Assembly (NCBI RefSeq): GCF_003595175.1
Contig: NZ_CP032419.1
Span: forward strand, 124,001-188,000
DNA from: Pseudomonas cavernae
GTDB taxonomy: Bacteria > Pseudomonadota > Gammaproteobacteria > Pseudomonadales > Pseudomonadaceae
Reading direction: 5' to 3'
Length of the DNA stretch: 64,000 nt
Positions within the stretch are counted from its first letter, which is position 1; every line of letters begins with the position of its first letter. A program made the translations under genes and the position numbers. Of this stretch, positions 1 through 64,000 are shown piece after piece. Below the pieces are notes generated by a model, which worked only from the letters and a program-made list of their open reading frames with translations, had not been told where the DNA came from and made no database searches.

Positions 1-5
1 CCGGT

Positions 6-1730
6 GTGGGAGATGAATGGGCGATACGCCTTTCGGGCGAGTTGTTCACGGATGCCCTGCTAGCTGCGTTGCAAAAAACGTTAGCAAAGCCGCCGGGAGG
101 GACGACGGTCGAGGATGCACCTACCGCCTTCTGGGGCGTGAAGGGCGGCAGCTTTGCGGCCATTGGCAGTGTGGGGCTAGAGAAGAAGGATGCGTGTCCG
201 GGGTTGTTCGGGGACGTCGACATTTCGGTGACCGTCGATGTTGCCCTTACTCCATCTGCAAATTTTGCAGTGGTACCGCCACAGCTAGACCTGACCCTGC
301 AACTCAGCAGCAACGCCTCAGATTGGGACGCGTTGCGCTGTTGGCTGGGCAGCTTTGGCTTAGGGAGCGCGCTATTAGGGTTTATCGCAGGCCCCATTGT
401 CGGGCCGGTCTTTGCAGGGCTCGCATTGTTGATTAGCAGTATTAGCACGCTGATCATCGTTGGAGAAAAGGTGCGGCTGGACGCAGGCAAAGAAGTTTCT
501 GGTACGGACGTCGAAGACTTCACGCCCACCAGTAGCACCTCGACAACGGCAACGTTCATCCGTCACGTCGATCTGCCCTCGCTGAACGACTCCGTCGAGT
601 CGGCAACGACCGGACCTCTTGGGATGCTAATTTCTGGTCGGATCCTCTTACTGCCAGCAATCCACGAAGTCACGTTCACGCCCAACGGCGGAGCGTTGGT
701 TGGCACTCTGCGCAATTCCTTCGATTGTGGTCGCCGCACCTGGCAGCAAGAAACTGAAGTGCAGGACATCCTGATTGAGGATCGCGCCGACGTATTAGGA
801 CGCGACCTGGGTCGCGTGCCGGTGACCGTGTTTAAGTCAAGCGCAGCAACTCCGCCAGACCTGTGGTCCGTAGAATATCCGGTACCCAGTCCGCAGCAGT
901 TGGTGGCTATTCGTGGTAGCAAAAAGGTCAAGCCAGGTGACACGGGGCGCGTTTACTTGCACACGTCCGCCGGTATTCGTCGTTTCGACATCCCAGCGGT
1001 TCCCCCTCTAGCTGCCCCGACTCAGCAGGAAACGATTGCCGCCGTTGCCCAGTGTGCCCGAAAGGAAAGAGTTTTCACTCCCCGCGAAGAACTCGAATGG
1101 CTCATCGATCCGCCGCCATTCGATTTCGGCTATCCAGCACTGCGGCAGTGGCTATTCACCTTTGCTGAGTTGCCCGCCGCGACACGCATCGTGATTCATC
1201 GCGTGAGCGATGGTGTTCGTAGCCAAGCGATGGAGTTCACTGCCGAACATGCTGGCGAAGCTTCCCTGGAATTCATCACGGATCCAGCCACTAACTTGTT
1301 CATGGAGCACAACCAAGATGTGATTGCGGCGGGTCGGCTTTTGCAAAGGTGGGTCATACCCACGGAAATGATCGATATCAGGGAGCCTGGTCTACAGCTG
1401 ATGCGCTCAGGCTCGATGATAGCCGTGGCCCAGCGAGGCGGAGTGTTTGCCCACGATCTGGAAACTGGCTCGAACATGCGTCAACCTGGTGAGCTGCGTT
1501 TGACCAAGCTCGCAACCGGTGGTCTTGAAGTCATGCAGCAGACGCGACGTCACCTGAGCCGAGGGCTCGCTCGGAAGGGCCCGGGTCAGATAGCCCGCGA
1601 AATAGCACCCGGTGCACTGCCTTTCAGCCTGACGTTGCCAGGCGGCAAAGTGGCCGCTCTGTACGAAAACAAACTGTTCATCGGAATTCCCTGGCAACCT
1701 TCGTCGATCATCATGGCTCCGAGGCAGTAG
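6..1730 (+). CDS. Unrecognised large protein, 5' end probably outside the window
   Basis: The frame is open to the window edge. The first in-frame start codon is a GTG at position 6, but no stop or ribosome binding site precedes it, so the true N-terminus may lie upstream. At least 574 residues are encoded. I recognise no domain. A hydrophobic glycine/isoleucine-rich stretch at about residues 115-153 could be one or two membrane helices or an amphipathic insertion element; the rest is soluble, beta-strand-like and rich in Val/Thr. Three cysteines are scattered without a metal-site pattern. GC content is visibly lower than in the core genes to the right, and the neighbours are gene remnants, so it probably belongs to an accessory island. 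A secreted or membrane-active protein is conceivable but not shown. Confidence 0.7.
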   Translation: MGDEWAIRLSGELFTDALLAALQKTLAKPPGGTTVEDAPTAFWGVKGGSFAAIGSVGLEKKDACPGLFGDVDISVTVDVALTPSANFAVVPPQLDLTLQLSSNASDWDALRCWLGSFGLGSALLGFIAGPIVGPVFAGLALLISSISTLIIVGEKVRLDAGKEVSGTDVEDFTPTSSTSTTATFIRHVDLPSLNDSVESATTGPLGMLISGRILLLPAIHEVTFTPNGGALVGTLRNSFDCGRRTWQQETEVQDILIEDRADVLGRDLGRVPVTVFKSSAATPPDLWSVEYPVPSPQQLVAIRGSKKVKPGDTGRVYLHTSAGIRRFDIPAVPPLAAPTQQETIAAVAQCARKERVFTPREELEWLIDPPPFDFGYPALRQWLFTFAELPAATRIVIHRVSDGVRSQAMEFTAEHAGEASLEFITDPATNLFMEHNQDVIAAGRLLQRWVIPTEMIDIREPGLQLMRSGSMIAVAQRGGVFAHDLETGSNMRQPGELRLTKLATGGLEVMQQTRRHLSRGLARKGPGQIAREIAPGALPFSLTLPGGKVAALYENKLFIGIPWQPSSIIMAPRQ

Positions 1731-1815
1731 TCCGATGATCGATTAGGCAATGCCGTCGGCGGGGCGTGGCCAGCATCACTTCCAAGCTGGGCATGCCTTG
1801 GCCGAGGGAAAAACA

Positions 1816-1837
1816 AAGGGCCGCATAAGCGGCCCTT
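1816..1837 (-). terminator. Rho-independent terminator of a lost minus-strand gene
   Basis: Perfect 9-bp stem AAGGGCCGC / GCGGCCCTT with a 4-nt loop. On the minus strand it is followed by a T-rich tail (TTTGTTTTT), so it terminates leftward transcription. It lies just 3' of the possible gene remnant that ends at 1854. Confidence 0.75.
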
Positions 1838-1853
1838 GCGGTGCGGAGAAGCG

Positions 1854-1958
1854 TTACATCGAACCGCTGAACTGCGCGTAGACCTGCTCCTCGGGTTCGA
1901 GGAAGCGGCTGGGCCTGATTGGCCTTGACCGGATCAGCCACGAGTAGATTCTGCCGAT
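1854..1958 (-). pseudogene. Possible 3' remnant of a truncated gene
   Basis: Reading leftward, an open frame ends in a TAA at 1854-1856 about 16 bases before a good terminator. Its last residues read FLEPEEQVYAQFSGSM and have normal high-GC Pseudomonas codon choice. Rightward of about 1910 the translation looks random, and by 1965 the DNA is AT-rich. This is what the end of a core gene would look like if the rest had been replaced by the AT-rich island. I cannot name the parent gene from so few residues. Confidence 0.35.
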
Positions 1959-2259
1959 CCGGGAGAAGGTTTCCTTACGGCCTCGATTAAGATCGTGAGC
2001 ATGTGGCCTGCGTTATCTTGCTGTTTTAATTAATCCAACCCTGCTGTTTGTGTGATTGCGATTTCGATTATTCATAAGAGCAAATCGAAGTTGATCTAAT
2101 CCCGAATCAGTCTATTGTAATTATCAGCATTAACTGCAATTTATCCTGCAGTTTTCAGGAGGTAAGTTGTATCTGTCATATTAGTCGATCAGCAAATGTT
2201 TGTTTATTTGTGATGATCAATTAGTGGGATCGGTTTGGCAACATCGAGGTCGAAATATC

Positions 2260-3243
2260 ATGGGAATCCAAATTAATCTGTGTGCCGATCTTAAAGGGCT
2301 GATCTTGAAAAACCCTGAGCATCCGACAACACGGGAGGAAGAGGAAGCACTGGCAAGCCGTAGAGAGGCGCAATTGGAGTCGATCGCGCTTCTGAATCAA
2401 GGTGACTTTGGCGAGGAGGATCGAGGAGAGTTATTAAAATCTAGGATTGATGTATATAAAGAGGCGCTGGTTCCGCTCGGAGTTAACTTCGATGGCTTGA
2501 TTGGCAAACTTCGAGAAGGCGAGAAAGCCTATATCAGCGGTCTGGAGGCGAGTATTAAGCGTCGGAAGGCCAGATGGGCAACCTTGGCTAATGATCGCTT
2601 CTCCGACCTAGTCTTCACCGTACCTACCAAGGTTGATCCCTATTTCTGGTGGGCTGAAACTACACCGATCCTTATGCCAAGAACTGAGGTTCAGTGGCGT
2701 GACGATGGAATGCATGTCACCGGATCGGGCCCGAAGGTAGACGATAGGAATGGAACGATCAGCGCCAGCGTTGGTGCTGTGGCTAGATTCGCGCTGCAGC
2801 CCGAACGGATTCCGGAATCGAAGTCAGGAAGGTATCTGTCGAGCCCACACGTTGAGCTTTTTGGCGGTCTTGTACTGCATGCTCCGGACACTGACTGGTT
2901 CCAGATAACGGGAGTGGCCTCGTGTAATTTGTTTCTCAAGCAGACCATCTATAAGTGGCTTTTCGGGCCGCCTGGCTCTGGCCCAAAAATAGTTGCACAG
3001 CAATCGAGTGGTAGGCAACTGCTCTACCTTGAGGAGGCCGGTTTCTCGCGCCATGTTGAGATGCCTGGCTTCGAGTTGATCCCCGCCGTTAGCTTCACTA
3101 ATCAGGATTTCAATAACACGGTAACCCTTTGGGCTGATGTAGAGGTTCGCTTAGATATCCGATTGCGGGCCGCGGGCGCTCTCTGCTGGTGCGATCCGGA
3201 GATCCTTCTCCGTCATTTCCAATGGCCCCTCCAACCAATTTAA
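2260..3243 (+). CDS. Unrecognised protein, 327 aa
   Basis: I prefer the ATG at 2260, about nine bases after GAGGT. An in-frame TTG at 2200 would add 20 residues of poor quality. The first 110 residues are charged and helical, with Glu/Arg/Lys-rich stretches that may form a coiled coil. The remaining two thirds look beta-rich, with many aromatic residues (FWW, DTDWF, QTIYKW). There is no signal peptide and no membrane segment. I do not recognise the family. Base composition is AT-rich relative to the genome (ATT, TTA and AAA codons are common), which suggests transfer. It sits between a possible gene remnant on the left and a broken hipA on the right, a typical exchange hot spot. It may function with the upstream protein, but the two are separated by over 500 bases. 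Confidence 0.75.
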   Translation: MGIQINLCADLKGLILKNPEHPTTREEEEALASRREAQLESIALLNQGDFGEEDRGELLKSRIDVYKEALVPLGVNFDGLIGKLREGEKAYISGLEASIKRRKARWATLANDRFSDLVFTVPTKVDPYFWWAETTPILMPRTEVQWRDDGMHVTGSGPKVDDRNGTISASVGAVARFALQPERIPESKSGRYLSSPHVELFGGLVLHAPDTDWFQITGVASCNLFLKQTIYKWLFGPPGSGPKIVAQQSSGRQLLYLEEAGFSRHVEMPGFELIPAVSFTNQDFNNTVTLWADVEVRLDIRLRAAGALCWCDPEILLRHFQWPLQPI

Positions 3244-3271
3244 TCCCCAAACCTACTTGCTGGTGCCGGCC

Positions 3272-3835
3272 TCAGGTTCTGCTGAGGCCGCCGCCGGCGC
3301 CGGATGGAGCCAGTGCCTCCTCGTGCGGTTTGCGTGCCTGCGCTGGGGCGGGATGACCGAATGTCGTGGCAAAGGCCTCCGCACTGGCCTGGATGGCCTT
3401 GGTCACCTGCGTTACGGTCTCGGCCAGATCGGCATGAGTGACCAGCACCTGTTCTACGCACTGCAGGATGTTCTCGATGCGGTCCTTGGGATTGGCGACG
3501 TTGCAGGTCTGGGCAAACTCCAGCAGGCCCAGGCGGGCCGCGAACAGGCTCTTGGACTGGCGCAGTTCCAGCGCCAGCGCCTCCTGCGGGAAATAGGCGG
3601 TGGTGTTGACCACGTCGTACACCGGCGCCAGGTGGCAGTCCTGGCAGGCGAGGGTGCCGTCCACCAGCTGTGGGTGGCGGTACAACACGCCGAAGTTCTT
3701 CAGGTGGGCATCGCCGCTGCCGACGATGCAGCTCAGCGCGACGGTATCGAATAACTGGTGCAAGCCCGGCAAGCCGGCCGCCTGGGCGATCGACATGCAG
3801 AGAAACTCGTTGACCGCCAGCCCGGGGTACTCGCT
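3272..3835 (-). pseudogene. hipA: Truncated HipA-family kinase toxin
   Basis: The reading frame contains the HipA signature GSGDAHLKNFGVLY (the Asn/Asp-rich catalytic loop of this Ser/Thr kinase toxin family), a DVVNTTAYFPQ-like stretch and a normal C-terminus. The fragment opens at 3835 with SEYPGLAVNEFLCM, a mid-protein HipA segment, immediately after an in-frame stop, so the N-terminal half is missing. In addition the NEFLCM..AQAAGLP segment runs directly into LHQLFDTVALSC. In intact family members roughly a hundred residues lie between these, so an internal in-frame deletion is likely too. No hipB antitoxin gene is present. Family HipA is about 430 residues; about 188 remain. It is almost certainly non-functional. 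Confidence 0.75.
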
Positions 3836-3945
3836 TCACGGGCCAGCGACGGTTTTCACCCGCTTCGCGCAGGTCGCTAGAATCCGGCGAACTCGCACAC
3901 GCCACGAGTGGCCCCATACGGGGGTATGTCCAGTTGCCCAGCGCC

Positions 3946-6126
3946 CTACAGCGGACACACCAGCGCGTCCGCACTACGGCTCCGGTGTTCGCCGAGAAAG
4001 ACGCCCAACTGCTCGAGGGACAGTGGTTTGCTGAGCAGATAGCCCTGGATGAAGTCGCAACCCAAGCCGCGCAGGAAATTGAGTTGCTCGATGGTTTCCA
4101 CGCCTTCGGCGACCACTTGCAGGTGCAGGGTATGGGCCATGCCGATGATGGCCTGGACGATTTCCCGGTCGGCACTGCTGGCCGGAATGTCGAGCATGAA
4201 GGAGCGGTCGATCTTCAAGGTGTCCAGCGGCAGGCGCTTGAGATAGGCCAGCGATGAATAGCCGGTGCCGAAGTCGTCGATCGAAATGCTCACGCCCAGC
4301 TCGCGGATGCATTGCAAGAGGATCAGCGCCTGATTGACGTTGTTCATCAGGGCGTTCTCGGTCACCTCCAGCTCCAGGCACTGCGGGCGGATATTGGCAC
4401 CGTTCAGGGCGCTGGCGACGATCTCGGGCAAGTCGTCATGGTTGAGGTCGAGCGCCGAACAGTTGACTGCCACGCGCAGACCGTGGAAGCCGTGCCGGCC
4501 AAGCAGGGCGAGGTCATGGCAGGCGCGCCGCAGCACCCAGGCATCCAGTTCGGCGATGAAGCCATTGGCCTCGGCAATGCCGAGGAAACGGTCGGGGGCC
4601 AGCAGGCCCAGGCGCGGATGCTGCCAGCGCACCAGCGCTTCCAGCTTGGTCATCGTGCCGCTGGCCTGCTCGAGGATCGGCTGGTAGTGCAGCAACAGCC
4701 CGCAATCTTCCAGCAGCGCCTGGCGCAGTTCTTCCTCCAGTTGCAGCTCGAGGGTGACCTTATGCTTGAGGTGCTGACTGAAGAAATGCACCGCATTGCG
4801 GCCACTGCCCTTGGCCTGATAGAGCGCCAGGTCGGCATGCTTGAGCAGTTCGTCGCAGGTTTCGCCGTCATGTGGGGACAGGCTGATGCCGATGCTGGTG
4901 CTCATCACCATGCAGCGTCCGCCCAGGGCGATCGGCTCCTTCAGCCGCTGCATGATGCGCTCGGCCAGGGCGTGCGCCTCCTCGCCGCTGTTCAGGCTGA
5001 GCAGGATGCAGAACTCGTCGCCCCCGAAGCGCGCCACCACGTCTTGCGGGCGCAGGGTGCCGCGGATGCGCACCGCCACCTCGCGCAGCAGTTGGTCACC
5101 GGCATCGTGGCCGAGGCAGTCGTTGACCCGTTTGAAATGATCGATATCGAGGAACATCACGGCCAGCGCTTGTTGCCGCTGCTCATGGCTGCGCAGGTAC
5201 TCGCCGAACACCTCGGTGAAGGCGCGGCGGTTCAGCAGGTTGGTCAGCGGGTCGTAGTGAGCGGCCTGTTGCAGCATGGCGCGCGCCTGATCGAGTTCAT
5301 TGAGCAAACGGTTGACCTGCTGCAAGTCGCGCTCCTTGCTTTGCAACTTGCGGTCGGCCCAGGCCGCGCCCAGGCCGCTGCCGATGCTCAGGAAGGCAAT
5401 CGCGGCGATGCTCAGGCCCAGTTGCGTGGCGTTTTGTGCACTCTGCAGGCTGAGCGGCGTGCCGGAGGGCACCACCAGGTCGAGCGCCCACATGCCGGTG
5501 AAATGCATCGACACGATGGCGCCGCCCATGACCAGGCTGGCGATCACCTTGAGCATCTGGTGCAGGGTGCTGTCACGGCGGCGAAACAGCAGGGCCAGCC
5601 ACAGGGCGGCCAGACTGGTGAGGAAGGCGATGACGATCGACAAGGCGAACAGGCCCGGCTGGTAATACAGGGTCGCGCTGGAGCGGATCGCGGCCATCCC
5701 GAGGTAATGCATCAGGACGATGCCCAGGCTGATGTACAGCGCGGTCCGCAGGTACTGCCAGGCAGTCAGCCGGTAGCGCGCCAGCGAACGCATCGCCAAC
5801 AGCGCGGCGAGCACCACCACCAGAAACGACAGAATCGTGGTTGGCAGGTCGTAACGAATGGCGATGGGCGCCTGAAACGCCAGCATGGCGATGAAGTGCA
5901 TCGCCCAGATGCCGCCGCCCAGGCACATGCCGCCCACCCAGTACCAGTTGCGCCGCGCCTGGGGCTGGGTATAGGCCAGGCGGTCACTGATGCTCAGTGT
6001 CGCGTAACCGGCGATGCAGGCCACCAGATAGGCCACCAGCACCAAGCCAGGATCATGGCTGCAAGCGAGCACGAGTTGCCCACCCTCTGGGTGCCCGATG
6101 AGAAAGCGCAAACCTAACCATTCCAT
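3946..6126 (-). CDS. MHYT-GGDEF-EAL membrane c-di-GMP enzyme
   Basis: Cyclic-di-GMP synthesis/degradation protein anchored in the inner membrane by an N-terminal MHYT sensor domain. The domain has about seven helices, with MHF, MHY and MHF motifs near residues 77, 139 and 206 (the family is proposed to bind metal or diatomic gases). A GGDEF domain follows with intact ARFGGDEF near residue 368. An EAL domain follows with EALVRW near 496 and DDFGTGYSSLAYLKRLP. Both catalytic signatures are intact, so either activity is possible. I start at the ATG at 6126, seven bases after GAGGAAC; the longer frame to 6177 lacks a ribosome site. 726 aa. It is transcribed alone, next to the broken hipA. Confidence 0.93.
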   Translation of the reverse strand: MEWLGLRFLIGHPEGGQLVLACSHDPGLVLVAYLVACIAGYATLSISDRLAYTQPQARRNWYWVGGMCLGGGIWAMHFIAMLAFQAPIAIRYDLPTTILSFLVVVLAALLAMRSLARYRLTAWQYLRTALYISLGIVLMHYLGMAAIRSSATLYYQPGLFALSIVIAFLTSLAALWLALLFRRRDSTLHQMLKVIASLVMGGAIVSMHFTGMWALDLVVPSGTPLSLQSAQNATQLGLSIAAIAFLSIGSGLGAAWADRKLQSKERDLQQVNRLLNELDQARAMLQQAAHYDPLTNLLNRRAFTEVFGEYLRSHEQRQQALAVMFLDIDHFKRVNDCLGHDAGDQLLREVAVRIRGTLRPQDVVARFGGDEFCILLSLNSGEEAHALAERIMQRLKEPIALGGRCMVMSTSIGISLSPHDGETCDELLKHADLALYQAKGSGRNAVHFFSQHLKHKVTLELQLEEELRQALLEDCGLLLHYQPILEQASGTMTKLEALVRWQHPRLGLLAPDRFLGIAEANGFIAELDAWVLRRACHDLALLGRHGFHGLRVAVNCSALDLNHDDLPEIVASALNGANIRPQCLELEVTENALMNNVNQALILLQCIRELGVSISIDDFGTGYSSLAYLKRLPLDTLKIDRSFMLDIPASSADREIVQAIIGMAHTLHLQVVAEGVETIEQLNFLRGLGCDFIQGYLLSKPLSLEQLGVFLGEHRSRSADALVCPL

Positions 6127-6177
6127 AGCGTGAGTTCCTCTCAGGCCAAATTCAGGGATGGAATATCGGTGCCGCAA

Positions 6178-6514
6178 CGGAGCAGTATAGCCAGCAATTG
6201 CAAAACGCCATTATGCGACCCTGGCGCCGACCAAGCCGGCTGCTCAGGTGCCGGTCTGGCCGATTCTTTGGGCTGGGCCGAAGCGCTCGGCTCAGCCCCA
6301 GAAGCGCCGCTGTCGCCCGCCGGCTTTGCAGCGTGCAGGTGCCAGCGCCCGCCGTTTACTGGACCGTGCATACCGCACTCAAGCTCGACCGCCCCGTGGC
6401 GCTGGGGTTGTTGCTCGGCGCCATGGAGTAGGTATGACGCGCATGGATTGTCCTTCCGTACGGCTGGATGTCAGCGTTGGAAAACCGCGCGCCCTTGTGA
6501 ATCAGCCCGTTCCT
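6178..6514. other. Gene-free stretch left of the response regulator
   Basis: About 340 GC-rich bases between the MHYT protein and the response regulator. It holds only short overlapping frames without ribosome sites or recognisable products. I see no clear promoter or hairpin. Confidence 0.4.
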
Positions 6515-6964
6515 TCAGTTCTGTACGACCTGCAACTGGGGTTGCAGGAGCAGCCGTCCCAGGGTCGAGAGCAGCCGCTCGTAGTAGATGGACTTGCGGA
6601 AGAAATCGAGGACGTGGAGGCGCAGGGCCTCGACCACGTCGTCGATTTCGGCATGCCCGGAGGTCACGATGATCGGCAGGTACTGGCGGTTGGGGTGCTC
6701 GCGCAAGCGCTGGATCAAACGAAATCCGCTTTCCGCGGGCATGCGCAGGTCGGTGATGACCAGGGCAATTTCGGGGTGCTGGGTAAGCTGCGCCAGCGCG
6801 ACCTTCACCGCATTGGCGGTGTGGCAGCGGTAACCTTCGCCTGCGAGCATTTCGGCCCGCTCGAGGAGGATGTCTTCGTCGTCATCGACCTGACCTGCCC
6901 CGGCAGCCTGAGCCGCCGCGGCATGCACCGCTTGGCCGCCAACCCCGGAGCCCACCTCAGGCAA
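6515..6964 (-). CDS. Single-domain response regulator with irregular N-terminus
   Basis: Receiver-domain protein with no output domain. Seen: acidic triad VDDDED, phospho-acceptor Asp in VITDLRMP, switch residue in IVTSGHAE, and the conserved Lys in FFRKS. Receiver domains normally begin with a hydrophobic beta strand just before the acidic pair (ILxVDDD). Here that place is occupied by alanine/glycine-rich residues, and the only in-frame start is a TTG at 6964 or a GTG a few codons later, without a good ribosome site. A tandem 5-mer (AGGTCAGGTC on the coding strand, 6887-6896) sits exactly before VDDDE, and a neighbouring frame offers an ATG just upstream, so a small frameshift is possible. 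It is divergent from the GAF-GGDEF-EAL gene and may signal to it. Confidence 0.7.
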   Translation of the reverse strand: MPEVGSGVGGQAVHAAAAQAAGAGQVDDDEDILLERAEMLAGEGYRCHTANAVKVALAQLTQHPEIALVITDLRMPAESGFRLIQRLREHPNRQYLPIIVTSGHAEIDDVVEALRLHVLDFFRKSIYYERLLSTLGRLLLQPQLQVVQN

Positions 6965-7042
6965 CTGACCGTTTGCCCCTGACTCAGGGCCGGGGCGGGG
7001 GTTCTATACTTGAGGGGCCTTCCCCCTGAGTCGAGGCGGCCC

Positions 7043-9460
7043 ATGGCTGCGTACTGCGCCTCCCCCGAAGAACTCGAATACCTGAACCGCGCGCTCCGTA
7101 CCCTGAGCGGCTGCAACCGCGCCCTGTTGCGCGCCCGGGACGAGCAGAGCCTGTTCGAGGAGATCTGCCGGGTGATGGTCGAGGAGGCCGGCTATCGCCT
7201 GGCGTGGGTCGGGCGCGCCGAACGGGACGCGGCGAAGTCCATCACGCCCATGGCCCATACCGGGTTAGACCTGGCCTATGTGAACTCGCTGCAGATCACC
7301 TGGGCGGACAACGAGCGCGGCCACGGCCCCACCGGCACCGCGATCCGCACCGGCCGCCCGAGCCTCAGCCGCGACCTGCAGACCGACCCGGACACCGCGC
7401 CCTGGCGTGAGGGCGCGCAGGCGCACGGCATCGCCTCGGTGCTGTCGCTGCCGCTGCGCGTGGAAGGCGAGATCTTCGGCGCCATCGGCATCTGCGCCGC
7501 GGAACCCGACGCCTTCGGCGAACGCGAGCTGGCGCTGCTCAGCGAAGCCGCCGACGACCTGGCTTTCGGCCTGCAGACCCTGCGCAGTCAGGCCCGGCGC
7601 CGCCAGGTCGAGCTGGAAGTGGCCGGGCTCAACCGGGTGCTGGCGACGCGGGTCGCGGTCAACCACGCGGTGATCCACGCCAGCGAGGAGCCGGCGCTGC
7701 TCAAGGACATCTGCCGGGTGCTGGTGGAGGACTGCGGCTATCGCCTGGCCTGGGTCGGCTACCGTCAGGAGGACGGCCCCGCGCCTTACCGGCCGATGGC
7801 CTACCAGGGCCTGGACGACGGCTTCATCGCCCTCGGCACCGCGTGGAGCGGCACCGCCGCGGGTGCGGATTTCGTCCACTACCTGCAGCCGGTGCTCGAA
7901 ACCGGCCAGCCGGTGGTGCTGCACGACTTGCTCAACACCCTGACCGGCCCGCTGCGCGAGGAGGCACGCCGACGCGGCTACGCCGCAGCCTTGGTGTTGC
8001 CGCTGCGGGTCGAGGGCGCGCTGAGCGGCGTGCTGTCGATCATCGCGGGGCAGGCGGAAGCCTTCGACGCCCAGGAGGTCGAGTTGCTGTTCGCCACCGC
8101 CAACGACCTCGGCTTCGGCATCACCACCCTGCGCACCCGCGCCCGGGCGGCCGAAGCGGAAGCGACCATCCGGCGCATGGCCTACAGCGATGCGCTGACC
8201 GGCTTGCCGAACCGCCTGCGGCTGCATGAGCTACTGGAGGAGGGCATCGCCACCGCCCGCCAGGACCGCCGGCCGCTGGCCCTGCTGCAACTGGAGATCG
8301 GCCGCAACCAGGGCATCAACGAGACCCTCGGCTACCGCGAGGGCGACCGCCTGCAGCAGGAGATCGCCGCCCGCCTGGTGCGCACGGTGGACGCCAGTCA
8401 CCCGGTGGCGCGTATGGGCGAATGCGAGTTCGCCGTGCTGCTGCCCAGCGGCGACGCCGAGCGCGCTTCGCAGCTGGCCCAGCGCATCCTTCAGGCACTG
8501 TACCAGCCCTTCGAGCTGTCCGGGCTGCTCCTCGACGCCCGGGCGCACATCGGCATCGCGCTGTTTCCCGGCCACGGCACCGACCCGGACGCGCTGATCC
8601 GCCGCGCCGGCAGCGCCATGGAACAGGCCAAGCGCAGCAATGCCGGGGTGGCGCTGTTCCACGGCGGCCTGGACCGGGAATGCGCCCAGCACCTGACGCT
8701 GATGGGCGACCTGCGCCAGGCCATCGCACGCAACGAGCTGCTGCTGTACTACCAGCCGAAGCTGCGCATCGCCAGCAACACCGTATGCGGCACCGAGGCG
8801 CTGGTGCGCTGGCAGCATCCGCAGCACGGCCTGCTGCACCCCGACCACTTCATCAAGCTGGCCGAAAGCGCCGGGCTGATCACCCCGCTGACCTTCTGGG
8901 TGCTCGACACCGCGCTGGGCCAGCGCTACGCCTGGCACGAGGAAGGCGACGAGCGGCCGATCTCGGTCAACCTCTCGGCCCACGACCTGCGCGACCCGAA
9001 ACTGCTCGAGCGCATCCAGGGGTCCTTCACCACCTGGGGTGCCAAGCCGCACTGGATCGAGTTCGAGCTGACCGAAAGCGCGCTGATGGCCGACCCGGTG
9101 GCGGCCCAGGACACCCTGCGCCAGCTCAAGCGGCTCGACACTCGCCTGACCATTGACGACTTCGGCACTGGCTACTCCTCGCTGGCCTACCTGCAGAAGC
9201 TGCCGGTGGACGCCCTGAAGATCGACCAGTCGTTCGTCACCCGCATGGCTCGCAGCAGCGGCTCGGCGAAGATCGTCCACTCGATCATCGAACTGGCCCA
9301 CAACCTGGACCTCACGGTGGTCGCCGAGGGCGTCGAGGACCAGGCCACCCTGACCCAGCTCGGCGACCTCGGCTGCGACATCGCCCAGGGCTACCAGATC
9401 AGCCGGCCGATCCCCGCGGAACAGTTCCGCGACTGGGAAGCGCAGTCGATCTGGCATTGA
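7043..9460 (+). CDS. GAF-GAF-GGDEF-EAL protein, probable c-di-GMP phosphodiesterase
   Basis: Cytoplasmic sensor enzyme with two tandem GAF domains (about residues 15-175 and 195-365). These share ICRVxVExxGYRLAWVG and LPLRVEG and so look like an internal duplication. The GGDEF domain (about 375-545) is degenerate: the signature reads ARMGECEF near residue 459, and the metal-binding segment reads LEIGRNQ instead of a D-L-D type motif, so cyclase activity is unlikely. The EAL domain is well kept (TEALVRW near 586, ELTESALM, DDFGTGYSSLAYLQKLP), pointing to phosphodiesterase activity, possibly GTP-modulated through the dead GGDEF. I use the ATG at 7043 (805 aa), preceded by GAGGCGG; a TTG at 7010 is weaker. 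It is divergent from the response regulator. Confidence 0.93.
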   Translation: MAAYCASPEELEYLNRALRTLSGCNRALLRARDEQSLFEEICRVMVEEAGYRLAWVGRAERDAAKSITPMAHTGLDLAYVNSLQITWADNERGHGPTGTAIRTGRPSLSRDLQTDPDTAPWREGAQAHGIASVLSLPLRVEGEIFGAIGICAAEPDAFGERELALLSEAADDLAFGLQTLRSQARRRQVELEVAGLNRVLATRVAVNHAVIHASEEPALLKDICRVLVEDCGYRLAWVGYRQEDGPAPYRPMAYQGLDDGFIALGTAWSGTAAGADFVHYLQPVLETGQPVVLHDLLNTLTGPLREEARRRGYAAALVLPLRVEGALSGVLSIIAGQAEAFDAQEVELLFATANDLGFGITTLRTRARAAEAEATIRRMAYSDALTGLPNRLRLHELLEEGIATARQDRRPLALLQLEIGRNQGINETLGYREGDRLQQEIAARLVRTVDASHPVARMGECEFAVLLPSGDAERASQLAQRILQALYQPFELSGLLLDARAHIGIALFPGHGTDPDALIRRAGSAMEQAKRSNAGVALFHGGLDRECAQHLTLMGDLRQAIARNELLLYYQPKLRIASNTVCGTEALVRWQHPQHGLLHPDHFIKLAESAGLITPLTFWVLDTALGQRYAWHEEGDERPISVNLSAHDLRDPKLLERIQGSFTTWGAKPHWIEFELTESALMADPVAAQDTLRQLKRLDTRLTIDDFGTGYSSLAYLQKLPVDALKIDQSFVTRMARSSGSAKIVHSIIELAHNLDLTVVAEGVEDQATLTQLGDLGCDIAQGYQISRPIPAEQFRDWEAQSIWH

Positions 9461-9543
9461 GCCGCGCGTCCACCTGTTCCCCGCACCGATCCGCCGGGCT
9501 TGCCGCTCCCGCCCATGGCTCGGCCACGCGCGGCAGCGGAGGA

Positions 9544-9614
9544 GGGGTTGGGCGCAGCGATAGCCCTGCGGCGCGGACGGATGGATATCGGCGCAACGCG
9601 CCTCAACCCAGCCT
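9544..9614. repeat. Degenerate GGGTTGAG-type inverted repeat
   Basis: GGGGTTGGGCGCAGCGAT on the left is answered by CGCCTCAACCCAGCC on the right. This is a weak member of the GTAGGATGGGTTGAG family seen elsewhere in the window. It adjoins the next repeat. Confidence 0.5.
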
Positions 9615-9615
9615 A

Positions 9616-9869
9616 AGAGCCTGTTTACGATCTGCTGCGCGTCGGCCATACGGCGTTAAAAATGGCCTCGGAAAGCAGCTTGCTGCTAACGCGCTTCAGC
9701 GCGACCCGGAGGGCGAGTGAAACGAGTTATGCTCATTTACAGCTCGTAAACTCCGCTCCCTCGGCCATTTGACTCGCTACGCTCGCCCTTCGGGCCAGCC
9801 TTCGGCTGTTACTCCCGTTGGTCGTTGCGCCTTGTCTGGCTCTAGCTCGCGAGATCGTAAACAGGCTCT
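9616..9869. repeat. Long palindromic repeat, copy 1 (254 nt)
   Basis: The ends are exact inverted repeats of each other (AGAGCCTGTTTACGATCT / AGATCGTAAACAGGCTCT). The inside contains further hairpin-forming pieces (GCTTGCTGCTAACGCGC, CTCGCTACGCTCGCCCTTCG). The full-length form recurs inverted at 37324-37578, and shorter forms occur at 22402, 49300 and 49443. It lies between the convergent 3' ends of the GAF-GGDEF-EAL gene and gcdG. It encodes nothing recognisable. Confidence 0.9.
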
Positions 9870-9874
9870 ACGCC

Positions 9875-11098
9875 CTACACCACCTTGGCCGCGCGCAGCG
9901 CGGCGATCCGTCCGGCGTCCAGGCCGAGCAGGCGCTGCAGCACCGCCTCGGTGTGTGCGCCGAGCAGCGGCGCGGCGTTGCGGTACTCCACCGGGGTAGC
10001 CGACAGGCGGATCGGGCTGGCCACCTGCGGCACCGTGCCGGCCAGCGGATGCGGCAGGTCCAGGCGCATGCCGCGCGCCTGCACCTGCGGGTCGGCGAAC
10101 ACCTGGGCGAGGTCGTTGATCGGCCCGCAGGGCACGCCGGCCTGTTCGAGCACGGCGATCCACTCGGCGGTGGTCTTGAATACCGTGGCCTGGCGGATTA
10201 ACGGGATCAGCACGGCGCGGTTGGCCACGCGCTGACTGTTGGTAGAAAAACGCGGGTCGTCTGCCCACTCCCGGAAGCCGGCGACCTCGCAAAACTTTCT
10301 GAACTGGCTGTCGTTGCCGACGGTGAGGATGAAATCCCCGTCGGCGGTGGGGAAATCCTGGTACGGCACGATGTTCGGATGGGCGTTGCCGAGCCGCCGC
10401 GGCGGCACGCCGGTGGTCAGGTAGTTCATCGCCTGGTTGCCGAGGCAGGCGATCTGCACGTCGAGCAGGGCCATGTCGATGTGTTGGCCGCTGCCGCCTT
10501 GGTCGCGGTGGGCCAGGGCGGCCAGCACCGCGACGGTGGAGTACAGGCCGGTGAGGATGTCGGTGAGGGCCACGCCAACCTTGACCGGACCGGCGCCCTC
10601 TTCGCTGTCGGCGCGGCCGGTGAGGCTCATCAGGCCGCCGAGCGCCTGGATCATGAAGTCGTAGCCGGCGCGCTTGGCGTAGGGGCCCTCCTGGCCGAAA
10701 CCGGTGATCGAGCAGTAGATCAGGCGCGGGTTGAGCGCCTTCAGCGACTCGTAGTCGAGACCGTAGGCGGCCAGGCCACCGGCCTTGAAGTTCTCCAGCA
10801 GCACGTCGGACTGGGCCGCCAGCTCGCGGATCAGGCGCTGCCCCTCGGGCTGGGTGAAGTCGACGGTGATCGACTGCTTATTGCGGTTGGCCGACAGGTA
10901 GTAGGCCGCCTCGCTGGTGTCGCGCCCCTCGGCATCCTTGAGGTAGGGCGGGCCCCAGCTGCGGGTGTCGTCGCCGACGCCGGGGCGTTCGACCTTGATC
11001 ACCTCGGCGCCGAGGTCGGCGAGGATCTGCCCGGCCCAGGGCCCGGCGAGGATGCGCGACAGATCGAGGACGCGGATATGCGAGAGGGCACCGGACAT
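9875..11098 (-). CDS. gcdG: CaiB/BaiF-family CoA-transferase, probable glutarate CoA-transferase
   Basis: Family III CoA-transferase. The N-terminus HIRVLDLSRILAGPWAGQ, GAEVIKVERPG.GDDTR, the VLLENFK segment and the GLDYE..NPRLIYCSITGFGQ block are typical; the catalytic Asp should be the one in AGYDFMIQ. I call glutarate:succinyl-CoA transfer because in Pseudomonas this subfamily partners glutaryl-CoA dehydrogenase. Here its promoter and operator copy those of gcdH 9 kb to the right. Start ATG at 11098, seven bases after GGAGC, gives 407 aa. A longer frame to 11239 would read through the promoter. It is transcribed alone on the minus strand and ends at a long palindromic repeat. Confidence 0.88.
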   Translation of the reverse strand: MSGALSHIRVLDLSRILAGPWAGQILADLGAEVIKVERPGVGDDTRSWGPPYLKDAEGRDTSEAAYYLSANRNKQSITVDFTQPEGQRLIRELAAQSDVLLENFKAGGLAAYGLDYESLKALNPRLIYCSITGFGQEGPYAKRAGYDFMIQALGGLMSLTGRADSEEGAGPVKVGVALTDILTGLYSTVAVLAALAHRDQGGSGQHIDMALLDVQIACLGNQAMNYLTTGVPPRRLGNAHPNIVPYQDFPTADGDFILTVGNDSQFRKFCEVAGFREWADDPRFSTNSQRVANRAVLIPLIRQATVFKTTAEWIAVLEQAGVPCGPINDLAQVFADPQVQARGMRLDLPHPLAGTVPQVASPIRLSATPVEYRNAAPLLGAHTEAVLQRLLGLDAGRIAALRAAKVV

Positions 11099-11174
11099 GT
11101 CATCTGCTCCAAGGAAGGACAGGGCCGGCAGACTCGCTGCAGCGCCCGTTGCGTGCAGGGGCACGCTTGCATTC

Positions 11175-11235
11175 ATCCTAGGGGTGTGGGGGCAACCCGG
11201 CAAACGAGGATTTTGCACGCAACTGTGCAGAATCC
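11175..11235 (-). promoter_or_regulatory. gcdG promoter with LysR-type operator
   Basis: On the minus strand: -35 TTGCCG (11198-11203), 17-base spacer, -10 TAGGAT (11175-11180). Just upstream is an interrupted dyad TGCAC-N6-GTGCA (11214-11229), a plausible LysR-type site. The same parts occur with identical spacing before gcdH, including the word GGCAAACGAGGATTT. Confidence 0.75.
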
Positions 11236-11300
11236 TCACTCCATGAGCGGCCGCAAGGCCATTGTGCTGGAGCTGCTGCGTTTCGCTGTGCGTAATGCGC

Positions 11301-11996
11301 CTATTCGGCGGGTGACTGGCGGGCCTGCAACAGCTCGCCGATGATGCGCACCGGGCCGAGCAGATGCGCGTGCATCAGGGCGCAGGCGCGTTCGCTGTCG
11401 CGGCGCAGAATCGCCTCGACCAGGGCCGCGTGCTCCTCGCGCTTGGCCTGCAGCGCCGCGGCGGAAAACACCGTCCGCTGCAACCACAGGTGGCGATAGC
11501 GTTCGGCCTGGTCGAACAGCGCCGTCCGTACCTGCAGCAAATGCTGCGAGCCACAACCGGCGGCAATGGCCGCGTGGAAGGCCTGATGGCGGGCATCCCA
11601 GAGACTGAGCATCTCTTCCGCATCCTTGACCTCGACCACCTTGGCCAGGCTGTGGGCCTGGGCGAGGATCTGCGCCTCCCAGGTATCGTCGCCACGGGCA
11701 ATCGCCAGGCCGAGGATCATCGCTTCCAGATGGGCGCGGGCATCGTAGATATCCGCCAGCTCGCCGAGTGACATCGGCGCCACGCGAAAACCGCGCTGAC
11801 TGATCGCCACCACCAGGCGCTCCGCCACCAGCTGCGACAAGGCCTCGCGCAGAGGGCCTACGCCCAGGTCGTAACGCGCCTTCAGCGCGCTCATCAGCAG
11901 CTTTTCGCCGGGCGCGAAGACGCCGCGAATGATGTCGCGCTTGAGCAGTTCGTAACCGCGAATCGCCAGATTCTCTCGGGAGCCGGGGGCTTGCAT
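11301..11996 (-). CDS. csiR: GntR-family (FCD) repressor, CsiR-like
   Basis: GntR winged helix at the N-terminus (RGYELLKRDIIRGVFAPGEK, LREALSQLVAERLV). A C-terminal all-helical FCD ligand domain follows, with the metal-site pattern DARAHLEAMI, HQAFHAAI and a late H. It is divergent from csiD. In Enterobacteria and Pseudomonas CsiR is the repressor of the csiD operon and responds to glutarate, which fits. Start ATG at 11996, shortly after AAGGATGG, gives 231 aa. A longer frame to 12095 would overlap the csiD promoter. Probably autoregulated through the shared intergenic region. Confidence 0.88.
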   Translation of the reverse strand: MQAPGSRENLAIRGYELLKRDIIRGVFAPGEKLLMSALKARYDLGVGPLREALSQLVAERLVVAISQRGFRVAPMSLGELADIYDARAHLEAMILGLAIARGDDTWEAQILAQAHSLAKVVEVKDAEEMLSLWDARHQAFHAAIAAGCGSQHLLQVRTALFDQAERYRHLWLQRTVFSAAALQAKREEHAALVEAILRRDSERACALMHAHLLGPVRIIGELLQARQSPAE

Positions 11997-12088
11997 CACA
12001 CCATCCTTGCACGGGTTCGCGCCCATCATACCGAATCGCTTGAGGCCAGTTTGGGCGAGCAGGGAGGTGCACAGGGCGTGGTTTATTT

Positions 12089-12137
12089 TTGACACATTTA
12101 TAAAATGTCGATATTTTCAATATACGTCGACAATAGT
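12089..12137 (+). promoter_or_regulatory. csiD promoter and probable CsiR operator
   Basis: TTGACA at 12089-12094, a 17-base spacer, and TATTTT at 12112-12117 form a good sigma-70 promoter aimed at csiD. Overlapping it is an imperfect dyad, TGTCGATATT facing AATATACGTCGACA (about 12106-12132). This is where a repressor such as CsiR would block RNA polymerase. The AT-rich patch contrasts with the surrounding coding DNA. Confidence 0.65.
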
Positions 12138-12192
12138 TCGACCCCACAGATTGCCTCCCTAGCACTCGCCTCCCTGCCTCTGGAGTATCACC

Positions 12193-13170
12193 ATGAGTAC
12201 AGTTGTTGCCCTGAAGAGCCTGGCCGTCCCCGCCCCGCAGAGCCTCAGCGGCTTTACCCTGCGACCCAGCGCGCAATCGCCGCGCCTGCTGCAGCTGACC
12301 TTCAGCCAGGCCACCGTGCAGGGCTTTCTCGCGGCCCTCGCTGAGTGGCCGGTCCAGGCGCTGGAATACAAGTCATTCCTGCGCTTCCGGCTGGCCAAGA
12401 TTCTCGATGAGCTGTGTGCGGGCAGCCTGCAACCGCTGCTGATCAATACCCTGCTGGACCGCGCCACCGGCGGCCTGCTGGTCAGCGCCGAAGGCCTCGA
12501 CCAGGTCGCCCAGGCCGATGACATGGTCAAGCTGGCCACCGCCGTCGCCCACCTGTTCGGCCGCTCCAACTTCGACGCCATGAGCGGCCAGTACTACGCG
12601 CGCTTCGTGGTGCAGAACGTCGATGCCTCCGACAGTTACCTGCGCCAGCCGCACCGGGTGCTGGAGCTGCACACCGATGGCACCTTCGTCGAGCAGGACA
12701 CCGACTACGTGCTGATGATGAAAATCGACGAACAGAACATGGAGGGCGGCGACTCGCTGCTGCTGCACCTCGATGACTGGGAAGGCCTGGCCACTTTCAA
12801 CCACCACCCGCTGGCCCGCCGCGAGCTGCGCTGGACCGCGCCACCGAGCAAGCGGGTGGACAAGGACGTGTTCCACCCGGTGTTCGACAACGACGCCGAA
12901 GGTCGGCCGATCATCAGTTACATCGATCAGTTCGTGCAGCCGAAGAACTTCGAGGAAGGCAACTGGCTGACCGACCTCAGCCAGTCGCTGGAAGGCAGCC
13001 CGCACAAGCTGTCGGTTCCGGTGCCGGTGGGCAGCTTTCTGCTGATCAACAACCACTTCTGGCTGCATGGCCGCGACCGCTTCACCGCGCACCCGGGCCT
13101 GCGCCGCGAACTGATGCGCCAGCGCGGCTACTTCACCTACGCCAAGGTGCTGCGCGAGCCGCGCCAGTGA
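12193..13170 (+). CDS. glaH: Glutarate 2-hydroxylase (CsiD/GlaH)
   Basis: Fe(II)/2-oxoglutarate-dependent dioxygenase of the CsiD family, which hydroxylates glutarate to L-2-hydroxyglutarate. Seen: the iron ligands H-x-D in [11 protein letters not shown], a distal HGRDRF segment, and the 2-oxoglutarate-binding Arg region PGLRREL. Also seen are strongly CsiD-like stretches [11 protein letters not shown] and [19 protein letters not shown]. 325 aa matches the family. It is the first gene of a plus-strand operon with lhgO 92 bases downstream. The upstream promoter and operator, and the divergent csiR, indicate glutarate-induced expression. Confidence 0.93.
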
Positions 13171-13262
13171 AGCCATGGCCGCCCGCGCTGCGCCCGGCGC
13201 GGGACGGCGCCGCAGCGTCACAGACCTTCAGCACACGACTCCCAGAACCCACAGGTGATCCG

Positions 13263-14501
13263 GTGTACGACTTCATCATTATCGGCGGCGGCATTCTTGG
13301 CATGTCCACCGCCATGCAGCTGCTGCGCACCTATCCCGCCAGCCGCATGCTGTTGCTGGAAAAAGAATCGGCCCCGGCCCGGCACCAGACCGGCCACAAC
13401 AGCGGGGTGATCCACGCCGGCGTGTACTACACCCCGGGCAGCCTCAAGGCCAGGTTCTGCCTGGCCGGCAACGCGGCGACCAAGGCCTTCTGCGAGCAGC
13501 ACGGGATCGCCTATCAGGTGCCCGGCAAGCTGCTGGTCGCCACCAACCCACTGGAAATGCAGCGCATGCAGGCGCTGTGGGAGCGCACGGCGGCTAACGG
13601 CATCCAGCGCGAATGGCTGAATGCCGGTCAGCTGCGTGAGCGCGAGCCGAACATTCGCGGCAGCGGCGCCATCCTGGTGCCGTCCAGCGGCATCGTCAAT
13701 TACGCCGAGGTCACCGCGGCCATGGCCGGCGAGTTCATCCGGGCCGGCGGCGAAATCCGCTACGGTGCCAGCGTCACCGCCCTGCACGAGAGCGCCCAGG
13801 AAATCCGCGTGCAGAGCAGTGCCGGCGATTTCGCCTGCCGCTTCCTGATCACCTGCGCCGGCCTGCACTCCGACCGTCTGGTGCGCATGCTCGGCCTACA
13901 GCCGGGCTTCAGCATCTGCCCGTTCCGCGGTGAATACTTCCAGCTGCCGGCGCAGCACGACCGCATCGTCAACCACCTGATCTACCCGATTCCCGATCCG
14001 AGCATGCCGTTCCTCGGCGTGCACCTGACGCGGATGATCGACGGCAGCGTGACGGTCGGGCCGAATGCGGTGCTGGCCCTCAAGCGCGAGGGCTACCGCA
14101 AGCGCGACATCTCCCTCGGCGACAGCTGGGCGATGCTGACCAACCCCGGCATCCTCAAGGTGCTCAAGGCCAACCTGCGCCCGGGCCTGGGCGAAATGAA
14201 GAACTCGCTGTTCAAGCGCGGCTACCTGCAACAGGTGCGCAAATACTGCCCGAGCATCCAGCTTGGCGACCTCAAGCCCTATCCGGCCGGGGTGCGCGCC
14301 CAGGCCGTGTCGGACGACGGTCGGCTGATCGACGATTTCCTGTTCCGCCACAGCCGACGCAGCCTGCATGTCTGCAACGCACCCTCGCCGGCCGCCACCT
14401 CGGCGCTGCCGATCGGCGCCCATATTGTCGACCAGCTCAGTAGCCAGTTGCTGAGCCTGCCGAGCTTCGCCAAGCCCCAATCCACCCGTCCCGCCGCCTG
14501 A
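13263..14501 (+). CDS. lhgO: L-2-hydroxyglutarate oxidase (LhgO)
   Basis: FAD-dependent oxidase/dehydrogenase that converts L-2-hydroxyglutarate, the product of CsiD, to 2-oxoglutarate and feeds electrons to the respiratory chain. The N-terminal dinucleotide motif IIIGGGILGMSTA is followed by ARHQTGHNSGVIHAGVYY, a signature of the LhgO branch of the DAO fold. LITCAGLHSDR and the C-terminal GVRAQAV complete the family pattern. The start is a GTG at 13263 (VYDFIIIGGG) preceded by AGGTGA; an in-frame ATG at 13167 would add 32 unlikely residues. 412 aa. The third operon gene begins nine bases after the stop. Confidence 0.92.
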   Translation: MYDFIIIGGGILGMSTAMQLLRTYPASRMLLLEKESAPARHQTGHNSGVIHAGVYYTPGSLKARFCLAGNAATKAFCEQHGIAYQVPGKLLVATNPLEMQRMQALWERTAANGIQREWLNAGQLREREPNIRGSGAILVPSSGIVNYAEVTAAMAGEFIRAGGEIRYGASVTALHESAQEIRVQSSAGDFACRFLITCAGLHSDRLVRMLGLQPGFSICPFRGEYFQLPAQHDRIVNHLIYPIPDPSMPFLGVHLTRMIDGSVTVGPNAVLALKREGYRKRDISLGDSWAMLTNPGILKVLKANLRPGLGEMKNSLFKRGYLQQVRKYCPSIQLGDLKPYPAGVRAQAVSDDGRLIDDFLFRHSRRSLHVCNAPSPAATSALPIGAHIVDQLSSQLLSLPSFAKPQSTRPAA

Positions 14502-14510
14502 GAGCCACCC

Positions 14511-15878
14511 ATGCACAGCACCAGCCTGGCCGACAAAGACCGCCAGTACCATCTGCACCCCTACACCAACGCCCGCCTGCATGAGCAGGTCGGCCCGCTG
14601 CTGATCGAGCGCGGCGAAGGCGTCTATGTCTATGACCAGCAGGGCAAGGAATACCTGGAGGCCATGTCCGGCCTGTGGAGCGCCGCCCTCGGCTTCAGCA
14701 ACCAGCGCCTGATCGCCGCCGCCGAGCGGCAGCTGCGCACTCTGCCCTTCTACCACGTGTTCGGCCACAAGGCGCACCGGCCGGCCATCGAGCTGGCCGA
14801 GAAGCTGATCGCGATGGCGCCGGTGCCGATGAGCAAGGTGTTCTTCACCAACTCCGGCTCGGAAGCCAACGACACGGTGGTCAAGCTGGTCTGGTACTAC
14901 AACAATGCCCGCGGCAAACCGGCGAAGAAGAAGTTCATCAGCCGGCACAACGCCTACCACGGCATCACCGTGGCCAGCGCCAGCCTCACCGGCCTGCCGG
15001 CCAACCAGCGCGGCTTCGACGTGCCGCTGCCGGGCTTCCTGCATGTCGGCTGCCCGCATCACTACCGCCACGCCCTGCCCGGGGAAAGCGAGGAGCAGTT
15101 CGCCGACCGCCTGGCCGCCGAGCTGGAGCAGCGCATCCTCAGCGAGGGCGCCGAGACCATCGCCGCCTTTATCGGCGAGCCGCTGATGGGCGCCGGCGGC
15201 GTGATCGTGCCGCCGCGCACTTACTGGCAGAAGATCCAGGCGGTGTGCCGGCGTCACGACATCCTGGTGATCGCCGACGAAGTGATCTGCGGCTTCGGCC
15301 GCACCGGGCAGCTGTTTGGCAGCCAGACCTTCGCCATCCAGCCGGACGTGATGGTGCTGTCCAAGCAGCTGTCCTCGTCCTACCAGCCGATCGCCGCGCT
15401 GCTGATCAACGACGCGCTGTACCAGGGCATCGCCGAGCAGAGCCACAGCTTCGGCACCTTCGGCCACGGCTTTACTGGCAGCGCCCACCCGGTGGCCACC
15501 GCCGTGGCCCTGGAAAACCTCAAGATCATCGAGGACGAGCAGCTGGTGCCGCACGCCGCGGCCATGGGCGAACGCCTGCTCGCCGGTCTGCGCGGGTTCG
15601 CCGATCACCCGCTGGTGGGCGAAGTGCGTGGCTGCGGGCTGATTGCCGCGGTGGAGCTGGTCGGCGACCGGCAGAGCAAGGCGCCGCACGGCAGCCTGGG
15701 CAATCTCGGCCGCTACCTGGCCGGCCGCGCCCAGGAACACGGCATGATCACCCGCGCCATGGGCGATGCCATCGCCTTCTGCCCGCCGCTGATCAGCAAC
15801 GAAGCGCAGATCGACTTGCTCATCGAGCGCTTCGCCCGCGCCCTCGACGACACCAGTCGCTGGGCGTGCACCGGCTGA
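14511..15878 (+). CDS. Class III aminotransferase (omega-amino acid or diamine type)
   Basis: PLP-dependent fold-type I aminotransferase. Seen: FFTNSGSEANDTVVKL (cofactor phosphate), HNAYHG, IADEVICGFGRTG (Asp to the pyridine nitrogen) and the Schiff-base Lys in VLSKQLSSSYQP. 455 aa. It follows lhgO by nine bases, so it is the third gene of the csiD operon, the place where enterobacterial loci carry gabD/gabT. However, the sequence resembles putrescine/beta-alanine:pyruvate-type enzymes more than GabT. A likely job is removing the terminal amino group of 5-aminovalerate or a cadaverine derivative on the way to glutarate; the substrate is inference. The operon ends at the terminator at 15896. 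Confidence 0.85.
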   Translation: MHSTSLADKDRQYHLHPYTNARLHEQVGPLLIERGEGVYVYDQQGKEYLEAMSGLWSAALGFSNQRLIAAAERQLRTLPFYHVFGHKAHRPAIELAEKLIAMAPVPMSKVFFTNSGSEANDTVVKLVWYYNNARGKPAKKKFISRHNAYHGITVASASLTGLPANQRGFDVPLPGFLHVGCPHHYRHALPGESEEQFADRLAAELEQRILSEGAETIAAFIGEPLMGAGGVIVPPRTYWQKIQAVCRRHDILVIADEVICGFGRTGQLFGSQTFAIQPDVMVLSKQLSSSYQPIAALLINDALYQGIAEQSHSFGTFGHGFTGSAHPVATAVALENLKIIEDEQLVPHAAAMGERLLAGLRGFADHPLVGEVRGCGLIAAVELVGDRQSKAPHGSLGNLGRYLAGRAQEHGMITRAMGDAIAFCPPLISNEAQIDLLIERFARALDDTSRWACTG

Positions 15879-15895
15879 AACGCCGGCCGTCCGCC

Positions 15896-15935
15896 AGCAA
15901 TGCAAAGGCCCGCCGAAGCGGGCCTTTGCATTGCT
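15896..15935. terminator. Bidirectional terminator between convergent genes
   Basis: Perfect 18-bp stem AGCAATGCAAAGGCCCGC (15896-15913) and its complement (15918-15935), with a CGAA loop. It lies between the aminotransferase (plus) and the amidotransferase (minus) and would stop transcription from both sides, although the T-tracts are weak. Confidence 0.85.
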
Positions 15936-15951
15936 CCTGCGCCAACTCTTG

Positions 15952-16677
15952 CTAGCTGCTGTGCGCCTGGCCCTGGGCCACGAAACGCAGCATCCACTCG
16001 GCCACGATCTGCCCCTGGTGCGCCTGTTCCAGGCTGTCGATGGCTTGCCGATAGACCTGCTCGCCCCAGTGTTCCCGGCGAATCTCGAGGATCGAGCGGG
16101 AGTAGTCCGCCACTAGTTCCGGATGCCCCTGCCAGCACAGCACCTGGTCGCCAATGCGATAGGCGGCGATCGGGCAGAATGCGTTGGCGGCCAGGATGGT
16201 GGCGTTGGCCGGCGCCTGGGTGACCTGGTCCTGGTGGATGATCAGCATGGACAGCTGCTCGGCGCCTGGCTGCATCCAGGCCTCCTGCTCGACCACCGCA
16301 TACTGCTGCACGCCGACGCCCCAGCCCTGCCGGGCCCGCTCGGTCTTGCCGCCCAGCAGCAGGGCCAGCAACTGGTGGCCGAAGCAGATGCCGAGCAGCT
16401 TGTCGCCGGCGGCATAGCGCGCCAGCACGTACTCGCGCAGGGTCTGGATCCACGGCTCCACGCCGAAGGAGTCGTACTTGCTGCCGGTGATCAGGTAGGC
16501 GTCGTAACGCTGCGCGTCGTCCGGATACTGCCCCTGGACCACATTGAACACCTCGAACTCGGCGGCGATCGGCTGCTGCGCGAACAGCTGCTTAAACATT
16601 CGGCCATAGCCGTGATACTGCTCGACCAGCTCGGGACGAATGTGATCGGTTTCGAGGATGCAGATGCGCAATGCCAT
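15952..16677 (-). CDS. Class I glutamine amidotransferase, PauD/gamma-glutamyl hydrolase-like
   Basis: GMP-synthase-like class I amidotransferase domain standing alone. Seen: nucleophile Cys in LLGICFGHQLLA, the oxyanion strand LITGSKYDSF, and the catalytic His-Glu in CWQGHPE. In Pseudomonas, stand-alone proteins of this type hydrolyse gamma-glutamylated omega-amino acids during polyamine breakdown (PauD, PuuD function). The adjacent spuC and gamma-glutamylpolyamine synthetase support that reading. Start ATG at 16677, eight bases after AGGAG; a TTG lies one codon upstream. 241 aa. It is probably last in a minus-strand operon of synthetase, spuC and this gene, with gaps of 48 and 117 bases. 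Confidence 0.82.
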   Translation of the reverse strand: MALRICILETDHIRPELVEQYHGYGRMFKQLFAQQPIAAEFEVFNVVQGQYPDDAQRYDAYLITGSKYDSFGVEPWIQTLREYVLARYAAGDKLLGICFGHQLLALLLGGKTERARQGWGVGVQQYAVVEQEAWMQPGAEQLSMLIIHQDQVTQAPANATILAANAFCPIAAYRIGDQVLCWQGHPELVADYSRSILEIRREHWGEQVYRQAIDSLEQAHQGQIVAEWMLRFVAQGQAHSS

Positions 16678-16794
16678 CAAGGGACTCCTGACTCATGGAG
16701 TGAAACAACAGGGGATTCAGCGCGGCCGGCGCGGCGCCACGGCCACAGGTGACGCTCGCGCCGCGGCAGGTCGCCACGGCGCGAACGCGCGGAT

Positions 16795-18162
16795 TCAGCC
16801 CTGCAGATCCTGCAGGGTCAGGTCCAGGCACCGCCGCGCCTTGCTCACCAGCTCGTCGATCTCGGCTTTGCTGATCACCAGCGGCGGCGCGATGATCATG
16901 GTGTCGCCGACGGCGCGCATGATTAGGCCGTTATTGAAGCAGTGGCCGCGGCAGAGCATGCCCACGCCCTTGCCCGCATAACGCTCGCGGGTGGTCTTGT
17001 CCTTGACCAGCTCGATGGCGCCGAGCATGCCCAGGCCGCGCACCTCGCCGACCAGCGGGTGGTCGAGCAGTTCGCGCAGGCGCTGCTGCAGGTAGGGGGC
17101 GGTTTCTGCGCGCACCCGCTCGAGGATCTTCTCCTCGCGCAGGATGCGGATGTTTTCCAGCGCCACCGCCGCCGCCACCGGGTGCCCGGAGTAGGTGAAG
17201 CCGTGGTTGAAATCCCCGCCTTGCTTCAGCACCTCGGCCACCTTGTCGCCGACGATCAGCCCGCCCATGGGGATGTAGCCAGAGGTCAGGCCCTTGGCGA
17301 TGGTCATCAGGTCCGGCGTGTTGCCGTAGTAGTCGCTGCCGAACCACTCGCCGGTGCGACCGAAACCGCAGATCACTTCATCGGCCACGAACAGGATGTC
17401 GTACTTGGCGAGGATCTCGCGGATCTTCGGCCAGTAGCTGTCCGGCGGCACGATCACGCCGCCGGCGCCCTGGATAGGTTCGGCGATAAAGGCGGCGACC
17501 TTGTCCACGCCGACTTCGAGGATCTTCTTCTCCAGCTGCTCGGCGGCCCAGATGCCGAACTCGTCGGCGGGCATGTCGCCGCCTTCGCCGAACCAGTAAG
17601 GCTGCGGGATGTGCACGATGTCCGGGATCATCCCGCCCTGCTCGTGCATGCCCTGCATGCCGCCGAGGCTGGCGCCGGCCACGGTGGAGCCGTGGTAGCC
17701 ATTGTGGCGGCCGATGATCACCTTCTTGCTCGGCTGGCCCTTGAGCGCCCAGTAGTGGCGGACCATGCGCAGCATGGTGTCGTTGCCTTCCGAGCCGGAG
17801 CCGGTGAAGAACACATGGTTCATGCTTGGCGGGGCGATCTCGGCGATGACCTTGGCCAGCTCCAGCACCGGCGGGTGCGCGGTCATGAAGAAGGTGTTGT
17901 AGAACGGCAGCTCTTTCATCTGCCGGCTGGCGGCGTCGGCCAGCTCATCACGACCGTAGCCGATCGCGGCGCACCACAGGCCGGCCATGCCGTCGAGGAT
18001 CTTGTGGCCTTCGCTGTCCCACAGGTACACGCCATCGCCCTTGACGATGATGCGCGGGCCGCTGTCGCTCAGCTGCTGGTAATCGCTGAACGGCGCGAGG
18101 TGATGGTCACGGCTCATGGCCTGCCACTGCAGGGTTTGCGGGTTGTTGTAGGTAGTGCTCAT
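16795..18162 (-). CDS. spuC: Polyamine:pyruvate aminotransferase (SpuC-like)
   Basis: Class III PLP aminotransferase closely resembling Pseudomonas SpuC, which transaminates putrescine, cadaverine or their gamma-glutamyl derivatives with pyruvate. Seen: SRDHHLAPF near the N-terminus, FFTGSGSEGNDTMLRMVRHY, GRHNGYHGSTVAG, FVADEVICGFGRTGEW, and the PLP Lys in TIAKGLTSGYIPMG. 455 aa, the family length. GGAGG lies four bases before the ATG at 18162. It sits between the gamma-glutamylpolyamine synthetase and the amidotransferase, a standard polyamine catabolic order. This is the second class III aminotransferase in this cluster. Confidence 0.9.
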   Translation of the reverse strand: MSTTYNNPQTLQWQAMSRDHHLAPFSDYQQLSDSGPRIIVKGDGVYLWDSEGHKILDGMAGLWCAAIGYGRDELADAASRQMKELPFYNTFFMTAHPPVLELAKVIAEIAPPSMNHVFFTGSGSEGNDTMLRMVRHYWALKGQPSKKVIIGRHNGYHGSTVAGASLGGMQGMHEQGGMIPDIVHIPQPYWFGEGGDMPADEFGIWAAEQLEKKILEVGVDKVAAFIAEPIQGAGGVIVPPDSYWPKIREILAKYDILFVADEVICGFGRTGEWFGSDYYGNTPDLMTIAKGLTSGYIPMGGLIVGDKVAEVLKQGGDFNHGFTYSGHPVAAAVALENIRILREEKILERVRAETAPYLQQRLRELLDHPLVGEVRGLGMLGAIELVKDKTTRERYAGKGVGMLCRGHCFNNGLIMRAVGDTMIIAPPLVISKAEIDELVSKARRCLDLTLQDLQG

Positions 18163-18210
18163 AGCGCCTCCAATGAGTGGCAGCGCAGCGACCGCGAGGC
18201 CGCTGCCCGA

Positions 18211-19602
18211 TTAGCTTCTGGCCAGCAGATGCTTGATGGCGAAATCCGCGTCGGCGGCCTGTTCACTTAATTCATGCTGTTTGATCAGCGTGTACAGCTC
18301 GATAAACGGCGCACCGAGGGTTTCCGCCATGATCGGGCAGCCTTGCAGGTCCGCCAGCGCCTCGCCCAGGTTCAGCGGCAGCGCGCCGCGCGCGGACTGG
18401 GCCGGGCGGTCGCTGACTTCCGGTCCCGGCTCGATCTCCTGCCGCATCCCGGCCAGGCCGGCGCCGAGCATCAGCGCCAGGCTCAGGTAGGGGTTGGCAT
18501 CGCCGCCCGGCAGGCGGTGTTCGACGCGGCGGTTGGCCGGGTCGGAGTGCGGCACGCGGAAGGCCGCGGTGCGGTTGTCGTAGCCCCACTCGACGCTGGC
18601 CGGCGAGGCATCCGGGCGCTGCAGGCGCACATAGGAGTGGGCATAGGGCGCGAGAATCGCCATCGACGCGCGCGCCGACGCCTGCCAGCCGCCGATGAAG
18701 TGCCTGAGCCGCATGTGCGGCGCGCCATCGGCCGCGCTGAAGGGGTTGCTGCCCGTGGCATCGGCGAGGCTGATATGCCAGTGCAGCCCGGTGCCCGGTT
18801 CGTGCCGATAGGGCTTGGCCATGAAGGTGGCGAGGCAACCGTGGCGGCGGGCGATCTCGCGGGCCAGGCGCTTGAAGCGGAACACCGCATCGGCCTGGGC
18901 CAGCGGCTCGCCGGGGGCGAGGTTGACCTCGTACTGGCCCAGGGCCGACTCATGGCCGTAGCCGGTGATCGGGATGCCCTGGATTTCACAGGCGGCCCAC
19001 AGCTCATCGAAGAACGGCGCGAAGGTGCTCGCGGTTTCCGCGGAAGCCAGGTCGTGGGAGCTTTCGATATGTGGCACGCAGCCGGACATGCCATGGGCTA
19101 CCTGCAAGCCGCCATCGGCCAGGCGCTGCGGATGCACCAGGAAGAACTCCAGCTCGGGGGCGACCCTGGCCGTGTAGCCGGCGGCCTGCAGCCGGGCCAG
19201 CGTGCGCTTGAGCAGCTGGCGCGGCGACAGCTCGGCGACCTCGTACTGGCAATGGCCATCGGCCGCAGTGAAGCTCGCCTGCAGGTCGCAGATGAGGGTG
19301 GCCGTGGGCACCGTGGCCAGCGGGTCACGCACCAGCGTGCGCCAGTCCGGGCGCATGGCCATGTCCGGGAAGGTCGGCGGGAACACCCGCTGGAACACCT
19401 GGGGCGGCTCGCCGCCGGTGACCGTCAGGCCGAGAAACAGCGAGGGCATTTTCGCCCCCAGGGTCTCGGCGAAGCTGGCGCGGCTGAGGATCTTGCCGCG
19501 CGCCACGCTGGTCAGGTCGGCGAAGACCAGCTCGACCCGGTGGATATCGTTGGCCTGCAGCCAGGCCAGGGCCTCGCTGGCGGTGGAAAGCTCAGGGTGC
19601 AT
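18211..19602 (-). CDS. Gamma-glutamylpolyamine synthetase (glutamine synthetase family)
   Basis: Glutamine synthetase fold used to ligate glutamate to a polyamine (PauA/SpuI/PuuA function). Seen: ELEFFLVHP (metal Glu), GYGHESALGQYEVNLAPGEP (Glu-rich metal site typical of the PuuA branch), ATFMAKPY, GTGLHWHISL (ATP/metal His), and the NRTAAFRVP and EHRLPGGDANPYL ends. 463 aa. The small N-terminal beta-grasp domain is present. It is first in the minus-strand polyamine operon, upstream of spuC. Start ATG at 19602 with GAGG about 11 bases upstream. The exact polyamine is not readable; cadaverine would connect best to the glutarate genes on either side. Confidence 0.88.
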   Translation of the reverse strand: MHPELSTASEALAWLQANDIHRVELVFADLTSVARGKILSRASFAETLGAKMPSLFLGLTVTGGEPPQVFQRVFPPTFPDMAMRPDWRTLVRDPLATVPTATLICDLQASFTAADGHCQYEVAELSPRQLLKRTLARLQAAGYTARVAPELEFFLVHPQRLADGGLQVAHGMSGCVPHIESSHDLASAETASTFAPFFDELWAACEIQGIPITGYGHESALGQYEVNLAPGEPLAQADAVFRFKRLAREIARRHGCLATFMAKPYRHEPGTGLHWHISLADATGSNPFSAADGAPHMRLRHFIGGWQASARASMAILAPYAHSYVRLQRPDASPASVEWGYDNRTAAFRVPHSDPANRRVEHRLPGGDANPYLSLALMLGAGLAGMRQEIEPGPEVSDRPAQSARGALPLNLGEALADLQGCPIMAETLGAPFIELYTLIKQHELSEQAADADFAIKHLLARS

Positions 19603-19624
19603 GAAAGAAAAACCTCGAGATCTA

Positions 19625-19646
19625 GGCGCAGCCCGCAGGCTGCGCC
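19625..19646. terminator. Hairpin downstream of the CoA-transferase fragment
   Basis: 9-bp stem GGCGCAGCC / GGCTGCGCC with a 4-base loop, just after the fragment's stop on the minus strand and before the synthetase start. No T-tract follows, so it may be a rho-dependent or vestigial terminator. Confidence 0.5.
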
Positions 19647-19681
19647 GCGTGGATGTCTAACCGTTTGCCCGGCGCCTGCCG

Positions 19682-20008
19682 TCAGCCATCGGCCTGGCGC
19701 GGGGCGAGCCCGACACAGGGCACGCCGGCCCAGCGCAGGGCGGCCACCCACTCTTCGGTGCGGTGCGCCACCGTGTGCCGGCGCAGCAGGGCGGTCAATT
19801 CGTGCCGGTGCTGATACCGCGCGCGCCGGCTGGCAAAGCGCGGGTCCGCCGTCCACTGCTGCTGGCCGGCCAGCGCGCTCAGCTCGGCAAACTGGTAGTC
19901 ATTGCTCACCGCGAGAAAGAACGCCCCGTCGGCACTCGGAAAGATATGGCAGGGCGCCGGGTCTGGTGCGCTGCCGGCCACGGCGCGCATGAGAGCCTTG
20001 GGTATCAT
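19682..20008 (-). pseudogene. C-terminal fragment of a CaiB-family CoA-transferase
   Basis: About 108 residues align with the middle to C-terminal part of family III CoA-transferases: HIFPSADGAFFLAVSNDYQF, QQWTADPRFASR and WVAALRWAGVPC. They correspond to FPTADGDFILTVGNDSQF, WADDPRFSTN and WIAVLEQAGVPC in the intact gcdG of this window. The N-terminal two thirds, including the catalytic Asp region, are missing, and the frame ends early after VPC. It lies directly downstream of gcdH, where gcdG stands in related genomes. It is similar to but clearly diverged from the intact gcdG, so it is a decayed paralog rather than a recent copy. Confidence 0.8.
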
Positions 20009-20070
20009 CGTCCTCCCCCAGTCGAAGTCTGAATGCAGAGTGTCCGGCCAGCCCCGCGGGGCAGAAACTA

Positions 20071-20103
20071 CAACGGGCGGGCAGCCTGGCTACCCGCCCG
20101 TTG
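20071..20103 (-). terminator. gcdH terminator
   Basis: 11-bp arms CAACGGGCGGG (20071-20081) and CCCGCCCGTTG (20093-20103) around an 11-base loop that itself can pair. It sits 14 bases after the gcdH stop on the minus strand. The T-tract is weak. Confidence 0.7.
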
Positions 20104-20116
20104 CTGGTGGCGCAAG

Positions 20117-21298
20117 TCAGTAGAACGCCTGGATGCCGGTCTGCGCGCGGCCGAGGATCAGCGCGTGGACGTCGTGGGTGCCCTCGTAGGTGTTGACCAC
20201 CTCGAGGTTGACCAGATGGCGGGCCACGCCGAATTCGTCGCTGATGCCGTTACCGCCCAGCATGTCGCGGGCCAGGCGGGCGATGTCGAGGGACTTGCCG
20301 CAGCTGTTGCGCTTCATGATCGAGGTGATTTCCACCGCGGCGGTGCCCTCGTCCTTCATCCGCCCGAGGCGCAGGCAGCCCTGCAGGGCCAGGGTGATCT
20401 CGGTCTGCATGTCGGCGAGCTTCTTCTGGATCAGTTGGTTGGCGGCCAGCGGGCGGCCGAACTGCTTGCGGTCGAGGCAGTACTGACGCGCGGTGTGCCA
20501 GCAGAACTCGGCGGCGCCCAGTGCGCCCCAGCTGATGCCGTAGCGCGCGGAGTTGAGGCAGGTGAACGGGCCTTTCAGACCGCGCACGTCGGGGAAGGCG
20601 TTCTCTTCCGGGCAGAACACGTTGTCCATGACGATCTCGCCGGTGATCGACGCGCGCAGGCCGACCTTGCCGTGGATCACCGGGGCGGAGAGGCCTTGCC
20701 AGCCCTTCTCGAGCACGAAGCCGCGGATCTCGCCGGCATCGTCCTTGGCCCAGACCACGAACACGTCGGCGATCGGGCTGTTGGTGATCCACATCTTGCT
20801 GCCGGACAGGCGATAGCCGCCGTCGACCTTCTTCGCCCGGCAGATCATCGAGCCCGGGTCGGAGCCGTGGTTCGGCTCGGTCAGGCCGAAGCAGCCGATC
20901 CACTCGCCGGACGCCAGCTTGGGCAGGTACTTCTGTTTGGTCGCTTGGTTGCCGAATTCGAAGATCGGCACCATCACCAGGGACGACTGCACGCTCATCA
21001 TCGAGCGGTAGCCGGAATCGATGCGCTCGACTTCGCGGGCGATCAGGCCGTAGCACACGTAGTTGAGGCCGCTGCCGCCATACTCGGCGGGAATGGTGGC
21101 GCCGAGCAGGCCAAGTTCGCCCATCTCGCGGAAGATCGCCGGGTCGGTCTGTTCGTGGCGGAAGGCCTCGAGCACGCGCGGGGCCAACTTGTCCTGGGCG
21201 TACTGCTGGGCGCTGTCGCGCACCATGCGCTCTTCCGCGCTCAGTTGCTGATCGAGCAGCAGGGGGTCTTCCCAGTTAAAGCTTGCTTTGCCGGCCAT
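20117..21298 (-). CDS. gcdH: Glutaryl-CoA dehydrogenase
   Basis: Acyl-CoA dehydrogenase-fold flavoenzyme that oxidises and decarboxylates glutaryl-CoA to crotonyl-CoA, passing electrons to ETF. Seen: [39 protein letters not shown] (FAD/substrate region), [15 protein letters not shown], the GFVLEKG...G..AP loop, and the catalytic Glu in [16 protein letters not shown]. 393 aa, full length. Start ATG at 21298 with GAGGA eight bases upstream. It is divergent from gcdR, and the gap between the two genes carries a promoter and operator matching those of gcdG. The gene immediately downstream is only a CoA-transferase fragment, so the intact transferase is supplied from 9875-11098. Confidence 0.95.
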
Positions 21299-21330
21299 GT
21301 CGAAATCCTCGGGAGTGAATCAAAAGGAAC

Positions 21331-21361
21331 GTAGGTTGGGCCGAGTCCAGCGCAGCCCAAC
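21331..21361. repeat. Single arm of a GTAGGTTGGG-type repeat
   Basis: GTAGGTTGGGCCGAG followed by CGCAGCCCAAC is half of the inverted repeat family found near many genes here. It lies in the gcdH leader region, upstream of the start codon. Confidence 0.5.
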
Positions 21362-21373
21362 AGCGGTGTATTG

Positions 21374-21430
21374 ATCCTAGGCCCGCACGGCGGTGCGGGC
21401 AAACGAGGATTTCGCACGCTATTGTGCTGA
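21374..21430 (-). promoter_or_regulatory. gcdH promoter with LysR-type operator
   Basis: Minus strand: -35 TTGCCC (21397-21402), 17-base spacer, -10 TAGGAT (21374-21379). Upstream dyad CGCAC-N6-GTGCT (21413-21428). Each element lines up with the gcdG promoter at the same spacing. It lies between divergent gcdH and gcdR, as expected for a LysR-type activator. Confidence 0.78.
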
Positions 21431-21493
21431 TTACGCACTTCGAGATAGGTTTAATCGGCATTTATCTCCATTCAGAGTGAAGGTAGCGCATAG

Positions 21494-22402
21494 ATGCGTC
21501 GCAAGATCCCCAACACCGCGGCCCTGGTGGCCTTCGAGTCGGCCGCCCGCCACCAGAGCTTCACCCGCGCCGCCGAGGAGCTGGCCCTGACCCAGAGCGC
21601 CATCTGCCGGCAGATCGCCGGGCTCGAGGCGTTTCTCGGCATCGCCCTGTTCCGCCGCTCGCGCCGCGGGGTGAAGCTGACCGAGGCCGGCCTGGCTTAC
21701 AGCCGCAAGGTCGCCGCGCAGCTGGATGCGGTGGAGCGCGACACCCTGGCACTGATGGGCCAGCAGGGCGCGATGAGCATCGAGCTGGCGGTGGTGCCGA
21801 CCTTCGCCACCCAGTGGCTGCTGCCGCGGCTCAAGGAATTCCAGCGCCTGCACCCGGAAGTCACGGTCAATCTGAACAACCGCACCCGGCCGTTCCTGTT
21901 CGCCGACACCGAGTTCGATGCGGCGATCTACTTCGGCGACGCCGACTGGTCCGGCACCGAGTCGCACTTCCTGATGCGCGAGAATTCGCAGCCGGTGTGC
22001 AGCCCGGTCCTGCTCGACGGCCGCAGCAGCCTCGACGCCAGCGCCCTGGCCAGCCTGCCGCTGCTGCAGCAGAGCACCCGTCCCTATGCCTGGCGGCAGT
22101 GGTTCAACTCGCTGGGCCTGAACGTCGCCCAGGACATGAGCGGACCGCGCTACGAGCTGTTCTCCATGCTCGCCCAGGCGGCCATGCACGAGATGGGCGT
22201 GGCGCTGATCCCGCCGTTCCTGATCGAGCGCGAGCTGGCCGAGGGCCGTTTGGTGGTGGCCATGGAACACAGCTGCGTCAGCGAGCGTGCCTATTACCTG
22301 ATGATTCCCGAGCGCAAGGTCGAGTCCGCGGCCCTGCGCGCCTTCCGCGACTGGCTGCTACCGACCGCCCTGCAATACCGCACGGCGGTCGGGTTGGCCT
22401 AA
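21494..22402 (+). CDS. gcdR: LysR-family regulator of glutarate genes
   Basis: LysR-type transcriptional regulator, GcvA-like branch. The N-terminal helix-turn-helix is at about residues 10-68 (LVAFESAARHQSFTRAAEEL, QSAICRQIAGLE, LFRRSRRGVKLTEAG), followed by a periplasmic-binding-like effector domain. 302 aa. It is divergent from gcdH with the dyad between them. In Pseudomonas the gene in this position is GcdR, an activator responding to glutarate or a related compound. The shared operator before gcdG suggests that it controls both genes. The ATG at 21494 follows AAGGT. The gene ends at palindromic repeat copy 2. Confidence 0.9.
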   Translation: MRRKIPNTAALVAFESAARHQSFTRAAEELALTQSAICRQIAGLEAFLGIALFRRSRRGVKLTEAGLAYSRKVAAQLDAVERDTLALMGQQGAMSIELAVVPTFATQWLLPRLKEFQRLHPEVTVNLNNRTRPFLFADTEFDAAIYFGDADWSGTESHFLMRENSQPVCSPVLLDGRSSLDASALASLPLLQQSTRPYAWRQWFNSLGLNVAQDMSGPRYELFSMLAQAAMHEMGVALIPPFLIERELAEGRLVVAMEHSCVSERAYYLMIPERKVESAALRAFRDWLLPTALQYRTAVGLA

Positions 22403-22543
22403 GAACCTGTCTACGATCTGCTGCGCGTCGGTCAAACTGCGTTGAGAACGGCTTCGGAATGCTCATTTACAGCTCGTAAACTCCGCTTCCTCAGCCGTTT
22501 TCGCCTTGTTTGACTCTAGCTCGCGAGATCGTAAACAGGCTCT
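22402..22543. repeat. Long palindromic repeat, copy 2 (short form, 142 nt)
   Basis: The ends AGAACCTGTCTACGATCT and AGATCGTAAACAGGCTCT are near-complementary. It has the same outer parts as the 254-nt form but lacks the inner ~110 bases. The first base overlaps the TAA stop of gcdR. The rest of the gap up to 22792 shows no gene. Confidence 0.9.
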
Positions 22544-22792
22544 AAGCCATCCGGGCGCGACATGACCGGGCGTCAGCTGCCCTGCAACTTTTGCGGTTGC
22601 AGTCCACACTCTATGCAGGCCCTAAGCCACCCACGGCGGCCACCACCCGGAGTACGAGCACCACCAACACCGTTAGCCTGAGTCTCTATGACGTTCTGGC
22701 AACGAGCCCAGCCAGCATTTCCGACCGTGACTTCGTTGCCCTCAGCTGCGGCGTGTACTTCTGAACACGAAACAGCACAGGTCTCGAACAGC

Positions 22793-24160
22793 ATGAAACA
22801 CTCACGCATCCTGCATAGCGGCGTTCTCGCGTTGTCCCTGCTGGCCAGCAGTGTGATGGCCGCTGTCTCCCCTGAAGAAGCTGCGCAACTCGGCACCAGC
22901 CTCACCCCCCTCGGGGGCGAGAAAGCCGGCAATGCCGACGGCAGCATCCCGGCCTGGGACGGCGGCCTGCCGACCAATGCGGCGCCGGTCAGCAACGGCT
23001 TCCTCGGCGACCCCTTCGCCAGTGAGCAGCCGCTGTTCACCATCACCGCCGCCAATGCCGAGCAGTACAAGGACAAGCTCTCCCCCGGGCAGATGGCGAT
23101 GTTCAAGCGCTACGCCAGCACCTACAAGATCCCGGTGTTCAAGACCCACCGCTCGGTCGCGGTGCCGCAGGCGATCTACGACATCGCCAAACGCAGCGCG
23201 GTGCAAACCCAGGAACTCGACGACGGTAACGGCCTGAGCAATTTCGCCGACACCCACTACTACGCCTTCCCGATCCCGAAGAATGGCGTCCAGATCGTGT
23301 GGAACCACATCACCCGCTACCGCGGTGGCAACAACAGACGCCATATCGCCCAGGCCATGCCGCAGGTCAACGGCTCCTTCACCCCGGTGAAATTCGACGA
23401 CGAGGTCGCCTTCCCCACCGACATGACCGATCTGGAAAAGGAGAAAGGCGCCAACATCCTGCTCTACTTCAAGCAGCGGGTCACCTCGCCGGCGCGTCTG
23501 GCCGGTAACGTGCTGCTGGTCCACGAGACCCTCGACCAGGTAAAGGAACCGCGCATGGCCTGGCTCTACAACGCCGGCCAGCGTCGTGTGCGGCGCGCTC
23601 CGCAGGTGGCCTACGACGGTCCCGGCACCGCTGCCGACGGCCTGCGCACCTCGGACAACTTCGACCTGTTCAACGGCGCGCCGGACCGCTACGACTGGAA
23701 GCTGGTGGGCAAGAAGGAGATGTACATCCCCTATAACAGCTACCGCCTGGACTCGACCAAGCTGAAGTACGCCGACATCCTCAAGCCCGGGCATATCAAC
23801 CAGGATCTGGCGCGCTATGAACTGCACCGCGTGTGGCAGGTGGTGGCGACCCTGAAGGCCGGTGAGCGGCATATCTACGCCAAGCGCGACCTGTACTTCG
23901 ACGAGGATGGCTGGCAAGCCGCCTATGCCGACCACTACGACGGCCGCGGCCAGCTCTGGCGGGTCGGTGAGGGCCACGCCGAGCAGCACTACCAGCAGCA
24001 GGTCCCGATCTACGCGATGGAAGCGCTGTACGACCTGATCGCCGGGCGTTACATCGTGCTGGGCATGCGCAACGAGGAGAAAAGCGGCACCCAGTACGGC
24101 TTCAAGGCCAGCGCCGCCGACTTCACCCCGGCCGCCCTGCGCAACGAGGGCGTGCGCTGA
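22793..24160 (+). CDS. Exported DUF1329 protein
   Basis: Member of DUF1329, periplasmic proteins of uncharacterised function that are common in Pseudomonas and often sit beside DUF1302 porin-like or RND genes. Here it stands alone. I use the ATG at 22793, which begins a clear signal peptide (MKHSRILHSGVLALSLLASS, cleavage after about VMA); the longer frame to 22688 would bury it. 455 aa. The mature N-terminus AAQLGTSLTPLGGEKAGNAD followed by IPAWDGG is the standard DUF1329 opening. The C-terminal half has the YDWKLVGKKEMYIPYNSYR block. The fold is beta-rich, probably lipocalin- or LolB-like by family knowledge. A 12-bp inverted repeat follows the stop. Confidence 0.88.
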   Translation: MKHSRILHSGVLALSLLASSVMAAVSPEEAAQLGTSLTPLGGEKAGNADGSIPAWDGGLPTNAAPVSNGFLGDPFASEQPLFTITAANAEQYKDKLSPGQMAMFKRYASTYKIPVFKTHRSVAVPQAIYDIAKRSAVQTQELDDGNGLSNFADTHYYAFPIPKNGVQIVWNHITRYRGGNNRRHIAQAMPQVNGSFTPVKFDDEVAFPTDMTDLEKEKGANILLYFKQRVTSPARLAGNVLLVHETLDQVKEPRMAWLYNAGQRRVRRAPQVAYDGPGTAADGLRTSDNFDLFNGAPDRYDWKLVGKKEMYIPYNSYRLDSTKLKYADILKPGHINQDLARYELHRVWQVVATLKAGERHIYAKRDLYFDEDGWQAAYADHYDGRGQLWRVGEGHAEQHYQQQVPIYAMEALYDLIAGRYIVLGMRNEEKSGTQYGFKASAADFTPAALRNEGVR

Positions 24161-24171
24161 GGCAACCGCAG

Positions 24172-24205
24172 CCGCTCAACGCCCCGTAGGTGAGGCGTTG
24201 AGCGG
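24172..24205 (+). terminator. Hairpin after the DUF1329 gene
   Basis: Perfect 12-bp arms CCGCTCAACGCC and GGCGTTGAGCGG with a 10-base loop, 12 bases after the stop. No T-tract follows. Confidence 0.55.
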
Positions 24206-24803
24206 CCGGGTTGCGGACTGCTCCTGCCGCCCTGCGACCATTCGCCGCGGGGCGCGTATTCCGCTGTTTTCGCCAAAAACCCGGACGAAACTGCCAGCCC
24301 CAGCAGCGTCGCCGCCCGCCTCGCGGCTGCGTTCTACCGTGCCCGTCTCAACTGCTGCGCGGCCTACCGCAAATTTCTTGACCCCGTAGTCAATTACTAG
24401 CCGACTACAGCCCGCTGTCGCCACGGCTGCCTACAGCTTTCTATAAAACCCTTTATAGACAATTACTTAGCTATCAATCTCGGGCGGCGCGATAGACCCT
24501 GCATGAGTGGATGAACGGTTATTCAGCCGCCTCATGACGCTCGCCCCTGCGTTCTCCGCAAATCCTGCTCCCCGCCAGTCGGCGCGCGACTTTGCGTCGT
24601 CCAGGCTGAACCCCAGGTCAGCCGGTGACTTGTAGTCGGCGCCCAGTCGGGCTTCAGAACTTCTTGAAGGCCTCGCTGATCACCTGCAAAATGCCGCGCC
24701 CCGCCGGTTGCATACCTGCTTTCGCGGGTTTGTGATGATCCGCCCCCAGAGCGCCAACGTAGTGTTCTGGTCATGAAAAAAACGATCACGCAGGAGATTT
24801 AAA
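24206..24803. other. Long upstream region of the pnt operon
   Basis: About 600 bases without a credible gene. The only distinctive element is a perfect 8-bp AT-rich dyad, TCTATAAA-ACCC-TTTATAGA at 24440-24459, in an AT-rich patch (24440-24480) that could hold an operator or promoter. The pntAA ribosome site CAGGAG lies just before the GTG at 24804. Confidence 0.45.
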
Positions 24804-25925
24804 GTGCACATTGGTGTTCCCCTCGAGACCTTTACCGGCGAGACGCGGGTTGCCGCGACTCCGGAAACCGTTAAGAAGCTGATCGGCGCTGGCCATCAGG
24901 TCACCGTCCAGAGCGGCGCCGGCGTCAACGCCAGCGTTCCGGACAGTGCCTATGAGGCCGTTGGCGCGAAGATCGGCTCCGCTGCCGAAGCCCTGGGCGC
25001 CGATCTGGTGCTCAAGGTGCTGGCCCCCAACGACGCCGAACTGACTCAGTTCAAGTCCGGCGCCGTGCTGGTCGGCATGCTCAACCCGTTCAACAACGAG
25101 ACCATCGCCAAGATGGCCGAGTGCGGTATCACCGCCTTCGCCCTCGAAGCCGCGCCGCGTACCTCGCGCGCGCAGAGCCTCGACGTGCTGTCCTCGCAGG
25201 CCAACATCGCCGGTTACAAGGCCGTGTTGCTGGCCGCGCACCACTACCCGCGCTTCATGCCGATGCTGATGACCGCCGCCGGTACCGTGAAGGCCGCGCG
25301 CATCCTCATCCTCGGCGCCGGTGTCGCCGGCCTGCAGGCCATCGCCACGGCCAAGCGCCTGGGTGCGGTGATCGAGGCGTCCGACGTGCGTCCGGCGGTA
25401 AAGGAGCAAATCGAGTCGCTCGGCGCCAAGTTCGTCGACGTGCCCTATGAGACCGACGAGGAGCGCGAGTGCGCCATCGGGGTCGGCGGCTACGCCCGGC
25501 CGATGCCGGCGAGCTGGATGGCCCGTCAGGCCCAGGCCGTGCACGAACGCGCCAAGCAGGCCGACATCGTCATCACCACCGCGCTGATTCCGGGCCGCGC
25601 CGCACCGGTGCTGCTCAAGGAAGAAACCGTCAAGGAGATGAAACCCGGCTCGGTGGTCATCGACCTGGCGGCCGCCCAGGGTGGCAACTGCCCGCTGACC
25701 GAAGCCGAACAGGTGGTGATCAAGCACGGCGTGACCATCGTCGGCTACAGCAACCTGGCGGCCATGGTGCCGGCGGATGCCTCGGCCCTGTACGCGCGCA
25801 ACCTGCAGGACTTCCTCAAGCTGGTCATCGACGGCGAAGGCAAGTTCCACCTCAATCTCGAAGACGACATCGTCGCCGCGTGCCTGATGTGCCGTGACGG
25901 CCAAGTCGTGCGCAAGAACGGATAA
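24804..25925 (+). CDS. pntAA: NAD(P) transhydrogenase alpha subunit, part 1
   Basis: NAD(H)-binding domain I of the proton-translocating transhydrogenase, which uses the proton gradient to move hydride from NADH to NADP+. Seen: the N-terminus [20 protein letters not shown], the Rossmann motif [36 protein letters not shown], the mobile loop GGYARPMP, and [13 protein letters not shown]. 373 aa. The start is a GTG at 24804 after CAGGAG. As in many Proteobacteria other than E. coli, the alpha subunit is split: this protein is the soluble domain and the next gene encodes the membrane part. First of three tightly packed genes. Confidence 0.95.
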
Positions 25926-25936
25926 GGAGCCAGACA

Positions 25937-26257
25937 ATGGAAGACATGCTGATCTCCCACGGCATCTACAACCTGATCATCTTCGTGCTGGCCATCTACG
26001 TCGGCTACCACGTGGTGTGGAACGTCACCCCGGCCCTGCACACCCCGCTGATGGCGGTGACCAACGCCATCTCGGCGATCGTGATCGTCGGCGCCATGCT
26101 CGCCGCCGCCCTCACCGTCACCCCGCTGGGCAAGACCATGGGCACCCTGGCCGTGGCCCTGGCCGCGGTCAACGTGTTCGGTGGCTTCCTGGTCACCCGC
26201 CGCATGCTGGAAATGTTCAAGAAGAAGGCGCCGAAAGCGCAGGCGGAGAAACACTGA
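25937..26257 (+). CDS. pntAB: NAD(P) transhydrogenase alpha subunit, part 2
   Basis: Short membrane subunit of 106 aa with about three hydrophobic helices: [37 protein letters not shown] and the [18 protein letters not shown] end. It supplies part of the proton channel. It lies 11 bases after pntAA with AAGGAG before its ATG, and only one base separates its stop from pntB. Confidence 0.94.
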
Positions 26258-26258
26258 C

Positions 26259-27710
26259 ATGAGCATGAACCTGATCACTGTTCTCTACCTGATCGCTTCG
26301 ATCTGCTTCATCCAGGCGCTGAAAGGCCTGTCGCACCCGACCAGCTCGCGCCGCGGCAACCTGTTCGGCATGGTCGGCATGGGCATCGCCATGGCCACCA
26401 CCATCGGCCTGGTGTTCAAGCTCGCCGCACAGCTCGGCGAAGGCGGCAGCGCCGCCACCGGCCTGGGCTATGTGCTGGTCGGCCTGCTGATTGGCGGCAC
26501 TGCCGGCGCGATCATGGCCAAGCGCGTGGAAATGACCAAGATGCCCGAGCTGGTGGCCTTCATGCACAGCATGATCGGTCTGGCCGCGGTGTTCATCGCC
26601 ATCGCCGCCGTGGTCGAGCCGCAGTCGCTGGGCATCGTCCAGCAACTGGGCGACGCCATCCCGGCGGGTAACCGTCTGGAGCTGTTCCTCGGCGCGGCCA
26701 TCGGTGCCATCACCTTCTCCGGTTCGGTGATCGCCTTCGGCAAGCTGTCCGGCAAGTACAAGTTCCGCCTGTTCCAGGGCGCACCGGTACAGTTCAAGGG
26801 CCAGCACCTGCTCAACCTGCTGATCGGCCTGGCCATCATCGGCCTCGGCCTGGTCTTCGCCTTCACCGGCAACTTCAGCGCCTTCGCCCTGCTGCTCGCC
26901 CTGGCCTTCGTCATCGGCGTGCTGATCATCATCCCGATCGGCGGCGCCGACATGCCGGTGGTGGTGTCGATGCTCAACAGCTACTCGGGCTGGGCGGCGG
27001 CCGGTATCGGCTTCTCGCTGAACAACTCGATGCTGATCGTCGCCGGTTCGCTGGTCGGCTCCTCGGGTGCGATTCTCTCCTACATCATGTGTAAGGCGAT
27101 GAACCGCTCGTTCTTCAACGTCATCCTCGGCGGCTTCGGTGGCGCAACTGACGCAGCCGGCCCGGCTGGCGCTCAGGAAGCCCGCCCGGTGAAGTCCGGT
27201 TCGTCCGACGACGCCGCGTTCCTGCTGACCAACGCCGACAGCGTGATCATCGTCCCCGGCTACGGCCTGGCGGTGGCACGTGCCCAGCACGCTGTGATGG
27301 AACTGGCGGAGAAGCTGACCCACCGCGGCGTGACCGTGAAGTACGCGATCCACCCGGTTGCCGGCCGTATGCCGGGTCACATGAACGTCCTGCTGGCCGA
27401 GGCCGAAGTGCCCTACGAGCAGGTGTTCGAGATGGAAGACATCAACTCCGAGTTCGGCCAGGCCGACGTGGTGCTGGTGCTCGGCGCCAACGACGTGGTC
27501 AACCCGGCGGCGAAGAACGATCCGAAGTCGCCGATCGCCGGCATGCCGATCCTCGAGGCCTACAAGGCCAAGACCGTGATCGTCAACAAGCGTTCGATGG
27601 CCAGCGGCTACGCCGGCCTGGACAACGAACTGTTCTACCTCGACAAGACCATGATGGTGTTCGGCGACGCCAAGAAGGTCATCGAGGACATGGTCAAGGC
27701 CGTCGATTAA
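26259..27710 (+). CDS. pntB: NAD(P) transhydrogenase beta subunit
   Basis: Membrane domain plus NADP(H)-binding domain III of the transhydrogenase. The N-terminal two thirds hold about nine helices, with GGADMPVVVSMLNSYSGWAA as the conserved block. The C-terminus binds NADP(H): IVPGYGLAVARAQHAVMEL, HPVAGRMPGHMNVLLAEAEV and the VLGANDVVNPAA loop. 483 aa from the ATG at 26259 directly after the pntAB stop, indicating translational coupling. A strong terminator follows at 27733. Confidence 0.96.
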   Translation: MSMNLITVLYLIASICFIQALKGLSHPTSSRRGNLFGMVGMGIAMATTIGLVFKLAAQLGEGGSAATGLGYVLVGLLIGGTAGAIMAKRVEMTKMPELVAFMHSMIGLAAVFIAIAAVVEPQSLGIVQQLGDAIPAGNRLELFLGAAIGAITFSGSVIAFGKLSGKYKFRLFQGAPVQFKGQHLLNLLIGLAIIGLGLVFAFTGNFSAFALLLALAFVIGVLIIIPIGGADMPVVVSMLNSYSGWAAAGIGFSLNNSMLIVAGSLVGSSGAILSYIMCKAMNRSFFNVILGGFGGATDAAGPAGAQEARPVKSGSSDDAAFLLTNADSVIIVPGYGLAVARAQHAVMELAEKLTHRGVTVKYAIHPVAGRMPGHMNVLLAEAEVPYEQVFEMEDINSEFGQADVVLVLGANDVVNPAAKNDPKSPIAGMPILEAYKAKTVIVNKRSMASGYAGLDNELFYLDKTMMVFGDAKKVIEDMVKAVD

Positions 27711-27732
27711 TCGTCGCCTCAACCAGCCGCTG

Positions 27733-27761
27733 AAAAACCCCGGCCCAGTGCCGGGGTTTTT
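27733..27761 (+). terminator. Terminator of the pnt operon
   Basis: 12-bp stem AAAAACCCCGGC / GCCGGGGTTTTT with a 5-base loop, 22 bases after the pntB stop. The right arm supplies its own T-run. A near-identical hairpin follows the first DUF1127 gene. Confidence 0.93.
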
Positions 27762-27789
27762 CGTTTCCGGCCGTGCCTTGGCGCTTTTG

Positions 27790-27863
27790 TAGGATGGGAC
27801 GAGCGCAGCGATTCCCATCGACGCCCCGCGAAATGATGGCTATCGCAGGCTCAACCCATCCTA
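27790..27863. repeat. GTAGGATGGG-type inverted repeat
   Basis: GTAGGATGGGACGAGCGCAG on the left and GGCTCAACCCATCCTA on the right, about 75 bases in all. It lies between the pnt terminator and the CoA-transferase gene. Confidence 0.75.
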
Positions 27864-27994
27864 TGGTCATGCGCCGTTTCTCCGCCGACCAAAGGTGCCA
27901 GCCAGAGCCATTTCTTCGACCTTGGTATAGAAGTCGCCGTGCCGGCCAGCCCCTAGACTGCGCGCCTGTTTTCCGTTGTCCGAGGTTTCCCCCC

Positions 27995-29488
27995 GTGTAT
28001 CAAGATCGCGTGCGTCTGCCCTCCCTGCTGGGCAAGTTGATGAGTGCGGCCGATGCCGCGGCCCTGATCGAAGATGGCATGACCGTCGGCATGAGCGGCT
28101 TCACCCGCGCCGGCGAGGCCAAGGCGGTGCCGCAGGCGCTGGCCGAACGGGCCAAGCACAGCCCGTTGCAGATCAGCCTGATGACCGGCGCCAGCCTCGG
28201 CAACGACCTCGACAAGCAGCTCACCGAGGCCGGCGTGCTGGCCCGGCGCATGCCGTTCCAGGTCGACAGCACGCTGCGCAAGGCCATTAATGCCGGGGAA
28301 GTGATGTTCATCGACCAGCACCTGTCGGAAACCGTCGAGCAGCTGCGCAACCACCAGCTGAAGAAGCCGGACATCGCGGTGATCGAGGCGGTCGCCATCA
28401 CCGAGCAGGGCCACATAGTGCCGACCACCTCGGTGGGCAACTCGGCCAGCTTCGCGATCTTCGCCGAGCGGGTGATCGTCGAGATCAACCTGGCGCACAA
28501 CCCCAACCTCGAAGGCCTGCACGACATCTACATCCCGACCTACCGGCCGACCCGCACACCGATCCCGCTGACCGGCGTCGACGACCGCATCGGCAGCACC
28601 GCGATTCCGATTCCGGCGGAGAAGATCGTCGCCATCGTCATCAACGACCAGGCCGACTCGCCGTCCAGCGTGCTGCCGCCGGACGCGGAGACCCAGGCGA
28701 TCGCCGATCACCTGATCGCCTTCTTCAAGGGCGAGGTCGCCGCCGGGCGCATGGACAACAGCCTCGGCCCGCTGCAGGCCGGCATCGGCAGCATCGCCAA
28801 CGCGGTGATGTGCGGCCTGATCGACTCGCCGTTCGACAACCTGACGATGTACTCCGAAGTGCTGCAGGACTCGACCTTCGACCTGATCGACGCCGGCAAG
28901 CTGCGCTTCGCCTCGGGCAGCTCGATCACCCTGTCCGGGCGCCGCAACACCGACGTGTTCGGCAACCTGGAGAAGTACAAGGACAAGCTGGTGCTGCGCC
29001 CGCAGGAGATCTCCAACCACCCCGAGGTGGTCCGCCGCCTGGGCATCATCGGCATCAACACCGCGCTGGAGTTCGACCTCTACGGCAACGTCAACTCCAC
29101 CCACGTCGGCGGCACCCAGATGATGAACGGCATCGGCGGTTCCGGCGACTTCGCCCGCAACGCCCACCTGGCGATCTTCGTCACCAAGTCGATCGCCAAG
29201 GGCGGGGCGATCTCCAGCGTGGTGCCGATGGTCAGCCACGTCGACCACAGCGAGCACGACGTCGACATCCTGGTCACCGAGCAGGGCCTCGCCGACCTGC
29301 GCGGCCTGGCGCCGCGCGAACGGGCGCGGGCGATCATCGCCAACTGCGTGCACCCCGACTACCGCGCGGCGCTGCAGGACTACTTCGCGCGTGCCTGCGC
29401 CAAGGGCGGCCACACCCCGCACCTGCTGCGCGAAGCGCTGGCCTGGCATATCAACCTGGAAGAAGCCGGGCGCATGTTGGCCGGCTGA
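27995..29488 (+). CDS. Acetyl-CoA hydrolase/transferase family CoA-transferase
   Basis: Class I CoA-transferase of the Ach1/Cat1 type, probably succinyl-CoA:acetate (or propionate) transferase. Seen: MTVGMSGFTRAGEAK, SLMTGASLGNDLD, the catalytic Glu in MYSEVLQDS, and NGIGGSGDFARNAHLAIF and VDILVTEQGLADLRGL near the C-terminus. The start is a GTG at 27995 with GAGG ten bases upstream; the open frame extends left through the repeat to 27773, which cannot be coding. 497 aa, the family length. It appears monocistronic. It could help recycle CoA esters made by the catabolic genes nearby. Confidence 0.92.
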   Translation: MYQDRVRLPSLLGKLMSAADAAALIEDGMTVGMSGFTRAGEAKAVPQALAERAKHSPLQISLMTGASLGNDLDKQLTEAGVLARRMPFQVDSTLRKAINAGEVMFIDQHLSETVEQLRNHQLKKPDIAVIEAVAITEQGHIVPTTSVGNSASFAIFAERVIVEINLAHNPNLEGLHDIYIPTYRPTRTPIPLTGVDDRIGSTAIPIPAEKIVAIVINDQADSPSSVLPPDAETQAIADHLIAFFKGEVAAGRMDNSLGPLQAGIGSIANAVMCGLIDSPFDNLTMYSEVLQDSTFDLIDAGKLRFASGSSITLSGRRNTDVFGNLEKYKDKLVLRPQEISNHPEVVRRLGIIGINTALEFDLYGNVNSTHVGGTQMMNGIGGSGDFARNAHLAIFVTKSIAKGGAISSVVPMVSHVDHSEHDVDILVTEQGLADLRGLAPRERARAIIANCVHPDYRAALQDYFARACAKGGHTPHLLREALAWHINLEEAGRMLAG

Positions 29489-29802
29489 GCCATCAGGCGG
29501 GCGGGAGCGCCGCCCGCCTGACGGGAAAACTGACAAACAGTTCAGTTAATATTTCGGATTTAACTAAAACTGTACTGGTTATCGGCGGCAAAGATCGCTG
29601 CCGAGCCTGGTTTTGCCCATACAAACGCCCCTTAGCCGGCAGAACTGGTACAGATTGGCCGTTTGCGGGTGGCACAGTTTTAGAAAAACCCGGCAGTTAC
29701 CAGCACAATTCTCGGCAACTGTGACTGGAGCGAGAGCTGTTCGGGGTAGATCATAGCGGTCGTGAAATTCTCAATCCCGCCACAAGCGGAAGGACGACCA
29801 CC
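29489..29802. promoter_or_regulatory. Regulatory region of the first DUF1127 gene
   Basis: A 314-base AT-enriched gap. It contains two ACTGGT-centred words, CTGTACTGGTTATCGG (about 29570) and CTGGTACAGATTGG (about 29645), that look like paired sites for a MocR/GntR-type regulator. Further right, ACAATTCTCGGCAACTGTGACTGG (split here as ACAATT..GCA..ACTGTGACTG, 29705-29727) recurs before the second DUF1127 gene at almost the same distance from its ATG. No regulator gene is adjacent. Confidence 0.5.
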
Positions 29803-30018
29803 ATGGAACGTACCCTCGGTTCCGACCTGCATTTCGTTGAAGCCCCCAGCACTGATCACGCCGCCCTGCCTGTACGCCTGATCGCCAATCTGATGCTCTG
29901 GCAGCGCCGCATCACCACCCGTCACGTGCTCGCGCGCCTGGACCCACGTCTGCTGGCCGACGCCGGCATCAGCGAGGCGCAGCGCTACGCCGAACTGAAC
30001 AAGCCGTTCTGGCGTTAA
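29803..30018 (+). CDS. DUF1127 small protein
   Basis: Small basic protein of 71 aa ending in the DUF1127 module: an Arg-rich helix (WQRRITTRHVLARLDPRLLA) followed by DAGIS..QRYAELNKPFWR. Proteins of this family have been linked to phosphate/carbon metabolism and RNA turnover in alphaproteobacteria and are often under MocR-type control in Pseudomonas; no function can be read from this sequence. GGAAGGA precedes the ATG by about ten bases. Terminated by the hairpin at 30040. The next gene is a paralog. Confidence 0.85.
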   Translation: MERTLGSDLHFVEAPSTDHAALPVRLIANLMLWQRRITTRHVLARLDPRLLADAGISEAQRYAELNKPFWR

Positions 30019-30039
30019 CTCGCCCGGCAAGGTAGCTCT

Positions 30040-30066
30040 CAAACCCCGGCCTAGTGCCGGGGTTTG
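30040..30066 (+). terminator. Terminator of the first DUF1127 gene
   Basis: 11-bp stem CAAACCCCGGC / GCCGGGGTTTG with a CTAGT loop, almost the same hairpin as after pntB. Confidence 0.85.
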
Positions 30067-30155
30067 TCGTTTCTGGCCGAGCGCCCAGCCCGTGCCAGCA
30101 CAGCTGGGCCGAAAGTTGACCAGCACAGTTTCTATAAATACACACCTGTCACGAT

Positions 30156-30179
30156 ACAATTTTGCAGCACTGTGACTGC
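30156..30179 (+). promoter_or_regulatory. Motif shared by the two DUF1127 genes
   Basis: ACAATTTTGCAGCACTGTGA followed by CTGCA. The core ACAATT..GCA..CTGTGACTG is also found at 29705-29727. The last G of ACTGTGACTG lies 74 bases from this gene's ATG and 76 from the other, so the two are likely co-regulated. Confidence 0.5.
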
Positions 30180-30251
30180 ACAACCTTTACTCGCCGCGCG
30201 ACCATGGACTCCCATCCCCCGACCCCCGCCGCCAGCGGGAAGGACAGTGCC

Positions 30252-30461
30252 ATGGAGCGCACCCTCAGCCCCACCCCCTCGCTCGCCGAGCGGTCCGCCT
30301 CCCGGCCCCGGCTGCCGCAGCTGCTCGTCACCCTCGCGCTCTGGGCCCAGCGCGCCCGCACGCGCCGTCAGCTGGCCATGCTCGATGAACACCAGCTCGC
30401 GGATGTCGGCATCAGCCACGGCGAGCGCCAGGCCGAACTGGACAAGCCGTTCTGGCGCTGA
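30252..30461 (+). CDS. DUF1127 small protein, second copy
   Basis: Paralog of the preceding gene: 69 aa, with the same MERTL start, an Arg-rich helix (WAQRARTRRQLAMLDEHQLA) and the ending DVGIS..ERQAELDKPFWR. I choose the ATG at 30252 because the same GGAAGGA ribosome site and start context precede both genes; an in-frame ATG lies 48 bases upstream, at 30204. The N-terminal linker differs from that of copy 1, so the duplication is not recent. Confidence 0.83.
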   Translation: MERTLSPTPSLAERSASRPRLPQLLVTLALWAQRARTRRQLAMLDEHQLADVGISHGERQAELDKPFWR

Positions 30462-30555
30462 GCAGCGTCTGGGCTAGGCTTTAGGCTATGATCCGCCGGA
30501 GCTTGTCAGGTCGTCTGCAGGCTCCGCATTCCGTTTAGCCTCAAGGAGTTCCATC

Positions 30556-30873
30556 ATGTCCCGTCTGCGTCTGCTCAGTGCCGCCGCCCTGCTGACCCTG
30601 GCCACCAGCGCCTCGGCCACCAGCTTCGTCGTCACCACCGATGCCACCGTCGGCGCGCTCGCCGCCACCACCGAAACCACCTCGGACGTGAGCTCCTCGT
30701 TCAAGGACGACAAGATCGTCCGCGCCGCCCGCGACGATGCCGCCAGTTTCGTCGCCAGCCAGGGCGAGATCCGTGGCGTGCGCCTGCAGGCCGCGCTCAA
30801 CCATATCCGCGGCCAGTTGCCGCAGCTGGCGGCCAGCGACATGCAGCTGGCACAGGCCATCCTGACCCTCTAA
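30556..30873 (+). CDS. DUF2388 exported small protein
   Basis: Secreted or periplasmic protein of 105 aa with a signal peptide (MSRLRLLSAAALLTLATSAS, cut near ASA). Its C-terminus carries the DUF2388 core ARDDAASFVASQGEIRGVRL. The family is largely confined to Pseudomonas and its function is unknown. The ribosome site AAGGAG lies before the ATG at 30556. A paralog lies 260 bases downstream; the gap between them is GC-rich with no other gene. Confidence 0.88.
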   Translation: MSRLRLLSAAALLTLATSASATSFVVTTDATVGALAATTETTSDVSSSFKDDKIVRAARDDAASFVASQGEIRGVRLQAALNHIRGQLPQLAASDMQLAQAILTL

Positions 30874-31132
30874 GCCCCGCTCCACACCGACTGCGCTGGC
30901 TCTCGCCGGCGCATTCCGCTAGCCTTGGCGGCCGTCTGCACCCGCTCCGCACGGCTCTACGGCCGCCATCGTGCCCGTTCGGCCTCTGGCCGCACCTCAG
31001 TCTCCGTGTCCTGCTCCGACCGGCCGCCCGCGGTTGCCGCCGCCCCGTCCGGATATGACGCGCGCACCACGGAACGGCTCCAGACCACGCTCATCCAATC
31101 AGTCAGTGACCCTCAGTTTTCTGGAGATTTTC

Positions 31133-31453
31133 ATGCGTAGCCCGTTGATCGCCGCCTGTGCCGCCCTGACCCTGTTCTGCGCCGGTGCCCAGGCCCACAG
31201 CGTGGTCGCGACCAGCAACATCATCGTCCGCGGCCTCGACCGCAGCCTCGATTTCACTTCCGACACCACCACCTCGATCCGCGACATGAAGCGGGTGGTC
31301 GAAGCCCGCGACGATGCCGCCAGCTTCGTCGCCAGTAACGGCGAAATCCGTGGTGTGCGCCTGCAGGCGGCCTTCGACGCCCTGCGCGCCAGCGTTCCCG
31401 CCGCGCAGCAGGCCTCCGACCAAGCCCTCGCCGAAGCCATTCTCGCCCTGTGA
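31133..31453 (+). CDS. DUF2388 exported small protein, second copy
   Basis: 106 aa, with a signal peptide (MRSPLIAACAALTLFCAGAQ, cut near AQA) and the core ARDDAASFVASNGEIRGVRL, nearly identical to the first copy, while the N-terminal mature part differs. CTGGAG precedes the ATG at 31133; the open frame extends further left without a ribosome site. Its stop codon overlaps the GTG start of the next gene (GTGA), so the two are translationally coupled. Confidence 0.88.
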   Translation: MRSPLIAACAALTLFCAGAQAHSVVATSNIIVRGLDRSLDFTSDTTTSIRDMKRVVEARDDAASFVASNGEIRGVRLQAAFDALRASVPAAQQASDQALAEAILAL

Positions 31454-33411
31454 TCCGCCCCCGCGCCTGGCTGCTGGCCGCCGCCCTGCTGCTCAGCGCA
31501 GGTGCGGCCGAGGCCGAACTGCGTCTGCAACTGGACCCCGACGGCCTCAGCGCCGCCCAGCAGCACGCCAGCCAGGCGCTGCTCGACGACGCCCTGGCGG
31601 CCCTGCCGCCGCGCTTCGTCAGCCAGCTCGACCGCCGCGTACGGGTGCGCTGGAGCGACGCCCTGCCGGCCAACGCCTATGGCCGCGCCAGCCGTCTCGA
31701 TACCCTGCTCCTCAACGCCCGCCTGCTGCCGGCGCTGAGCGACGGTTCCGCCGCCCGCCAGCCGACCGGCCGCCCGCACGCTACCCTGCGCCGCGAGCTG
31801 CTGGCCACCGTGCTGCACGAACTGACCCACCTGTACGACCGCGCCCGCCTGTGGCCGAGCCGCGACCGGCTGGCCTGGCAACGCTGCCAGCAGCGCGCCG
31901 CCAGCCTGGGCCTGGTCGGCCTGCCGGACGCCTGCCGCGGGCAGACCGCGCGACGCTTCACCTTCAGCGACGACCCGCGCCTGCTCGATCTGGCCGGCTG
32001 GCCGCAGTACGTCGGCCGCCGCGGTCAACGCGAACAACACAACGCGCAGAGCCCGCGCAGTCCGGACCTCTACGAGCTGAGCAACCCGCGCGAGTACGTC
32101 GCGGTGAACCTCGAGTACTTCCTCCTCGACCCCAGCTACGCTTGCCGCCGCCCGGCGCTGTATCGCTACTTCCGCGAGCACTTCGGCTGGGCGCCGGCGA
32201 ACCCGACACCCTGCGCCGCGACCTACCCCTACCTCAACGCCGGCAGCGACTTCGCCCGCCAACCGCTCGGCCAGCTCGATCCCGAGCGGGTCTATGCGGT
32301 CGACTACCTGTTCGCCGAGGCCAACGACAACTGGGTCAGCCGCTGGGGCCACACCATGCTGCGCCTGGTGATCTGCGCCCCCGGCCGGCCGCGCGGGCCG
32401 GACTGCCGGCTCGATCTCGACCAGCATCTGGTGCTGTCCTACCGCGCCTTCGTCGGCGACCTGCAGCTGTCCAGCTGGGCCGCGCTGGTCGGCGCCTACC
32501 CGTCGCGGCTGTTCGTCCTGCCACTCAACCAGGTGATCGACGAATACACCAAGGTCGAGCTGCGCGGCCTCGCCTCGGTGCCGCTGAAGCTGTCGCGCCA
32601 GCAGGTGCATGACCTGGTCGAGCACGCCGCCGAGCTGCACTGGGGTTACGACGGCGACTATTACTTCCTCTCCAACAACTGCGCGGTGGAAACCCTCAAG
32701 CTGCTACGCAGCGGCACCGCGCGCCCGGAGCTGCAGGGGCTCGACAGCATCATGCCGAACGGCCTGCTGGACTCGCTGGTTGGCCGCGGCCTGGCCGACC
32801 GCAGCGTGCTCGCCGATCCCAAGGAGGCGTTGCGCCTGGGCTACCGCTTCGACTCCTTCCGCGAGCGCTACCAAGCCATGTTCGCCGTGCTCAAGCAGCG
32901 CCTGACGATTCCCCAGACCCGGGTCGAAGACTGGCTGGAATTGCCGGCCAGCGCCCGCCGGCCCTGGTTCGCGCCAGCCGACCTGCGCGCCAGCGCCGCC
33001 CTGCTGCTGCTCGAACAGGCCGCCCTGCGCCGCCAGCTGCTGCTCGCCCAGGACGAACTCAAGCGCCACTACCTCGGCGCCCGCGACCAGCTCGCCGACA
33101 GCCGCTTCGCCAAGGCCGGCGATACCCTGCAGCAGATCCTCGCCAACAGCGGCTTCCTCAGCCGCCCGGCGGAACTGCTCGAGCGCGGCTACGGCCTGCC
33201 GCAGCTCGGTGAGTCGCAGCGCCTGCAGCAACAGAGCGCCGAACGCCAGCAACTGCTACGCGGCCTTACCGCCGATCTCGACCAGGAAGTGCGGCGCCTG
33301 CTCGACCCGGCGCGCCTGGCCGAGATCGAGGCCAGCGAAACCAACCTCAAGCAACTCGGTGAACACCTGCGCGCGCTGCACAAGGCCGGCGGCGGGCTGC
33401 GGCTGCCCTGA
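31450..33411 (+). CDS. Exported DUF4105 (Lnb-like) protein with HExxH motif
   Basis: 653 aa with a signal peptide (about residues 1-22). The first third holds HELTHLYD near residue 123, a zinc-metallopeptidase-like HExxH. The middle has DUF4105 features: NDNWVSRWGHTMLRL near residue 296 and LSNNCAVETLKLL near 410. These supply the His and Cys of a papain/NlpC-like active site, as in the Lnb lipoprotein acyltransferase family. The C-terminal 200 residues are Leu/Gln/Arg-rich and helical, probably coiled coil. It starts at a GTG overlapping the stop of the second DUF2388 gene. A role in envelope lipoprotein or peptidoglycan maintenance is inference. Confidence 0.85.
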   Translation: MIRPRAWLLAAALLLSAGAAEAELRLQLDPDGLSAAQQHASQALLDDALAALPPRFVSQLDRRVRVRWSDALPANAYGRASRLDTLLLNARLLPALSDGSAARQPTGRPHATLRRELLATVLHELTHLYDRARLWPSRDRLAWQRCQQRAASLGLVGLPDACRGQTARRFTFSDDPRLLDLAGWPQYVGRRGQREQHNAQSPRSPDLYELSNPREYVAVNLEYFLLDPSYACRRPALYRYFREHFGWAPANPTPCAATYPYLNAGSDFARQPLGQLDPERVYAVDYLFAEANDNWVSRWGHTMLRLVICAPGRPRGPDCRLDLDQHLVLSYRAFVGDLQLSSWAALVGAYPSRLFVLPLNQVIDEYTKVELRGLASVPLKLSRQQVHDLVEHAAELHWGYDGDYYFLSNNCAVETLKLLRSGTARPELQGLDSIMPNGLLDSLVGRGLADRSVLADPKEALRLGYRFDSFRERYQAMFAVLKQRLTIPQTRVEDWLELPASARRPWFAPADLRASAALLLLEQAALRRQLLLAQDELKRHYLGARDQLADSRFAKAGDTLQQILANSGFLSRPAELLERGYGLPQLGESQRLQQQSAERQQLLRGLTADLDQEVRRLLDPARLAEIEASETNLKQLGEHLRALHKAGGGLRLP

Positions 33412-33464
33412 GCGACGCTCAGCCGCGGGTCAGCCGCGTCGATCCTCTGTGCTGACGCAGCTGG

Positions 33465-33535
33465 GTAGGATGGGTTGAGCGCAGCGATACCCATCATTGG
33501 GATTCGATGGGTATCGCAAGCTCAGCCCATCCTAC
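33465..33535. repeat. GTAGGATGGG-type inverted repeat
   Basis: GTAGGATGGGTTGAGCGCAG facing GCTCAGCCCATCCTAC, about 71 bases. It lies in the gap after the DUF4105 gene, a 307-base stretch with no gene. Confidence 0.85.
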
Positions 33536-33625
33536 GGACCTTGCTGGCGATCACCGCGGATCGGCCCGGCACGGATCGCCAGCCCAACGGCGATGCCGAG
33601 TTCGGCCAAGGTGTTGCAATAGACG

Positions 33626-33668
33626 CCGCTTGTTGGGCTTCGTCGCTGCGCTCCTCAACCCAACCTAC
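33626..33668. repeat. GTTGGGCTTCG...AACCCAACCTAC half repeat
   Basis: TTGTTGGGCTTCGTCGCTGC followed by CTCCTCAACCCAACCTAC. It is the right half of the same repeat family (compare 46650-46675), just before the GFA-family gene. Confidence 0.6.
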
Positions 33669-33718
33669 GACGGTTAGCAGCCCGGATTATCTCCGGGCTG
33701 CCAAGAGCCCCACGCCCA

Positions 33719-34120
33719 TCACAAGGTCTCCCCATCCTCCTCCGGCAACTGCGGATCGAGGTGCAGCCAGGGCAGGCGGTTCTTGACCCAGATATGCCGG
33801 TCGGGGCGGGCGCGTTCGGGCTGGTCGAGGGTGGCGACGGTGACGTCCAGGGTTTCCGGGCTGAGGGCAGTGAACAGCGCCAGCTGGGCGCCGCAGGTGG
33901 GGCAGAAGTAGCGCGTGGCGTGGGACGAGGAGCGGTACTGGGCCGGCTCGCCGACCGTCCAGGTGAAGGCCGGCAGCGGTACCGTGATCCAGGTGGTGAC
34001 GATGCCGCCGCTGGTGCGTCGACAGATCGAGCAGTGACAGTGGGCGATGTCATGCAGCGGCGCGTTGAACTGGTAGCGCAGGCTGCCGCAATGACAGCCG
34101 CCGAGGTGCAGTTCGGACAT
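33719..34120 (-). CDS. GFA/CENP-V-family zinc protein
   Basis: Small zinc-binding protein of the glutathione-dependent formaldehyde-activating (GFA/CENP-V) family. The zinc ligands are visible as GGCHCGSLRY, HCHCSICRRTSG and YFCPTCGAQL. 133 aa from the ATG at 34120, with GGGAG upstream; the same frame stays open far to the right (to 35158) only as antisense of the transporter gene. Most members have no proven formaldehyde activity; the substrate is unknown. Confidence 0.88.
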   Translation of the reverse strand: MSELHLGGCHCGSLRYQFNAPLHDIAHCHCSICRRTSGGIVTTWITVPLPAFTWTVGEPAQYRSSSHATRYFCPTCGAQLALFTALSPETLDVTVATLDQPERARPDRHIWVKNRLPWLHLDPQLPEEDGETL

Positions 34121-34330
34121 GGCGGTCTCCCGTTGCAATGATCCCAGTCTTGCAGACGCCCTCTGGCTGACGAGCAAACTGCGCAAACCCGAGGCTGATC
34201 GCCAGCCAACGGCCAGGTGCAGGCATCTGCCAGTGCTTCCATGACTCCCAGACAGAACACTAGCCCAACCCCGACTTGCGCCCAGCGGGACTGCCGACCA
34301 AGATGGCCATTTCTTCCGCAAGGACCCCGG

Positions 34331-35236
34331 ATGAGCCCGCTGTTGACCGCCCTCTGGCCGCTGTTCGCCCTGATCGTCGGCGGTTATGCGCTGCGCCGCC
34401 TGGATTTCCCCGGCGAGGCGTTCTGGCCGGCGGCCGAGCGGCTCAACTACTTCATCCTGTTTCCGGCCCTGCTGTTCAGCAGCCTGGCCAGCGCGCCACT
34501 GGCCAATCCGGCGCTGCCGCGTCTGGCCCTGGCGGTGTTGCTCGGCCTCGGTCTGGCCTGGCTGGCGCTGCTGTTGTGCCGGCGCCTGCGCGGCTGGCCG
34601 GCCGGGCGCTTCGGCGCCTTCACCCAGGGCGTGCTGCGTTTCAACACCTACCTCGGCCTGGCCGCCATCGGCAGCCTGTTCGGCAGCGCGGGGTTGAGCC
34701 TCGCCGCGCTGATGCTGGCGCTGCTGGTGCCGGCAGTGAACCTGCTGTCGGTGTGGGCGCTGAGCGCCGACCAGGGCGTCAGTGCCCGTGCCCTGTTCCT
34801 GCCGGTGCTCAAGAACCCGCTGATCCTCGCCTGCCTGGCCGGCCTGCTGGTCAACCTCGCCGGTCTCGGCCCGGCTGGCGGTGTCGACCGCCTGCTCGGC
34901 CTGCTCGCCGCCGCCAGCCTGCCGCTCGGCCTGCTCTGCGTCGGTGCCGCCCTGCGCCCGCAGGAACTGGCCGGCGAGTGGCCGGCGCTGCTCGGCAACT
35001 GCGCCGTGCGCCTGCTCGGCATGCCGCTCTTGGCCTGGGGCGTGGCGCGCCTGCTGCAACTGCCGGCCATGGAAAGCGGCCTGCTGGTGCTGTTCTTCGC
35101 CCTGCCGACGGCGCCGACCGCCTACGTGCTGACCCGCCAGCTCGGCGGCGACAGCCACCTGATGGCCGCGCTCATCACCCTGCAGACCCTGCTGGCGGCG
35201 GTCAGCCTGCCGTTGCTGCTGGCGCTACGCGGCTGA
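34331..35236 (+). CDS. AEC-family transporter
   Basis: Auxin-efflux-carrier/AEC family inner-membrane permease with about ten hydrophobic segments over 301 aa. Family traits: the opening helix LWPLFALIVGGYALRRLD, NYFILFPALLFSSLA, a central FNTYLGLAAIG, LKNPLILACLAGLLVN, and the C-terminal FALPTAPTAYVLTRQLGGD. I use the ATG at 34331, after AGGA; the longer frame to 34217 lacks a ribosome site. The family exports or imports small carboxylates; the substrate is not deducible. Confidence 0.88.
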   Translation: MSPLLTALWPLFALIVGGYALRRLDFPGEAFWPAAERLNYFILFPALLFSSLASAPLANPALPRLALAVLLGLGLAWLALLLCRRLRGWPAGRFGAFTQGVLRFNTYLGLAAIGSLFGSAGLSLAALMLALLVPAVNLLSVWALSADQGVSARALFLPVLKNPLILACLAGLLVNLAGLGPAGGVDRLLGLLAAASLPLGLLCVGAALRPQELAGEWPALLGNCAVRLLGMPLLAWGVARLLQLPAMESGLLVLFFALPTAPTAYVLTRQLGGDSHLMAALITLQTLLAAVSLPLLLALRG

Positions 35237-35318
35237 CAACAGGCGCTGAAGCCGATGGGCGCGGCGGCGGCGCTTGGTTATCCTGTGCTCCTCATCTCCC
35301 GCACAAGAGCCCGCGCTT

Positions 35319-36074
35319 ATGGAATGGCTGAGCAGCCCGGAACTCTGGATCGCCTTCTTCTCCCTTACCGCCCTGGAGATCGTCCTCGGCATCGACAACA
35401 TCATCATGATCAGCATCCTGGTCGGCCGCATGCCGCCCGCCCAGCAGCAACGCACGCGGCTGTTTGGCCTGGCCCTGGCGATGGTCACGCGGATCGGCCT
35501 GTTGCTGTCGATCGCCTGGGTCATGCGCCTGACCGAGGACCTGTTCAGCCTGGCCGGCCACGGCGTGTCCGGGCGCGACCTGATCCTGTTCTTCGGCGGT
35601 CTGTTTCTGCTGTGGAAGAGCAGCCAGGAGATCTACTACGGCCTGGAGGGCGAGGACGACAGCGCCGGCGAGCCGAAGAGCATGGCCGGCGGGGTGATCG
35701 GCACGGTGATCCAGATCGCCCTGATCGACATCGTGTTCTCCCTCGACTCGGTGATCACCGCGGTGGGCATGGTCAGCCATGTGCCGGTGATGGTCGCCGC
35801 CATCGTCGCCGCCGTGCTGGTGATGATGGCGGCGGCGGGGCCGATCGGCGGCTTTATCGACCGCCACCCGAGCCTGAAGATGCTCGCCCTGTCGTTCCTC
35901 ACCCTGGTCGGCACCGTGCTGGTCGCCGAGGCCTTCGAGGTGCATGTGCCGCGCGGCTACGTGTACTTCGCCATGGCCTTCTCGCTGGGCGTCGAGACGC
36001 TCAACATCCGCATGCGCAGCGCCCGCGCCAAGCAGGCGCCGGTCAGGCTGCGCAAGGATATTCCCGGGGAATAG
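35319..36074 (+). CDS. TerC-family membrane protein
   Basis: TerC/YgdQ-type integral membrane protein of 251 aa with about seven helices. The two acidic in-membrane motifs are present: ALEIVLGIDNIIMISIL near the N-terminus and ALIDIVFSLDSVITAVGM in the second half. The family is linked to metal (Mn/Ca) export and tellurite resistance. Start ATG at 35319 (MEWLSSPELW); the longer frame to 35274 is less likely. It ends shortly before a strong terminator. Confidence 0.9.
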   Translation: MEWLSSPELWIAFFSLTALEIVLGIDNIIMISILVGRMPPAQQQRTRLFGLALAMVTRIGLLLSIAWVMRLTEDLFSLAGHGVSGRDLILFFGGLFLLWKSSQEIYYGLEGEDDSAGEPKSMAGGVIGTVIQIALIDIVFSLDSVITAVGMVSHVPVMVAAIVAAVLVMMAAAGPIGGFIDRHPSLKMLALSFLTLVGTVLVAEAFEVHVPRGYVYFAMAFSLGVETLNIRMRSARAKQAPVRLRKDIPGE

Positions 36075-36093
36075 GCGGAAGCTGCGCAACGCG

Positions 36094-36120
36094 AACAGGG
36101 CCTTTTGGCCCTGTTGTTTT
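36094..36120 (+). terminator. Terminator of the TerC gene
   Basis: 9-bp stem AACAGGGCC / GGCCCTGTT with a TTTT loop, followed by GTTTT. Confidence 0.9.
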
Positions 36121-36316
36121 GTGCGCTGCGGCGGGACTGTGCGCGGCGGCTGCGGCGCATGCCGCACCCCCTCAGGCGCCGGGATAGAAGCATCGGCTCG
36201 ATCTACTATTCCTTTTGCTTCCTACGCCATGCGCGCGCCCTCGCTAGATTACAGGCGAGCGGCCGCCGCCCTGTGTGCAGCCCCGGCGTCGGCGACAAGC
36301 CTGAGGAGGCCAGCAC

Positions 36317-37303
36317 ATGTTATTCCTAACCAACAGGTTCCCTAAGCAGAGCATCCAGACCAAGGTTGGCCGTGCGTTCGAGTTCGATCTCAGGAACAAC
36401 GCCCCCAGCAACTCGATATTCTTCTGCGACAGAACCGCGCCAGACGCCATCGAAGAAATCGGCAGCAAGAACTTCATGCGCCGGCTCAAAGAGTCCGAGT
36501 ATCGGCAGATCCTCATCTACCTGCATGGCTTCTCCAACCTGCCCACCGATGTCTTCGCGGCCGCCGAGGAATTCCAGGCGCTGTGCAACAAGAAGGCGCA
36601 GCAGGAAGTGCTGGTGGTCCCGGTGATCTGGCCCTGCGACAACGACTTCGGCATAGTCCAGAACTACTGGGACGACCAGAAATCCGCCGACATGAGCGCC
36701 TACTCGCTCTCCAGGGCCCTGGTCGCCTTCATCAACTGGAGAAATTCCGAGGATAACGATCCGCAGAAGGATCCCTGCCTGAAGCGGCTCAACATGCTCG
36801 CCCATTCAATGGGCAACCGGGTCCTGCGCGAAGCGCTCTGCGCCTGGAACAAATATGACCTGCCCAATGGCGTGCCGCTGATCTTCCGCAATACCTTCCT
36901 GGTGGCCGCCGACATCGAGAACGAGTCCATCCACAGGGAGGAACGCGCCGCGCTGATTGCCGATGCCTCGCGCAATGTGGTGGTCTACTTCGCCTCCGAC
37001 GATCTTGCCCTGCGCAGCAGCAAGGCCGCGAACCTGAAGAACAAGATAGCGTCGCGCCGGCTCGGCCATAGCGGGCCGGAAAACATGGAGCTGACGCCGA
37101 AAAACGTCTATGCCGTCGACTGCGATGACGTGAACAACGAATACGACAACCCCAAGGGCCACTCCTACTTTCGCAGCGGCGCCAAGAAGGGCGAGCCCGG
37201 GCTGGTCTTCGAGCACATCTTCGAATGCATCAGGACCGGGCGGGTGTTCCCCGATGACGAGTTCCGCCGCACCTCCATCATCCGCAAGGGCAAGCAGAAG
37301 TAA
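36317..37303 (+). CDS. DUF900-like alpha/beta hydrolase
   Basis: 328 aa, cytoplasmic (no signal peptide). The hydrolase features are ILIYLHGFSN (oxyanion strand HGF) near residue 67 and the nucleophile elbow LAHSMGNRVLREAL near residue 160, with a candidate acid Asp and His further on (GHSYFRSG). This resembles the DUF900 group of esterase-like proteins. GAGG precedes the ATG at 36317. Codon use is less GC-rich than in its neighbours (AAG/AAC and internal ATA/ATC mixes), hinting at acquisition. It stands alone between a terminator and palindromic repeat copy 3. The substrate is unknown. Confidence 0.78.
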   Translation: MLFLTNRFPKQSIQTKVGRAFEFDLRNNAPSNSIFFCDRTAPDAIEEIGSKNFMRRLKESEYRQILIYLHGFSNLPTDVFAAAEEFQALCNKKAQQEVLVVPVIWPCDNDFGIVQNYWDDQKSADMSAYSLSRALVAFINWRNSEDNDPQKDPCLKRLNMLAHSMGNRVLREALCAWNKYDLPNGVPLIFRNTFLVAADIENESIHREERAALIADASRNVVVYFASDDLALRSSKAANLKNKIASRRLGHSGPENMELTPKNVYAVDCDDVNNEYDNPKGHSYFRSGAKKGEPGLVFEHIFECIRTGRVFPDDEFRRTSIIRKGKQK

Positions 37304-37323
37304 GCGCCGCCTGAGCGCGGCTC

Positions 37324-37578
37324 AGAACCTGTTCACGATCTCGCGAGCTAGAGCCAGACAAGGCGCAACGACCAACGGGAGTAACAGCCGAAGGCTGGCC
37401 CGAAGGGCGAGCGGAGCGAGTCAAATGGCCAAGGGAGCGCAGTTTACGAGTTGTAAATGAGCATGACTCGTTTCACTCGCCCTCCGGGTCGCGCTGAAGC
37501 GCGTTAGCAGCAAGCTGCTTTCCGAGGCCATTTTTAACGCCGTATGGCCGACGCGCAGCAGATCGTGAACAGGTTTTC
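37324..37578. repeat. Long palindromic repeat, copy 3 (full-length, inverted)
   Basis: The reverse complement closely matches copy 1 along its whole length, including the inner GCTTGCTGCTAACGCGC segment. The outer ends are AGAACCTGTTCACGATCT and AGATCGTGAACAGGTT. It fills the gap between the hydrolase and recD, and its edge touches the recD stop codon (37577-37579). Confidence 0.92.
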
Positions 37579-39415
37579 AGAACAGGTCCAGCTGCCCCGC
37601 CGTACCCGGCGGGTCTTGCCGTGGCGCGGCCCCGGGCAGCGCCAAGCGCTCGGCCAGTCCGGCGGCGCGCTCGGCTTTGGTGTTCACCGCCTCGGCCAGG
37701 CGCGCCGGCAAGGCCCAGAGCTCCACCTTGTGCTTGGCGCGGGTGATCCCGGTGTAGAGCAGCGCACGGGTCAGCAGCGGGCTCGGCGTCTCCGGCAGGG
37801 CCAGCAGCACTTCGGCGAACTCCGAACCCTGGCTCTTGTGCACGGTCATGGCGAAGGCGCTGTCGTGGCTGGGCAGGCGCGCCGGGGCGAAGGCGCGGAA
37901 GCCGTCTTCACCTTCGAAGAACACCCGCAGGCCGGACTCGCTGGCCAGGCACAGGCCGATGTCGCCGTTGAACAGGCCGAGCGCGTAGTCGTTCTGCCGC
38001 ACCATCACCGCCCGCCCGGCATACCAGCGCTCGCGCGCGGCGAGGCCGAAGCGGCGCTTGAGGCGCGCCTCCAGGGCCTCGTTGAGGCCGCTGACGCCGA
38101 ACGCGCCCTCGCGCTGGGCGGTGAGGGCGCGGAAGGCATTGAAGGCGGCGAAGGCGGCCGTCGGCTCGCCGCCACGGGCGGCCTGCAGATAGGGCTGATA
38201 GCCCTGCTCCAGGCGTTCCAGCAGCGCCGCCGGGCTCGGCTGCGGCTGCCAGACCAGATCGCGGCGGTCTTCCTTGAGCAGGTTGAGGGTGGCGCTGGCC
38301 GCGCCGGCATTGATCCGCCGCGCCAGTTCGCCGATACCGCTGTCGCCGGCGAAGCGGTGGCTGTGGCTGAGCAGCACCACCGCATCGCCGAGGCGCGAGC
38401 GCGGCGCCTCGACCGCCACCCGCTGACCGCTGATGCGCTCGAGATCGGCCGCGGCCCGGGCGTCGAAACCACGGCCCTCGCAGAGTTCGGCGAACACCGC
38501 GCCGGCCTCGACGGCGGCCAGCTGGTCCTTGTCGCCGAGCAGGATCAGGCGTGCGCGGGGCGGCAGGGCGTCGACCAGCTTGGCCATCAGCGCCAGGTCG
38601 ACCATCGACGCCTCGTCCACCACCAGCACGTCGAGCGCCAGCGGGTTGGCCGCGTGATGCCGCACCTGCGGGTTGTCGCCACGGCTGCCGAGCAGGCGGT
38701 GCAGGGTGCGCGCCTCTTCCGGCAGCGCCGCCTTCACCGCCTCGCTGACCGGCAGCGCCGCCTTGGCATTGCGCAGCGCTTCGGCCATGCGCGCCGCCGC
38801 CTTACCGGTGGGCGCGGCCAGGCCGATGGCCAGGCGTTCGCCACCGGGTTGCTCGAGCAGGGCGGCGAGCAGACGCACCACGGTGGTGGTCTTGCCGGTG
38901 CCGGGGCCGCCGGAGATCACCGCCAGATTGCGGCGCACCGCCTGGGCGGCGGCCAGGCGCTGCCAGTCGGGTTGTTGCCCCGCCTGTAATGAAGCATTGA
39001 AGGCAAACAGGCGGGCGAGGCTGGCACTCAACTGCGCCTCGTCGACCACCGGCAGATCCGCCGCACGCGCCAGCAGCTGCGCCGCCAGCTGCGCCTCGTA
39101 GGCCTGGTAGCGGGCCAGATACAGGCGCTCGCCGTCGAGGATCAGCGGCGCGAATTCACCCGGTGCGCCGACCAGCTTGGATGCCCGCAACTGCGCATGC
39201 CAGTCGGCCAGCGCCGGCAGGCCGAAGGCGCAGTCCGGCCACGGCCGCTGCCCGGCCCAGCGCGCCAGCGGCAGGCACACGTCGCCCTTGCCCAGCGCCT
39301 CGCAACACAGCGCGGCGGCGGCCAGCGCGCTGGCCGCCGCGTCCGGATTGAGGCGCTGCAGGCTGTCGAGCAGGGCGCGCTCCAGCGGGCCGAGGGGCAG
39401 GTCGGCGGGATTCAT
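37577..39415 (-). CDS. recD: Exodeoxyribonuclease V alpha subunit RecD
   Basis: Fast 5'-3' helicase of the RecBCD enzyme, which repairs double-strand breaks and degrades linear DNA. Seen: Walker A ISGGPGTGKTTTVVRLLAAL near residue 165, DVLVVDEASMVDLALMAKL (Walker B), LILLGDKDQLAAVEAGAVF, and the C-terminal AMTVHKSQGSEFAEVLLALP and RALLYTGITRAK (motif VI). 612 aa, full length. It is third in the recC-recB-recD operon, separated from recB by 115 bases that contain an inverted repeat. The stop codon abuts palindromic repeat copy 3. Confidence 0.95.
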   Translation of the reverse strand: MNPADLPLGPLERALLDSLQRLNPDAAASALAAAALCCEALGKGDVCLPLARWAGQRPWPDCAFGLPALADWHAQLRASKLVGAPGEFAPLILDGERLYLARYQAYEAQLAAQLLARAADLPVVDEAQLSASLARLFAFNASLQAGQQPDWQRLAAAQAVRRNLAVISGGPGTGKTTTVVRLLAALLEQPGGERLAIGLAAPTGKAAARMAEALRNAKAALPVSEAVKAALPEEARTLHRLLGSRGDNPQVRHHAANPLALDVLVVDEASMVDLALMAKLVDALPPRARLILLGDKDQLAAVEAGAVFAELCEGRGFDARAAADLERISGQRVAVEAPRSRLGDAVVLLSHSHRFAGDSGIGELARRINAGAASATLNLLKEDRRDLVWQPQPSPAALLERLEQGYQPYLQAARGGEPTAAFAAFNAFRALTAQREGAFGVSGLNEALEARLKRRFGLAARERWYAGRAVMVRQNDYALGLFNGDIGLCLASESGLRVFFEGEDGFRAFAPARLPSHDSAFAMTVHKSQGSEFAEVLLALPETPSPLLTRALLYTGITRAKHKVELWALPARLAEAVNTKAERAAGLAERLALPGAAPRQDPPGTAGQLDLF

Positions 39416-39440
39416 CGGCTTTCTCCGGCGAACAGCACGC

Positions 39441-39520
39441 AGGTTGGGTTGAGTGCAGCGATACCCAGCAGGGGGCCGGCCTGCACGGCGATGGGTAGCG
39501 CAGGCTCAACCCATCCTACG
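39441..39520. repeat. Inverted repeat between recB and recD
   Basis: AGGTTGGGTTGAGTGCAGCG facing GCGCAGGCTCAACCCATCCT. It is a member of the GTAGGATGGG family lodged in the only sizeable gap of the recCBD operon. Confidence 0.85.
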
Positions 39521-39530
39521 GGACGAAATC

Positions 39531-42500
39531 TCATCGGTTGTCCCCCACAAACAATTCATCCAAGGCATCCAGCAACGCCGCGCTGGGCCGGGCGAAGTAC
39601 ACCCCGGCCGTCGGCATGCCGCGCAGGAACAGGTAGAAGGCGCCGCCCAGTTGCTCGTCGGCAAAATCGCTCAGGCGCTGGCGCAGGAAACGCCGCAGCG
39701 CCACCAGGTAGATCAGGTATTGCAGGTAGTAATGTTCGCCGGCCAGCGCCTGCAGCAGGCGCTCGCCGCCGTAGTAGCTGGGGTCCGGGCCGAGCCAGTT
39801 GGACTTGTAGTCGGCGATGTACCAGCGCCCCCGGTGCTCAAACGTGAGGTCGATGAAGCCCTTGAGGAAGCCCTTGAGGCTGTCGAATTCCAACCGTGCG
39901 GCGGCCTCGCGCAGCGGTTCGGCGAGGCCCATGGCCGGGTCGCTGAGGATCGCGCGCAGGCGCTGCACGTCGAGGTCGGCGACCGGGAAGGTGAAGCCCA
40001 GCTCCGGCAACCGCCGCGCCGCCTGCAGATCGGCGAGGCGCAGGCCGTTACCGTCGAGATCGCTGTCCAGCACCTGCTGCAACTGCTGGCTGGCGATGGC
40101 GCCCCAGGTGTCGGCGGGGATGCCGTGTGCGCTCAGGGCCGGCTCGACCAGATCGGCCAAGGCGCCCTTGCCACGCGCCCAGTCCTCGAGGATCGCGTGC
40201 AGGCAGGTACCGGCGCGGGCGCCGCGCGGGAAGGCGAAGAAGCCCGTGCCCGGCTCGCTGGCATCCGGCATCACCAGGCCGTCGCGGTCCGGTGCCTCCA
40301 TATGCAGGCCAGCGGCCAGTCCGGAGAAGCTGCCGATGCGCCAGGCGCTGGACAGGCTGCGGGCGAAACGCTGCAAGGCCGCCGGCGCCACGCCGCGCAG
40401 CTGGCCGGCGGCGCTGGACTCCTGGCCGAGCAGCGGCAGGCGGGCGATCAGGCCGCCACTGGCATTGGCCAATGCGTCCAGTTCGGCGGCCAGCGCCGCG
40501 CCGCTGCGCTCGTTGAGATGGCCGCCCAACTCGCCGAGGGCATCGGCGCCGCTCAGTTCGCGGCCGTGCAGCAGCCAGGCCAGGGCGCTGCTGTGCAGCC
40601 CCTCGTCCGGCAGGGCGCCGGTCTTCTGGCTCGGCTTGGGCACCGCCACCGGCCCCCAATGCAGCCACAGGCGATCGCGCGCGCGGGTCAGGGCGACGTA
40701 GGTCAGGCGCAGCTTCTCGGCGAACTGTTCGCGGCGCGCCTGCTCCAGGCGTTCGTCGAGCCGCGCGCTGCCGAGGTCGAGCAGCGGCCGGCCCTCTTCG
40801 TCGTGGCAGCGCGCGCTGCTCTTGTGCTGGCCGAGCAGGCGGCCGTCCCACAGGAAGGGGCAGAACACCAGCGGGTATTCCAGGCCCTTGGAGGTGTGGA
40901 TGGTGACGATCTGCACCCGTTCGGCATCGCTTTCCAGGCGCAGCAGGGCGTCCTCGCCGGCGCCTTCGCTGCCGCGCTGGGCGTTGAACCAGGCGAGCAG
41001 CGCTTCCAGGCCCGGACGCTGCAGGCGTTCGCTCTGCAGCAGTTCGGCCAGGTGCAGCAGATTGGTCAGCCGCCGCTCGCCATCGAGCCCGGCCAGCAGG
41101 CGTTCGGCGACGCCTTCCTGATCCAACCAGGCGCGGAACACGCGCATAAAGCCGTGCTGCTGCCACAGCTGGTGGTACTGCTCGGCATCGCTGCGCTCCT
41201 TGTCCCAGGCACGTTCGTCGTCCTGGCAGCGCGCCAGCTGCTGGGCATCGCGGCCGAGCAGGCGGGTGGCCAGGGCGTAGCGCAGCAGGCCTTCGCGGCC
41301 CGGCTCGGCATAGGCGGCAAGCACCGCGGCGAGTTCGCCGGCCTCCTCGCTGTGCCACACGCTGTCACGGCCACGGCGCACGCTGGGCACGCCGCGCGCG
41401 GCCAGCTCGCTGGCGACGCTGGCGGCCTCGCGATGGCTGGCGACCAGCACGGCGATATCGCCGCCCTTGAGCGGCGCTCGGCCTTTGTCATCCGCGAAAT
41501 AGGCCTCACCGCGAGCGCTGGCGGCGAGCAATGCGGCGATGCGCTGGGCGGTGTCGAGCGCGGCCAGCTCGCCGGCGCGGCCCTTGTTCAGCCCCTCGTC
41601 TGCAAGCCAGACCAGCGCCAGCGGCGCACCGCTGTCCGCGTCCGGCAGCACCAATCGGGCGCGCGGCTTGCTGCTGGCACTCACCGGCGGATAGTCGAGA
41701 CCCTGCTCGGCGAACGGCTGCGGACGGGCGAACAGCTGGTTCAGCGCGGCGATCAGCTCGGGCGTCGAGCGGTAGTTGAACGGCAGGTCGTAGCGCCGCG
41801 CGGCGGCATCGCGGGCCTTGAGATAGGTGGCCAGGTCGGCACCACGGAAGGCGTAGATGGCCTGCTTGGGGTCGCCGACGAAACACAGGTCGCCACCCGC
41901 CTGGCCCGGCGACACGGGGTAGATGCGGTCGAAGATCGCGTATTGCACCGGGTCGGTGTCCTGGAACTCGTCGATCAGCGCCAGCGGGTACTGGGTGCGC
42001 AAGGTGCTGGCCAGATCGTCGCCGGCCGCGCCGTGCAGCGCCTCGTTCAAGCGATTGAGCAGGTCGTCGAAGGCCAGCAGGCGCTGCGCCGCCTTGCGTG
42101 CCGGCAGCTCGGCGTTGAGCCGGTCGAGCAGCTTGACCTGCAAGGCGATCAGCCGTTGCTGGCCGGCCGGCAGCGCCTGGGCCAGCGCTTCGACGAGGGC
42201 GTCGAAGGCCTCGGCGATGGCGCTTTGCGGCGCGTCATGGCCTTTCTTGGTGGCCTTCAGCAACGCGGCGGCGCCGCACTTGGCCAGGCCGTCCGGCGCC
42301 TCGAACAGTGCCGCCGGGTCGGCGAAATAAGCGTCCAGCTCGGCGGCCCATAGCGGCAGCTTGACCAGCTTGTGGGTGCTCTGGCTGAGCCCGCCGTGGG
42401 CGCGCAAGGCTTCGATCAGCGCCGCGCCGCCGTCCCGCCACAGTTGCGCGGCCTGCGCCCAGGCGGCGCTGGCCGCCTCCAGTTCGTCGGCGCCGACCGC

Positions 42501-43094
42501 CTCGCGCGGCTCGATGCGCAGGTAGGGCTTGCCCAGGTGCTGGCGCAACTGCTGGCGCAACAGGCCGGGGGTGATCTTGCTGCGCGCCAGGAAGCGCGCC
42601 CAGGCCGGCTCGGCGGCAGCCAGCTCGTGGCGCCAGGCGTCGGCGAGCAGCGCGTCGAGCACCTCGCGGTCGTCCTGGGTCAGCTCGCTGTCAAAGTCGC
42701 CGCCGGCCTCGAAGGCGGCGTCCTGCAGGGCGCGCTGGCAGAAGCCGTGGATGGTGAAGATCGCCGCCTCGTCGAAACCGTGTACCGCCAATAGCAGACG
42801 GCGGCGCGCGTCCTCGCCGGGATGCCGCCTGTGCAGTTCGCTGAGAAAGGCATCCTGGCTCGGCGTGCCTGCGTAGATCGCCAGCAGCTCGGCCAGCCGC
42901 GTGCGGATGCGTTCGCGCAGCTCGGCGGTGGCGGCGGTGGTGTAGGTGACGACGAGGATCTGCCCGACGCTGAGCTGGCGCTCGAGCAGCAGGCGCGCGT
43001 ACAGCGCGGTCAGCGTCCAGGTCTTGCCGGTGCCGGCGCTGGCTTCGATCAGCGAGCGGCCGTCGAAGGCGGAAGTCTGCAGGTCAAGGCTCAT
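39531..43094 (-). CDS. recB: Exodeoxyribonuclease V beta subunit RecB
   Basis: 3'-5' helicase and nuclease subunit of RecBCD. Seen: Walker A IEASAGTGKTWTLTALYARL near residue 16, the LALIDEFQDTDPVQYAIFD helicase motif, CFVGDPKQAIYAFRGADLAT, TIHTSKGLEYPLVFCPFLW and VALTRARDRLWLHWGP. The C-terminal nuclease has GTCLHAILEDW (His) and WYIADYKSNWLG (Asp-Tyr-Lys) near residue 1095. 1187 aa, normal length. The start ATG overlaps the recC stop (ATGA), so translation is coupled. All catalytic motifs appear intact. Confidence 0.97.
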   Translation of the reverse strand: MSLDLQTSAFDGRSLIEASAGTGKTWTLTALYARLLLERQLSVGQILVVTYTTAATAELRERIRTRLAELLAIYAGTPSQDAFLSELHRRHPGEDARRRLLLAVHGFDEAAIFTIHGFCQRALQDAAFEAGGDFDSELTQDDREVLDALLADAWRHELAAAEPAWARFLARSKITPGLLRQQLRQHLGKPYLRIEPREAVGADELEAASAAWAQAAQLWRDGGAALIEALRAHGGLSQSTHKLVKLPLWAAELDAYFADPAALFEAPDGLAKCGAAALLKATKKGHDAPQSAIAEAFDALVEALAQALPAGQQRLIALQVKLLDRLNAELPARKAAQRLLAFDDLLNRLNEALHGAAGDDLASTLRTQYPLALIDEFQDTDPVQYAIFDRIYPVSPGQAGGDLCFVGDPKQAIYAFRGADLATYLKARDAAARRYDLPFNYRSTPELIAALNQLFARPQPFAEQGLDYPPVSASSKPRARLVLPDADSGAPLALVWLADEGLNKGRAGELAALDTAQRIAALLAASARGEAYFADDKGRAPLKGGDIAVLVASHREAASVASELAARGVPSVRRGRDSVWHSEEAGELAAVLAAYAEPGREGLLRYALATRLLGRDAQQLARCQDDERAWDKERSDAEQYHQLWQQHGFMRVFRAWLDQEGVAERLLAGLDGERRLTNLLHLAELLQSERLQRPGLEALLAWFNAQRGSEGAGEDALLRLESDAERVQIVTIHTSKGLEYPLVFCPFLWDGRLLGQHKSSARCHDEEGRPLLDLGSARLDERLEQARREQFAEKLRLTYVALTRARDRLWLHWGPVAVPKPSQKTGALPDEGLHSSALAWLLHGRELSGADALGELGGHLNERSGAALAAELDALANASGGLIARLPLLGQESSAAGQLRGVAPAALQRFARSLSSAWRIGSFSGLAAGLHMEAPDRDGLVMPDASEPGTGFFAFPRGARAGTCLHAILEDWARGKGALADLVEPALSAHGIPADTWGAIASQQLQQVLDSDLDGNGLRLADLQAARRLPELGFTFPVADLDVQRLRAILSDPAMGLAEPLREAAARLEFDSLKGFLKGFIDLTFEHRGRWYIADYKSNWLGPDPSYYGGERLLQALAGEHYYLQYLIYLVALRRFLRQRLSDFADEQLGGAFYLFLRGMPTAGVYFARPSAALLDALDELFVGDNR

Positions 43095-46000
43095 GCGTCG
43101 TCCTCCTCGCTGGCCAAGGCTTTCAGCGCCGGGCCGAGCAGTTGTTCGGCGAGCGCCTCGAAGCGCTCGTCCAGCGGCTCACGGTCGCGGAAGGCCAGGG
43201 CGTTCCAGGGGTCGAGGCTCTCGCCGGGGATCGGGCTGAACTCGGCGCCGAGCCAGGCCGTCTGCGCGGCCCCGCGGGCCGCGTCGATCGGCTCCTTCTT
43301 GCTGCGCGCGCTGGGCGTGCACAGCGCCTTGGCGAACTCGAAGCTGCTGCGGGTGAGGAACGCCAGCGGCTCGCACAGCGCCTCGCGGTAGGCAGCCAAC
43401 CAGCTCTCCAGCAGCTCGGCGGGGTTATCCAGCGGACCGAGCTGCCAATCGCCGGCCGGCGACACCAGCAGGCTGTCGCGCGCGATACCCGGCGTGGCGC
43501 TGCCCGATGTTAAGGCGCAGTTCAGCAACAGGTGGCGCAGCCAGAAGCCGGGCAGGTCCCAGGCGCCGGGGGCGTACAGGCGCCAGTCGAACAGGCCGTC
43601 GGCGGTGACGCCATCGAGCCAGCCGTGCACGCGCACGCCGGCCAGTTGGACGTCCACCAGCAGCGGCTGCGGCGCCTCAAGCGGGCGCGTCTCGAACAGC
43701 CGTGGGGCGAAGGCGCGCACCGGGCCGCGCAGTTGGCCCCACAGCGCGTGACCAAGTTCGCCGGACGGCAGCCAGCCGGCGGCGCGGGCGACCCGGCGCT
43801 CGTCCTGCTCGGACCAGTCACGCTCGATGGCTTGCAGCGCCAGCAGGCGCAGGCCGCGCCGCGCCGGGCCTTCGAGGGCGAAGGGTTCGTCGGCGGCGAT
43901 GGCCTCTTCGGCAGCGGCCAGGCGCAGACCCAAACGCTGTTCGAGCAGGAAGCGCGCCGGCTGACGGAAGCACTGCAGCAGCTGCGCGGGCTCGATGCAC
44001 AGCCAGGCCGCGCCCGGCTCCGGCAGGCGTTCGATGAAGGCCGGCGGCTGCAGCAGTGGCGCTTCGGCCAGGCGCTGGGCGGCGCGGAACCAGGACGCGG
44101 CGAAGCCCTGGAGGCGGCCGCTGGGCTGGAAGCCGTCGGCGGCGAAGGGTTGCAGCGGGTGGGCGATGGTAATGGCGGCGCTGGCTTTCTGCTCTTCTGG
44201 TAGGAGCGAATTCATTCGCGATGCTTCTGCGCTGCCTGGATCGCGGATAAATCCGCTCCCACAGACGGCGGTGAGGTCGACCGCTTCCAGCAGTTCGCTG
44301 ACCAGCACCGAGGGCGGCAGCTCGGCGTTGTCGCGCGGGTCGCGGCCAACGTAGCTGAGGTACAGGCCATCGCGCGCCGACAGCAGGGTTTCCAGCAGCA
44401 GGTAGCGGTCGTCCAGGCGCCGCGCACGGTCGCCACGGCGGGGCTTGTGGGCGATCAGGTCGAAGCCGGCGGCCGGCGCGCGGCGCGGCAGGGCGCCGTC
44501 GTCGAGGCCGAGCAGGCAGACCTGGCGGAACGGCAGGCTGCGCATCGGCACCATGGTGCAGAAGGTCACCGCACCGGTGAGAAAGCCCGCGGCGCCGCCG
44601 CCCTGTTCCAGCTGCACGCTGAGTTGCTGGCGCAGCAGGGCCAGCTCCAGCGGCCGCTGGATGCCGGACGCCGCGGCCTGCTCGCGCAGGGTGGCGCAGG
44701 CCTGGCTGAGCAACAGCAGGCTGTCGCCGGCTTCGCGCTCGTCGAACAGGCTGTCGAGCAGTTGTTGCAGGCTGTCGGCCCAGTCGGCGAGCGGGCGGGG
44801 CCGTTGCAGTTGTTCGGCGAGCCCGGCAAGGCGGGCGACGAAGGCGGCGAGACGCCCGAGCAGTTGGCCGCGCGCGCCTTCCACGGCGTCCAGCGGCCAA
44901 CTGTCGCCGAGCAGCGGCAGGCCGCTGCCGGCCAATTGCGGCGGCGCGGCGAAGCCGAGCAGCAGGCGGTCGAGGCCCTGGCGCCAGCTGAACGCAGGGT
45001 CCGCCGGCAAACCGAGCTGGGCGCGGTGCGCGGCGTCGCGGCCCCAGCGCACGCCGGCCTCGTGCAGCCAGTCGCGCAGCAGCGGCAGGTCTTCGGCCTC
45101 GATGCCGGCGCGGCGGGCGATGGCCGGCTGCTCCAGCCAGGCGAGGATGTCCTCGGCGGCGAAGCGGCTTTCCGGCAGGCCGAGCAGTTCGAGGAAGGCC
45201 TCGAGCAGCGGCACTTCCTTGCGCAGGCTGCGGTCGGCGAGGCTGAAGGGAATCCGCGGGGCGCCGGCCTTGGCGGCAAACACCGCTTCGATGTAGGGCG
45301 CGTAGCGTTCGATGTCGGGGGTCAGCACCACCACCTGATCGGGGCTCAGGCCGGGGTCGGCCTGGAAGCGGGCGAGTAGCTGGTCGTGGAGGATTTCCAC
45401 TTCGCGCAGCGGCGAGTGGGCGATGTGCAGCTCCAGCGAGCGGTCGTCGTCGCGCAGCACCAGGCGCTCCTCCGGGCTGCGCGTTCTGAGCCGCAGGATG
45501 TCGTGCTGCAGGGCGTGCAGCAGGCTGTCGTCGTGCAAATCCTGGTCTTCGGAATACAGCCCGGTTTCCTGGCCGCCCTCGGCCGAGGCCAGGGCGAACA
45601 GGCTGTCGAAGAAGTCGCGGCCCTGTTTGCCCAGACTCGCCAAGAGTGGGTGACCGACGTCCAGATACCAGTCGCCCGGGCTCAGCTCCGGCTGGCGCGC
45701 CAGTTCGCGGATGTCGCGGATCTCGCCCCAGGCCTCGCGACAGGGGTTGAGGGCGAAGACGATCACCTCGGTGTGCCGCGCCAGGCCGTCGAGCACGCGC
45801 AGGTGGTGCGGCGGCAGGCTGCTGATGCCGAACACCAGCAGGCGCTCGGGCAGGCCGGCGATGGGCGCCGGGCCGTGCAGGCGCTGCAGCAGGTCGTCGA
45901 GCAGGCGCGCGCGGTGCGGGTGGCCGTCGGCAGTCAGCTCGCGCCAGAGCAGGGCTTGCCAGGCTTCGTCGCGGCCGAGGTCGAGCAACTCGCCGCGCTC

Positions 46001-46441
46001 CCAGGCGGCCAGCCAGTCGTCGCGGTACAGCAGGTACTGGTCGAACACGTCGGCGATGCGTGCCGCCAGGGACAGACGCCGGCGTTCGTCGCCGCCGTCC
46101 AGGTACTGCGCCAGGCGCGGCGCGCGCTCGAGGTTGGCGGCCTCGCACAGCCAGTCATACAGGCGCCAGCTGAGGGTGGCGGGGGAGAAGGCCGACTGCT
46201 CCGGCAGCTGGCCGAGCACCTGGCGGCTCAGCTCCCAGACGAACTTGGCCGGCAGCTGCACCTCCAGGTGCATGGCGATGCCCTGGCTGCGCGCCAGCTC
46301 CAGGCTCAGCCAGCGGCCGATGCCCTGGCTCGGCACCACCACCCGTGCCGGCGCCAGCGGATCGCGCTGCGGCTGGGCGAGCAGGCGGGTGGCCAGCGCG
46401 CCGAGGGTTTCCAGATCGGGGGCGTGAAAGAGGTTGAGCAT
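43091..46441 (-). CDS. recC: Exodeoxyribonuclease V gamma subunit RecC
   Basis: RecC scaffolds RecB and RecD and recognises Chi. 1116 aa, from MLNLFHAPDLETLGALATRL to the C-terminal PAL-like domain. Other RecC-like traits are VVVPSQGIGRWLSLELARSQ, VWELSRQVLG, VLTPDIERYAPYIEAVF, ADRSLRKEVPLLEAFLELL and MRSLPFRQVCLLGLDDGALP. An unusual 21-codon segment (about residues 727-747, with GSGFIRDPGSAEASRMNSLL inside) is encoded by a REP-like inverted pair inserted in frame. RecC otherwise continues normally, so the protein is probably functional with an extra surface loop. First gene of the recCBD operon. Confidence 0.95.
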   Translation of the reverse strand: MLNLFHAPDLETLGALATRLLAQPQRDPLAPARVVVPSQGIGRWLSLELARSQGIAMHLEVQLPAKFVWELSRQVLGQLPEQSAFSPATLSWRLYDWLCEAANLERAPRLAQYLDGGDERRRLSLAARIADVFDQYLLYRDDWLAAWERGELLDLGRDEAWQALLWRELTADGHPHRARLLDDLLQRLHGPAPIAGLPERLLVFGISSLPPHHLRVLDGLARHTEVIVFALNPCREAWGEIRDIRELARQPELSPGDWYLDVGHPLLASLGKQGRDFFDSLFALASAEGGQETGLYSEDQDLHDDSLLHALQHDILRLRTRSPEERLVLRDDDRSLELHIAHSPLREVEILHDQLLARFQADPGLSPDQVVVLTPDIERYAPYIEAVFAAKAGAPRIPFSLADRSLRKEVPLLEAFLELLGLPESRFAAEDILAWLEQPAIARRAGIEAEDLPLLRDWLHEAGVRWGRDAAHRAQLGLPADPAFSWRQGLDRLLLGFAAPPQLAGSGLPLLGDSWPLDAVEGARGQLLGRLAAFVARLAGLAEQLQRPRPLADWADSLQQLLDSLFDEREAGDSLLLLSQACATLREQAAASGIQRPLELALLRQQLSVQLEQGGGAAGFLTGAVTFCTMVPMRSLPFRQVCLLGLDDGALPRRAPAAGFDLIAHKPRRGDRARRLDDRYLLLETLLSARDGLYLSYVGRDPRDNAELPPSVLVSELLEAVDLTAVCGSGFIRDPGSAEASRMNSLLPEEQKASAAITIAHPLQPFAADGFQPSGRLQGFAASWFRAAQRLAEAPLLQPPAFIERLPEPGAAWLCIEPAQLLQCFRQPARFLLEQRLGLRLAAAEEAIAADEPFALEGPARRGLRLLALQAIERDWSEQDERRVARAAGWLPSGELGHALWGQLRGPVRAFAPRLFETRPLEAPQPLLVDVQLAGVRVHGWLDGVTADGLFDWRLYAPGAWDLPGFWLRHLLLNCALTSGSATPGIARDSLLVSPAGDWQLGPLDNPAELLESWLAAYREALCEPLAFLTRSSFEFAKALCTPSARSKKEPIDAARGAAQTAWLGAEFSPIPGESLDPWNALAFRDREPLDERFEALAEQLLGPALKALASEEDDA
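44200..44262. repeat. REP-like pair inserted in recC
   Basis: GTAGGAGCGAATTCATTCGC on the left and GCGGATAAATCCGCTCCCAC on the right are imperfect inverted copies of each other, and each is internally palindromic. The 63-nt length preserves the recC frame. A second pair occurs at 53405-53471 outside genes. Confidence 0.88.
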
Positions 46442-46565
46442 GAGGCGAGCCGGCGTCCTGTCGAGGGCGTTAGCGTATCAGCTCGATCAGGAGGGTGGGC
46501 AGGCGCGACTGCCGGTGTCGCGCGCGAGGCAGGGCGCCGCGTGGGTTACCGCGCGGCACGGGAAC

Positions 46566-46675
46566 GTAGGTTGGGTTGAGCGCAGCGATACCCAACGGCG
46601 AAGGTGATGCCGGAGCGGGTGCTGCGCCATGCCTCGGTCGTTGGGCTTCGTCGCAGGCTCCTCAACCCAACCTAC
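46566..46675. repeat. GTAGGTTGGG-type inverted repeat
   Basis: GTAGGTTGGGTTGAGCGCAG facing CAGGCTCCTCAACCCAACCT, about 110 bases, in the 237-base gap between recC and the lipoprotein gene. Nothing else is seen in the gap. Confidence 0.85.
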
Positions 46676-46678
46676 CGG

Positions 46679-47386
46679 CTACTGCGCCGCCGGCACCACT
46701 TCGAGTTTCAGCCGCGGTTTCGCCCAGTAGCCGGTGCAGCTGTCCTCGTTCTTGGCCAGGGCGCCGTGCGGCGGAGCGAGCACGAAGCCGAAGTTGGGAT
46801 GGTCGTTGAGCACCCACTGCTGCACCTCGGCGGTCACCGGGATGCTCACCCTGGTGGTCGTGCTGCTTTGCGTCACCTGCTTGAGCAGCTCCGGCAGCGG
46901 CGTGCCGGCGACCACGGCGAAGTTGCCGCCGGCGTCCGGCGTCTCGCTGGCCATCAGCAACGGCAGGGCGCACTGGTCGCCGCCGGCCACGCGGTTGCTC
47001 ACTTCGGTGTTGCGCCGCTCGAGCAGCAGCTCGGCGGAGACGATGGTGGCGCCCTGGAGGTCGTCGAGGTTGAAGCCGAACACGCCGTTGTAGGCGTGGC
47101 TGATCTGCGTGCTGCAGGGCGAGCCCAGTTCGACGTGGTTGTGGTAGCCGGCGATGAATTCACCGGGCTGGCCGGCGGCGATCGGCTTGGGCAGGCTGGC
47201 GGGGTCGAACTCGCCCGGCAGGCAGCCGAAGCGGTCGACGTACTGCGAGACCTTGGTGGCGACCCGCTCGGCGTCGCGTTCGGGCAGGCTCTGCGCGGGC
47301 GGCGCGGAGGGCGTGGCGCAGGCGGCGAGGACGGGGAGCAGCGCCAGCAGCAGGGGTAGGCGCGGCAGGGACGGGACGTTGCGCAT
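46679..47386 (-). CDS. Hypothetical lipoprotein
   Basis: 235 aa with a lipoprotein signal peptide: MRNVPSLPRLPLLLALLPVL followed by the lipobox L-A-A-C, Cys at residue 23. The residues after Cys are Ala-Thr-Pro, so Asp-type inner membrane retention is not indicated; outer membrane is likely. The mature part contains a beta-rich region (FGFNLDDLQGATIVSAELLL, VTAEVQQWVLNDHPNFGFVL) that recalls DNRLRE/carbohydrate-binding-like domains, where a beta sandwich is tied to a wall or matrix. Four Cys after the lipidated one could form disulfides. Function unknown. Monocistronic. Confidence 0.78.
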   Translation of the reverse strand: MRNVPSLPRLPLLLALLPVLAACATPSAPPAQSLPERDAERVATKVSQYVDRFGCLPGEFDPASLPKPIAAGQPGEFIAGYHNHVELGSPCSTQISHAYNGVFGFNLDDLQGATIVSAELLLERRNTEVSNRVAGGDQCALPLLMASETPDAGGNFAVVAGTPLPELLKQVTQSSTTTRVSIPVTAEVQQWVLNDHPNFGFVLAPPHGALAKNEDSCTGYWAKPRLKLEVVPAAQ

Positions 47387-47626
47387 CAGCGATTCCTCCA
47401 GGCGCGTGGGCCAGCGGCGACGAGGGCGGCGCCCGGGCCCGCGGTCAGCAATTGCCGCTGTGGACTGGCGTCGTCACTCATCTACAACTAAAGCTAGACA
47501 TAGGACCGCGCCGGCGAGGAAAAGTCCGAACTCGCCCGCTTTCACTGCGGTCCCACGAAAGAAGCGGCGCCGGCCATGCGCCAGAGCGCCGCCCGATAAC
47601 CGGCAAGCCGCCAGGGAGGCCGCTCC

Positions 47627-49300
47627 ATGCTGACCCTGCTGAACCTGTTGTCCGCCGTCGCCTTGCTGATCTGGGGCACGCATATCGTCCGTACCGGCAT
47701 CCTGCGGGTGTTCGGCGCGCAGTTGCGCAAGATCCTCAGTCAGAACATGAACCGCCGGCCGTTGGCCTTCCTCGCCGGTATCGGCGTCACCGCCCTGGTG
47801 CAGAGCAGCAACGCCACCGCCCTGCTGGTCACCTCCTTCGTCGCCCAGGGCCTGATGGCGCTGACCCCGGCGCTGGCGATCATGCTCGGCGCCGACGTCG
47901 GCACTGCCTTGATGGCGCGGGTGCTGACCCTCGACCTGTCGTGGCTGTCGCCGCTGCTGATCTTCCTCGGGGTGATCTTCTTCCTCTCGCGCAAGCAGAC
48001 CCGCGCCGGCCAGCTCGGCCGGGTGGCGATCGGCCTGGGGCTGATCATCCTCGCCCTCGAACTGATAGTTGGCGCCGCCGCGCCGATCACCCAGGCGCAG
48101 GGGATCAAGGTGCTGTTCGCCTCGCTGACCGGCGACCTGCTGCTCGACGCCCTGGTCGGCGCGCTGTTCGCCCTGCTGTCCTATTCCAGCCTGGCCGCCG
48201 TGCTGCTCACCGCGACCCTCGCCGGCGCCGCGCTGATCAGCCTGCCGGTGGCCATCGGCCTGGTGATCGGCGCCAATATCGGCAGCGGCCTGCTGGCCCT
48301 GCTCAATACCAGCATGCAGAGCGCGGCCGGCCGGCGGGTGGCGCTCGGCAGCCTGCTGTACAAGCTGATCGGCCTGCTGCTGATCATCCCGGTGCTCGCG
48401 CCGCTGACGCAGTGGCTGGACGGCCTGGCGCTCAGCCCACAGGGCCTGGTGATCGGCTTTCACCTGCTCTACAACAGCCTGCGCTGCCTGCTGCTGCTGC
48501 CGACGGTGCGGCCGATGGCGCGCTTCTGCACCTGGCTGCTGCCGGAACAAGCCGAGGCCAGCGGCCTCGCCCGGCCGCGCCATCTCGACCCCGCGGCCCT
48601 GGGCACGCCGAGCCTGGCGCTGGCCAACGCGGTGCGCGAAACTTTGCGCATCGGCGACCTGATCGAAACCATGCTGGAGCATCTGCTCGAGGTGCTGCGC
48701 GGCAACCAGCCGGCGCTGAGCCGCGAGCTGCACCGCCTGGACGACGACGTCGATGCCCTCTACAGCGCGGTCAAGCTGTACCTGGCGCGGATCACGCGCG
48801 AGGGGCTGAGCGAGCAGGACAATCGCCGTTGGGCGGAAATCATCGAGCTGGCGGTCAATCTCGAACAGGCCGGCGACCTGGTCGAACGCATGCTCGGCAA
48901 GATCCAGGATCAGAAGACCGCGCAGCGCCGCTCGTTTTCCGCGCACGGCCTGGAGGAGCTGGCCAGCCTGCACGCTCAGTTGCTGGTCAACCTGCGCCTG
49001 GGCCTGTCGGTGTTCCTCTCCGGTGACCCGGAAAGCGCGCGCCAGCTGCTGCGCGAGAAACGCCGTTTCCGTGCCCTGCAGCGGCGCCTGGCCCACGCCC
49101 ATGTCGGCCGCCTGCACCACCAGAACGTGCAGAGCCTGGAAACCAGCTCGCTGCATCTGGAATTGATCGCCGACATGCGCCGGCTCAACTCGCTGTTCTG
49201 CAGCAGCGCCTACGTGGTGCTGGAAGAGGCCGACACCGGCGCCCTGCAGCAGGATCTGCCGGCGAACGAGGCGTTGGCCGATTTCAACCATTCGCCCTGA
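47627..49300 (+). CDS. Na/Pi cotransporter family protein with PhoU-like tail
   Basis: NptA/YjbB-type sodium-phosphate symporter, 557 aa. Two inverted membrane repeats hold the conserved QSSNATALL motif near residue 59 and its counterpart LLSYSSLAAVLL near residue 184, plus GADVGTALMAR and GANIGSGLLALLN. The C-terminal 200 residues are soluble, helical and PhoU-like (LHRLDDDVDALYSAVKLYLA, EIIELAVNLEQAGDLVERML), typical of bacterial members. GGGAGG precedes the ATG at 47627. The 240 bases upstream show no gene. Tandem palindromic repeats start at the stop codon. Confidence 0.92.
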   Translation: MLTLLNLLSAVALLIWGTHIVRTGILRVFGAQLRKILSQNMNRRPLAFLAGIGVTALVQSSNATALLVTSFVAQGLMALTPALAIMLGADVGTALMARVLTLDLSWLSPLLIFLGVIFFLSRKQTRAGQLGRVAIGLGLIILALELIVGAAAPITQAQGIKVLFASLTGDLLLDALVGALFALLSYSSLAAVLLTATLAGAALISLPVAIGLVIGANIGSGLLALLNTSMQSAAGRRVALGSLLYKLIGLLLIIPVLAPLTQWLDGLALSPQGLVIGFHLLYNSLRCLLLLPTVRPMARFCTWLLPEQAEASGLARPRHLDPAALGTPSLALANAVRETLRIGDLIETMLEHLLEVLRGNQPALSRELHRLDDDVDALYSAVKLYLARITREGLSEQDNRRWAEIIELAVNLEQAGDLVERMLGKIQDQKTAQRRSFSAHGLEELASLHAQLLVNLRLGLSVFLSGDPESARQLLREKRRFRALQRRLAHAHVGRLHHQNVQSLETSSLHLELIADMRRLNSLFCSSAYVVLEEADTGALQQDLPANEALADFNHSP

Positions 49301-49441
49301 GAACCTGTCTCGGATCTGCTGCGCGTAGGCGATACAGCGTTAAAAACAGCCTCAGAATGCTCATTTACAACGCGTAAACTGCGCTTCTTCGGCTGTTTTT
49401 GCCTTGTCTCGCTCTAGCTCGCGAGATCCGAGACAGGTTCT
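49300..49441. repeat. Long palindromic repeat, copy 4 (short form)
   Basis: 142 nt with ends AGAACCTGTCTCGGATCT / AGATCCGAGACAGGTTCT. Note the compensatory change, in both arms, of ACGATCT to CGGATCT relative to other copies. It begins at the last base of the preceding stop codon. Confidence 0.92.
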
Positions 49442-49442
49442 G

Positions 49443-49591
49443 AGAACCTGTCCAATATCTGCTGCGCTTGGCCATGCGGCGTTGAAAACAGGCTCGCTAG
49501 CGCTCACCCTGCGGGCCAGCCTGCGGCTGTTACTCCCGTTGGTCGTAGCGCCTTGCCTGACCTGCGCTCGCGACGATCTTGAACAGGTTCT
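49443..49591. repeat. Long palindromic repeat, copy 5 (intermediate form)
   Basis: 149 nt, directly after copy 4. Ends AGAACCTGTCCAATATCT and CGATCTTGAACAGGTTCT are less complementary than in the others. Its interior keeps the right-hand half of the long form (CGGCTGTTACTCCCGTTGGT). Confidence 0.88.
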
Positions 49592-49643
49592 GAAACTCAT
49601 AGCGCACTACCGCCTGGCCGGCGCCTTGGGCAGAATCAGCCCC

Positions 49644-50678
49644 ATGACCACGACCGCCCTCGATCCCCACCACGCCTCCGTCAGCGCCAGCATCACCCAG
49701 GCGGTGCTGCATGCCGCCCAGCGCCTGGGCCTGGAGCGCGATGCCCTGCTGCACGCCTGCGGCCTGCAGGAAGCGCAGTTGAGCGACCCCGACGCGCGGG
49801 TGCCGTTCGCCGCCCAGGAGCAGCTCTGGCAACAGCTGGCCAGCCGGCTGGCCCTGCCCGAGCCAGGCCTGGTCCTGGGGCAGAACCTGGCGCCGGGGCC
49901 GTTCAGCGTGCTCGGCTACCTGCTGCAGAGCAGCGCCACTCTCGGCGACGCCATCGCCGCCGGGCTGCGCTACCAGCGCCTGGTCGGCGAGGGCGGTGAG
50001 CTGCTGCTGGAGGAGGGCGACGGCGAGCTGCGTCTGGTCTATCGGCCGCTGCACCCCGAGCTGCCGGCGACGCGTACGCGGGTGCTGGCGCTGATGGCCT
50101 TCTGGGTACAGATGATGACGCCGCTGCTGGAGGATTTCCGCCTGCTGCGCGCCGACTTCGGGCATGCCGAACCGGCAGCGCTGGAACCTTACGCCGAGGT
50201 GTTCGCCTGCCCGCTGCGGTTCAATGCCGCCGCCTACGCCCTGGTGCTGCCGCCGGCGCTGCGCACGGCGCCGCTGATCCAGGCCAATCCGCCGCTGCAG
50301 CATCTGCTGCGCCAGCACGCCGAGGCGCTGCTGGCGCGGCTGCCCAGCGAAGGCCTGATCGCCCGGGTGGTGACCCTGCTCGGCGCCCAGCTGGCGCATG
50401 GCGAGCCGGACCGCGCCGAGCTGGCGCGCACCCTCAATCTCAGCGAGCGCACCCTGCAGCGGCGCCTGGCCGAGGAGGGCAGCAGTTATCAGCAGCTGCT
50501 CAACGACACCCGTCAGCAACTGGCCGAGCGCTACCTGCGCGACGGCCAGCTGCCCGCCGCCGAGATCGCCCTGCTGCTCGGCTATTCGGAGCCCAGCGTG
50601 TTCTTCCGCGCCTTCCGCCACTGGACCGGGCTGACCCCCGGCGAGTACCGCGCCCGGCACGGCCAGGCGGGCGGCTAG
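49644..50678 (+). CDS. AraC-family transcriptional regulator
   Basis: 344 aa with an N-terminal ligand domain of the OruR/ArgR-like type (arabinose-binding-like; DALLHACGLQEAQLSDPDAR, GPFSVLGYLLQSSATLGDAI). The C-terminal double helix-turn-helix is LARTLNLSERTLQRRLAEEG and AAEIALLLGYSEPSVFFRAF, ending RHWTGLTPGEYR. Start ATG at 49644; the frame further left runs through the repeats and is not credible. It lies beside an MFS exporter gene of opposite orientation (3' ends facing). The target is unknown. Confidence 0.87.
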   Translation: MTTTALDPHHASVSASITQAVLHAAQRLGLERDALLHACGLQEAQLSDPDARVPFAAQEQLWQQLASRLALPEPGLVLGQNLAPGPFSVLGYLLQSSATLGDAIAAGLRYQRLVGEGGELLLEEGDGELRLVYRPLHPELPATRTRVLALMAFWVQMMTPLLEDFRLLRADFGHAEPAALEPYAEVFACPLRFNAAAYALVLPPALRTAPLIQANPPLQHLLRQHAEALLARLPSEGLIARVVTLLGAQLAHGEPDRAELARTLNLSERTLQRRLAEEGSSYQQLLNDTRQQLAERYLRDGQLPAAEIALLLGYSEPSVFFRAFRHWTGLTPGEYRARHGQAGG

Positions 50679-50739
50679 CCAGCGCTTGGTTCGCCGCCCG
50701 GATCCGCACCCCGCGCACCCGGGTTTATTCCCCTTCGGG

Positions 50740-51912
50740 TCAGCGCCAGCGCTCCTTCGCCGCCCGTAGACGCGGCAATGGCAGGGCCACCAGGATGGTC
50801 AGCAACAGCAGGCCGCAGCCCAGCAGCGGCAAGTGCGGCAGACCGAACTGCGTGCTCAGCCACAGGCCGCCGAACCAGGCGCCGCTGGCGTTGCCGAGGT
50901 TGAATGCGGCATGGCTCAAGGTCGCCGCCAGGCTCGCCGATTCGCCGGCCTGCTCGACCAACAGCAACTGCAGCGGCGAGGAAATCGCGAAGCTGGCCAT
51001 GCCCCAGACCAGCAGCAGGGCCAGCGGCGCCAGCGGCAGCTGGATCAGGGCGAACAGGCCGAGCAGGGCCAGGCCACTGACGCCTAGCGCCAGCGGCACC
51101 GCATGGCGCAGGCCGCGATCGGCCAAGCGGCCGCCGAGCAGGTTGCCGAGGGTCAGGCCGATGCCGAACAGCAGCAGCGCGCCGTTGTTCTGCTCGGCCG
51201 AGTAGCCGCCGACCTCGCGCAGCAGCGGGCTGATGTAGGTGAACACGCTGAACAGCGCCACCGACGACAGGCAGCAGACCAGCAGCGGGTGCAGCACCGG
51301 CCAGCGCAGGATGCCGTTCCAGGCGCCGGCCGGGTTGCGCGCCGGCGCCTGCACCGGCGGCAGCCACAGCGCCATGGCCAGCACCGCCAGCAGGCCGAAG
51401 CCGGCCACCGCGAAGAAGGTCATGCGCCAGCTGGTCGCCTGACCGAGCCAGGCGCCGAGCGGCACGCCGAGCACGTTGGCGATGGTCAGGCCGCTGAGCA
51501 CCAGGGCCATGGCCGAGGCGCGCCGATGCAGCGGCGCCAGCTCGGCCGCCAGCAGGGTGGCGCAGCCGAAGAAGCCGGCATGGCTGATCGCCGTGAGCAT
51601 CCGCGCGGCCAGCAGCCAGCGGTAGTCCGGCGCCAGGGCGCAGGCCAGGTTGCCGAGGGCATAGGCGGCCATCAACCAGAGCAACGCGCGCCGCCGCGGC
51701 AGGCGGCCGAGCAGCGGGCCGAGCAGTGGCGCGCCGATCACCACGCCGATGGCGTAGGCGCTGACCAAGAGGCCGGCATCGGCGAGGCTGACGTGCAGGT
51801 CGGCGGCCACTTCCGGCAGCAGGCCCATGATGATGAATTCGCTGCTGCCGACCACGAAGCCACCCAGGGCCAGGGCCAGCAACGGCAGGGACAGCAGGGT
51901 GCGGGAGTGCAT
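50740..51912 (-). CDS. MFS transporter (DHA1 family)
   Basis: Twelve-helix major facilitator of 390 aa from the ATG at 51912. DHA1/AraJ-like signatures: GGFVVGSSEFIIMGLLPEVA in helix 1, GAPLLGPLLGRLPRRRALLW (motif A, loop 2-3), RMLTAISHAGFFG, and GLTIANVLGVPLGAWLGQ (motif C). The second half has SVFTYISPLLREVGGYS. These are drug or metabolite exporters. An extended frame to 52041 has no ribosome site. Divergent from panE with a 434-base gap that holds a GAGAGGG repeat. Confidence 0.88.
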   Translation of the reverse strand: MHSRTLLSLPLLALALGGFVVGSSEFIIMGLLPEVAADLHVSLADAGLLVSAYAIGVVIGAPLLGPLLGRLPRRRALLWLMAAYALGNLACALAPDYRWLLAARMLTAISHAGFFGCATLLAAELAPLHRRASAMALVLSGLTIANVLGVPLGAWLGQATSWRMTFFAVAGFGLLAVLAMALWLPPVQAPARNPAGAWNGILRWPVLHPLLVCCLSSVALFSVFTYISPLLREVGGYSAEQNNGALLLFGIGLTLGNLLGGRLADRGLRHAVPLALGVSGLALLGLFALIQLPLAPLALLLVWGMASFAISSPLQLLLVEQAGESASLAATLSHAAFNLGNASGAWFGGLWLSTQFGLPHLPLLGCGLLLLTILVALPLPRLRAAKERWR

Positions 51913-52020
51913 GCAGGGTTCCAACAGTGACGGCGACGGAGAAGGGCGCGCATTGTCGACCAAGCGGCCAGGAAAATCCCGATCTGATGCGGGTGCTGAC
52001 GTGCCATTCAGGCCGCTTTC

Positions 52021-52138
52021 CCTCACCCGGCCCTCTCTCAAGGGGAGAGGGCATGGTCCGTTGCGGTCGTGCCGCGCGCGGTTTGCATCTGGCCTCGGTA
52101 ACCCCTTCTCCCTCCGGGAGAGGGCTGGGGCTGCGGTG
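52021..52138. repeat. CCCTCTCCC/GGGAGAGGG repeat pair
   Basis: CCCTCTC-loop-GAGAGGG at 52031-52051, and a second hairpin CTCCCTCCGGGAG at 52108-52120 flanked by ACCCCT and GGCTGGGG. The two units are head to head. This repeat type is common between genes in Pseudomonas and related genera. The remaining gap up to 52346 shows no gene. Confidence 0.65.
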
Positions 52139-52346
52139 GCGTGATGGGGAGCGCCACGCTCGCCCCTGCGCAGCTTGCCTGCCGTGCAACGGCGCCGCGG
52201 AAAGCTGGCAGGCCGGGAGCCGGCGACTACCCTGAGGTAACGACGTGAGCCTGGTGCCGATGCGCTGCGGCTGCGTCACCCCGCCGTTCCGGGGCCAGCG
52301 GCGCAGCGGCCGGCTCTCCCCAGGCCCAGGCACCAGGAGCATGCTC

Positions 52347-53351
52347 ATGTCATCCATCGCGGTTTTCGGCGCCGGCAACATCGGCTGCTATGTGGGCGGG
52401 CGCCTCGCCACCGCTGGCGCGCGCGTCCGTTTCATCGGCCGCAGCCGCATGGCGGATACCCTGGTGCAGCAGGGACTGACGCTCAGCGACCTCCAGGGCT
52501 GGCAGGCCACGCTCCCGGCGGAGCAGCTGCGCTTCGGCAGCGACCCGGCCGCGGTGGCTGACGCCGACCTGGTGCTGGTCACCGTGAAGTCGGCGGACAC
52601 GGCCGGCGCCGCCGCCGCCATCGCGCCCCATCTCAAGCCGTCGGCGGTCGTGCTCAGCCTGCAGAACGGCCTGCACAACGCCGAGCAGCTCGCCGCGCTG
52701 CTGCCGCAACATGCGGTGCTCACCGGCGTGGTGCTGTTCAATGTGGCGCAAACCGGCGGCGGACATTTTCATCAGGGGACGGAAGGCGGCCTGGCGGTCG
52801 AGCGCTCTGCGCTGCTCGAGCCTGCCGTCGCGGCTTCCGAGCGCGCCGGCCTGGCGCTGGTGCAGCATGACGACATCCTTGCCGTGCAGTGGGCCAAGCT
52901 GCTGTTCAACCTCAACAATGCCGTCAACGCCCTCTCCGGGCTGCCACTGAAAGCCGAACTTTCCCAGCGTGCCTATCGGCGCGTACTGGCGGCCGCGCAA
53001 CGCGAAGGCATTGCCCTGCTGCGCGCGAAACAGCAGCCGCTCGCCCGGTTGACACCGCTGCCGGCGCACTGGGGGCCGGCCCTGCTGGAAATGCCCGACA
53101 CCCTGTTCCGCATGGTCGCCAGCAAGATGCTGGCCATCGACCCGCTCGCGCGCTCTTCCATGCAGGACGATCTGGTCGGCGGCCGCAGAACCGAAATCGA
53201 TTATCTGCAGGGCGAGATCCTCAGGCTGGCCGCCAGCCTGGGCCGCCCGGCGCCGGTCAACGCCCGGCTGCTGCAGTTGGTCCGCGCCGCCGAGCAGGGC
53301 GGCCGCCGCGACTGGTCGGGCGAGGCGCTGCTGGCCGAGATACGCGCCTGA
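52347..53351 (+). CDS. panE: 2-dehydropantoate 2-reductase
   Basis: Ketopantoate reductase of pantothenate/CoA synthesis, NADPH-dependent, 334 aa. Seen: the Rossmann motif IAVFGAGNIGCYVGGRLATA at the N-terminus, LVTVKSADT, SLQNGLHNAE, the catalytic Lys and Asn in VQWAKLLFNLNNAVNALSG, and the C-terminal MLAIDPLARSSMQDDL and RRTEIDYLQGEI. I choose the ATG at 52347, seven bases after AGGAG, over the ATG two codons earlier, which is too close to that site. Monocistronic. Pseudomonas often has several paralogs of this family, so the substrate could differ. Confidence 0.87.
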   Translation: MSSIAVFGAGNIGCYVGGRLATAGARVRFIGRSRMADTLVQQGLTLSDLQGWQATLPAEQLRFGSDPAAVADADLVLVTVKSADTAGAAAAIAPHLKPSAVVLSLQNGLHNAEQLAALLPQHAVLTGVVLFNVAQTGGGHFHQGTEGGLAVERSALLEPAVAASERAGLALVQHDDILAVQWAKLLFNLNNAVNALSGLPLKAELSQRAYRRVLAAAQREGIALLRAKQQPLARLTPLPAHWGPALLEMPDTLFRMVASKMLAIDPLARSSMQDDLVGGRRTEIDYLQGEILRLAASLGRPAPVNARLLQLVRAAEQGGRRDWSGEALLAEIRA

Positions 53352-53404
53352 GCGGTGCGGGGCGGGCATCTTGCGCGCTTTTGCCGGTCCCGGTGGGGCT
53401 GCTC

Positions 53405-53471
53405 GTGGGCGCGGATTTATCCGCGAAACGGGCAGCACGGCATTGTCGGTAGCGAATAAATTCGCGCCTAC
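53405..53471. repeat. REP-like pair
   Basis: GTGGGCGCGGATTTATCCGC facing GCGAATAAATTCGCGCCTAC. It is the intergenic counterpart of the pair inserted in recC. Confidence 0.85.
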
Positions 53472-53494
53472 AACGCCTATGGCGCGCCGAGCTC

Positions 53495-53566
53495 GTAGGA
53501 TGGGTTGAGCAACGCGATACCCATCGGCCGGGGGTGATGGGTATCGCTACGCTCAACCCATCCTAC
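53495..53566. repeat. GTAGGATGGG-type inverted repeat at the tcyN 3' end
   Basis: GTAGGATGGGTTGAGCAACG facing CGCTCAACCCATCCTAC. The rightmost CTA supplies the TAG stop codon of tcyN on the minus strand. Confidence 0.88.
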
Positions 53567-54321
53567 GGTTGCGTTGCCTCGCCGAGAAACTTGCGCAGAA
53601 ACTGCCGGGTGCGCTCCTCCTTGGGCGCGCTGAACAGTTCGCGCGCCGGGCCCTGTTCGACTATCACGCCCTGGTCGATGAACACCGCGCGGTTGGCGAC
53701 GTCGCGGGCGAAGCTCATCTCGTGGGTGACTATGACCATGGTGCGCTGCTCCTCGGCCAGCGCGCGGATGGTCGCCAGCACTTCGCCGACCAGCTCGGGG
53801 TCGAGCGCCGAGGTCGGTTCGTCGAACAGGATCACGTCCGGCTGCATGGCCAGCGCGCGGGCGATCGCCACCCGCTGTTGCTGGCCGCCGGACAGGCGCT
53901 TGGGATAGGCATCCTCCTTGCCCGCCAGACCGACCTTGGCCAGCAACGCGCGGCCGCGCGAGACGGCCGCCTCGCGCGGCTCCTTCTTCACCACCACGGG
54001 ACCTTCGATGACGTTCTCCAGGGCGGTGCGGTGGGGGAACAGGTTGAAATTCTGGAACACGAAGCCGACGTGCTGGCGCAGCCGGCGGATCAGGTTCTGC
54101 TGCGCCTTGAGCGGGCGGTCGGCGTCGATCTCGATGCTGCCGACCTGGATCTTGCCGCCGCTGGGGGTCTCCAGCAGGTTGAGGCAGCGCAGCAAGGTGG
54201 TCTTGCCCGAACCACTGGGGCCGATGATCGCCACCACCTCGCCGGGGGCGACGTCGAGGTCGATGCCCTTGAGCACCGCTTGACCGTTGAACAGCTTGCT
54301 CAGGTTGCGCACGGCGATCAT
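53563..54321 (-). CDS. tcyN: Cystine ABC transporter ATP-binding protein
   Basis: ATPase of a polar amino acid ABC importer, YecC/TcyN-like, 252 aa. Walker A IIGPSGSGKTTLLRCLNLLE, Q-loop VFQNFNLFPH, signature LSGGQQQRVAIARALA, Walker B VILFDEPTSALDPE, and H-loop VTHEMSFA are all intact. It overlaps the permease gene by four bases. It is last in the dcyD-tcyJ-tcyL-tcyN operon, and its stop codon falls inside an inverted repeat, so the C-terminus (LGEATQP) may have been reshaped by the repeat. Confidence 0.93.
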   Translation of the reverse strand: MIAVRNLSKLFNGQAVLKGIDLDVAPGEVVAIIGPSGSGKTTLLRCLNLLETPSGGKIQVGSIEIDADRPLKAQQNLIRRLRQHVGFVFQNFNLFPHRTALENVIEGPVVVKKEPREAAVSRGRALLAKVGLAGKEDAYPKRLSGGQQQRVAIARALAMQPDVILFDEPTSALDPELVGEVLATIRALAEEQRTMVIVTHEMSFARDVANRAVFIDQGVIVEQGPARELFSAPKEERTRQFLRKFLGEATQP

Positions 54322-54989
54322 GGGCTGTCCTGCTCATGGCGGTTGACCCGCGCTTCCAGGCGGCCCTGGAAATGCGCCAGGACGCTGGCCAGCACCCAGT
54401 AGAGCAGCGCGGCGGCGAGGTACATGGTGAAGATTTCGAAGGTCCGCGCGGTGATCAGCTGGGCCTGGCGGAACAGTTCCGGCACCTGGATGGTGGCGGC
54501 CAGGGCGGTGTCCTTGACCAGCGAGATGAAGCTGTTGCCCAGCGGCGGCAGGGCGGTGCGCGCGGCCTGCGGCAGGATCGCCCGGCGCAGGGTCTGCACC
54601 CGGGTCATGCCGATGCTGGCGGCGGCTTCCCACTGGCCGCGGTCGATCGAGGCGATGGCGGCACGGAGGATCTCCGAGGTGTAGGCGGCCATGTTCAGCG
54701 AGAAGCCGATCAGCGCCGCCGGCAGCGGTTCCAGCTGGATGCCCAGCTGCGGCAGGCCGTAATAGATCATGAACAGCTGCACCAGCAGCGGCGTGCCGCG
54801 GAAGAACGACACATAGACCCGCGAGGTCCAGCGCAGCGGGGCGACGCCGTAGAGGCGCATCAGCGCCAGGAGAAAGCCCAGCAGCAGGCCGAAGAACATC
54901 CCGCCGAGGCTCAGCACCACCGTGTAGATGGCGCCCTTGAGCAGGAAGGGCGCGGAGTCCAGCGCAAGCTGCAGGCTTGCTTCGATCAT
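54318..54989 (-). CDS. tcyL: Cystine ABC transporter permease
   Basis: HisM/GlnP-type permease, YecS/TcyL-like, 223 aa with about five helices. Seen: LKGAIYTVVLSLGGMFFGLL, the SFFRGTPLLVQLFMIYYGLP block, and the EAA loop EAAASIGMTRVQTLRRAILPQAARTALPP split around the conserved Gly. It overlaps both neighbours by four bases, so the three transporter genes are translationally coupled. Confidence 0.93.
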   Translation of the reverse strand: MIEASLQLALDSAPFLLKGAIYTVVLSLGGMFFGLLLGFLLALMRLYGVAPLRWTSRVYVSFFRGTPLLVQLFMIYYGLPQLGIQLEPLPAALIGFSLNMAAYTSEILRAAIASIDRGQWEAAASIGMTRVQTLRRAILPQAARTALPPLGNSFISLVKDTALAATIQVPELFRQAQLITARTFEIFTMYLAAALLYWVLASVLAHFQGRLEARVNRHEQDSP

Positions 54990-55786
54990 TGCGTCACGTC
55001 AGCCTTGAACCACTTCTCGGACAGTTGCTTGAGGGTGCCGTCGGCGCGCAGCTTGGCGATCGCCAGGTTGAGCGCCGCGAGCAGCTCGGGATTGCCCTTG
55101 CGCAGAGTGACGCCGGCCTCCTGACGGGAGAACGGCGCGCCGGACACCGCCAGGCTGTCGCCGGTCTTGCCGATCAGCTCGAAGGCGGCCAGGCGGTCGA
55201 CGAGGATGGCGTCGATGCGGCCGACGCGCAGGTCCTGGTACTTGGTCGGGTCGTCGTCGTAGGTCTTGATCTCGGCCTTGGGCACGTTGTCCTTCAGCCA
55301 CTGCTCGTAGTTGGTGCCGAGGCCGACGCCGACCTTCTTGCCGGCCAGGTCGGCGGCGCTCTTGTACTGGCCTTCGTCGCCCTTGCGGGTCAGCGCCTGG
55401 ATGCCGGACACGGTGTAGGGCGTGGAGAAGTCGTACTTCTTCTTGCGCTCCTCGGAGATGGTCACCTGGTTGATCACCACGTCCAGGCGCTTGGACTCCA
55501 GGGCGGCGAGGATGCCGTCCCACTTGGTCGGCTGGAACTCGGCCTCGACCCCCAGCTGCTTGGCCAGCGCCTCGGCGAACTCGACTTCGAAGCCGGTCAG
55601 CTTGCCGTTCTCGTCCTGGTAGTTGAACGGCGGGTAGGTGCCTTCGAGGCCGACCTTGAGGCTGCCCTTGGCCTTGATCTGCTGCAGCAGATCCTCGGCG
55701 GCGAAGGTCGGGGCGATGAAGCTGGCGCCGAGCACCAGGCTCAGGCTGCCGAGGAGCAGATGGCGACGCAGGAAGGATGGGATCAT
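54986..55786 (-). CDS. tcyJ: Cystine-binding periplasmic protein
   Basis: Solute-binding protein of the FliY/TcyJ type, 266 aa, with a signal peptide (MIPSFLRRHLLLGSLSLVLG, cut after about TFA). Mature features: LKVGLEGTYPPFNYQDENGK, LTGFEVEFAEALAKQLGVE, KWDGILAALESKRLDVVINQ, YDFSTPYTVSGIQAL and DAILVDRLAAFELI. These match the cystine/diaminopimelate-binding subfamily. Start ATG at 55786, after AAAGGGGC. Upstream dcyD supports a sulfur amino acid substrate. Confidence 0.92.
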   Translation of the reverse strand: MIPSFLRRHLLLGSLSLVLGASFIAPTFAAEDLLQQIKAKGSLKVGLEGTYPPFNYQDENGKLTGFEVEFAEALAKQLGVEAEFQPTKWDGILAALESKRLDVVINQVTISEERKKKYDFSTPYTVSGIQALTRKGDEGQYKSAADLAGKKVGVGLGTNYEQWLKDNVPKAEIKTYDDDPTKYQDLRVGRIDAILVDRLAAFELIGKTGDSLAVSGAPFSRQEAGVTLRKGNPELLAALNLAIAKLRADGTLKQLSEKWFKADVTQ

Positions 55787-55911
55787 GGCTAGCCCCTTTG
55801 GCTGAAGGTGTCTATGCAGGGTAGTCGCTACGCCGCCGTCTGTCGGGCGTACTCGCGAAGCAGTGCGGGGGGGCACGCCGGCGAACTGTTCGCGGCGCTC
55901 CTGAGCCCGCC

Positions 55912-56922
55912 CTACGACGCGGTGCCCGCCGTCGCCGGGTGGTAGGCGAACAGCGCCGGCGAGCCGCCGGTGTGCAGGAACAGCAGTGGACCCCCGCCGG
56001 CGAAGGCCTGGCGGGCGATGCCGTCGAGCAGGCCGGCGAAGGCCTTGCCGGTGTACACCGGGTCGAGCAGCAGGCCCTCGCTGCCGGCCACGCGGCGGAT
56101 GGCGTGCAGGGCGGCGGCATTCGGCTCGCCATAACCTGGGGCGAAGTACTGGTCCCAGAGTTCGATGCGCAGCCCGGGCGGCACCGGCACGCCGAGCAAC
56201 TCGGCGGTGTGCTGCAGCAGGCCCTCGACCTTGGGCCGCTGCTGGGCATCCAGGCGCGACACGCTGACGCCGATCACCCGTGTGCCAGGCAGCGCGTATT
56301 CCAGCGCCAGGGCCAGGCCGCTGTGGGTGCCGGCGCTGCCGGAGGCCAGGAGCACGGCGGCAAAGTCCACCCCGCTGTGCTTGATCTGCGCCGCCAGCTC
56401 CAGGCCGGCGCGCACGTAGCCTAGCGCGCCGAGCGGGTTGGAACCGCCGATCGGCACTATGTAGGGTTGCTTGCCCGCGGCGTGCAGGCGGGCGGCGCTG
56501 GCCAGCAACTGATTGTCGGCATCGTCGAGGTTGGCCACGAGCTCGACCTCGGCGCCGAACAGCTCGAGCAGCAGGCGGTTGCCGTTGGAGAGGTAGTTGC
56601 GATCCGTGGTGCCGATCGGGTTCTCCAGCAACGCATGGCAGCCGAGGCCCAGGCGGGCGGCGACGGCGGCGGTCTGGCGCACGTGGTTGGACTGGATGGC
56701 GCCGGCGGTGACCAGGGTGTCGGCATCGGCGCGCAGCGCGTCGGCGGCCAGGTATTCGAGCTTGCGCACCTTGTTGCCGCCGAGGGCGAACGGCGTGAGG
56801 TCATCGCGCTTGACCCACACCTCGTGGCCGAGCTGGCGCGACAGGTGGGCGAGCTTCTCCAGCGGCGTCGGCGCGCCGATCAGTTCGAGGCGCGGGAAGC
56901 GGGCGAGGGCGGTGCTGAGCAT
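55912..56922 (-). CDS. dcyD: D-cysteine desulfhydrase
   Basis: PLP enzyme of the ACC deaminase/D-cysteine desulfhydrase family, degrading D-cysteine to pyruvate, ammonia and sulfide. Seen: [20 protein letters not shown], the PLP Lys in [60 protein letters not shown], and a C-terminal [16 protein letters not shown] use the ATG at 56922 (336 aa), eight bases after GGGAG; an ATG two codons upstream is too close to that site. First gene of the cystine operon, 125 bases before tcyJ. In E. coli dcyD lies after fliY; here it leads. Confidence 0.9.
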
Positions 56923-56960
56923 GGTCATGGCTCCCGGGGGGATGGTTACCACTCTAGTTC

Positions 56961-57032
56961 GTAGGATGGGTTGAGCAACGCGATACCCATTACCCCTACC
57001 CGATGGGTATCGCTGCGCTCAACCCATCCTAC
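56961..57032. repeat. GTAGGATGGG-type inverted repeat
   Basis: GTAGGATGGGTTGAGCAACG facing GCGCTCAACCCATCCTAC, just upstream of dcyD. Nearly identical to the copy at 53495, so the cystine operon is bracketed by two copies. A single degenerate arm follows at 57066-57097. Confidence 0.88.
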
Positions 57033-57127
57033 GGTCTGCGCGGTTTTTCACCCTAGGGGCTAGATGTAGCTTGGCGTTGAGCGTAGCGATACCCAACGCG
57101 TAGCCGATCGGGCCAAACGGCCGGCTC

Positions 57128-57760
57128 TCACGCCTTGCGCCAGACGCTGGCCAGCCACGGCTGCTGGGCGCGCGGCAGGCCGGCGGGGCGGTAGTAGTGC
57201 TCCAGCTCGACGAAGCCGGCCGCCCGCAGCAGGCGGCGCCAGGCCGCCAGGTCGTGATAGGCGCCGTAGCGCTCGCCATTCCAGCCTTCGTCGTTGTGCC
57301 CGCGCGGGTTGGAACTGAACAGCACGCCGCCGGGCTTGAGCGTGGCGTGCAGCTGGCCGAGCACCCGCGGCAATTCCTGCAGCGGCACATGGAACAGCGA
57401 AGCGTTGGCGAAGACGCCGTCGAAGCGTGCCGGCGGCAGGTCGAGCTGGAGGAAGTCCTGCTGCCACACCTCGCAGCCGGAATCGGCACGCGCCATCTCG
57501 GCGAAGCGCGGGCAGCCGTCGAGGCCGACCGGCGCATGGCCGAGGGCCTTGAAGGTGCACAGGTCGCGGCCCGGGCCGCAGCCGAAGTCGAGGATGGCGA
57601 ACGGCGGCGCGGCCTGGATATGCCGCAGCAGGGCGGCGATGTTCTGGCTGACATCGTGGTCGCGGGTGCCTTCGCGGAAGGCTTCGGCGCTGCGCTGGTA
57701 ATGTGCCAGGGTCAGCGCGCTGATCTGGGCGAGTTCTTCGTGGGGCAGTTTCGGGCTCAT
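57128..57760 (-). CDS. Class I SAM-dependent methyltransferase
   Basis: Rossmann methyltransferase of 210 aa. Motif I AILDFGCGPGRDLCTFKALG, acidic loop VGLDGCPRFAEMA, motif IV FDGVFANASLFHVPLQELPR, and the post-motif LKPGGVLFSSNPRG are clear. Start ATG at 57760 (MSPKLPHEELAQISALTLAH). It is transcribed in the same direction as the OPT transporter just upstream, with a 34-base gap between this start and the transporter stop, so they may form an operon. The substrate is unknown. Confidence 0.85.
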   Translation of the reverse strand: MSPKLPHEELAQISALTLAHYQRSAEAFREGTRDHDVSQNIAALLRHIQAAPPFAILDFGCGPGRDLCTFKALGHAPVGLDGCPRFAEMARADSGCEVWQQDFLQLDLPPARFDGVFANASLFHVPLQELPRVLGQLHATLKPGGVLFSSNPRGHNDEGWNGERYGAYHDLAAWRRLLRAAGFVELEHYYRPAGLPRAQQPWLASVWRKA

Positions 57761-57794
57761 GCGGCGTTCACGGTTGCGCAGGCGGGCACACAGT

Positions 57795-59792
57795 TTAGCG
57801 GCCCAGCACGCGCCGATAGAACAGCCCACAGATCAGCCCGAACAGCGCCAGGCCCAACCACTGCGCGGTGCCGGCGAAGTTTTCGCCGACCAGTGCCAGC
57901 GGCGCGGCCTGGCCGCTGGTGCCGATCAGCGCGGCGAGCAGGATGCCCATCAGGCTTTCGCCGACGATCAGCCCCGAAGCGAGCAGAACGCCGCGGCGCT
58001 TGGCGCTTTCCGCATCGCCGCCGCGCTTGGCCAGGGCGTTCTCCAACAGCCAGGCGAGCAGCGCGCCGATCACCAGGGTCATGCCGATGGTCGGTGGCAG
58101 GTAGATGCCCAGGCCGACCGCCAGCACCGGCAGGCTGGCGCTGCTGGTGCGGCGCAGGATCAGGTCGAAGAGGATCAGGGCCGCGCCCAGCGCCACGCCG
58201 ATGAGGATCATGGTCCAGTTCAGCGCGTCGTGGAAAATCCCGCTGGCGATCGCCGTCATCAGCGTCGCCTGCGGCGCGGCGAGCGCCTGCTGCGGGTCCA
58301 TGCCGGCGCGCGGCAGGGCACCGGTGAAACCGTAGGCGCCGTACAGCAGCTCCAGCACCGGTGGGATCACCAGGGCGCCGACCAGGCAGCCGACGATCAG
58401 CGCCACCTGCTGACGCCAGGGCGTGGCGCCGACCAGGTAGCCGGTCTTGAGGTCCTGCAGGTTGTCGTTGGAGATCGCCGCGATGGCCAGGATCACCGAG
58501 GTGGTGAACAGCGCCAGGGCGATCGCGACCTGGCCGTCGCCGCTCTGCAGCAGGCCGGCCTCGACGTTGCCGAAGCCGAGGATCAGCAGCGACACGAGGA
58601 TCACCGCGATGATGCCGATGCCGGAGATCGGGCTGCTCGACGAGCCGACCAGGCCGGCCATGTAGCCGCAGGCGGCGGCGATCAGGAAGCCGAAGATGAA
58701 GGCGAACACCACGCACACCAGCACCAGGCTCCAGAAGGCGAAGCCGCTGAGGTGCGGCGCCGCCTCGTGGAGGAAGTAGCTGAACACCAGGAACAACGCC
58801 AGCAGCAGCACCGCGGCGATGGCCAGGATCCACTGCGCCGGCATGTCGCGCTGGCTGCGCAGTTCGCTGTGCTCGGCCGTGCCGCGCACCGCGGCGAGCG
58901 AGTGCCAGACGCCTTCGGCCATCGGCTTGAACAGCGTGGCCAGGGTCCACAGCGCGGCGACGCCTATGGTGCCGGCGCCGAGGAAGCGCACCTGCGAGGT
59001 CCACAACTGGCTGGCCAGCTCGCTCAGGCTCTGCCCGGCCGCCGGCGTGGCATTCACCGTCAGCAGCGGCACCGCCACGCCCCAGGCGATCAGCACGCCG
59101 ATGATGATGGCGATGCCGGCGGTGATGCCCATCAGGTAGCCGGCGCCGACCAGCGCCAGGGAGAAGCCGGTGCTCAGGCGGAACGCCGCCTGGCCGGCGG
59201 TCAGCCACAGGCTGATGCTCTCGCCGAGCAGCTTGAAGCCGCTGCTGGCCAGGCTGAACAGCGCCGCCACCAGGCCGCCGGCGAGGATGTCGCGCAGGCC
59301 CGGGGCGTTGCTGTCCTCTGCTGGCCCGCCCTCGTCGTCGCCGCTGCCGACCCGCAGGATCTCCGCCGCCGCCACGCCTTCCGGATAGGGCAGCTGGCTG
59401 TTGACCACCATCACCCGGCGCAGCGGGATGGTGTAGAGCACGCCGAGGATGCCGCCGATGGCGCAGATCGCCGCGGTCTGCCAGAACGGGAAGCCGCTCC
59501 AGTAGCCGATCATCAGCAGGCCGGGGAGGATGAAGATGATCGACGACAGGGTGCCGGCCGCCGAGGCCTGGGTCTGCACCATGTTGTTCTCGAGGATGTT
59601 GGCGCCGGGGAAGTAGCGCAGCACCGCCATGGAAATCACCGCGGCGGGAATCGACGAGGCGAAGGTCAGGCCGACCTTGAGTCCGAGGTAGACGTTGGAG
59701 GCGGTGAACACCACGGTGATCAGCGCGCCGAGGATCGAGCCGCGCAGGGTCAGTTCGGCCAGGTTCGCGTCGTCGGGGACTCGTTGCAGCAT
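57795..59792 (-). CDS. OPT-family oligopeptide transporter
   Basis: Large inner-membrane transporter of 665 aa with about 15 helices. OPT-family features: ELTLRGSILGALITVVFTAS, NVYLGLKVGLTFASSIPAAV, NNMVQTQASAAGTLSSIIFI, LRRVMVVNSQLPYPEGVAAA, and the ISNDNLQDLKTGYLVGATPW block. Bacterial members take up peptides or siderophore-like metal chelates. Start ATG at 59792; a GTG three codons upstream is possible. It is first in a likely two-gene unit with the methyltransferase. Confidence 0.92.
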   Translation of the reverse strand: MLQRVPDDANLAELTLRGSILGALITVVFTASNVYLGLKVGLTFASSIPAAVISMAVLRYFPGANILENNMVQTQASAAGTLSSIIFILPGLLMIGYWSGFPFWQTAAICAIGGILGVLYTIPLRRVMVVNSQLPYPEGVAAAEILRVGSGDDEGGPAEDSNAPGLRDILAGGLVAALFSLASSGFKLLGESISLWLTAGQAAFRLSTGFSLALVGAGYLMGITAGIAIIIGVLIAWGVAVPLLTVNATPAAGQSLSELASQLWTSQVRFLGAGTIGVAALWTLATLFKPMAEGVWHSLAAVRGTAEHSELRSQRDMPAQWILAIAAVLLLALFLVFSYFLHEAAPHLSGFAFWSLVLVCVVFAFIFGFLIAAACGYMAGLVGSSSSPISGIGIIAVILVSLLILGFGNVEAGLLQSGDGQVAIALALFTTSVILAIAAISNDNLQDLKTGYLVGATPWRQQVALIVGCLVGALVIPPVLELLYGAYGFTGALPRAGMDPQQALAAPQATLMTAIASGIFHDALNWTMILIGVALGAALILFDLILRRTSSASLPVLAVGLGIYLPPTIGMTLVIGALLAWLLENALAKRGGDAESAKRRGVLLASGLIVGESLMGILLAALIGTSGQAAPLALVGENFAGTAQWLGLALFGLICGLFYRRVLGR

Positions 59793-60215
59793 GAAGGGCA
59801 CTCGGCAAAGGCGGGAGGTTGCGCCTCAGCTTAGGCCAGGGTGCCCCGCTGCACTTGGCGGGTTAGACGGCTGAGCCGCGCGCCGACATCGGCAGCGCTT
59901 CAACTCTCCGCCTCTCCGGCTTTCGCATCGGCAGCTGCCCCACCAGTTCCGCGGCAGCTTGGCGCGAGTGAAGGGGTGTACCCATATATGCATTTAAGTA
60001 ATTAAAATCTAACTAACAATTCTTTTTTGGTTTATTAATTTTTCATTACTGTTGCCTCCGTTGGCTATGAGCCGCTGTGTAGAGAGCCTGGCAACAAGCG
60101 CAGGCAAGGAAAGTTGACTGGGTAGTCATGAGTTTCGCTGTATATTAATGTATATAGCGAGACCTGATTCCCCCTAAGAAAAAATCAAGATCAGACCATT
60201 TCTGGAGTAAGCCCC
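59793..60215. other. AT-rich divergent promoter region
   Basis: About 420 bases between the divergent OPT and porin genes. From about 59980 to 60060 the DNA is strongly AT-rich (runs of ATTAA, TTTTTT), unlike the genome average. A candidate promoter for the porin is TTGACT at 60114 with TATATT about 21 bases further on, a longer than ideal spacing. No gene is seen. Confidence 0.45.
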
Positions 60216-61553
60216 ATGAACAAGTCCACCCTGGCGCTGGCCGTCGCTTCCGGCCTGCTGGCCGGCCAGGCCGGCGCTGCCGGCTTCATCGACGACAGCA
60301 AGGCCAGCCTCGGCCTGCGCAACTTCTACATCAACCAGGACACCCGCAACGAGCAAGCCAACACCCAGGAAGAATGGGGCCAGGGCTTCCAGTTCAACTA
60401 CGCCTCGGGCTTCACCGCCGGCACTGTCGGCGTCGGCGTCGACGCCCTGGGCCTGCTCGGCGTCAAGCTCGACTCGGGCAAGGGTCGTCACTACAACCCG
60501 GACTCCAGCAAGTACAGCGGCACCGTGTTCCCCACCGAGGAGGATGGCCGTGCGGTAGACGAGTTCAGCAGCCTGGGCCTGACCGGCAAGCTGCGCCTGT
60601 CGAAGACCGAGGCGCGCCTCGGCACCCTGCTGCCGAAGCTGCCGGTGGTGACCTACAACGACGGGCGCCTGCTGCCGCAGACCTTCGAGGGTGGGCAGAT
60701 CAGCTCGAACGAAATCGACAACCTGACCCTGATCGGCGGCCAGCTGGAGCACGCCAAGGGGCGCAGCTCGAGCAGCAGCGAAGGCCTGTCGATCGGCGGC
60801 GCCAACAACGCCCAGACCGGCCAGTTCAGCAACAAGTTCTACTACGCCGGTGGCGACTACAAGATCGGCAAGAACCTGCTGGCGCAGTACTACTATGGCA
60901 ACCTGGAAGACTTCTACACCCAGCACTTCCTCGGCCTGGTGCACAACTGGGCGATCGGCTCGGGCGCGCTGAAGACCGACCTGCGCTATTTCAACAGCGC
61001 TTCCGACGGCAAGAACGGCAGCGCCGTCGGGCGTGCCGAAGGCTTCACCAGCACCGGTTTCTACGGCGTCAACGGCGCGGGCCGGGCCATCACCCGCGGC
61101 GAAGTGGACAACGACACCTGGAGCGCCCTGTTCACCTACAGCCTCGGCGGCCATGCCCTGAGCGCCGGCTATCAGCAGCTCTCCGGCGACAGCGCCTTCC
61201 CCTACCTCAACCAAGGCGACGGCGCCACCGCCTACCTGATCACCGACCGCCAGATCGGCAAGTTCCTCAGCGCCGGCGAACGCACCTGGGTCGCCGAATA
61301 CGGCTACGACTTCGCCGCGGCCGGCGTGCCGGGGCTGAAAGCCGTCGCCACTTACCTGAAGGGCGACCATATCGACTCGGCCGCTGGCGACAAGCAGGAG
61401 TGGGAACGCGACTTCCGCCTCGACTACGCCCTGCAGTCCGGCCCGCTCAAGGGCCTAGGCTTCTCCTGGCGGAATGCCAGCCTGCGAGGCAACGCCAGCG
61501 CCGACCAGGACGAGAACCGCCTGATCCTCAGCTACACGCTGTCGCTGCTGTAA
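60216..61553 (+). CDS. OprD-family outer membrane porin
   Basis: Substrate-specific 18-strand porin of the OprD/Occ family, 445 aa, with a signal peptide (MNKSTLALAVASGLLAGQAG, cut near AGA). Family features: FIDDSKASLGLRNFYINQDT at the mature N-terminus, EEWGQGFQFNYASGFTAGTV, LRLSKTEARLGTLLPKLPVV and DGRLLPQTFEGGQISSNEID (constriction loop region), a terminal strand LILSYTLSLL, and many aromatic girdle residues. GGAG precedes the ATG at 60216. Terminated at 61574. Members take up basic amino acids, aromatic acids or peptides; the substrate here is not deducible, though a divergent peptide transporter is suggestive. Confidence 0.93.
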   Translation: MNKSTLALAVASGLLAGQAGAAGFIDDSKASLGLRNFYINQDTRNEQANTQEEWGQGFQFNYASGFTAGTVGVGVDALGLLGVKLDSGKGRHYNPDSSKYSGTVFPTEEDGRAVDEFSSLGLTGKLRLSKTEARLGTLLPKLPVVTYNDGRLLPQTFEGGQISSNEIDNLTLIGGQLEHAKGRSSSSSEGLSIGGANNAQTGQFSNKFYYAGGDYKIGKNLLAQYYYGNLEDFYTQHFLGLVHNWAIGSGALKTDLRYFNSASDGKNGSAVGRAEGFTSTGFYGVNGAGRAITRGEVDNDTWSALFTYSLGGHALSAGYQQLSGDSAFPYLNQGDGATAYLITDRQIGKFLSAGERTWVAEYGYDFAAAGVPGLKAVATYLKGDHIDSAAGDKQEWERDFRLDYALQSGPLKGLGFSWRNASLRGNASADQDENRLILSYTLSLL

Positions 61554-61573
61554 GTTTCCTCAAGTGGTGCTTG

Positions 61574-61601
61574 GCCGGGCCCCAGGGCCCGGCATTTTTT
61601 T
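61574..61601 (+). terminator. Porin terminator
   Basis: GC-rich stem GCCGGGCCC / GGGCCCGGC with a very short loop, followed by ATTTTTTT. Confidence 0.93.
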
Positions 61602-62185
61602 GCCTGTGCCGCACGCCGGCCAGATCGGGGTGGTCCAGTAGGGCGGATGCAACCCGTAAGGTCAGAGAACGGCTTCGATGCGAAATTGCATGCACTTGAC
61701 CATGCGTTTGCATTCGCTCTGACCACCTATCGCACCGACTTGACCATCATGTTCGTGAATCGCGTGACAGGCAGAGATCGGCCAGAAGAAGACCATGGGC
61801 TAAGGTTTCGCGGAGGCTATCGAAGCCTAGGGCGCCGTCCTGAACGAAGACGAAAATGAGCAGAGGGCGAAGACAGAAACCGCCAGTATCAAAGGCATCG
61901 GGAGTCAAACGAAGTCGCTCAAGCACAGGCAGAGAATAGCTATAACGAACAGTGGAGCAGATACAGCTATCCAGCATAGACTGCCGTCGGCGCGGGTCAG
62001 GATCGTGGGGAGACCGCACCTCGCCTAAGCCGATGACATCAGCCTTTTGCAGACACATTAGTACCTATGACATTAATCGCTGCGGGCAAAGCATATGCTT
62101 GCCAGTGTGTGATGGCGTTTGGCGTAATGCGCGCTAGCTTGCAGAATTCGGATTGCAAGCATCCAAGGACTAGGAATACACGAAA
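61602..62185. other. Lower-GC gap with no confident gene
   Basis: About 580 bases of mid-GC DNA with stops in most frames. A minus-strand frame (61747-62058, 103 codons) has coding-like composition but no recognisable product and no ribosome site. The segment marks the change from typical core composition to the lower-GC right end of the window. Confidence 0.4.
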
Positions 62186-62691
62186 ATGTGGTTAGGCCGC
62201 TGGATTGCCCTGTTAACGATTACGCTAAGCCCTTTGGCATTCTCGTCTGAGATTAGCTGCAAGGTGGTCGCCATCAGCGATGGCGACACCTTCACATGCC
62301 TTGATGCGTCACGATCCCAGATCAAAGTACGCATGGCCAATATCGACACCCCCGAAAGCAAGCAGCCTTACGGCCAAAAGGCCAAACAAGAGCTCAGAGA
62401 GCTGCTGTTTGGAAAGTACATTACCCTCGAGGCGGAAGCAAAGACAGGTACGGGCGCACTATCGGGCATGCCTATGTTGACGGCGTACATGCCAACCGAG
62501 AAATGGTTGCCCGGGGTGCCGCTTGGGTGTATCGCCAATACAACAGCGATCAATCCCTGATAGACCTGGAGCAGTCCGCTAAGGCCGCACGGCTCGGCCT
62601 ATGGGGGTTATCAGAGGCTGAAGTAATGCCGCCATGGGAATGGCGAAAAGCAGGTAAAACAACTACAGGCCACCTTCGGGTGGCCTTTTAG
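62186..62691 (+). pseudogene. Staphylococcal nuclease-like (SNase) gene with a frameshift
   Basis: Exported thermonuclease-type protein split over two frames. The first frame gives a signal peptide (MWLGRWIALLTITLSPLAFS) and SCKVVAISDGDTFTCLD, then RMANIDTPESKQPYGQKAKQ (metal Asp and active-site Arg region). Near 62438-62443 the frame is lost. In another frame the conserved continuation KDRYGRTIGHAYVDGVHANR, then EMVARGAAWVYRQYN, runs to a TAG at 62689. The combined length of 506 nt is one short of 169 codons, so a single-base deletion in the GCAAAG context explains it. It could be a real lesion or a sequencing error. The terminator is built into the last codons. Confidence 0.88.
62667..62690 (+). 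terminator. Terminator overlapping the SNase stop
   Basis: 8-bp stem AGGCCACC / GGTGGCCT with a TTCG tetraloop, followed by TTTTA; the stop codon lies in the T-run. Confidence 0.9.
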
Positions 62692-62761
62692 CATTAGCGG
62701 GTAATACTTCTCTATATAGGTGGGCGTGTTGCTGGTGGCGCGCGCCGCGGGGAGGTGTGAG

Positions 62762-63691
62762 GTGAACAAGCTATCAATTGTGGGTGCCGGTATGGTGGGT
62801 GAGGCGGCGGCTCAGATCATCGCCCGGGAAGAGTTCTGTCGTGAGTTGATGTTGATTGATGTGCAGGGTGAGTTGGCACAGGGCAAGGCGCTGGACGTCT
62901 GGCAGGCGGCAGTTGAGTCAGGTTCTGATACCTGGGTTTACGGCGGGTCCAATGCCGAACTGCTGCAGGATTCTGACCTGGTGGTGATTACGGCGGGTGT
63001 GCCCCGCAAGCCTGGTCAGTCGCGTCAGGATGTATTGAGTATCAATCTGCCAATTCTCGATAGCATCATGCTGGATATTAATCGTCATGCTCCGGCGGCG
63101 ACGGTGTTGGTGGTGTCGAACCCGGTCGACGTGCTGACCTATCGGGCTTGGTGTCTCAGTGGGCTGGGACGCGACAGGGTGTTCGGGCAGGCGGGGGTGC
63201 TGGATACAGCGCGCATGAAGTGTTTCATTGCCGAGGAGACAGGGTTTTCTGCTCGGGATATCACGGCGCTGGTGCTGGGAGGGCATGGCGATAGCATGGT
63301 GCCGCTGATGCGATACTGTGCGGTCGGTTCGGTGCCGCTGTCTCACTTCCTGTCCAGTCAGCAGATAGAGCGGATTGTGGAGCGCACACGTCAGGGTGGC
63401 GGCGAGATTCTGGGTTTGAAGAAGCTGGGGAGCGCCTGCGATGCGCCGGGCGTGGCAATTGCAAAGATGGTGGATGCTATCGCCAATGGGCGAAACCGCA
63501 TTTTGCCGGCGGTCGCGATTCTCGAGGGCGAGTACGGGCGAACAGGTATTGCCATGGGTGTCCCCTGTGTGCTGGCAGAGGGGGGGGTTGCGCGGGTGAT
63601 CGAGTTGTCTCTGGATGCGCAGGAGCAGGCGATGTTCGACCGCTCTGCAGATCAGGTGGTGCGTGATATTGCTGAAATGAATGCTTTGTGA
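62762..63691 (+). CDS. mdh: Malate dehydrogenase (LDH-like type)
   Basis: NAD-dependent malate/lactate dehydrogenase fold, 309 aa. Seen: KLSIVGAGMVGEAAAQIIAR (dinucleotide site), the malate-type loop ITAGVPRKPGQSRQDVL with two substrate Arg, VVSNPVDVLTY, DTARMKCFIAEETG (Asp-Arg), and the catalytic His in LVLGGHGDSMVP. The start is a GTG at 62762 with GGGGAGG about eight bases before it; an in-frame ATG at 62720 lacks support. GC content and third-position G+C are lower than in the rest of the window. It converges on the gltA remnant, so the pair looks like a TCA-cycle fragment from a different background. Confidence 0.93.
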   Translation: MNKLSIVGAGMVGEAAAQIIAREEFCRELMLIDVQGELAQGKALDVWQAAVESGSDTWVYGGSNAELLQDSDLVVITAGVPRKPGQSRQDVLSINLPILDSIMLDINRHAPAATVLVVSNPVDVLTYRAWCLSGLGRDRVFGQAGVLDTARMKCFIAEETGFSARDITALVLGGHGDSMVPLMRYCAVGSVPLSHFLSSQQIERIVERTRQGGGEILGLKKLGSACDAPGVAIAKMVDAIANGRNRILPAVAILEGEYGRTGIAMGVPCVLAEGGVARVIELSLDAQEQAMFDRSADQVVRDIAEMNAL

Positions 63692-63797
63692 GCGGGGGTA
63701 TATGAGGGGGTTTTGGGCGCAAGGGGGAGTGGAGCGCCGGTCCCTGGCGCTCGGGGTCATGGTGTTGCCTGGTGTCAGGCAGTGGCACTATGATCTT

Positions 63798-63872
63798 TTA
63801 TGGGTCTGAACAGGCCGGATAGTCGCGTTTCTTTAAACCGGTATACAGCTGGCGCGGACGACCGATACGGTT
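63798..63872 (-). pseudogene. gltA: 3' end of citrate synthase gltA, cut by an insertion
   Basis: Reading leftward, the codons give NRIGRPRQLYTGLKKRDYPA then CSDP and TAA (stop at 63798-63800), the unmistakable C-terminus of citrate synthase. Upstream of the NR codons the similarity stops and insertion-sequence terminal DNA begins. Only about 24 codons are visible; whether the rest of gltA continues beyond the element cannot be seen in this window. Confidence 0.88.
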
Positions 63873-64000
63873 CGGGCGAGGGTGTGCAGAATTTTGTGTA
63901 ACCGGGGTTGGGGTTACTGCTGCGGCAGCCTGTCTTCGTAGCTGATCGTAAAGCGGGTCAGCGCCGCCTTCCAGTCACGGATCGGCATCGTCCATTTCTT
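63870..64000 (-). mobile_element. IS256-family insertion sequence, one end
   Basis: The element appears to begin at about 63870 with GGGTGTGCAGAATTTTGTGT, which resembles IS256-family terminal inverted repeats, and runs past the window edge. It contains the 3' end of its transposase gene. The second end and any target duplication lie outside. Confidence 0.8.
63914..64000 (-). CDS. IS256-family transposase, C-terminus only
   Basis: Partial: the last 28 codons before the TAA at 63914-63916. They read KKWTMPIRDWKAALTRFTIS followed by YEDRLPQQ, the conserved C-terminal tail of IS256/Mutator-type DDE transposases. The catalytic residues are outside the window. Confidence 0.88.
   Translation of the reverse strand, partial: KKWTMPIRDWKAALTRFTISYEDRLPQQ

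Follow-up and report, generated by a model that had tools for sequence, protein, structure and literature searches.

We analysed a window of 64,000 nucleotides from Pseudomonas cavernae (contig NZ_CP032419.1, positions 124,001 to 188,000), in which family models and gene position placed csiR/csiD-lhgO-aminotransferase, a glutamine synthetase (GS)-like/spuC/amidotransferase set and gcdG/gcdH/gcdR at 9875-22402. The csi, polyamine and gcd genes that an earlier note on this DNA had assigned to one 12.5-kb block were all present there. The features, in window coordinates, are as follows.

9875-11098, minus strand: gcdG (gcoT), succinate/glutarate CoA-transferase of the CaiB family, lying 9 kb away from gcdH; 77-86% identity to the gcdH-adjacent gene in other genomes of the genus
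11195-11244, minus strand: predicted second gcdH promoter with GcdR-type box, before the displaced gcdG; matrix score 46.5
11301 to about 11996, minus strand: csiR, GntR/FCD repressor (356.5 bits, cut-off 218); the open frame reaches 12095, and the start at 11996 is taken from the family model
12089-12117, plus strand: csiD promoter-like sequence TTGACA-17-TATTTT, with a CsiR-type sequence ATGTN5TTTT at 12105-12117; a sequence match only
12193-13170, plus strand: csiD (glaH), glutarate 2-hydroxylase (508.6 bits, cut-off 333)
13167-14501, plus strand: lhgO, L-2-hydroxyglutarate dehydrogenase (593.2 bits, cut-off 299); coordinates are those of the frame, and the family match begins at residue 34
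14511-15878, plus strand: AT1, class-III omega-amino-acid aminotransferase like P. jessenii PjAT (structure 6g4b, which we take to be PjAT, E 1.9e-255); proposed 5-aminovalerate transaminase
15952-16680, minus strand: class-I glutamine amidotransferase (PRK05665; PF00117 type), proposed gamma-glutamyl-amide hydrolase
16795-18162, minus strand: spuC-type polyamine:pyruvate aminotransferase, second paralogue (PRK07480; 9j4z)
18211-19602, minus strand: divergent GS-like ligase, a proposed gamma-glutamyl-diamine synthetase
19682-20008, minus strand: mini-CaiB, a stand-alone CaiB small-domain protein of 108 aa
20070-20104, minus strand: strong GC-rich hairpin, terminator- or processing-like, directly 3' of gcdH
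20117-21298, minus strand: gcdH, glutaryl-CoA dehydrogenase; 89-96% identity to gcdH of the genus
21394-21443, minus strand: predicted native gcdH promoter with GcdR-type box; matrix score 73.0
21494-22402, plus strand: gcdR, LysR-type regulator, divergent from gcdH and by its place the glutarate-responsive activator

NCBIfam curated cut-offs were reached by CsiD, LhgO, CsiR, the amidotransferase and both aminotransferase subfamilies, and barely by GcdR at the subfamily level (288 of 288). GcdG scored 536 bits against the succinate-glutarate CoA-transferase model NF052585, below the cut-off of 750, and GcdH and the GS-like protein passed no equivalog cut-off. The names GcdH and GcdG therefore come from identity and gene place, GcdG through orthology with the gcdH-adjacent gene elsewhere. 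The base composition of the block did not differ from that of its surroundings, and thus gave no sign of recent foreign origin. Although 174 plasmid records matched parts of 9000-23500, none covered 80% of that span.

In P. putida, gcdR is divergent from gcdH (PMC6667623). The P. cavernae locus shares with the Pseudomonas gcdR-gcdH-gcoT operon the three genes, the divergent gcdR, the gcdH/gcdG order and the single strand, but differs in that gcdG lies far away, preceded by a predicted second gcdH promoter, with other genes in between. The distance from gcdH to gcdG was 9,021 bp, compared with 14-170 bp in 136 of 137 tabulated genomes of the genus (these tallies are lower bounds, at least some absent or short rows stemming from stretches without readable sequence), and canonical gcdHG adjacency is thus lost here. 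Gene order accordingly places the csi and amine genes inside the gcdHG operon, between gcdH and gcdG. The earlier note had listed gcdG, gcdH and gcdR as one set; all three are present, but gcdG stands at the opposite end of the block. That note had also overlooked the position inside the operon, the second gcd-type promoter and the stand-alone domain gene. Long open frames at gcdG or gcdH in a few related genomes were rejected as fusions or insertions; they cross stretches without readable sequence.

GcdR-type promoter sequences were predicted upstream of both gcdH and gcdG. With a box matrix built from six block-free genomes, the native gcdH site scored 73.0 and the copy at gcdG 46.5, while the best remaining site in the window scored -1.6 and the maximum over 20 base shuffles of the window was 10.7. 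The copy was also found in six other block-bearing loci (scores 33.9-53.0), and no second box above 7.5 occurred in any of six block-free loci. These scores indicate that a copy of the gcdH promoter and its predicted GcdR-type box stands upstream of the displaced gcdG, so that gcdG should still respond to GcdR and glutarate outside the operon.

The csiD promoter-like sequence resembles P. putida PcsiD (TAGACA-17-TATTTT; PMC6667623), the CsiR-type sequence agrees with the E. coli CsiR site (ATGTN5TTTT; PMC6265302), and both are well placed; the region held 1 promoter-like match against a shuffle mean of 1.2, and counts in the promoter and terminator scan were not above shuffles (1 vs 1.2 and 6 vs 6.4). 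The predicted folding energy of the 75 bases that follow gcdH is -45.1 kcal/mol, a raw value without shuffle control, and this hairpin is absent from the terminator-scan list. Similar hairpins follow gcdH in four other block-bearing loci (L003, L006, L019 and L108), and L106 has no such form. Such a hairpin hints that expression of the amine genes does not depend simply on the gcdH promoter. No promoter or regulator for the amine genes was found at the locus, and a search of nine short regions found no palindrome (PauR-type site) that the GS promoter shares with the regions of davD and spu, though it was too crude to argue for absence.

The CsiD/GlaH, LhgO and CsiR models, which define membership of the CsiR-CsiD-LhgO pathway, all scored above their curated cut-offs. 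The divergent csiR is as in P. putida KT2440 and the adjoining omega-aminotransferase as in P. jessenii; unlike the clusters of these two species and E. coli csiD-lhgO-gabDTP, the cassette here is followed by no dehydrogenase gene and lies within the gcd operon. An AT1 relative of at least 77% identity lay downstream of lhgO in 21 of 28 Pseudomonadaceae loci (one of the 28 incomplete; more than 1 kb from lhgO in 3 of the 21), indicating that the lhgO-AT1 pair is common. A reading of AT1, the CoA-transferase and the acyl-CoA dehydrogenase as caprolactam/adipate genes was rejected, the block holding no caprolactamase or further beta-oxidation gene.

The amine module groups a GS-like ligase, a SpuC aminotransferase and an amidotransferase, as do P. 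putida spu2 and P. aeruginosa spu/pau; it differs from both in its separate, divergent GS branch, its PF00117-type amidotransferase and its linkage to glutarate genes. The gamma-glutamylpolyamine synthetase named earlier stands at the level of the GS family, but the specific name was a guess: the protein scored 170.6 bits against the gamma-glutamylputrescine synthetase model NF045547 (cut-off 650), and of the remaining GS-like proteins encoded here two reached merely 222-225 bits. Ten further GS-like matches occur in the genome, and with nine of them the block protein shares only 31-38% identity. In a tree whose branches are long and whose root is unsafe, it fell on a branch of its own outside these proteins (the glnA row, a wrong reading frame, was disregarded). 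These comparisons suggest that the GS-like ligase is a divergent branch; since this branch is uncharacterised, cadaverine is suggested as its substrate by context only. Among its relatives of 40-42% identity, SpuC-like genes and, judged from a reading of their residues, PuuD-like genes adjoin in two of three genomes. The SpuC-like protein scored 802 bits with PRK07480 (cut-off 510), its solved relative being 9j4z (E 5.1e-258), and the amidotransferase is an extra copy with a 69% paralogue elsewhere in the genome. Apart from the block, this genome carries a canonical spu-like locus. In another lineage (L011), a spuC of the same group lies near csiR, where an FAD oxidase and a further GS are also encoded.

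Together, these genes could form a route from a C5 diamine to glutarate. The GS-like ligase would join glutamate to the diamine (cadaverine); the free end would be converted to an acid by the SpuC paralogue together with a dehydrogenase encoded outside the block, and the amidotransferase would release 5-aminovalerate. AT1 would then yield glutarate semialdehyde, and a gabD/davD-type dehydrogenase encoded elsewhere would oxidise it to glutarate, which could leave through CsiD-LhgO to 2-oxoglutarate, with CsiR derepressed, or through GcdG-GcdH to crotonyl-CoA. Gene content agrees with the earlier proposal that both glutarate exits are joined to an amine module, but not with a self-contained route: two aldehyde oxidations are needed and none of the genome's 26 Aldedh matches lies in the block, nor do its genes include a transporter, a decarboxylase or a PauB-type oxidase. 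The proposed route thus has to draw on genes outside the block for its two dehydrogenases, for import and for a supply of diamine; genes resembling gabT/gabD (davT/davD) are found some 20 kb upstream of it. In P. aeruginosa, cadaverine is converted to 5-aminovalerate via gamma-glutamylation (PMC7901475), and P. putida U spuC2 is reported to be induced by cadaverine and 5-aminovalerate and not by putrescine (PMC10606097).

The GS, spuC and amidotransferase genes might instead serve putrescine, spermidine or another amine, their place in the gcd operon being incidental. This would fit the GS-like protein's lack of an equivalog assignment, its ten relatives in the genome and the several diamines that P. 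aeruginosa SpuC enzymes accept (PMC10606097); we consider it unlikely, as L106 carries GS-spuC between gcdH and gcdG even without csi genes and csiR of another lineage has a related spuC nearby. More improbable still, the csi-AT1 genes could be what is left of a pathway for 6-aminohexanoate (caprolactam) like that of P. jessenii, with no C5 amine route. AT1 is indeed closest to the 6g4b group, and the P. jessenii caprolactam cluster has PjAT beside lhgO, csiD and csiR (PMC6061476), but the block has neither a caprolactamase nor an adipate beta-oxidation gene, and the pairing of AT1 relatives with lhgO is widespread in the family.

csiD was present in 16 of 149 genomes of the genus, and P. cavernae was the only tabulated one in which csiD and gcdH shared a contig and were no more than 20 kb apart; the gcdH-gcdG gap was at most 162 bp in the other 15. 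This bears out the earlier view that the order is unusual in the genus. A search for the same order recovered the full block in three other Pseudomonas (L003, L006 and L019); the order is not universal, and its recurrence is beyond chance. L005/L108 has the block without AT1 and amidotransferase, and L106 (genome G421) has only GS-spuC between gcdH and gcdG, without amidotransferase or csi genes, indicating that the gene set is not obligatory. The L106 form may be intermediate or reduced. Trees of gcdH and gcdG placed five block-bearing genomes (L005/L108 and L004 were left out, gcdH or gcdG being cut by contig ends). The AU test rejected a single block-bearing clade (p 0.00048 for gcdH, 1.8e-6 for gcdG), the group being defined by block presence and the test following a small tree that already showed scattered block genomes. 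Over kilobases of their outer flanks, L019 and L006 match block-free genomes, not the same ones in the two cases, and the left flank of P. cavernae matched none of nine compared. Rejection of one clade in both trees makes lateral spread by recombination at gcd likely, and on this comparative evidence the block probably moves among Pseudomonas species via homologous recombination in the gcd flanks.

The mini-CaiB gene, which L106 lacks, is flanked by gcdH and the GS gene. Its product aligns to GcdG residues 234-324, the MCT small domain being bounded at 231-319, and thus corresponds to the small domain alone of class III CoA-transferases (CaiB/BaiF). It lacks the large domain and the catalytic Asp and falls outside class III CoA-transferases proper, and the GNxH loop is not conserved in its family. 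The structure model was weak (mean pLDDT 64.6, residues 1-34 below 50); 41 of 43 Foldseek matches were class III CoA-transferases, with a best E of 0.15 and none at 0.001, so the structure merely agrees with the sequence result. Most likely, mini-CaiB began as a gcdG duplicate and now has a non-catalytic role.

Two readings run against this history. The mini-CaiB frame could be a decaying, functionless gcdG fragment, as its usual gcdG place, missing catalytic domain, strong divergence (stem branch length 1.08) and absence from L106 would allow. We think this rather doubtful: the frame is open in all five genomes compared at pairwise dS up to 1.37, dN/dS is 0.13-0.33 over their ten pairs, and the 17 family members (106-124 aa) share 43 invariant columns, a substitution pattern indicating that the gene is under purifying selection. 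The block as a whole could be ancestral and lost many times without lateral spread, a somewhat less remote reading that still falls short of being probable. A patchy pattern is possible without transfer, the trees hold just five block-bearing genomes, and the composition is not foreign; yet each loss would have to delete some 9 kb, promoter copy included, and bring back the short gcdH-gcdG gap, and the flanks of L019 and L006 point to different block-free relatives.

On balance we favour, with moderate confidence, a gcdR/gcdH-gcdG operon split by amine and csi cassettes that would lead from a C5 diamine to glutarate, spread by recombination in the gcd flanks and carry a gcdG-derived small domain. 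A more tentative proposal, which we put forward as a possibility well short of an even chance, is that mini-CaiB, a stand-alone small domain born of a gcdG duplicate and catalytically dead, still functions as a partner or regulator of GcdG (or of the GS-like ligase). It would be carried along with an amine-to-glutarate cassette that spreads laterally and that duplicated the GcdR promoter on splitting the operon.

The enzymes are known; their arrangement is new, and the small-domain protein is its oddest part. The block seems to show the assembly of a metabolic cluster at several stages, in which an operon was split and its regulation probably preserved through promoter copying. The linkage of an amine module with the two glutarate exits is relevant to lysine and cadaverine breakdown as well as to strains that produce glutarate, and if the small-domain protein works, it would be a new kind of CoA-transferase derivative.

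The earlier note had named the genes of a single cluster at 9875-22402, and ORF listing and family scans found all of them there. The csi and amine genes lie between gcdH and gcdG, and gcdR is divergent from gcdH:

leftward of csiD, minus strand: csiR, then gcdG
12193-13170, plus strand: csiD
13167-14501, plus strand: lhgO
14511-15878, plus strand: omega-aminotransferase AT1
15952-16680, minus strand: class-I amidotransferase
16795-18162, minus strand: spuC-type aminotransferase
18211-19602, minus strand: glutamine-synthetase-like (GS-like) ligase
20117-21298, minus strand: gcdH

CsiD, LhgO, CsiR, the amidotransferase and both aminotransferase subfamilies reached their curated cut-offs. GcdG fell below its own (536 of 750 bits), as did GcdH, and the GS-like protein scored 170.6 of 650 bits against the gamma-glutamylputrescine synthetase model, short of the cut-off. 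The base composition of the block was not foreign, and no mobile-element gene was recognisable among its genes. To the left lie two cyclic-di-GMP proteins, MHYT-GGDEF-EAL (3946-6177, minus strand) and GAF-GGDEF-EAL (7010-9460, plus strand). After gcdR, 22688-29488 holds genes for a DUF1329 protein, the PntA/PntB transhydrogenase and a succinyl-CoA:acetate CoA-transferase; several genus relatives also have pntAB after gcdR, whether or not the DUF1329 gene intervenes.

We then considered the usual state of these loci. Among 149 genus genomes, gcdH matched in at least 143, gcdG in at least 138 and csiD in 16; csiD was also sporadic in the family sample (25/148), in agreement with the published picture as far as the available text gives it (PMC5974017). 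Both gcd genes had listed matches at 77% identity or more in 137 genomes; in 136 of these, gcdH and gcdG were 14-170 bp apart, the one exception being the window's genome, with a gap of 9,021 bp. Since gcdH and gcoT (gcdG) are reported, in the part of the source available, to be co-transcribed in P. putida (PMC6667623), the csi and amine genes interrupt a normally single operon. The modules are indeed usually apart in Pseudomonas, as previously proposed: in the genus tables, csiD lay within 20 kb of gcdH on the same contig only in the window's own genome. In three of the 149 genomes (G233, G272 and G281), gcdH matched twice with an E value of 1e-150 or lower.

A 50-column matrix was built solely from the gcdR-gcdH gaps of six block-free genomes. 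In the window its best score, 73.0, fell on the gcdH promoter and the second, 46.5, on 11195-11244, ahead of the displaced gcdG. The third-best site within 64 kb scored -1.6, and the maximum in 20 single-base shuffles of the window was 10.7. CCTAGGAT comes after both copies in the window. The site ahead of gcdG was also found in L003, L006, L019, L108, L004 and L106, the other block-bearing loci (scores 33.9-53.0; L108 and L004 hardly differ in this stretch). In the six block-free loci, the same that supplied the matrix, no second site exceeded 7.5. Judged from these sequences, the gcdH promoter, with a putative GcdR-type box, is copied ahead of gcdG.

The one-block order recurs in other Pseudomonas but is not universal, given the adjacent gcd genes of most genomes. 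The comparison took in the 80 best of 244 named csiD loci; three of them had the full order gcdG-csiR|csiD-lhgO-AT1|amidotransferase-spuC-GS-gcdH|gcdR:

L003, Pseudomonas sp. R-28-1W-6
L019, Pseudomonas sp. 8AS
L006, Pseudomonas sp. MMS21 TM103

L005 and L108, the same contig by length and content and counted together, lack AT1 and the amidotransferase, and the L004 sequence stops within the block. The GS gene was found in 3 of 398 genus genomes: the window's own, G379 (L108) and G421 (L106). The order in L106 is gcdR|gcdH-GS-spuC-gcdG, without csi genes, small-domain gene or amidotransferase. Possibly the amine pair was acquired before the csi unit; in the other reading, L106 results from loss. 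In both reduced versions, similar-looking frames of about 110 codons (L108, 4602-4928; L106, opposite strand, about 13,650-14,000) sit after spuC and face it; they are not in the window's order.

In L071 (P. akapageensis), a 91% gcdH copy adjoins an AT1-like gene near csiD (16769-19429) in a different arrangement, another joining of both glutarate routes; no gcdG or gcdR match was found in that locus. Near csiR in L011 (P. xionganensis) lie spuC, an FAD oxidase gene and a GS gene other than the block's. These arrangements indicate that amine, csi and gcd genes were brought together more than once. L107 (G178) carries a 57% GcdG paralogue (3650-4864) about 13.5 kb from csiD at 18377, recalling the P. 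jessenii caprolactam/adipate region, whose CoA-transferase is near csiD.

To ask how the block became distributed, trees were built from five block-bearing and six block-free loci, with the L071 copy added for gcdH. A single block clade was rejected (AU p 0.00048 for gcdH, 1.8e-6 for gcdG), with many forks weak and the scatter of block genomes already visible in a smaller tree before this test. In the 7 kb beyond gcdG, L019 had 4,965 aligned bases in common with block-free L096, and L006 about 2,950-2,970 with block-free L094 and L097; L003 and L019 had none in common, nor did the window with any compared locus. Beyond gcdR, where the window was the sole block representative, it had 4,715 aligned bases in common with L095, one of the six block-free loci; for four of the remaining five the figure was 1,506-3,130. 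The flank comparisons thus place the block at one site in differing surroundings. Repeated loss of the block is the rival to lateral spread, which recombination between gcd flanks would explain most simply.

In gcdG's usual place, 3' of gcdH, lies a 108-codon frame (20008-19682, minus strand) matching GcdG residues 234-324 (43% identity, E 9e-25). In the available text on MCT, the small domain spans 231-319 and is attached to a split large domain (PMC9196870); in that on YfdE, active-site Asp173 and His233 (GNxH loop) are supplied by different subunits (PMC3720670). Set against these bounds and residues, the frame corresponds to the small domain only. It was present in L003, L005/L108, L006 and L019. 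For the first 80 core codons, ten pairwise comparisons among five genomes gave pN/pS of 0.21-0.39 and dN/dS of 0.13-0.33; changes fell predominantly at third positions. A search found 17 such proteins of 106-124 aa, the window's own included; of the four with names, three are from Pseudomonas and the fourth is from a Pseudomonadales bacterium. A 90-column tree placed them on a long stem with Pseudomonas GcdG, apart from three outside rows. The predicted structure was weak, and 41 of 43 structural matches were class III CoA-transferases. We propose a non-catalytic partner or regulator; no stand-alone CaiB small-domain protein was described in the literature searched, as far as its text was available.

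Identity between the SpuC proteins of different block genomes was 85-95%, and against the L011 SpuC it was 84-92%, versus 80-84% against the canonical spuC product of the window's genome; the block's SpuC is thus a second paralogue. P. putida U spuC2 is described, in the part available, as induced by cadaverine and 5-aminovalerate, not putrescine (PMC10606097). The genome has ten other GS-like proteins; in a tree with nine of them (glnA, the tenth, was left out; several branches were long), the GS-like ligase formed its own branch. Among 369 class genomes its other relatives were three at 40-42%, two of them alongside SpuC-like (58-59% to the SpuC of the block) and, by reading of residues, PuuD-like genes. 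AT1 was closest to the 6g4b group, and in the caprolactam cluster of P. jessenii an AT1-like enzyme is encoded after lhgO, according to the text available (PMC6061476). From these comparisons, the block would encode an amine-to-glutarate pathway. Contrary to the earlier note, the route is not self-contained: all 26 aldehyde-dehydrogenase matches of the genome fall outside the block. Some 20 kb upstream is a gabT/gabD (davT/davD)-like pair; PuuC-like genes, under the family cut-off, lie elsewhere. Since the P. aeruginosa PauR regulon takes in davD-davT, as partially available text reports (PMC7901475), any coupling may come from regulation rather than position. The genome also has a canonical spu-like locus with two GS-like ligases and spuC (210,978-216,212; L084 4979-10213), which makes the block an additional set.

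Among the matches listed from the open-licence PMC literature, no description of the arrangement was found. The enzymes and pathways of the block are already known; what appears new is the gene order, together with the promoter copy and the separate small-domain gene.
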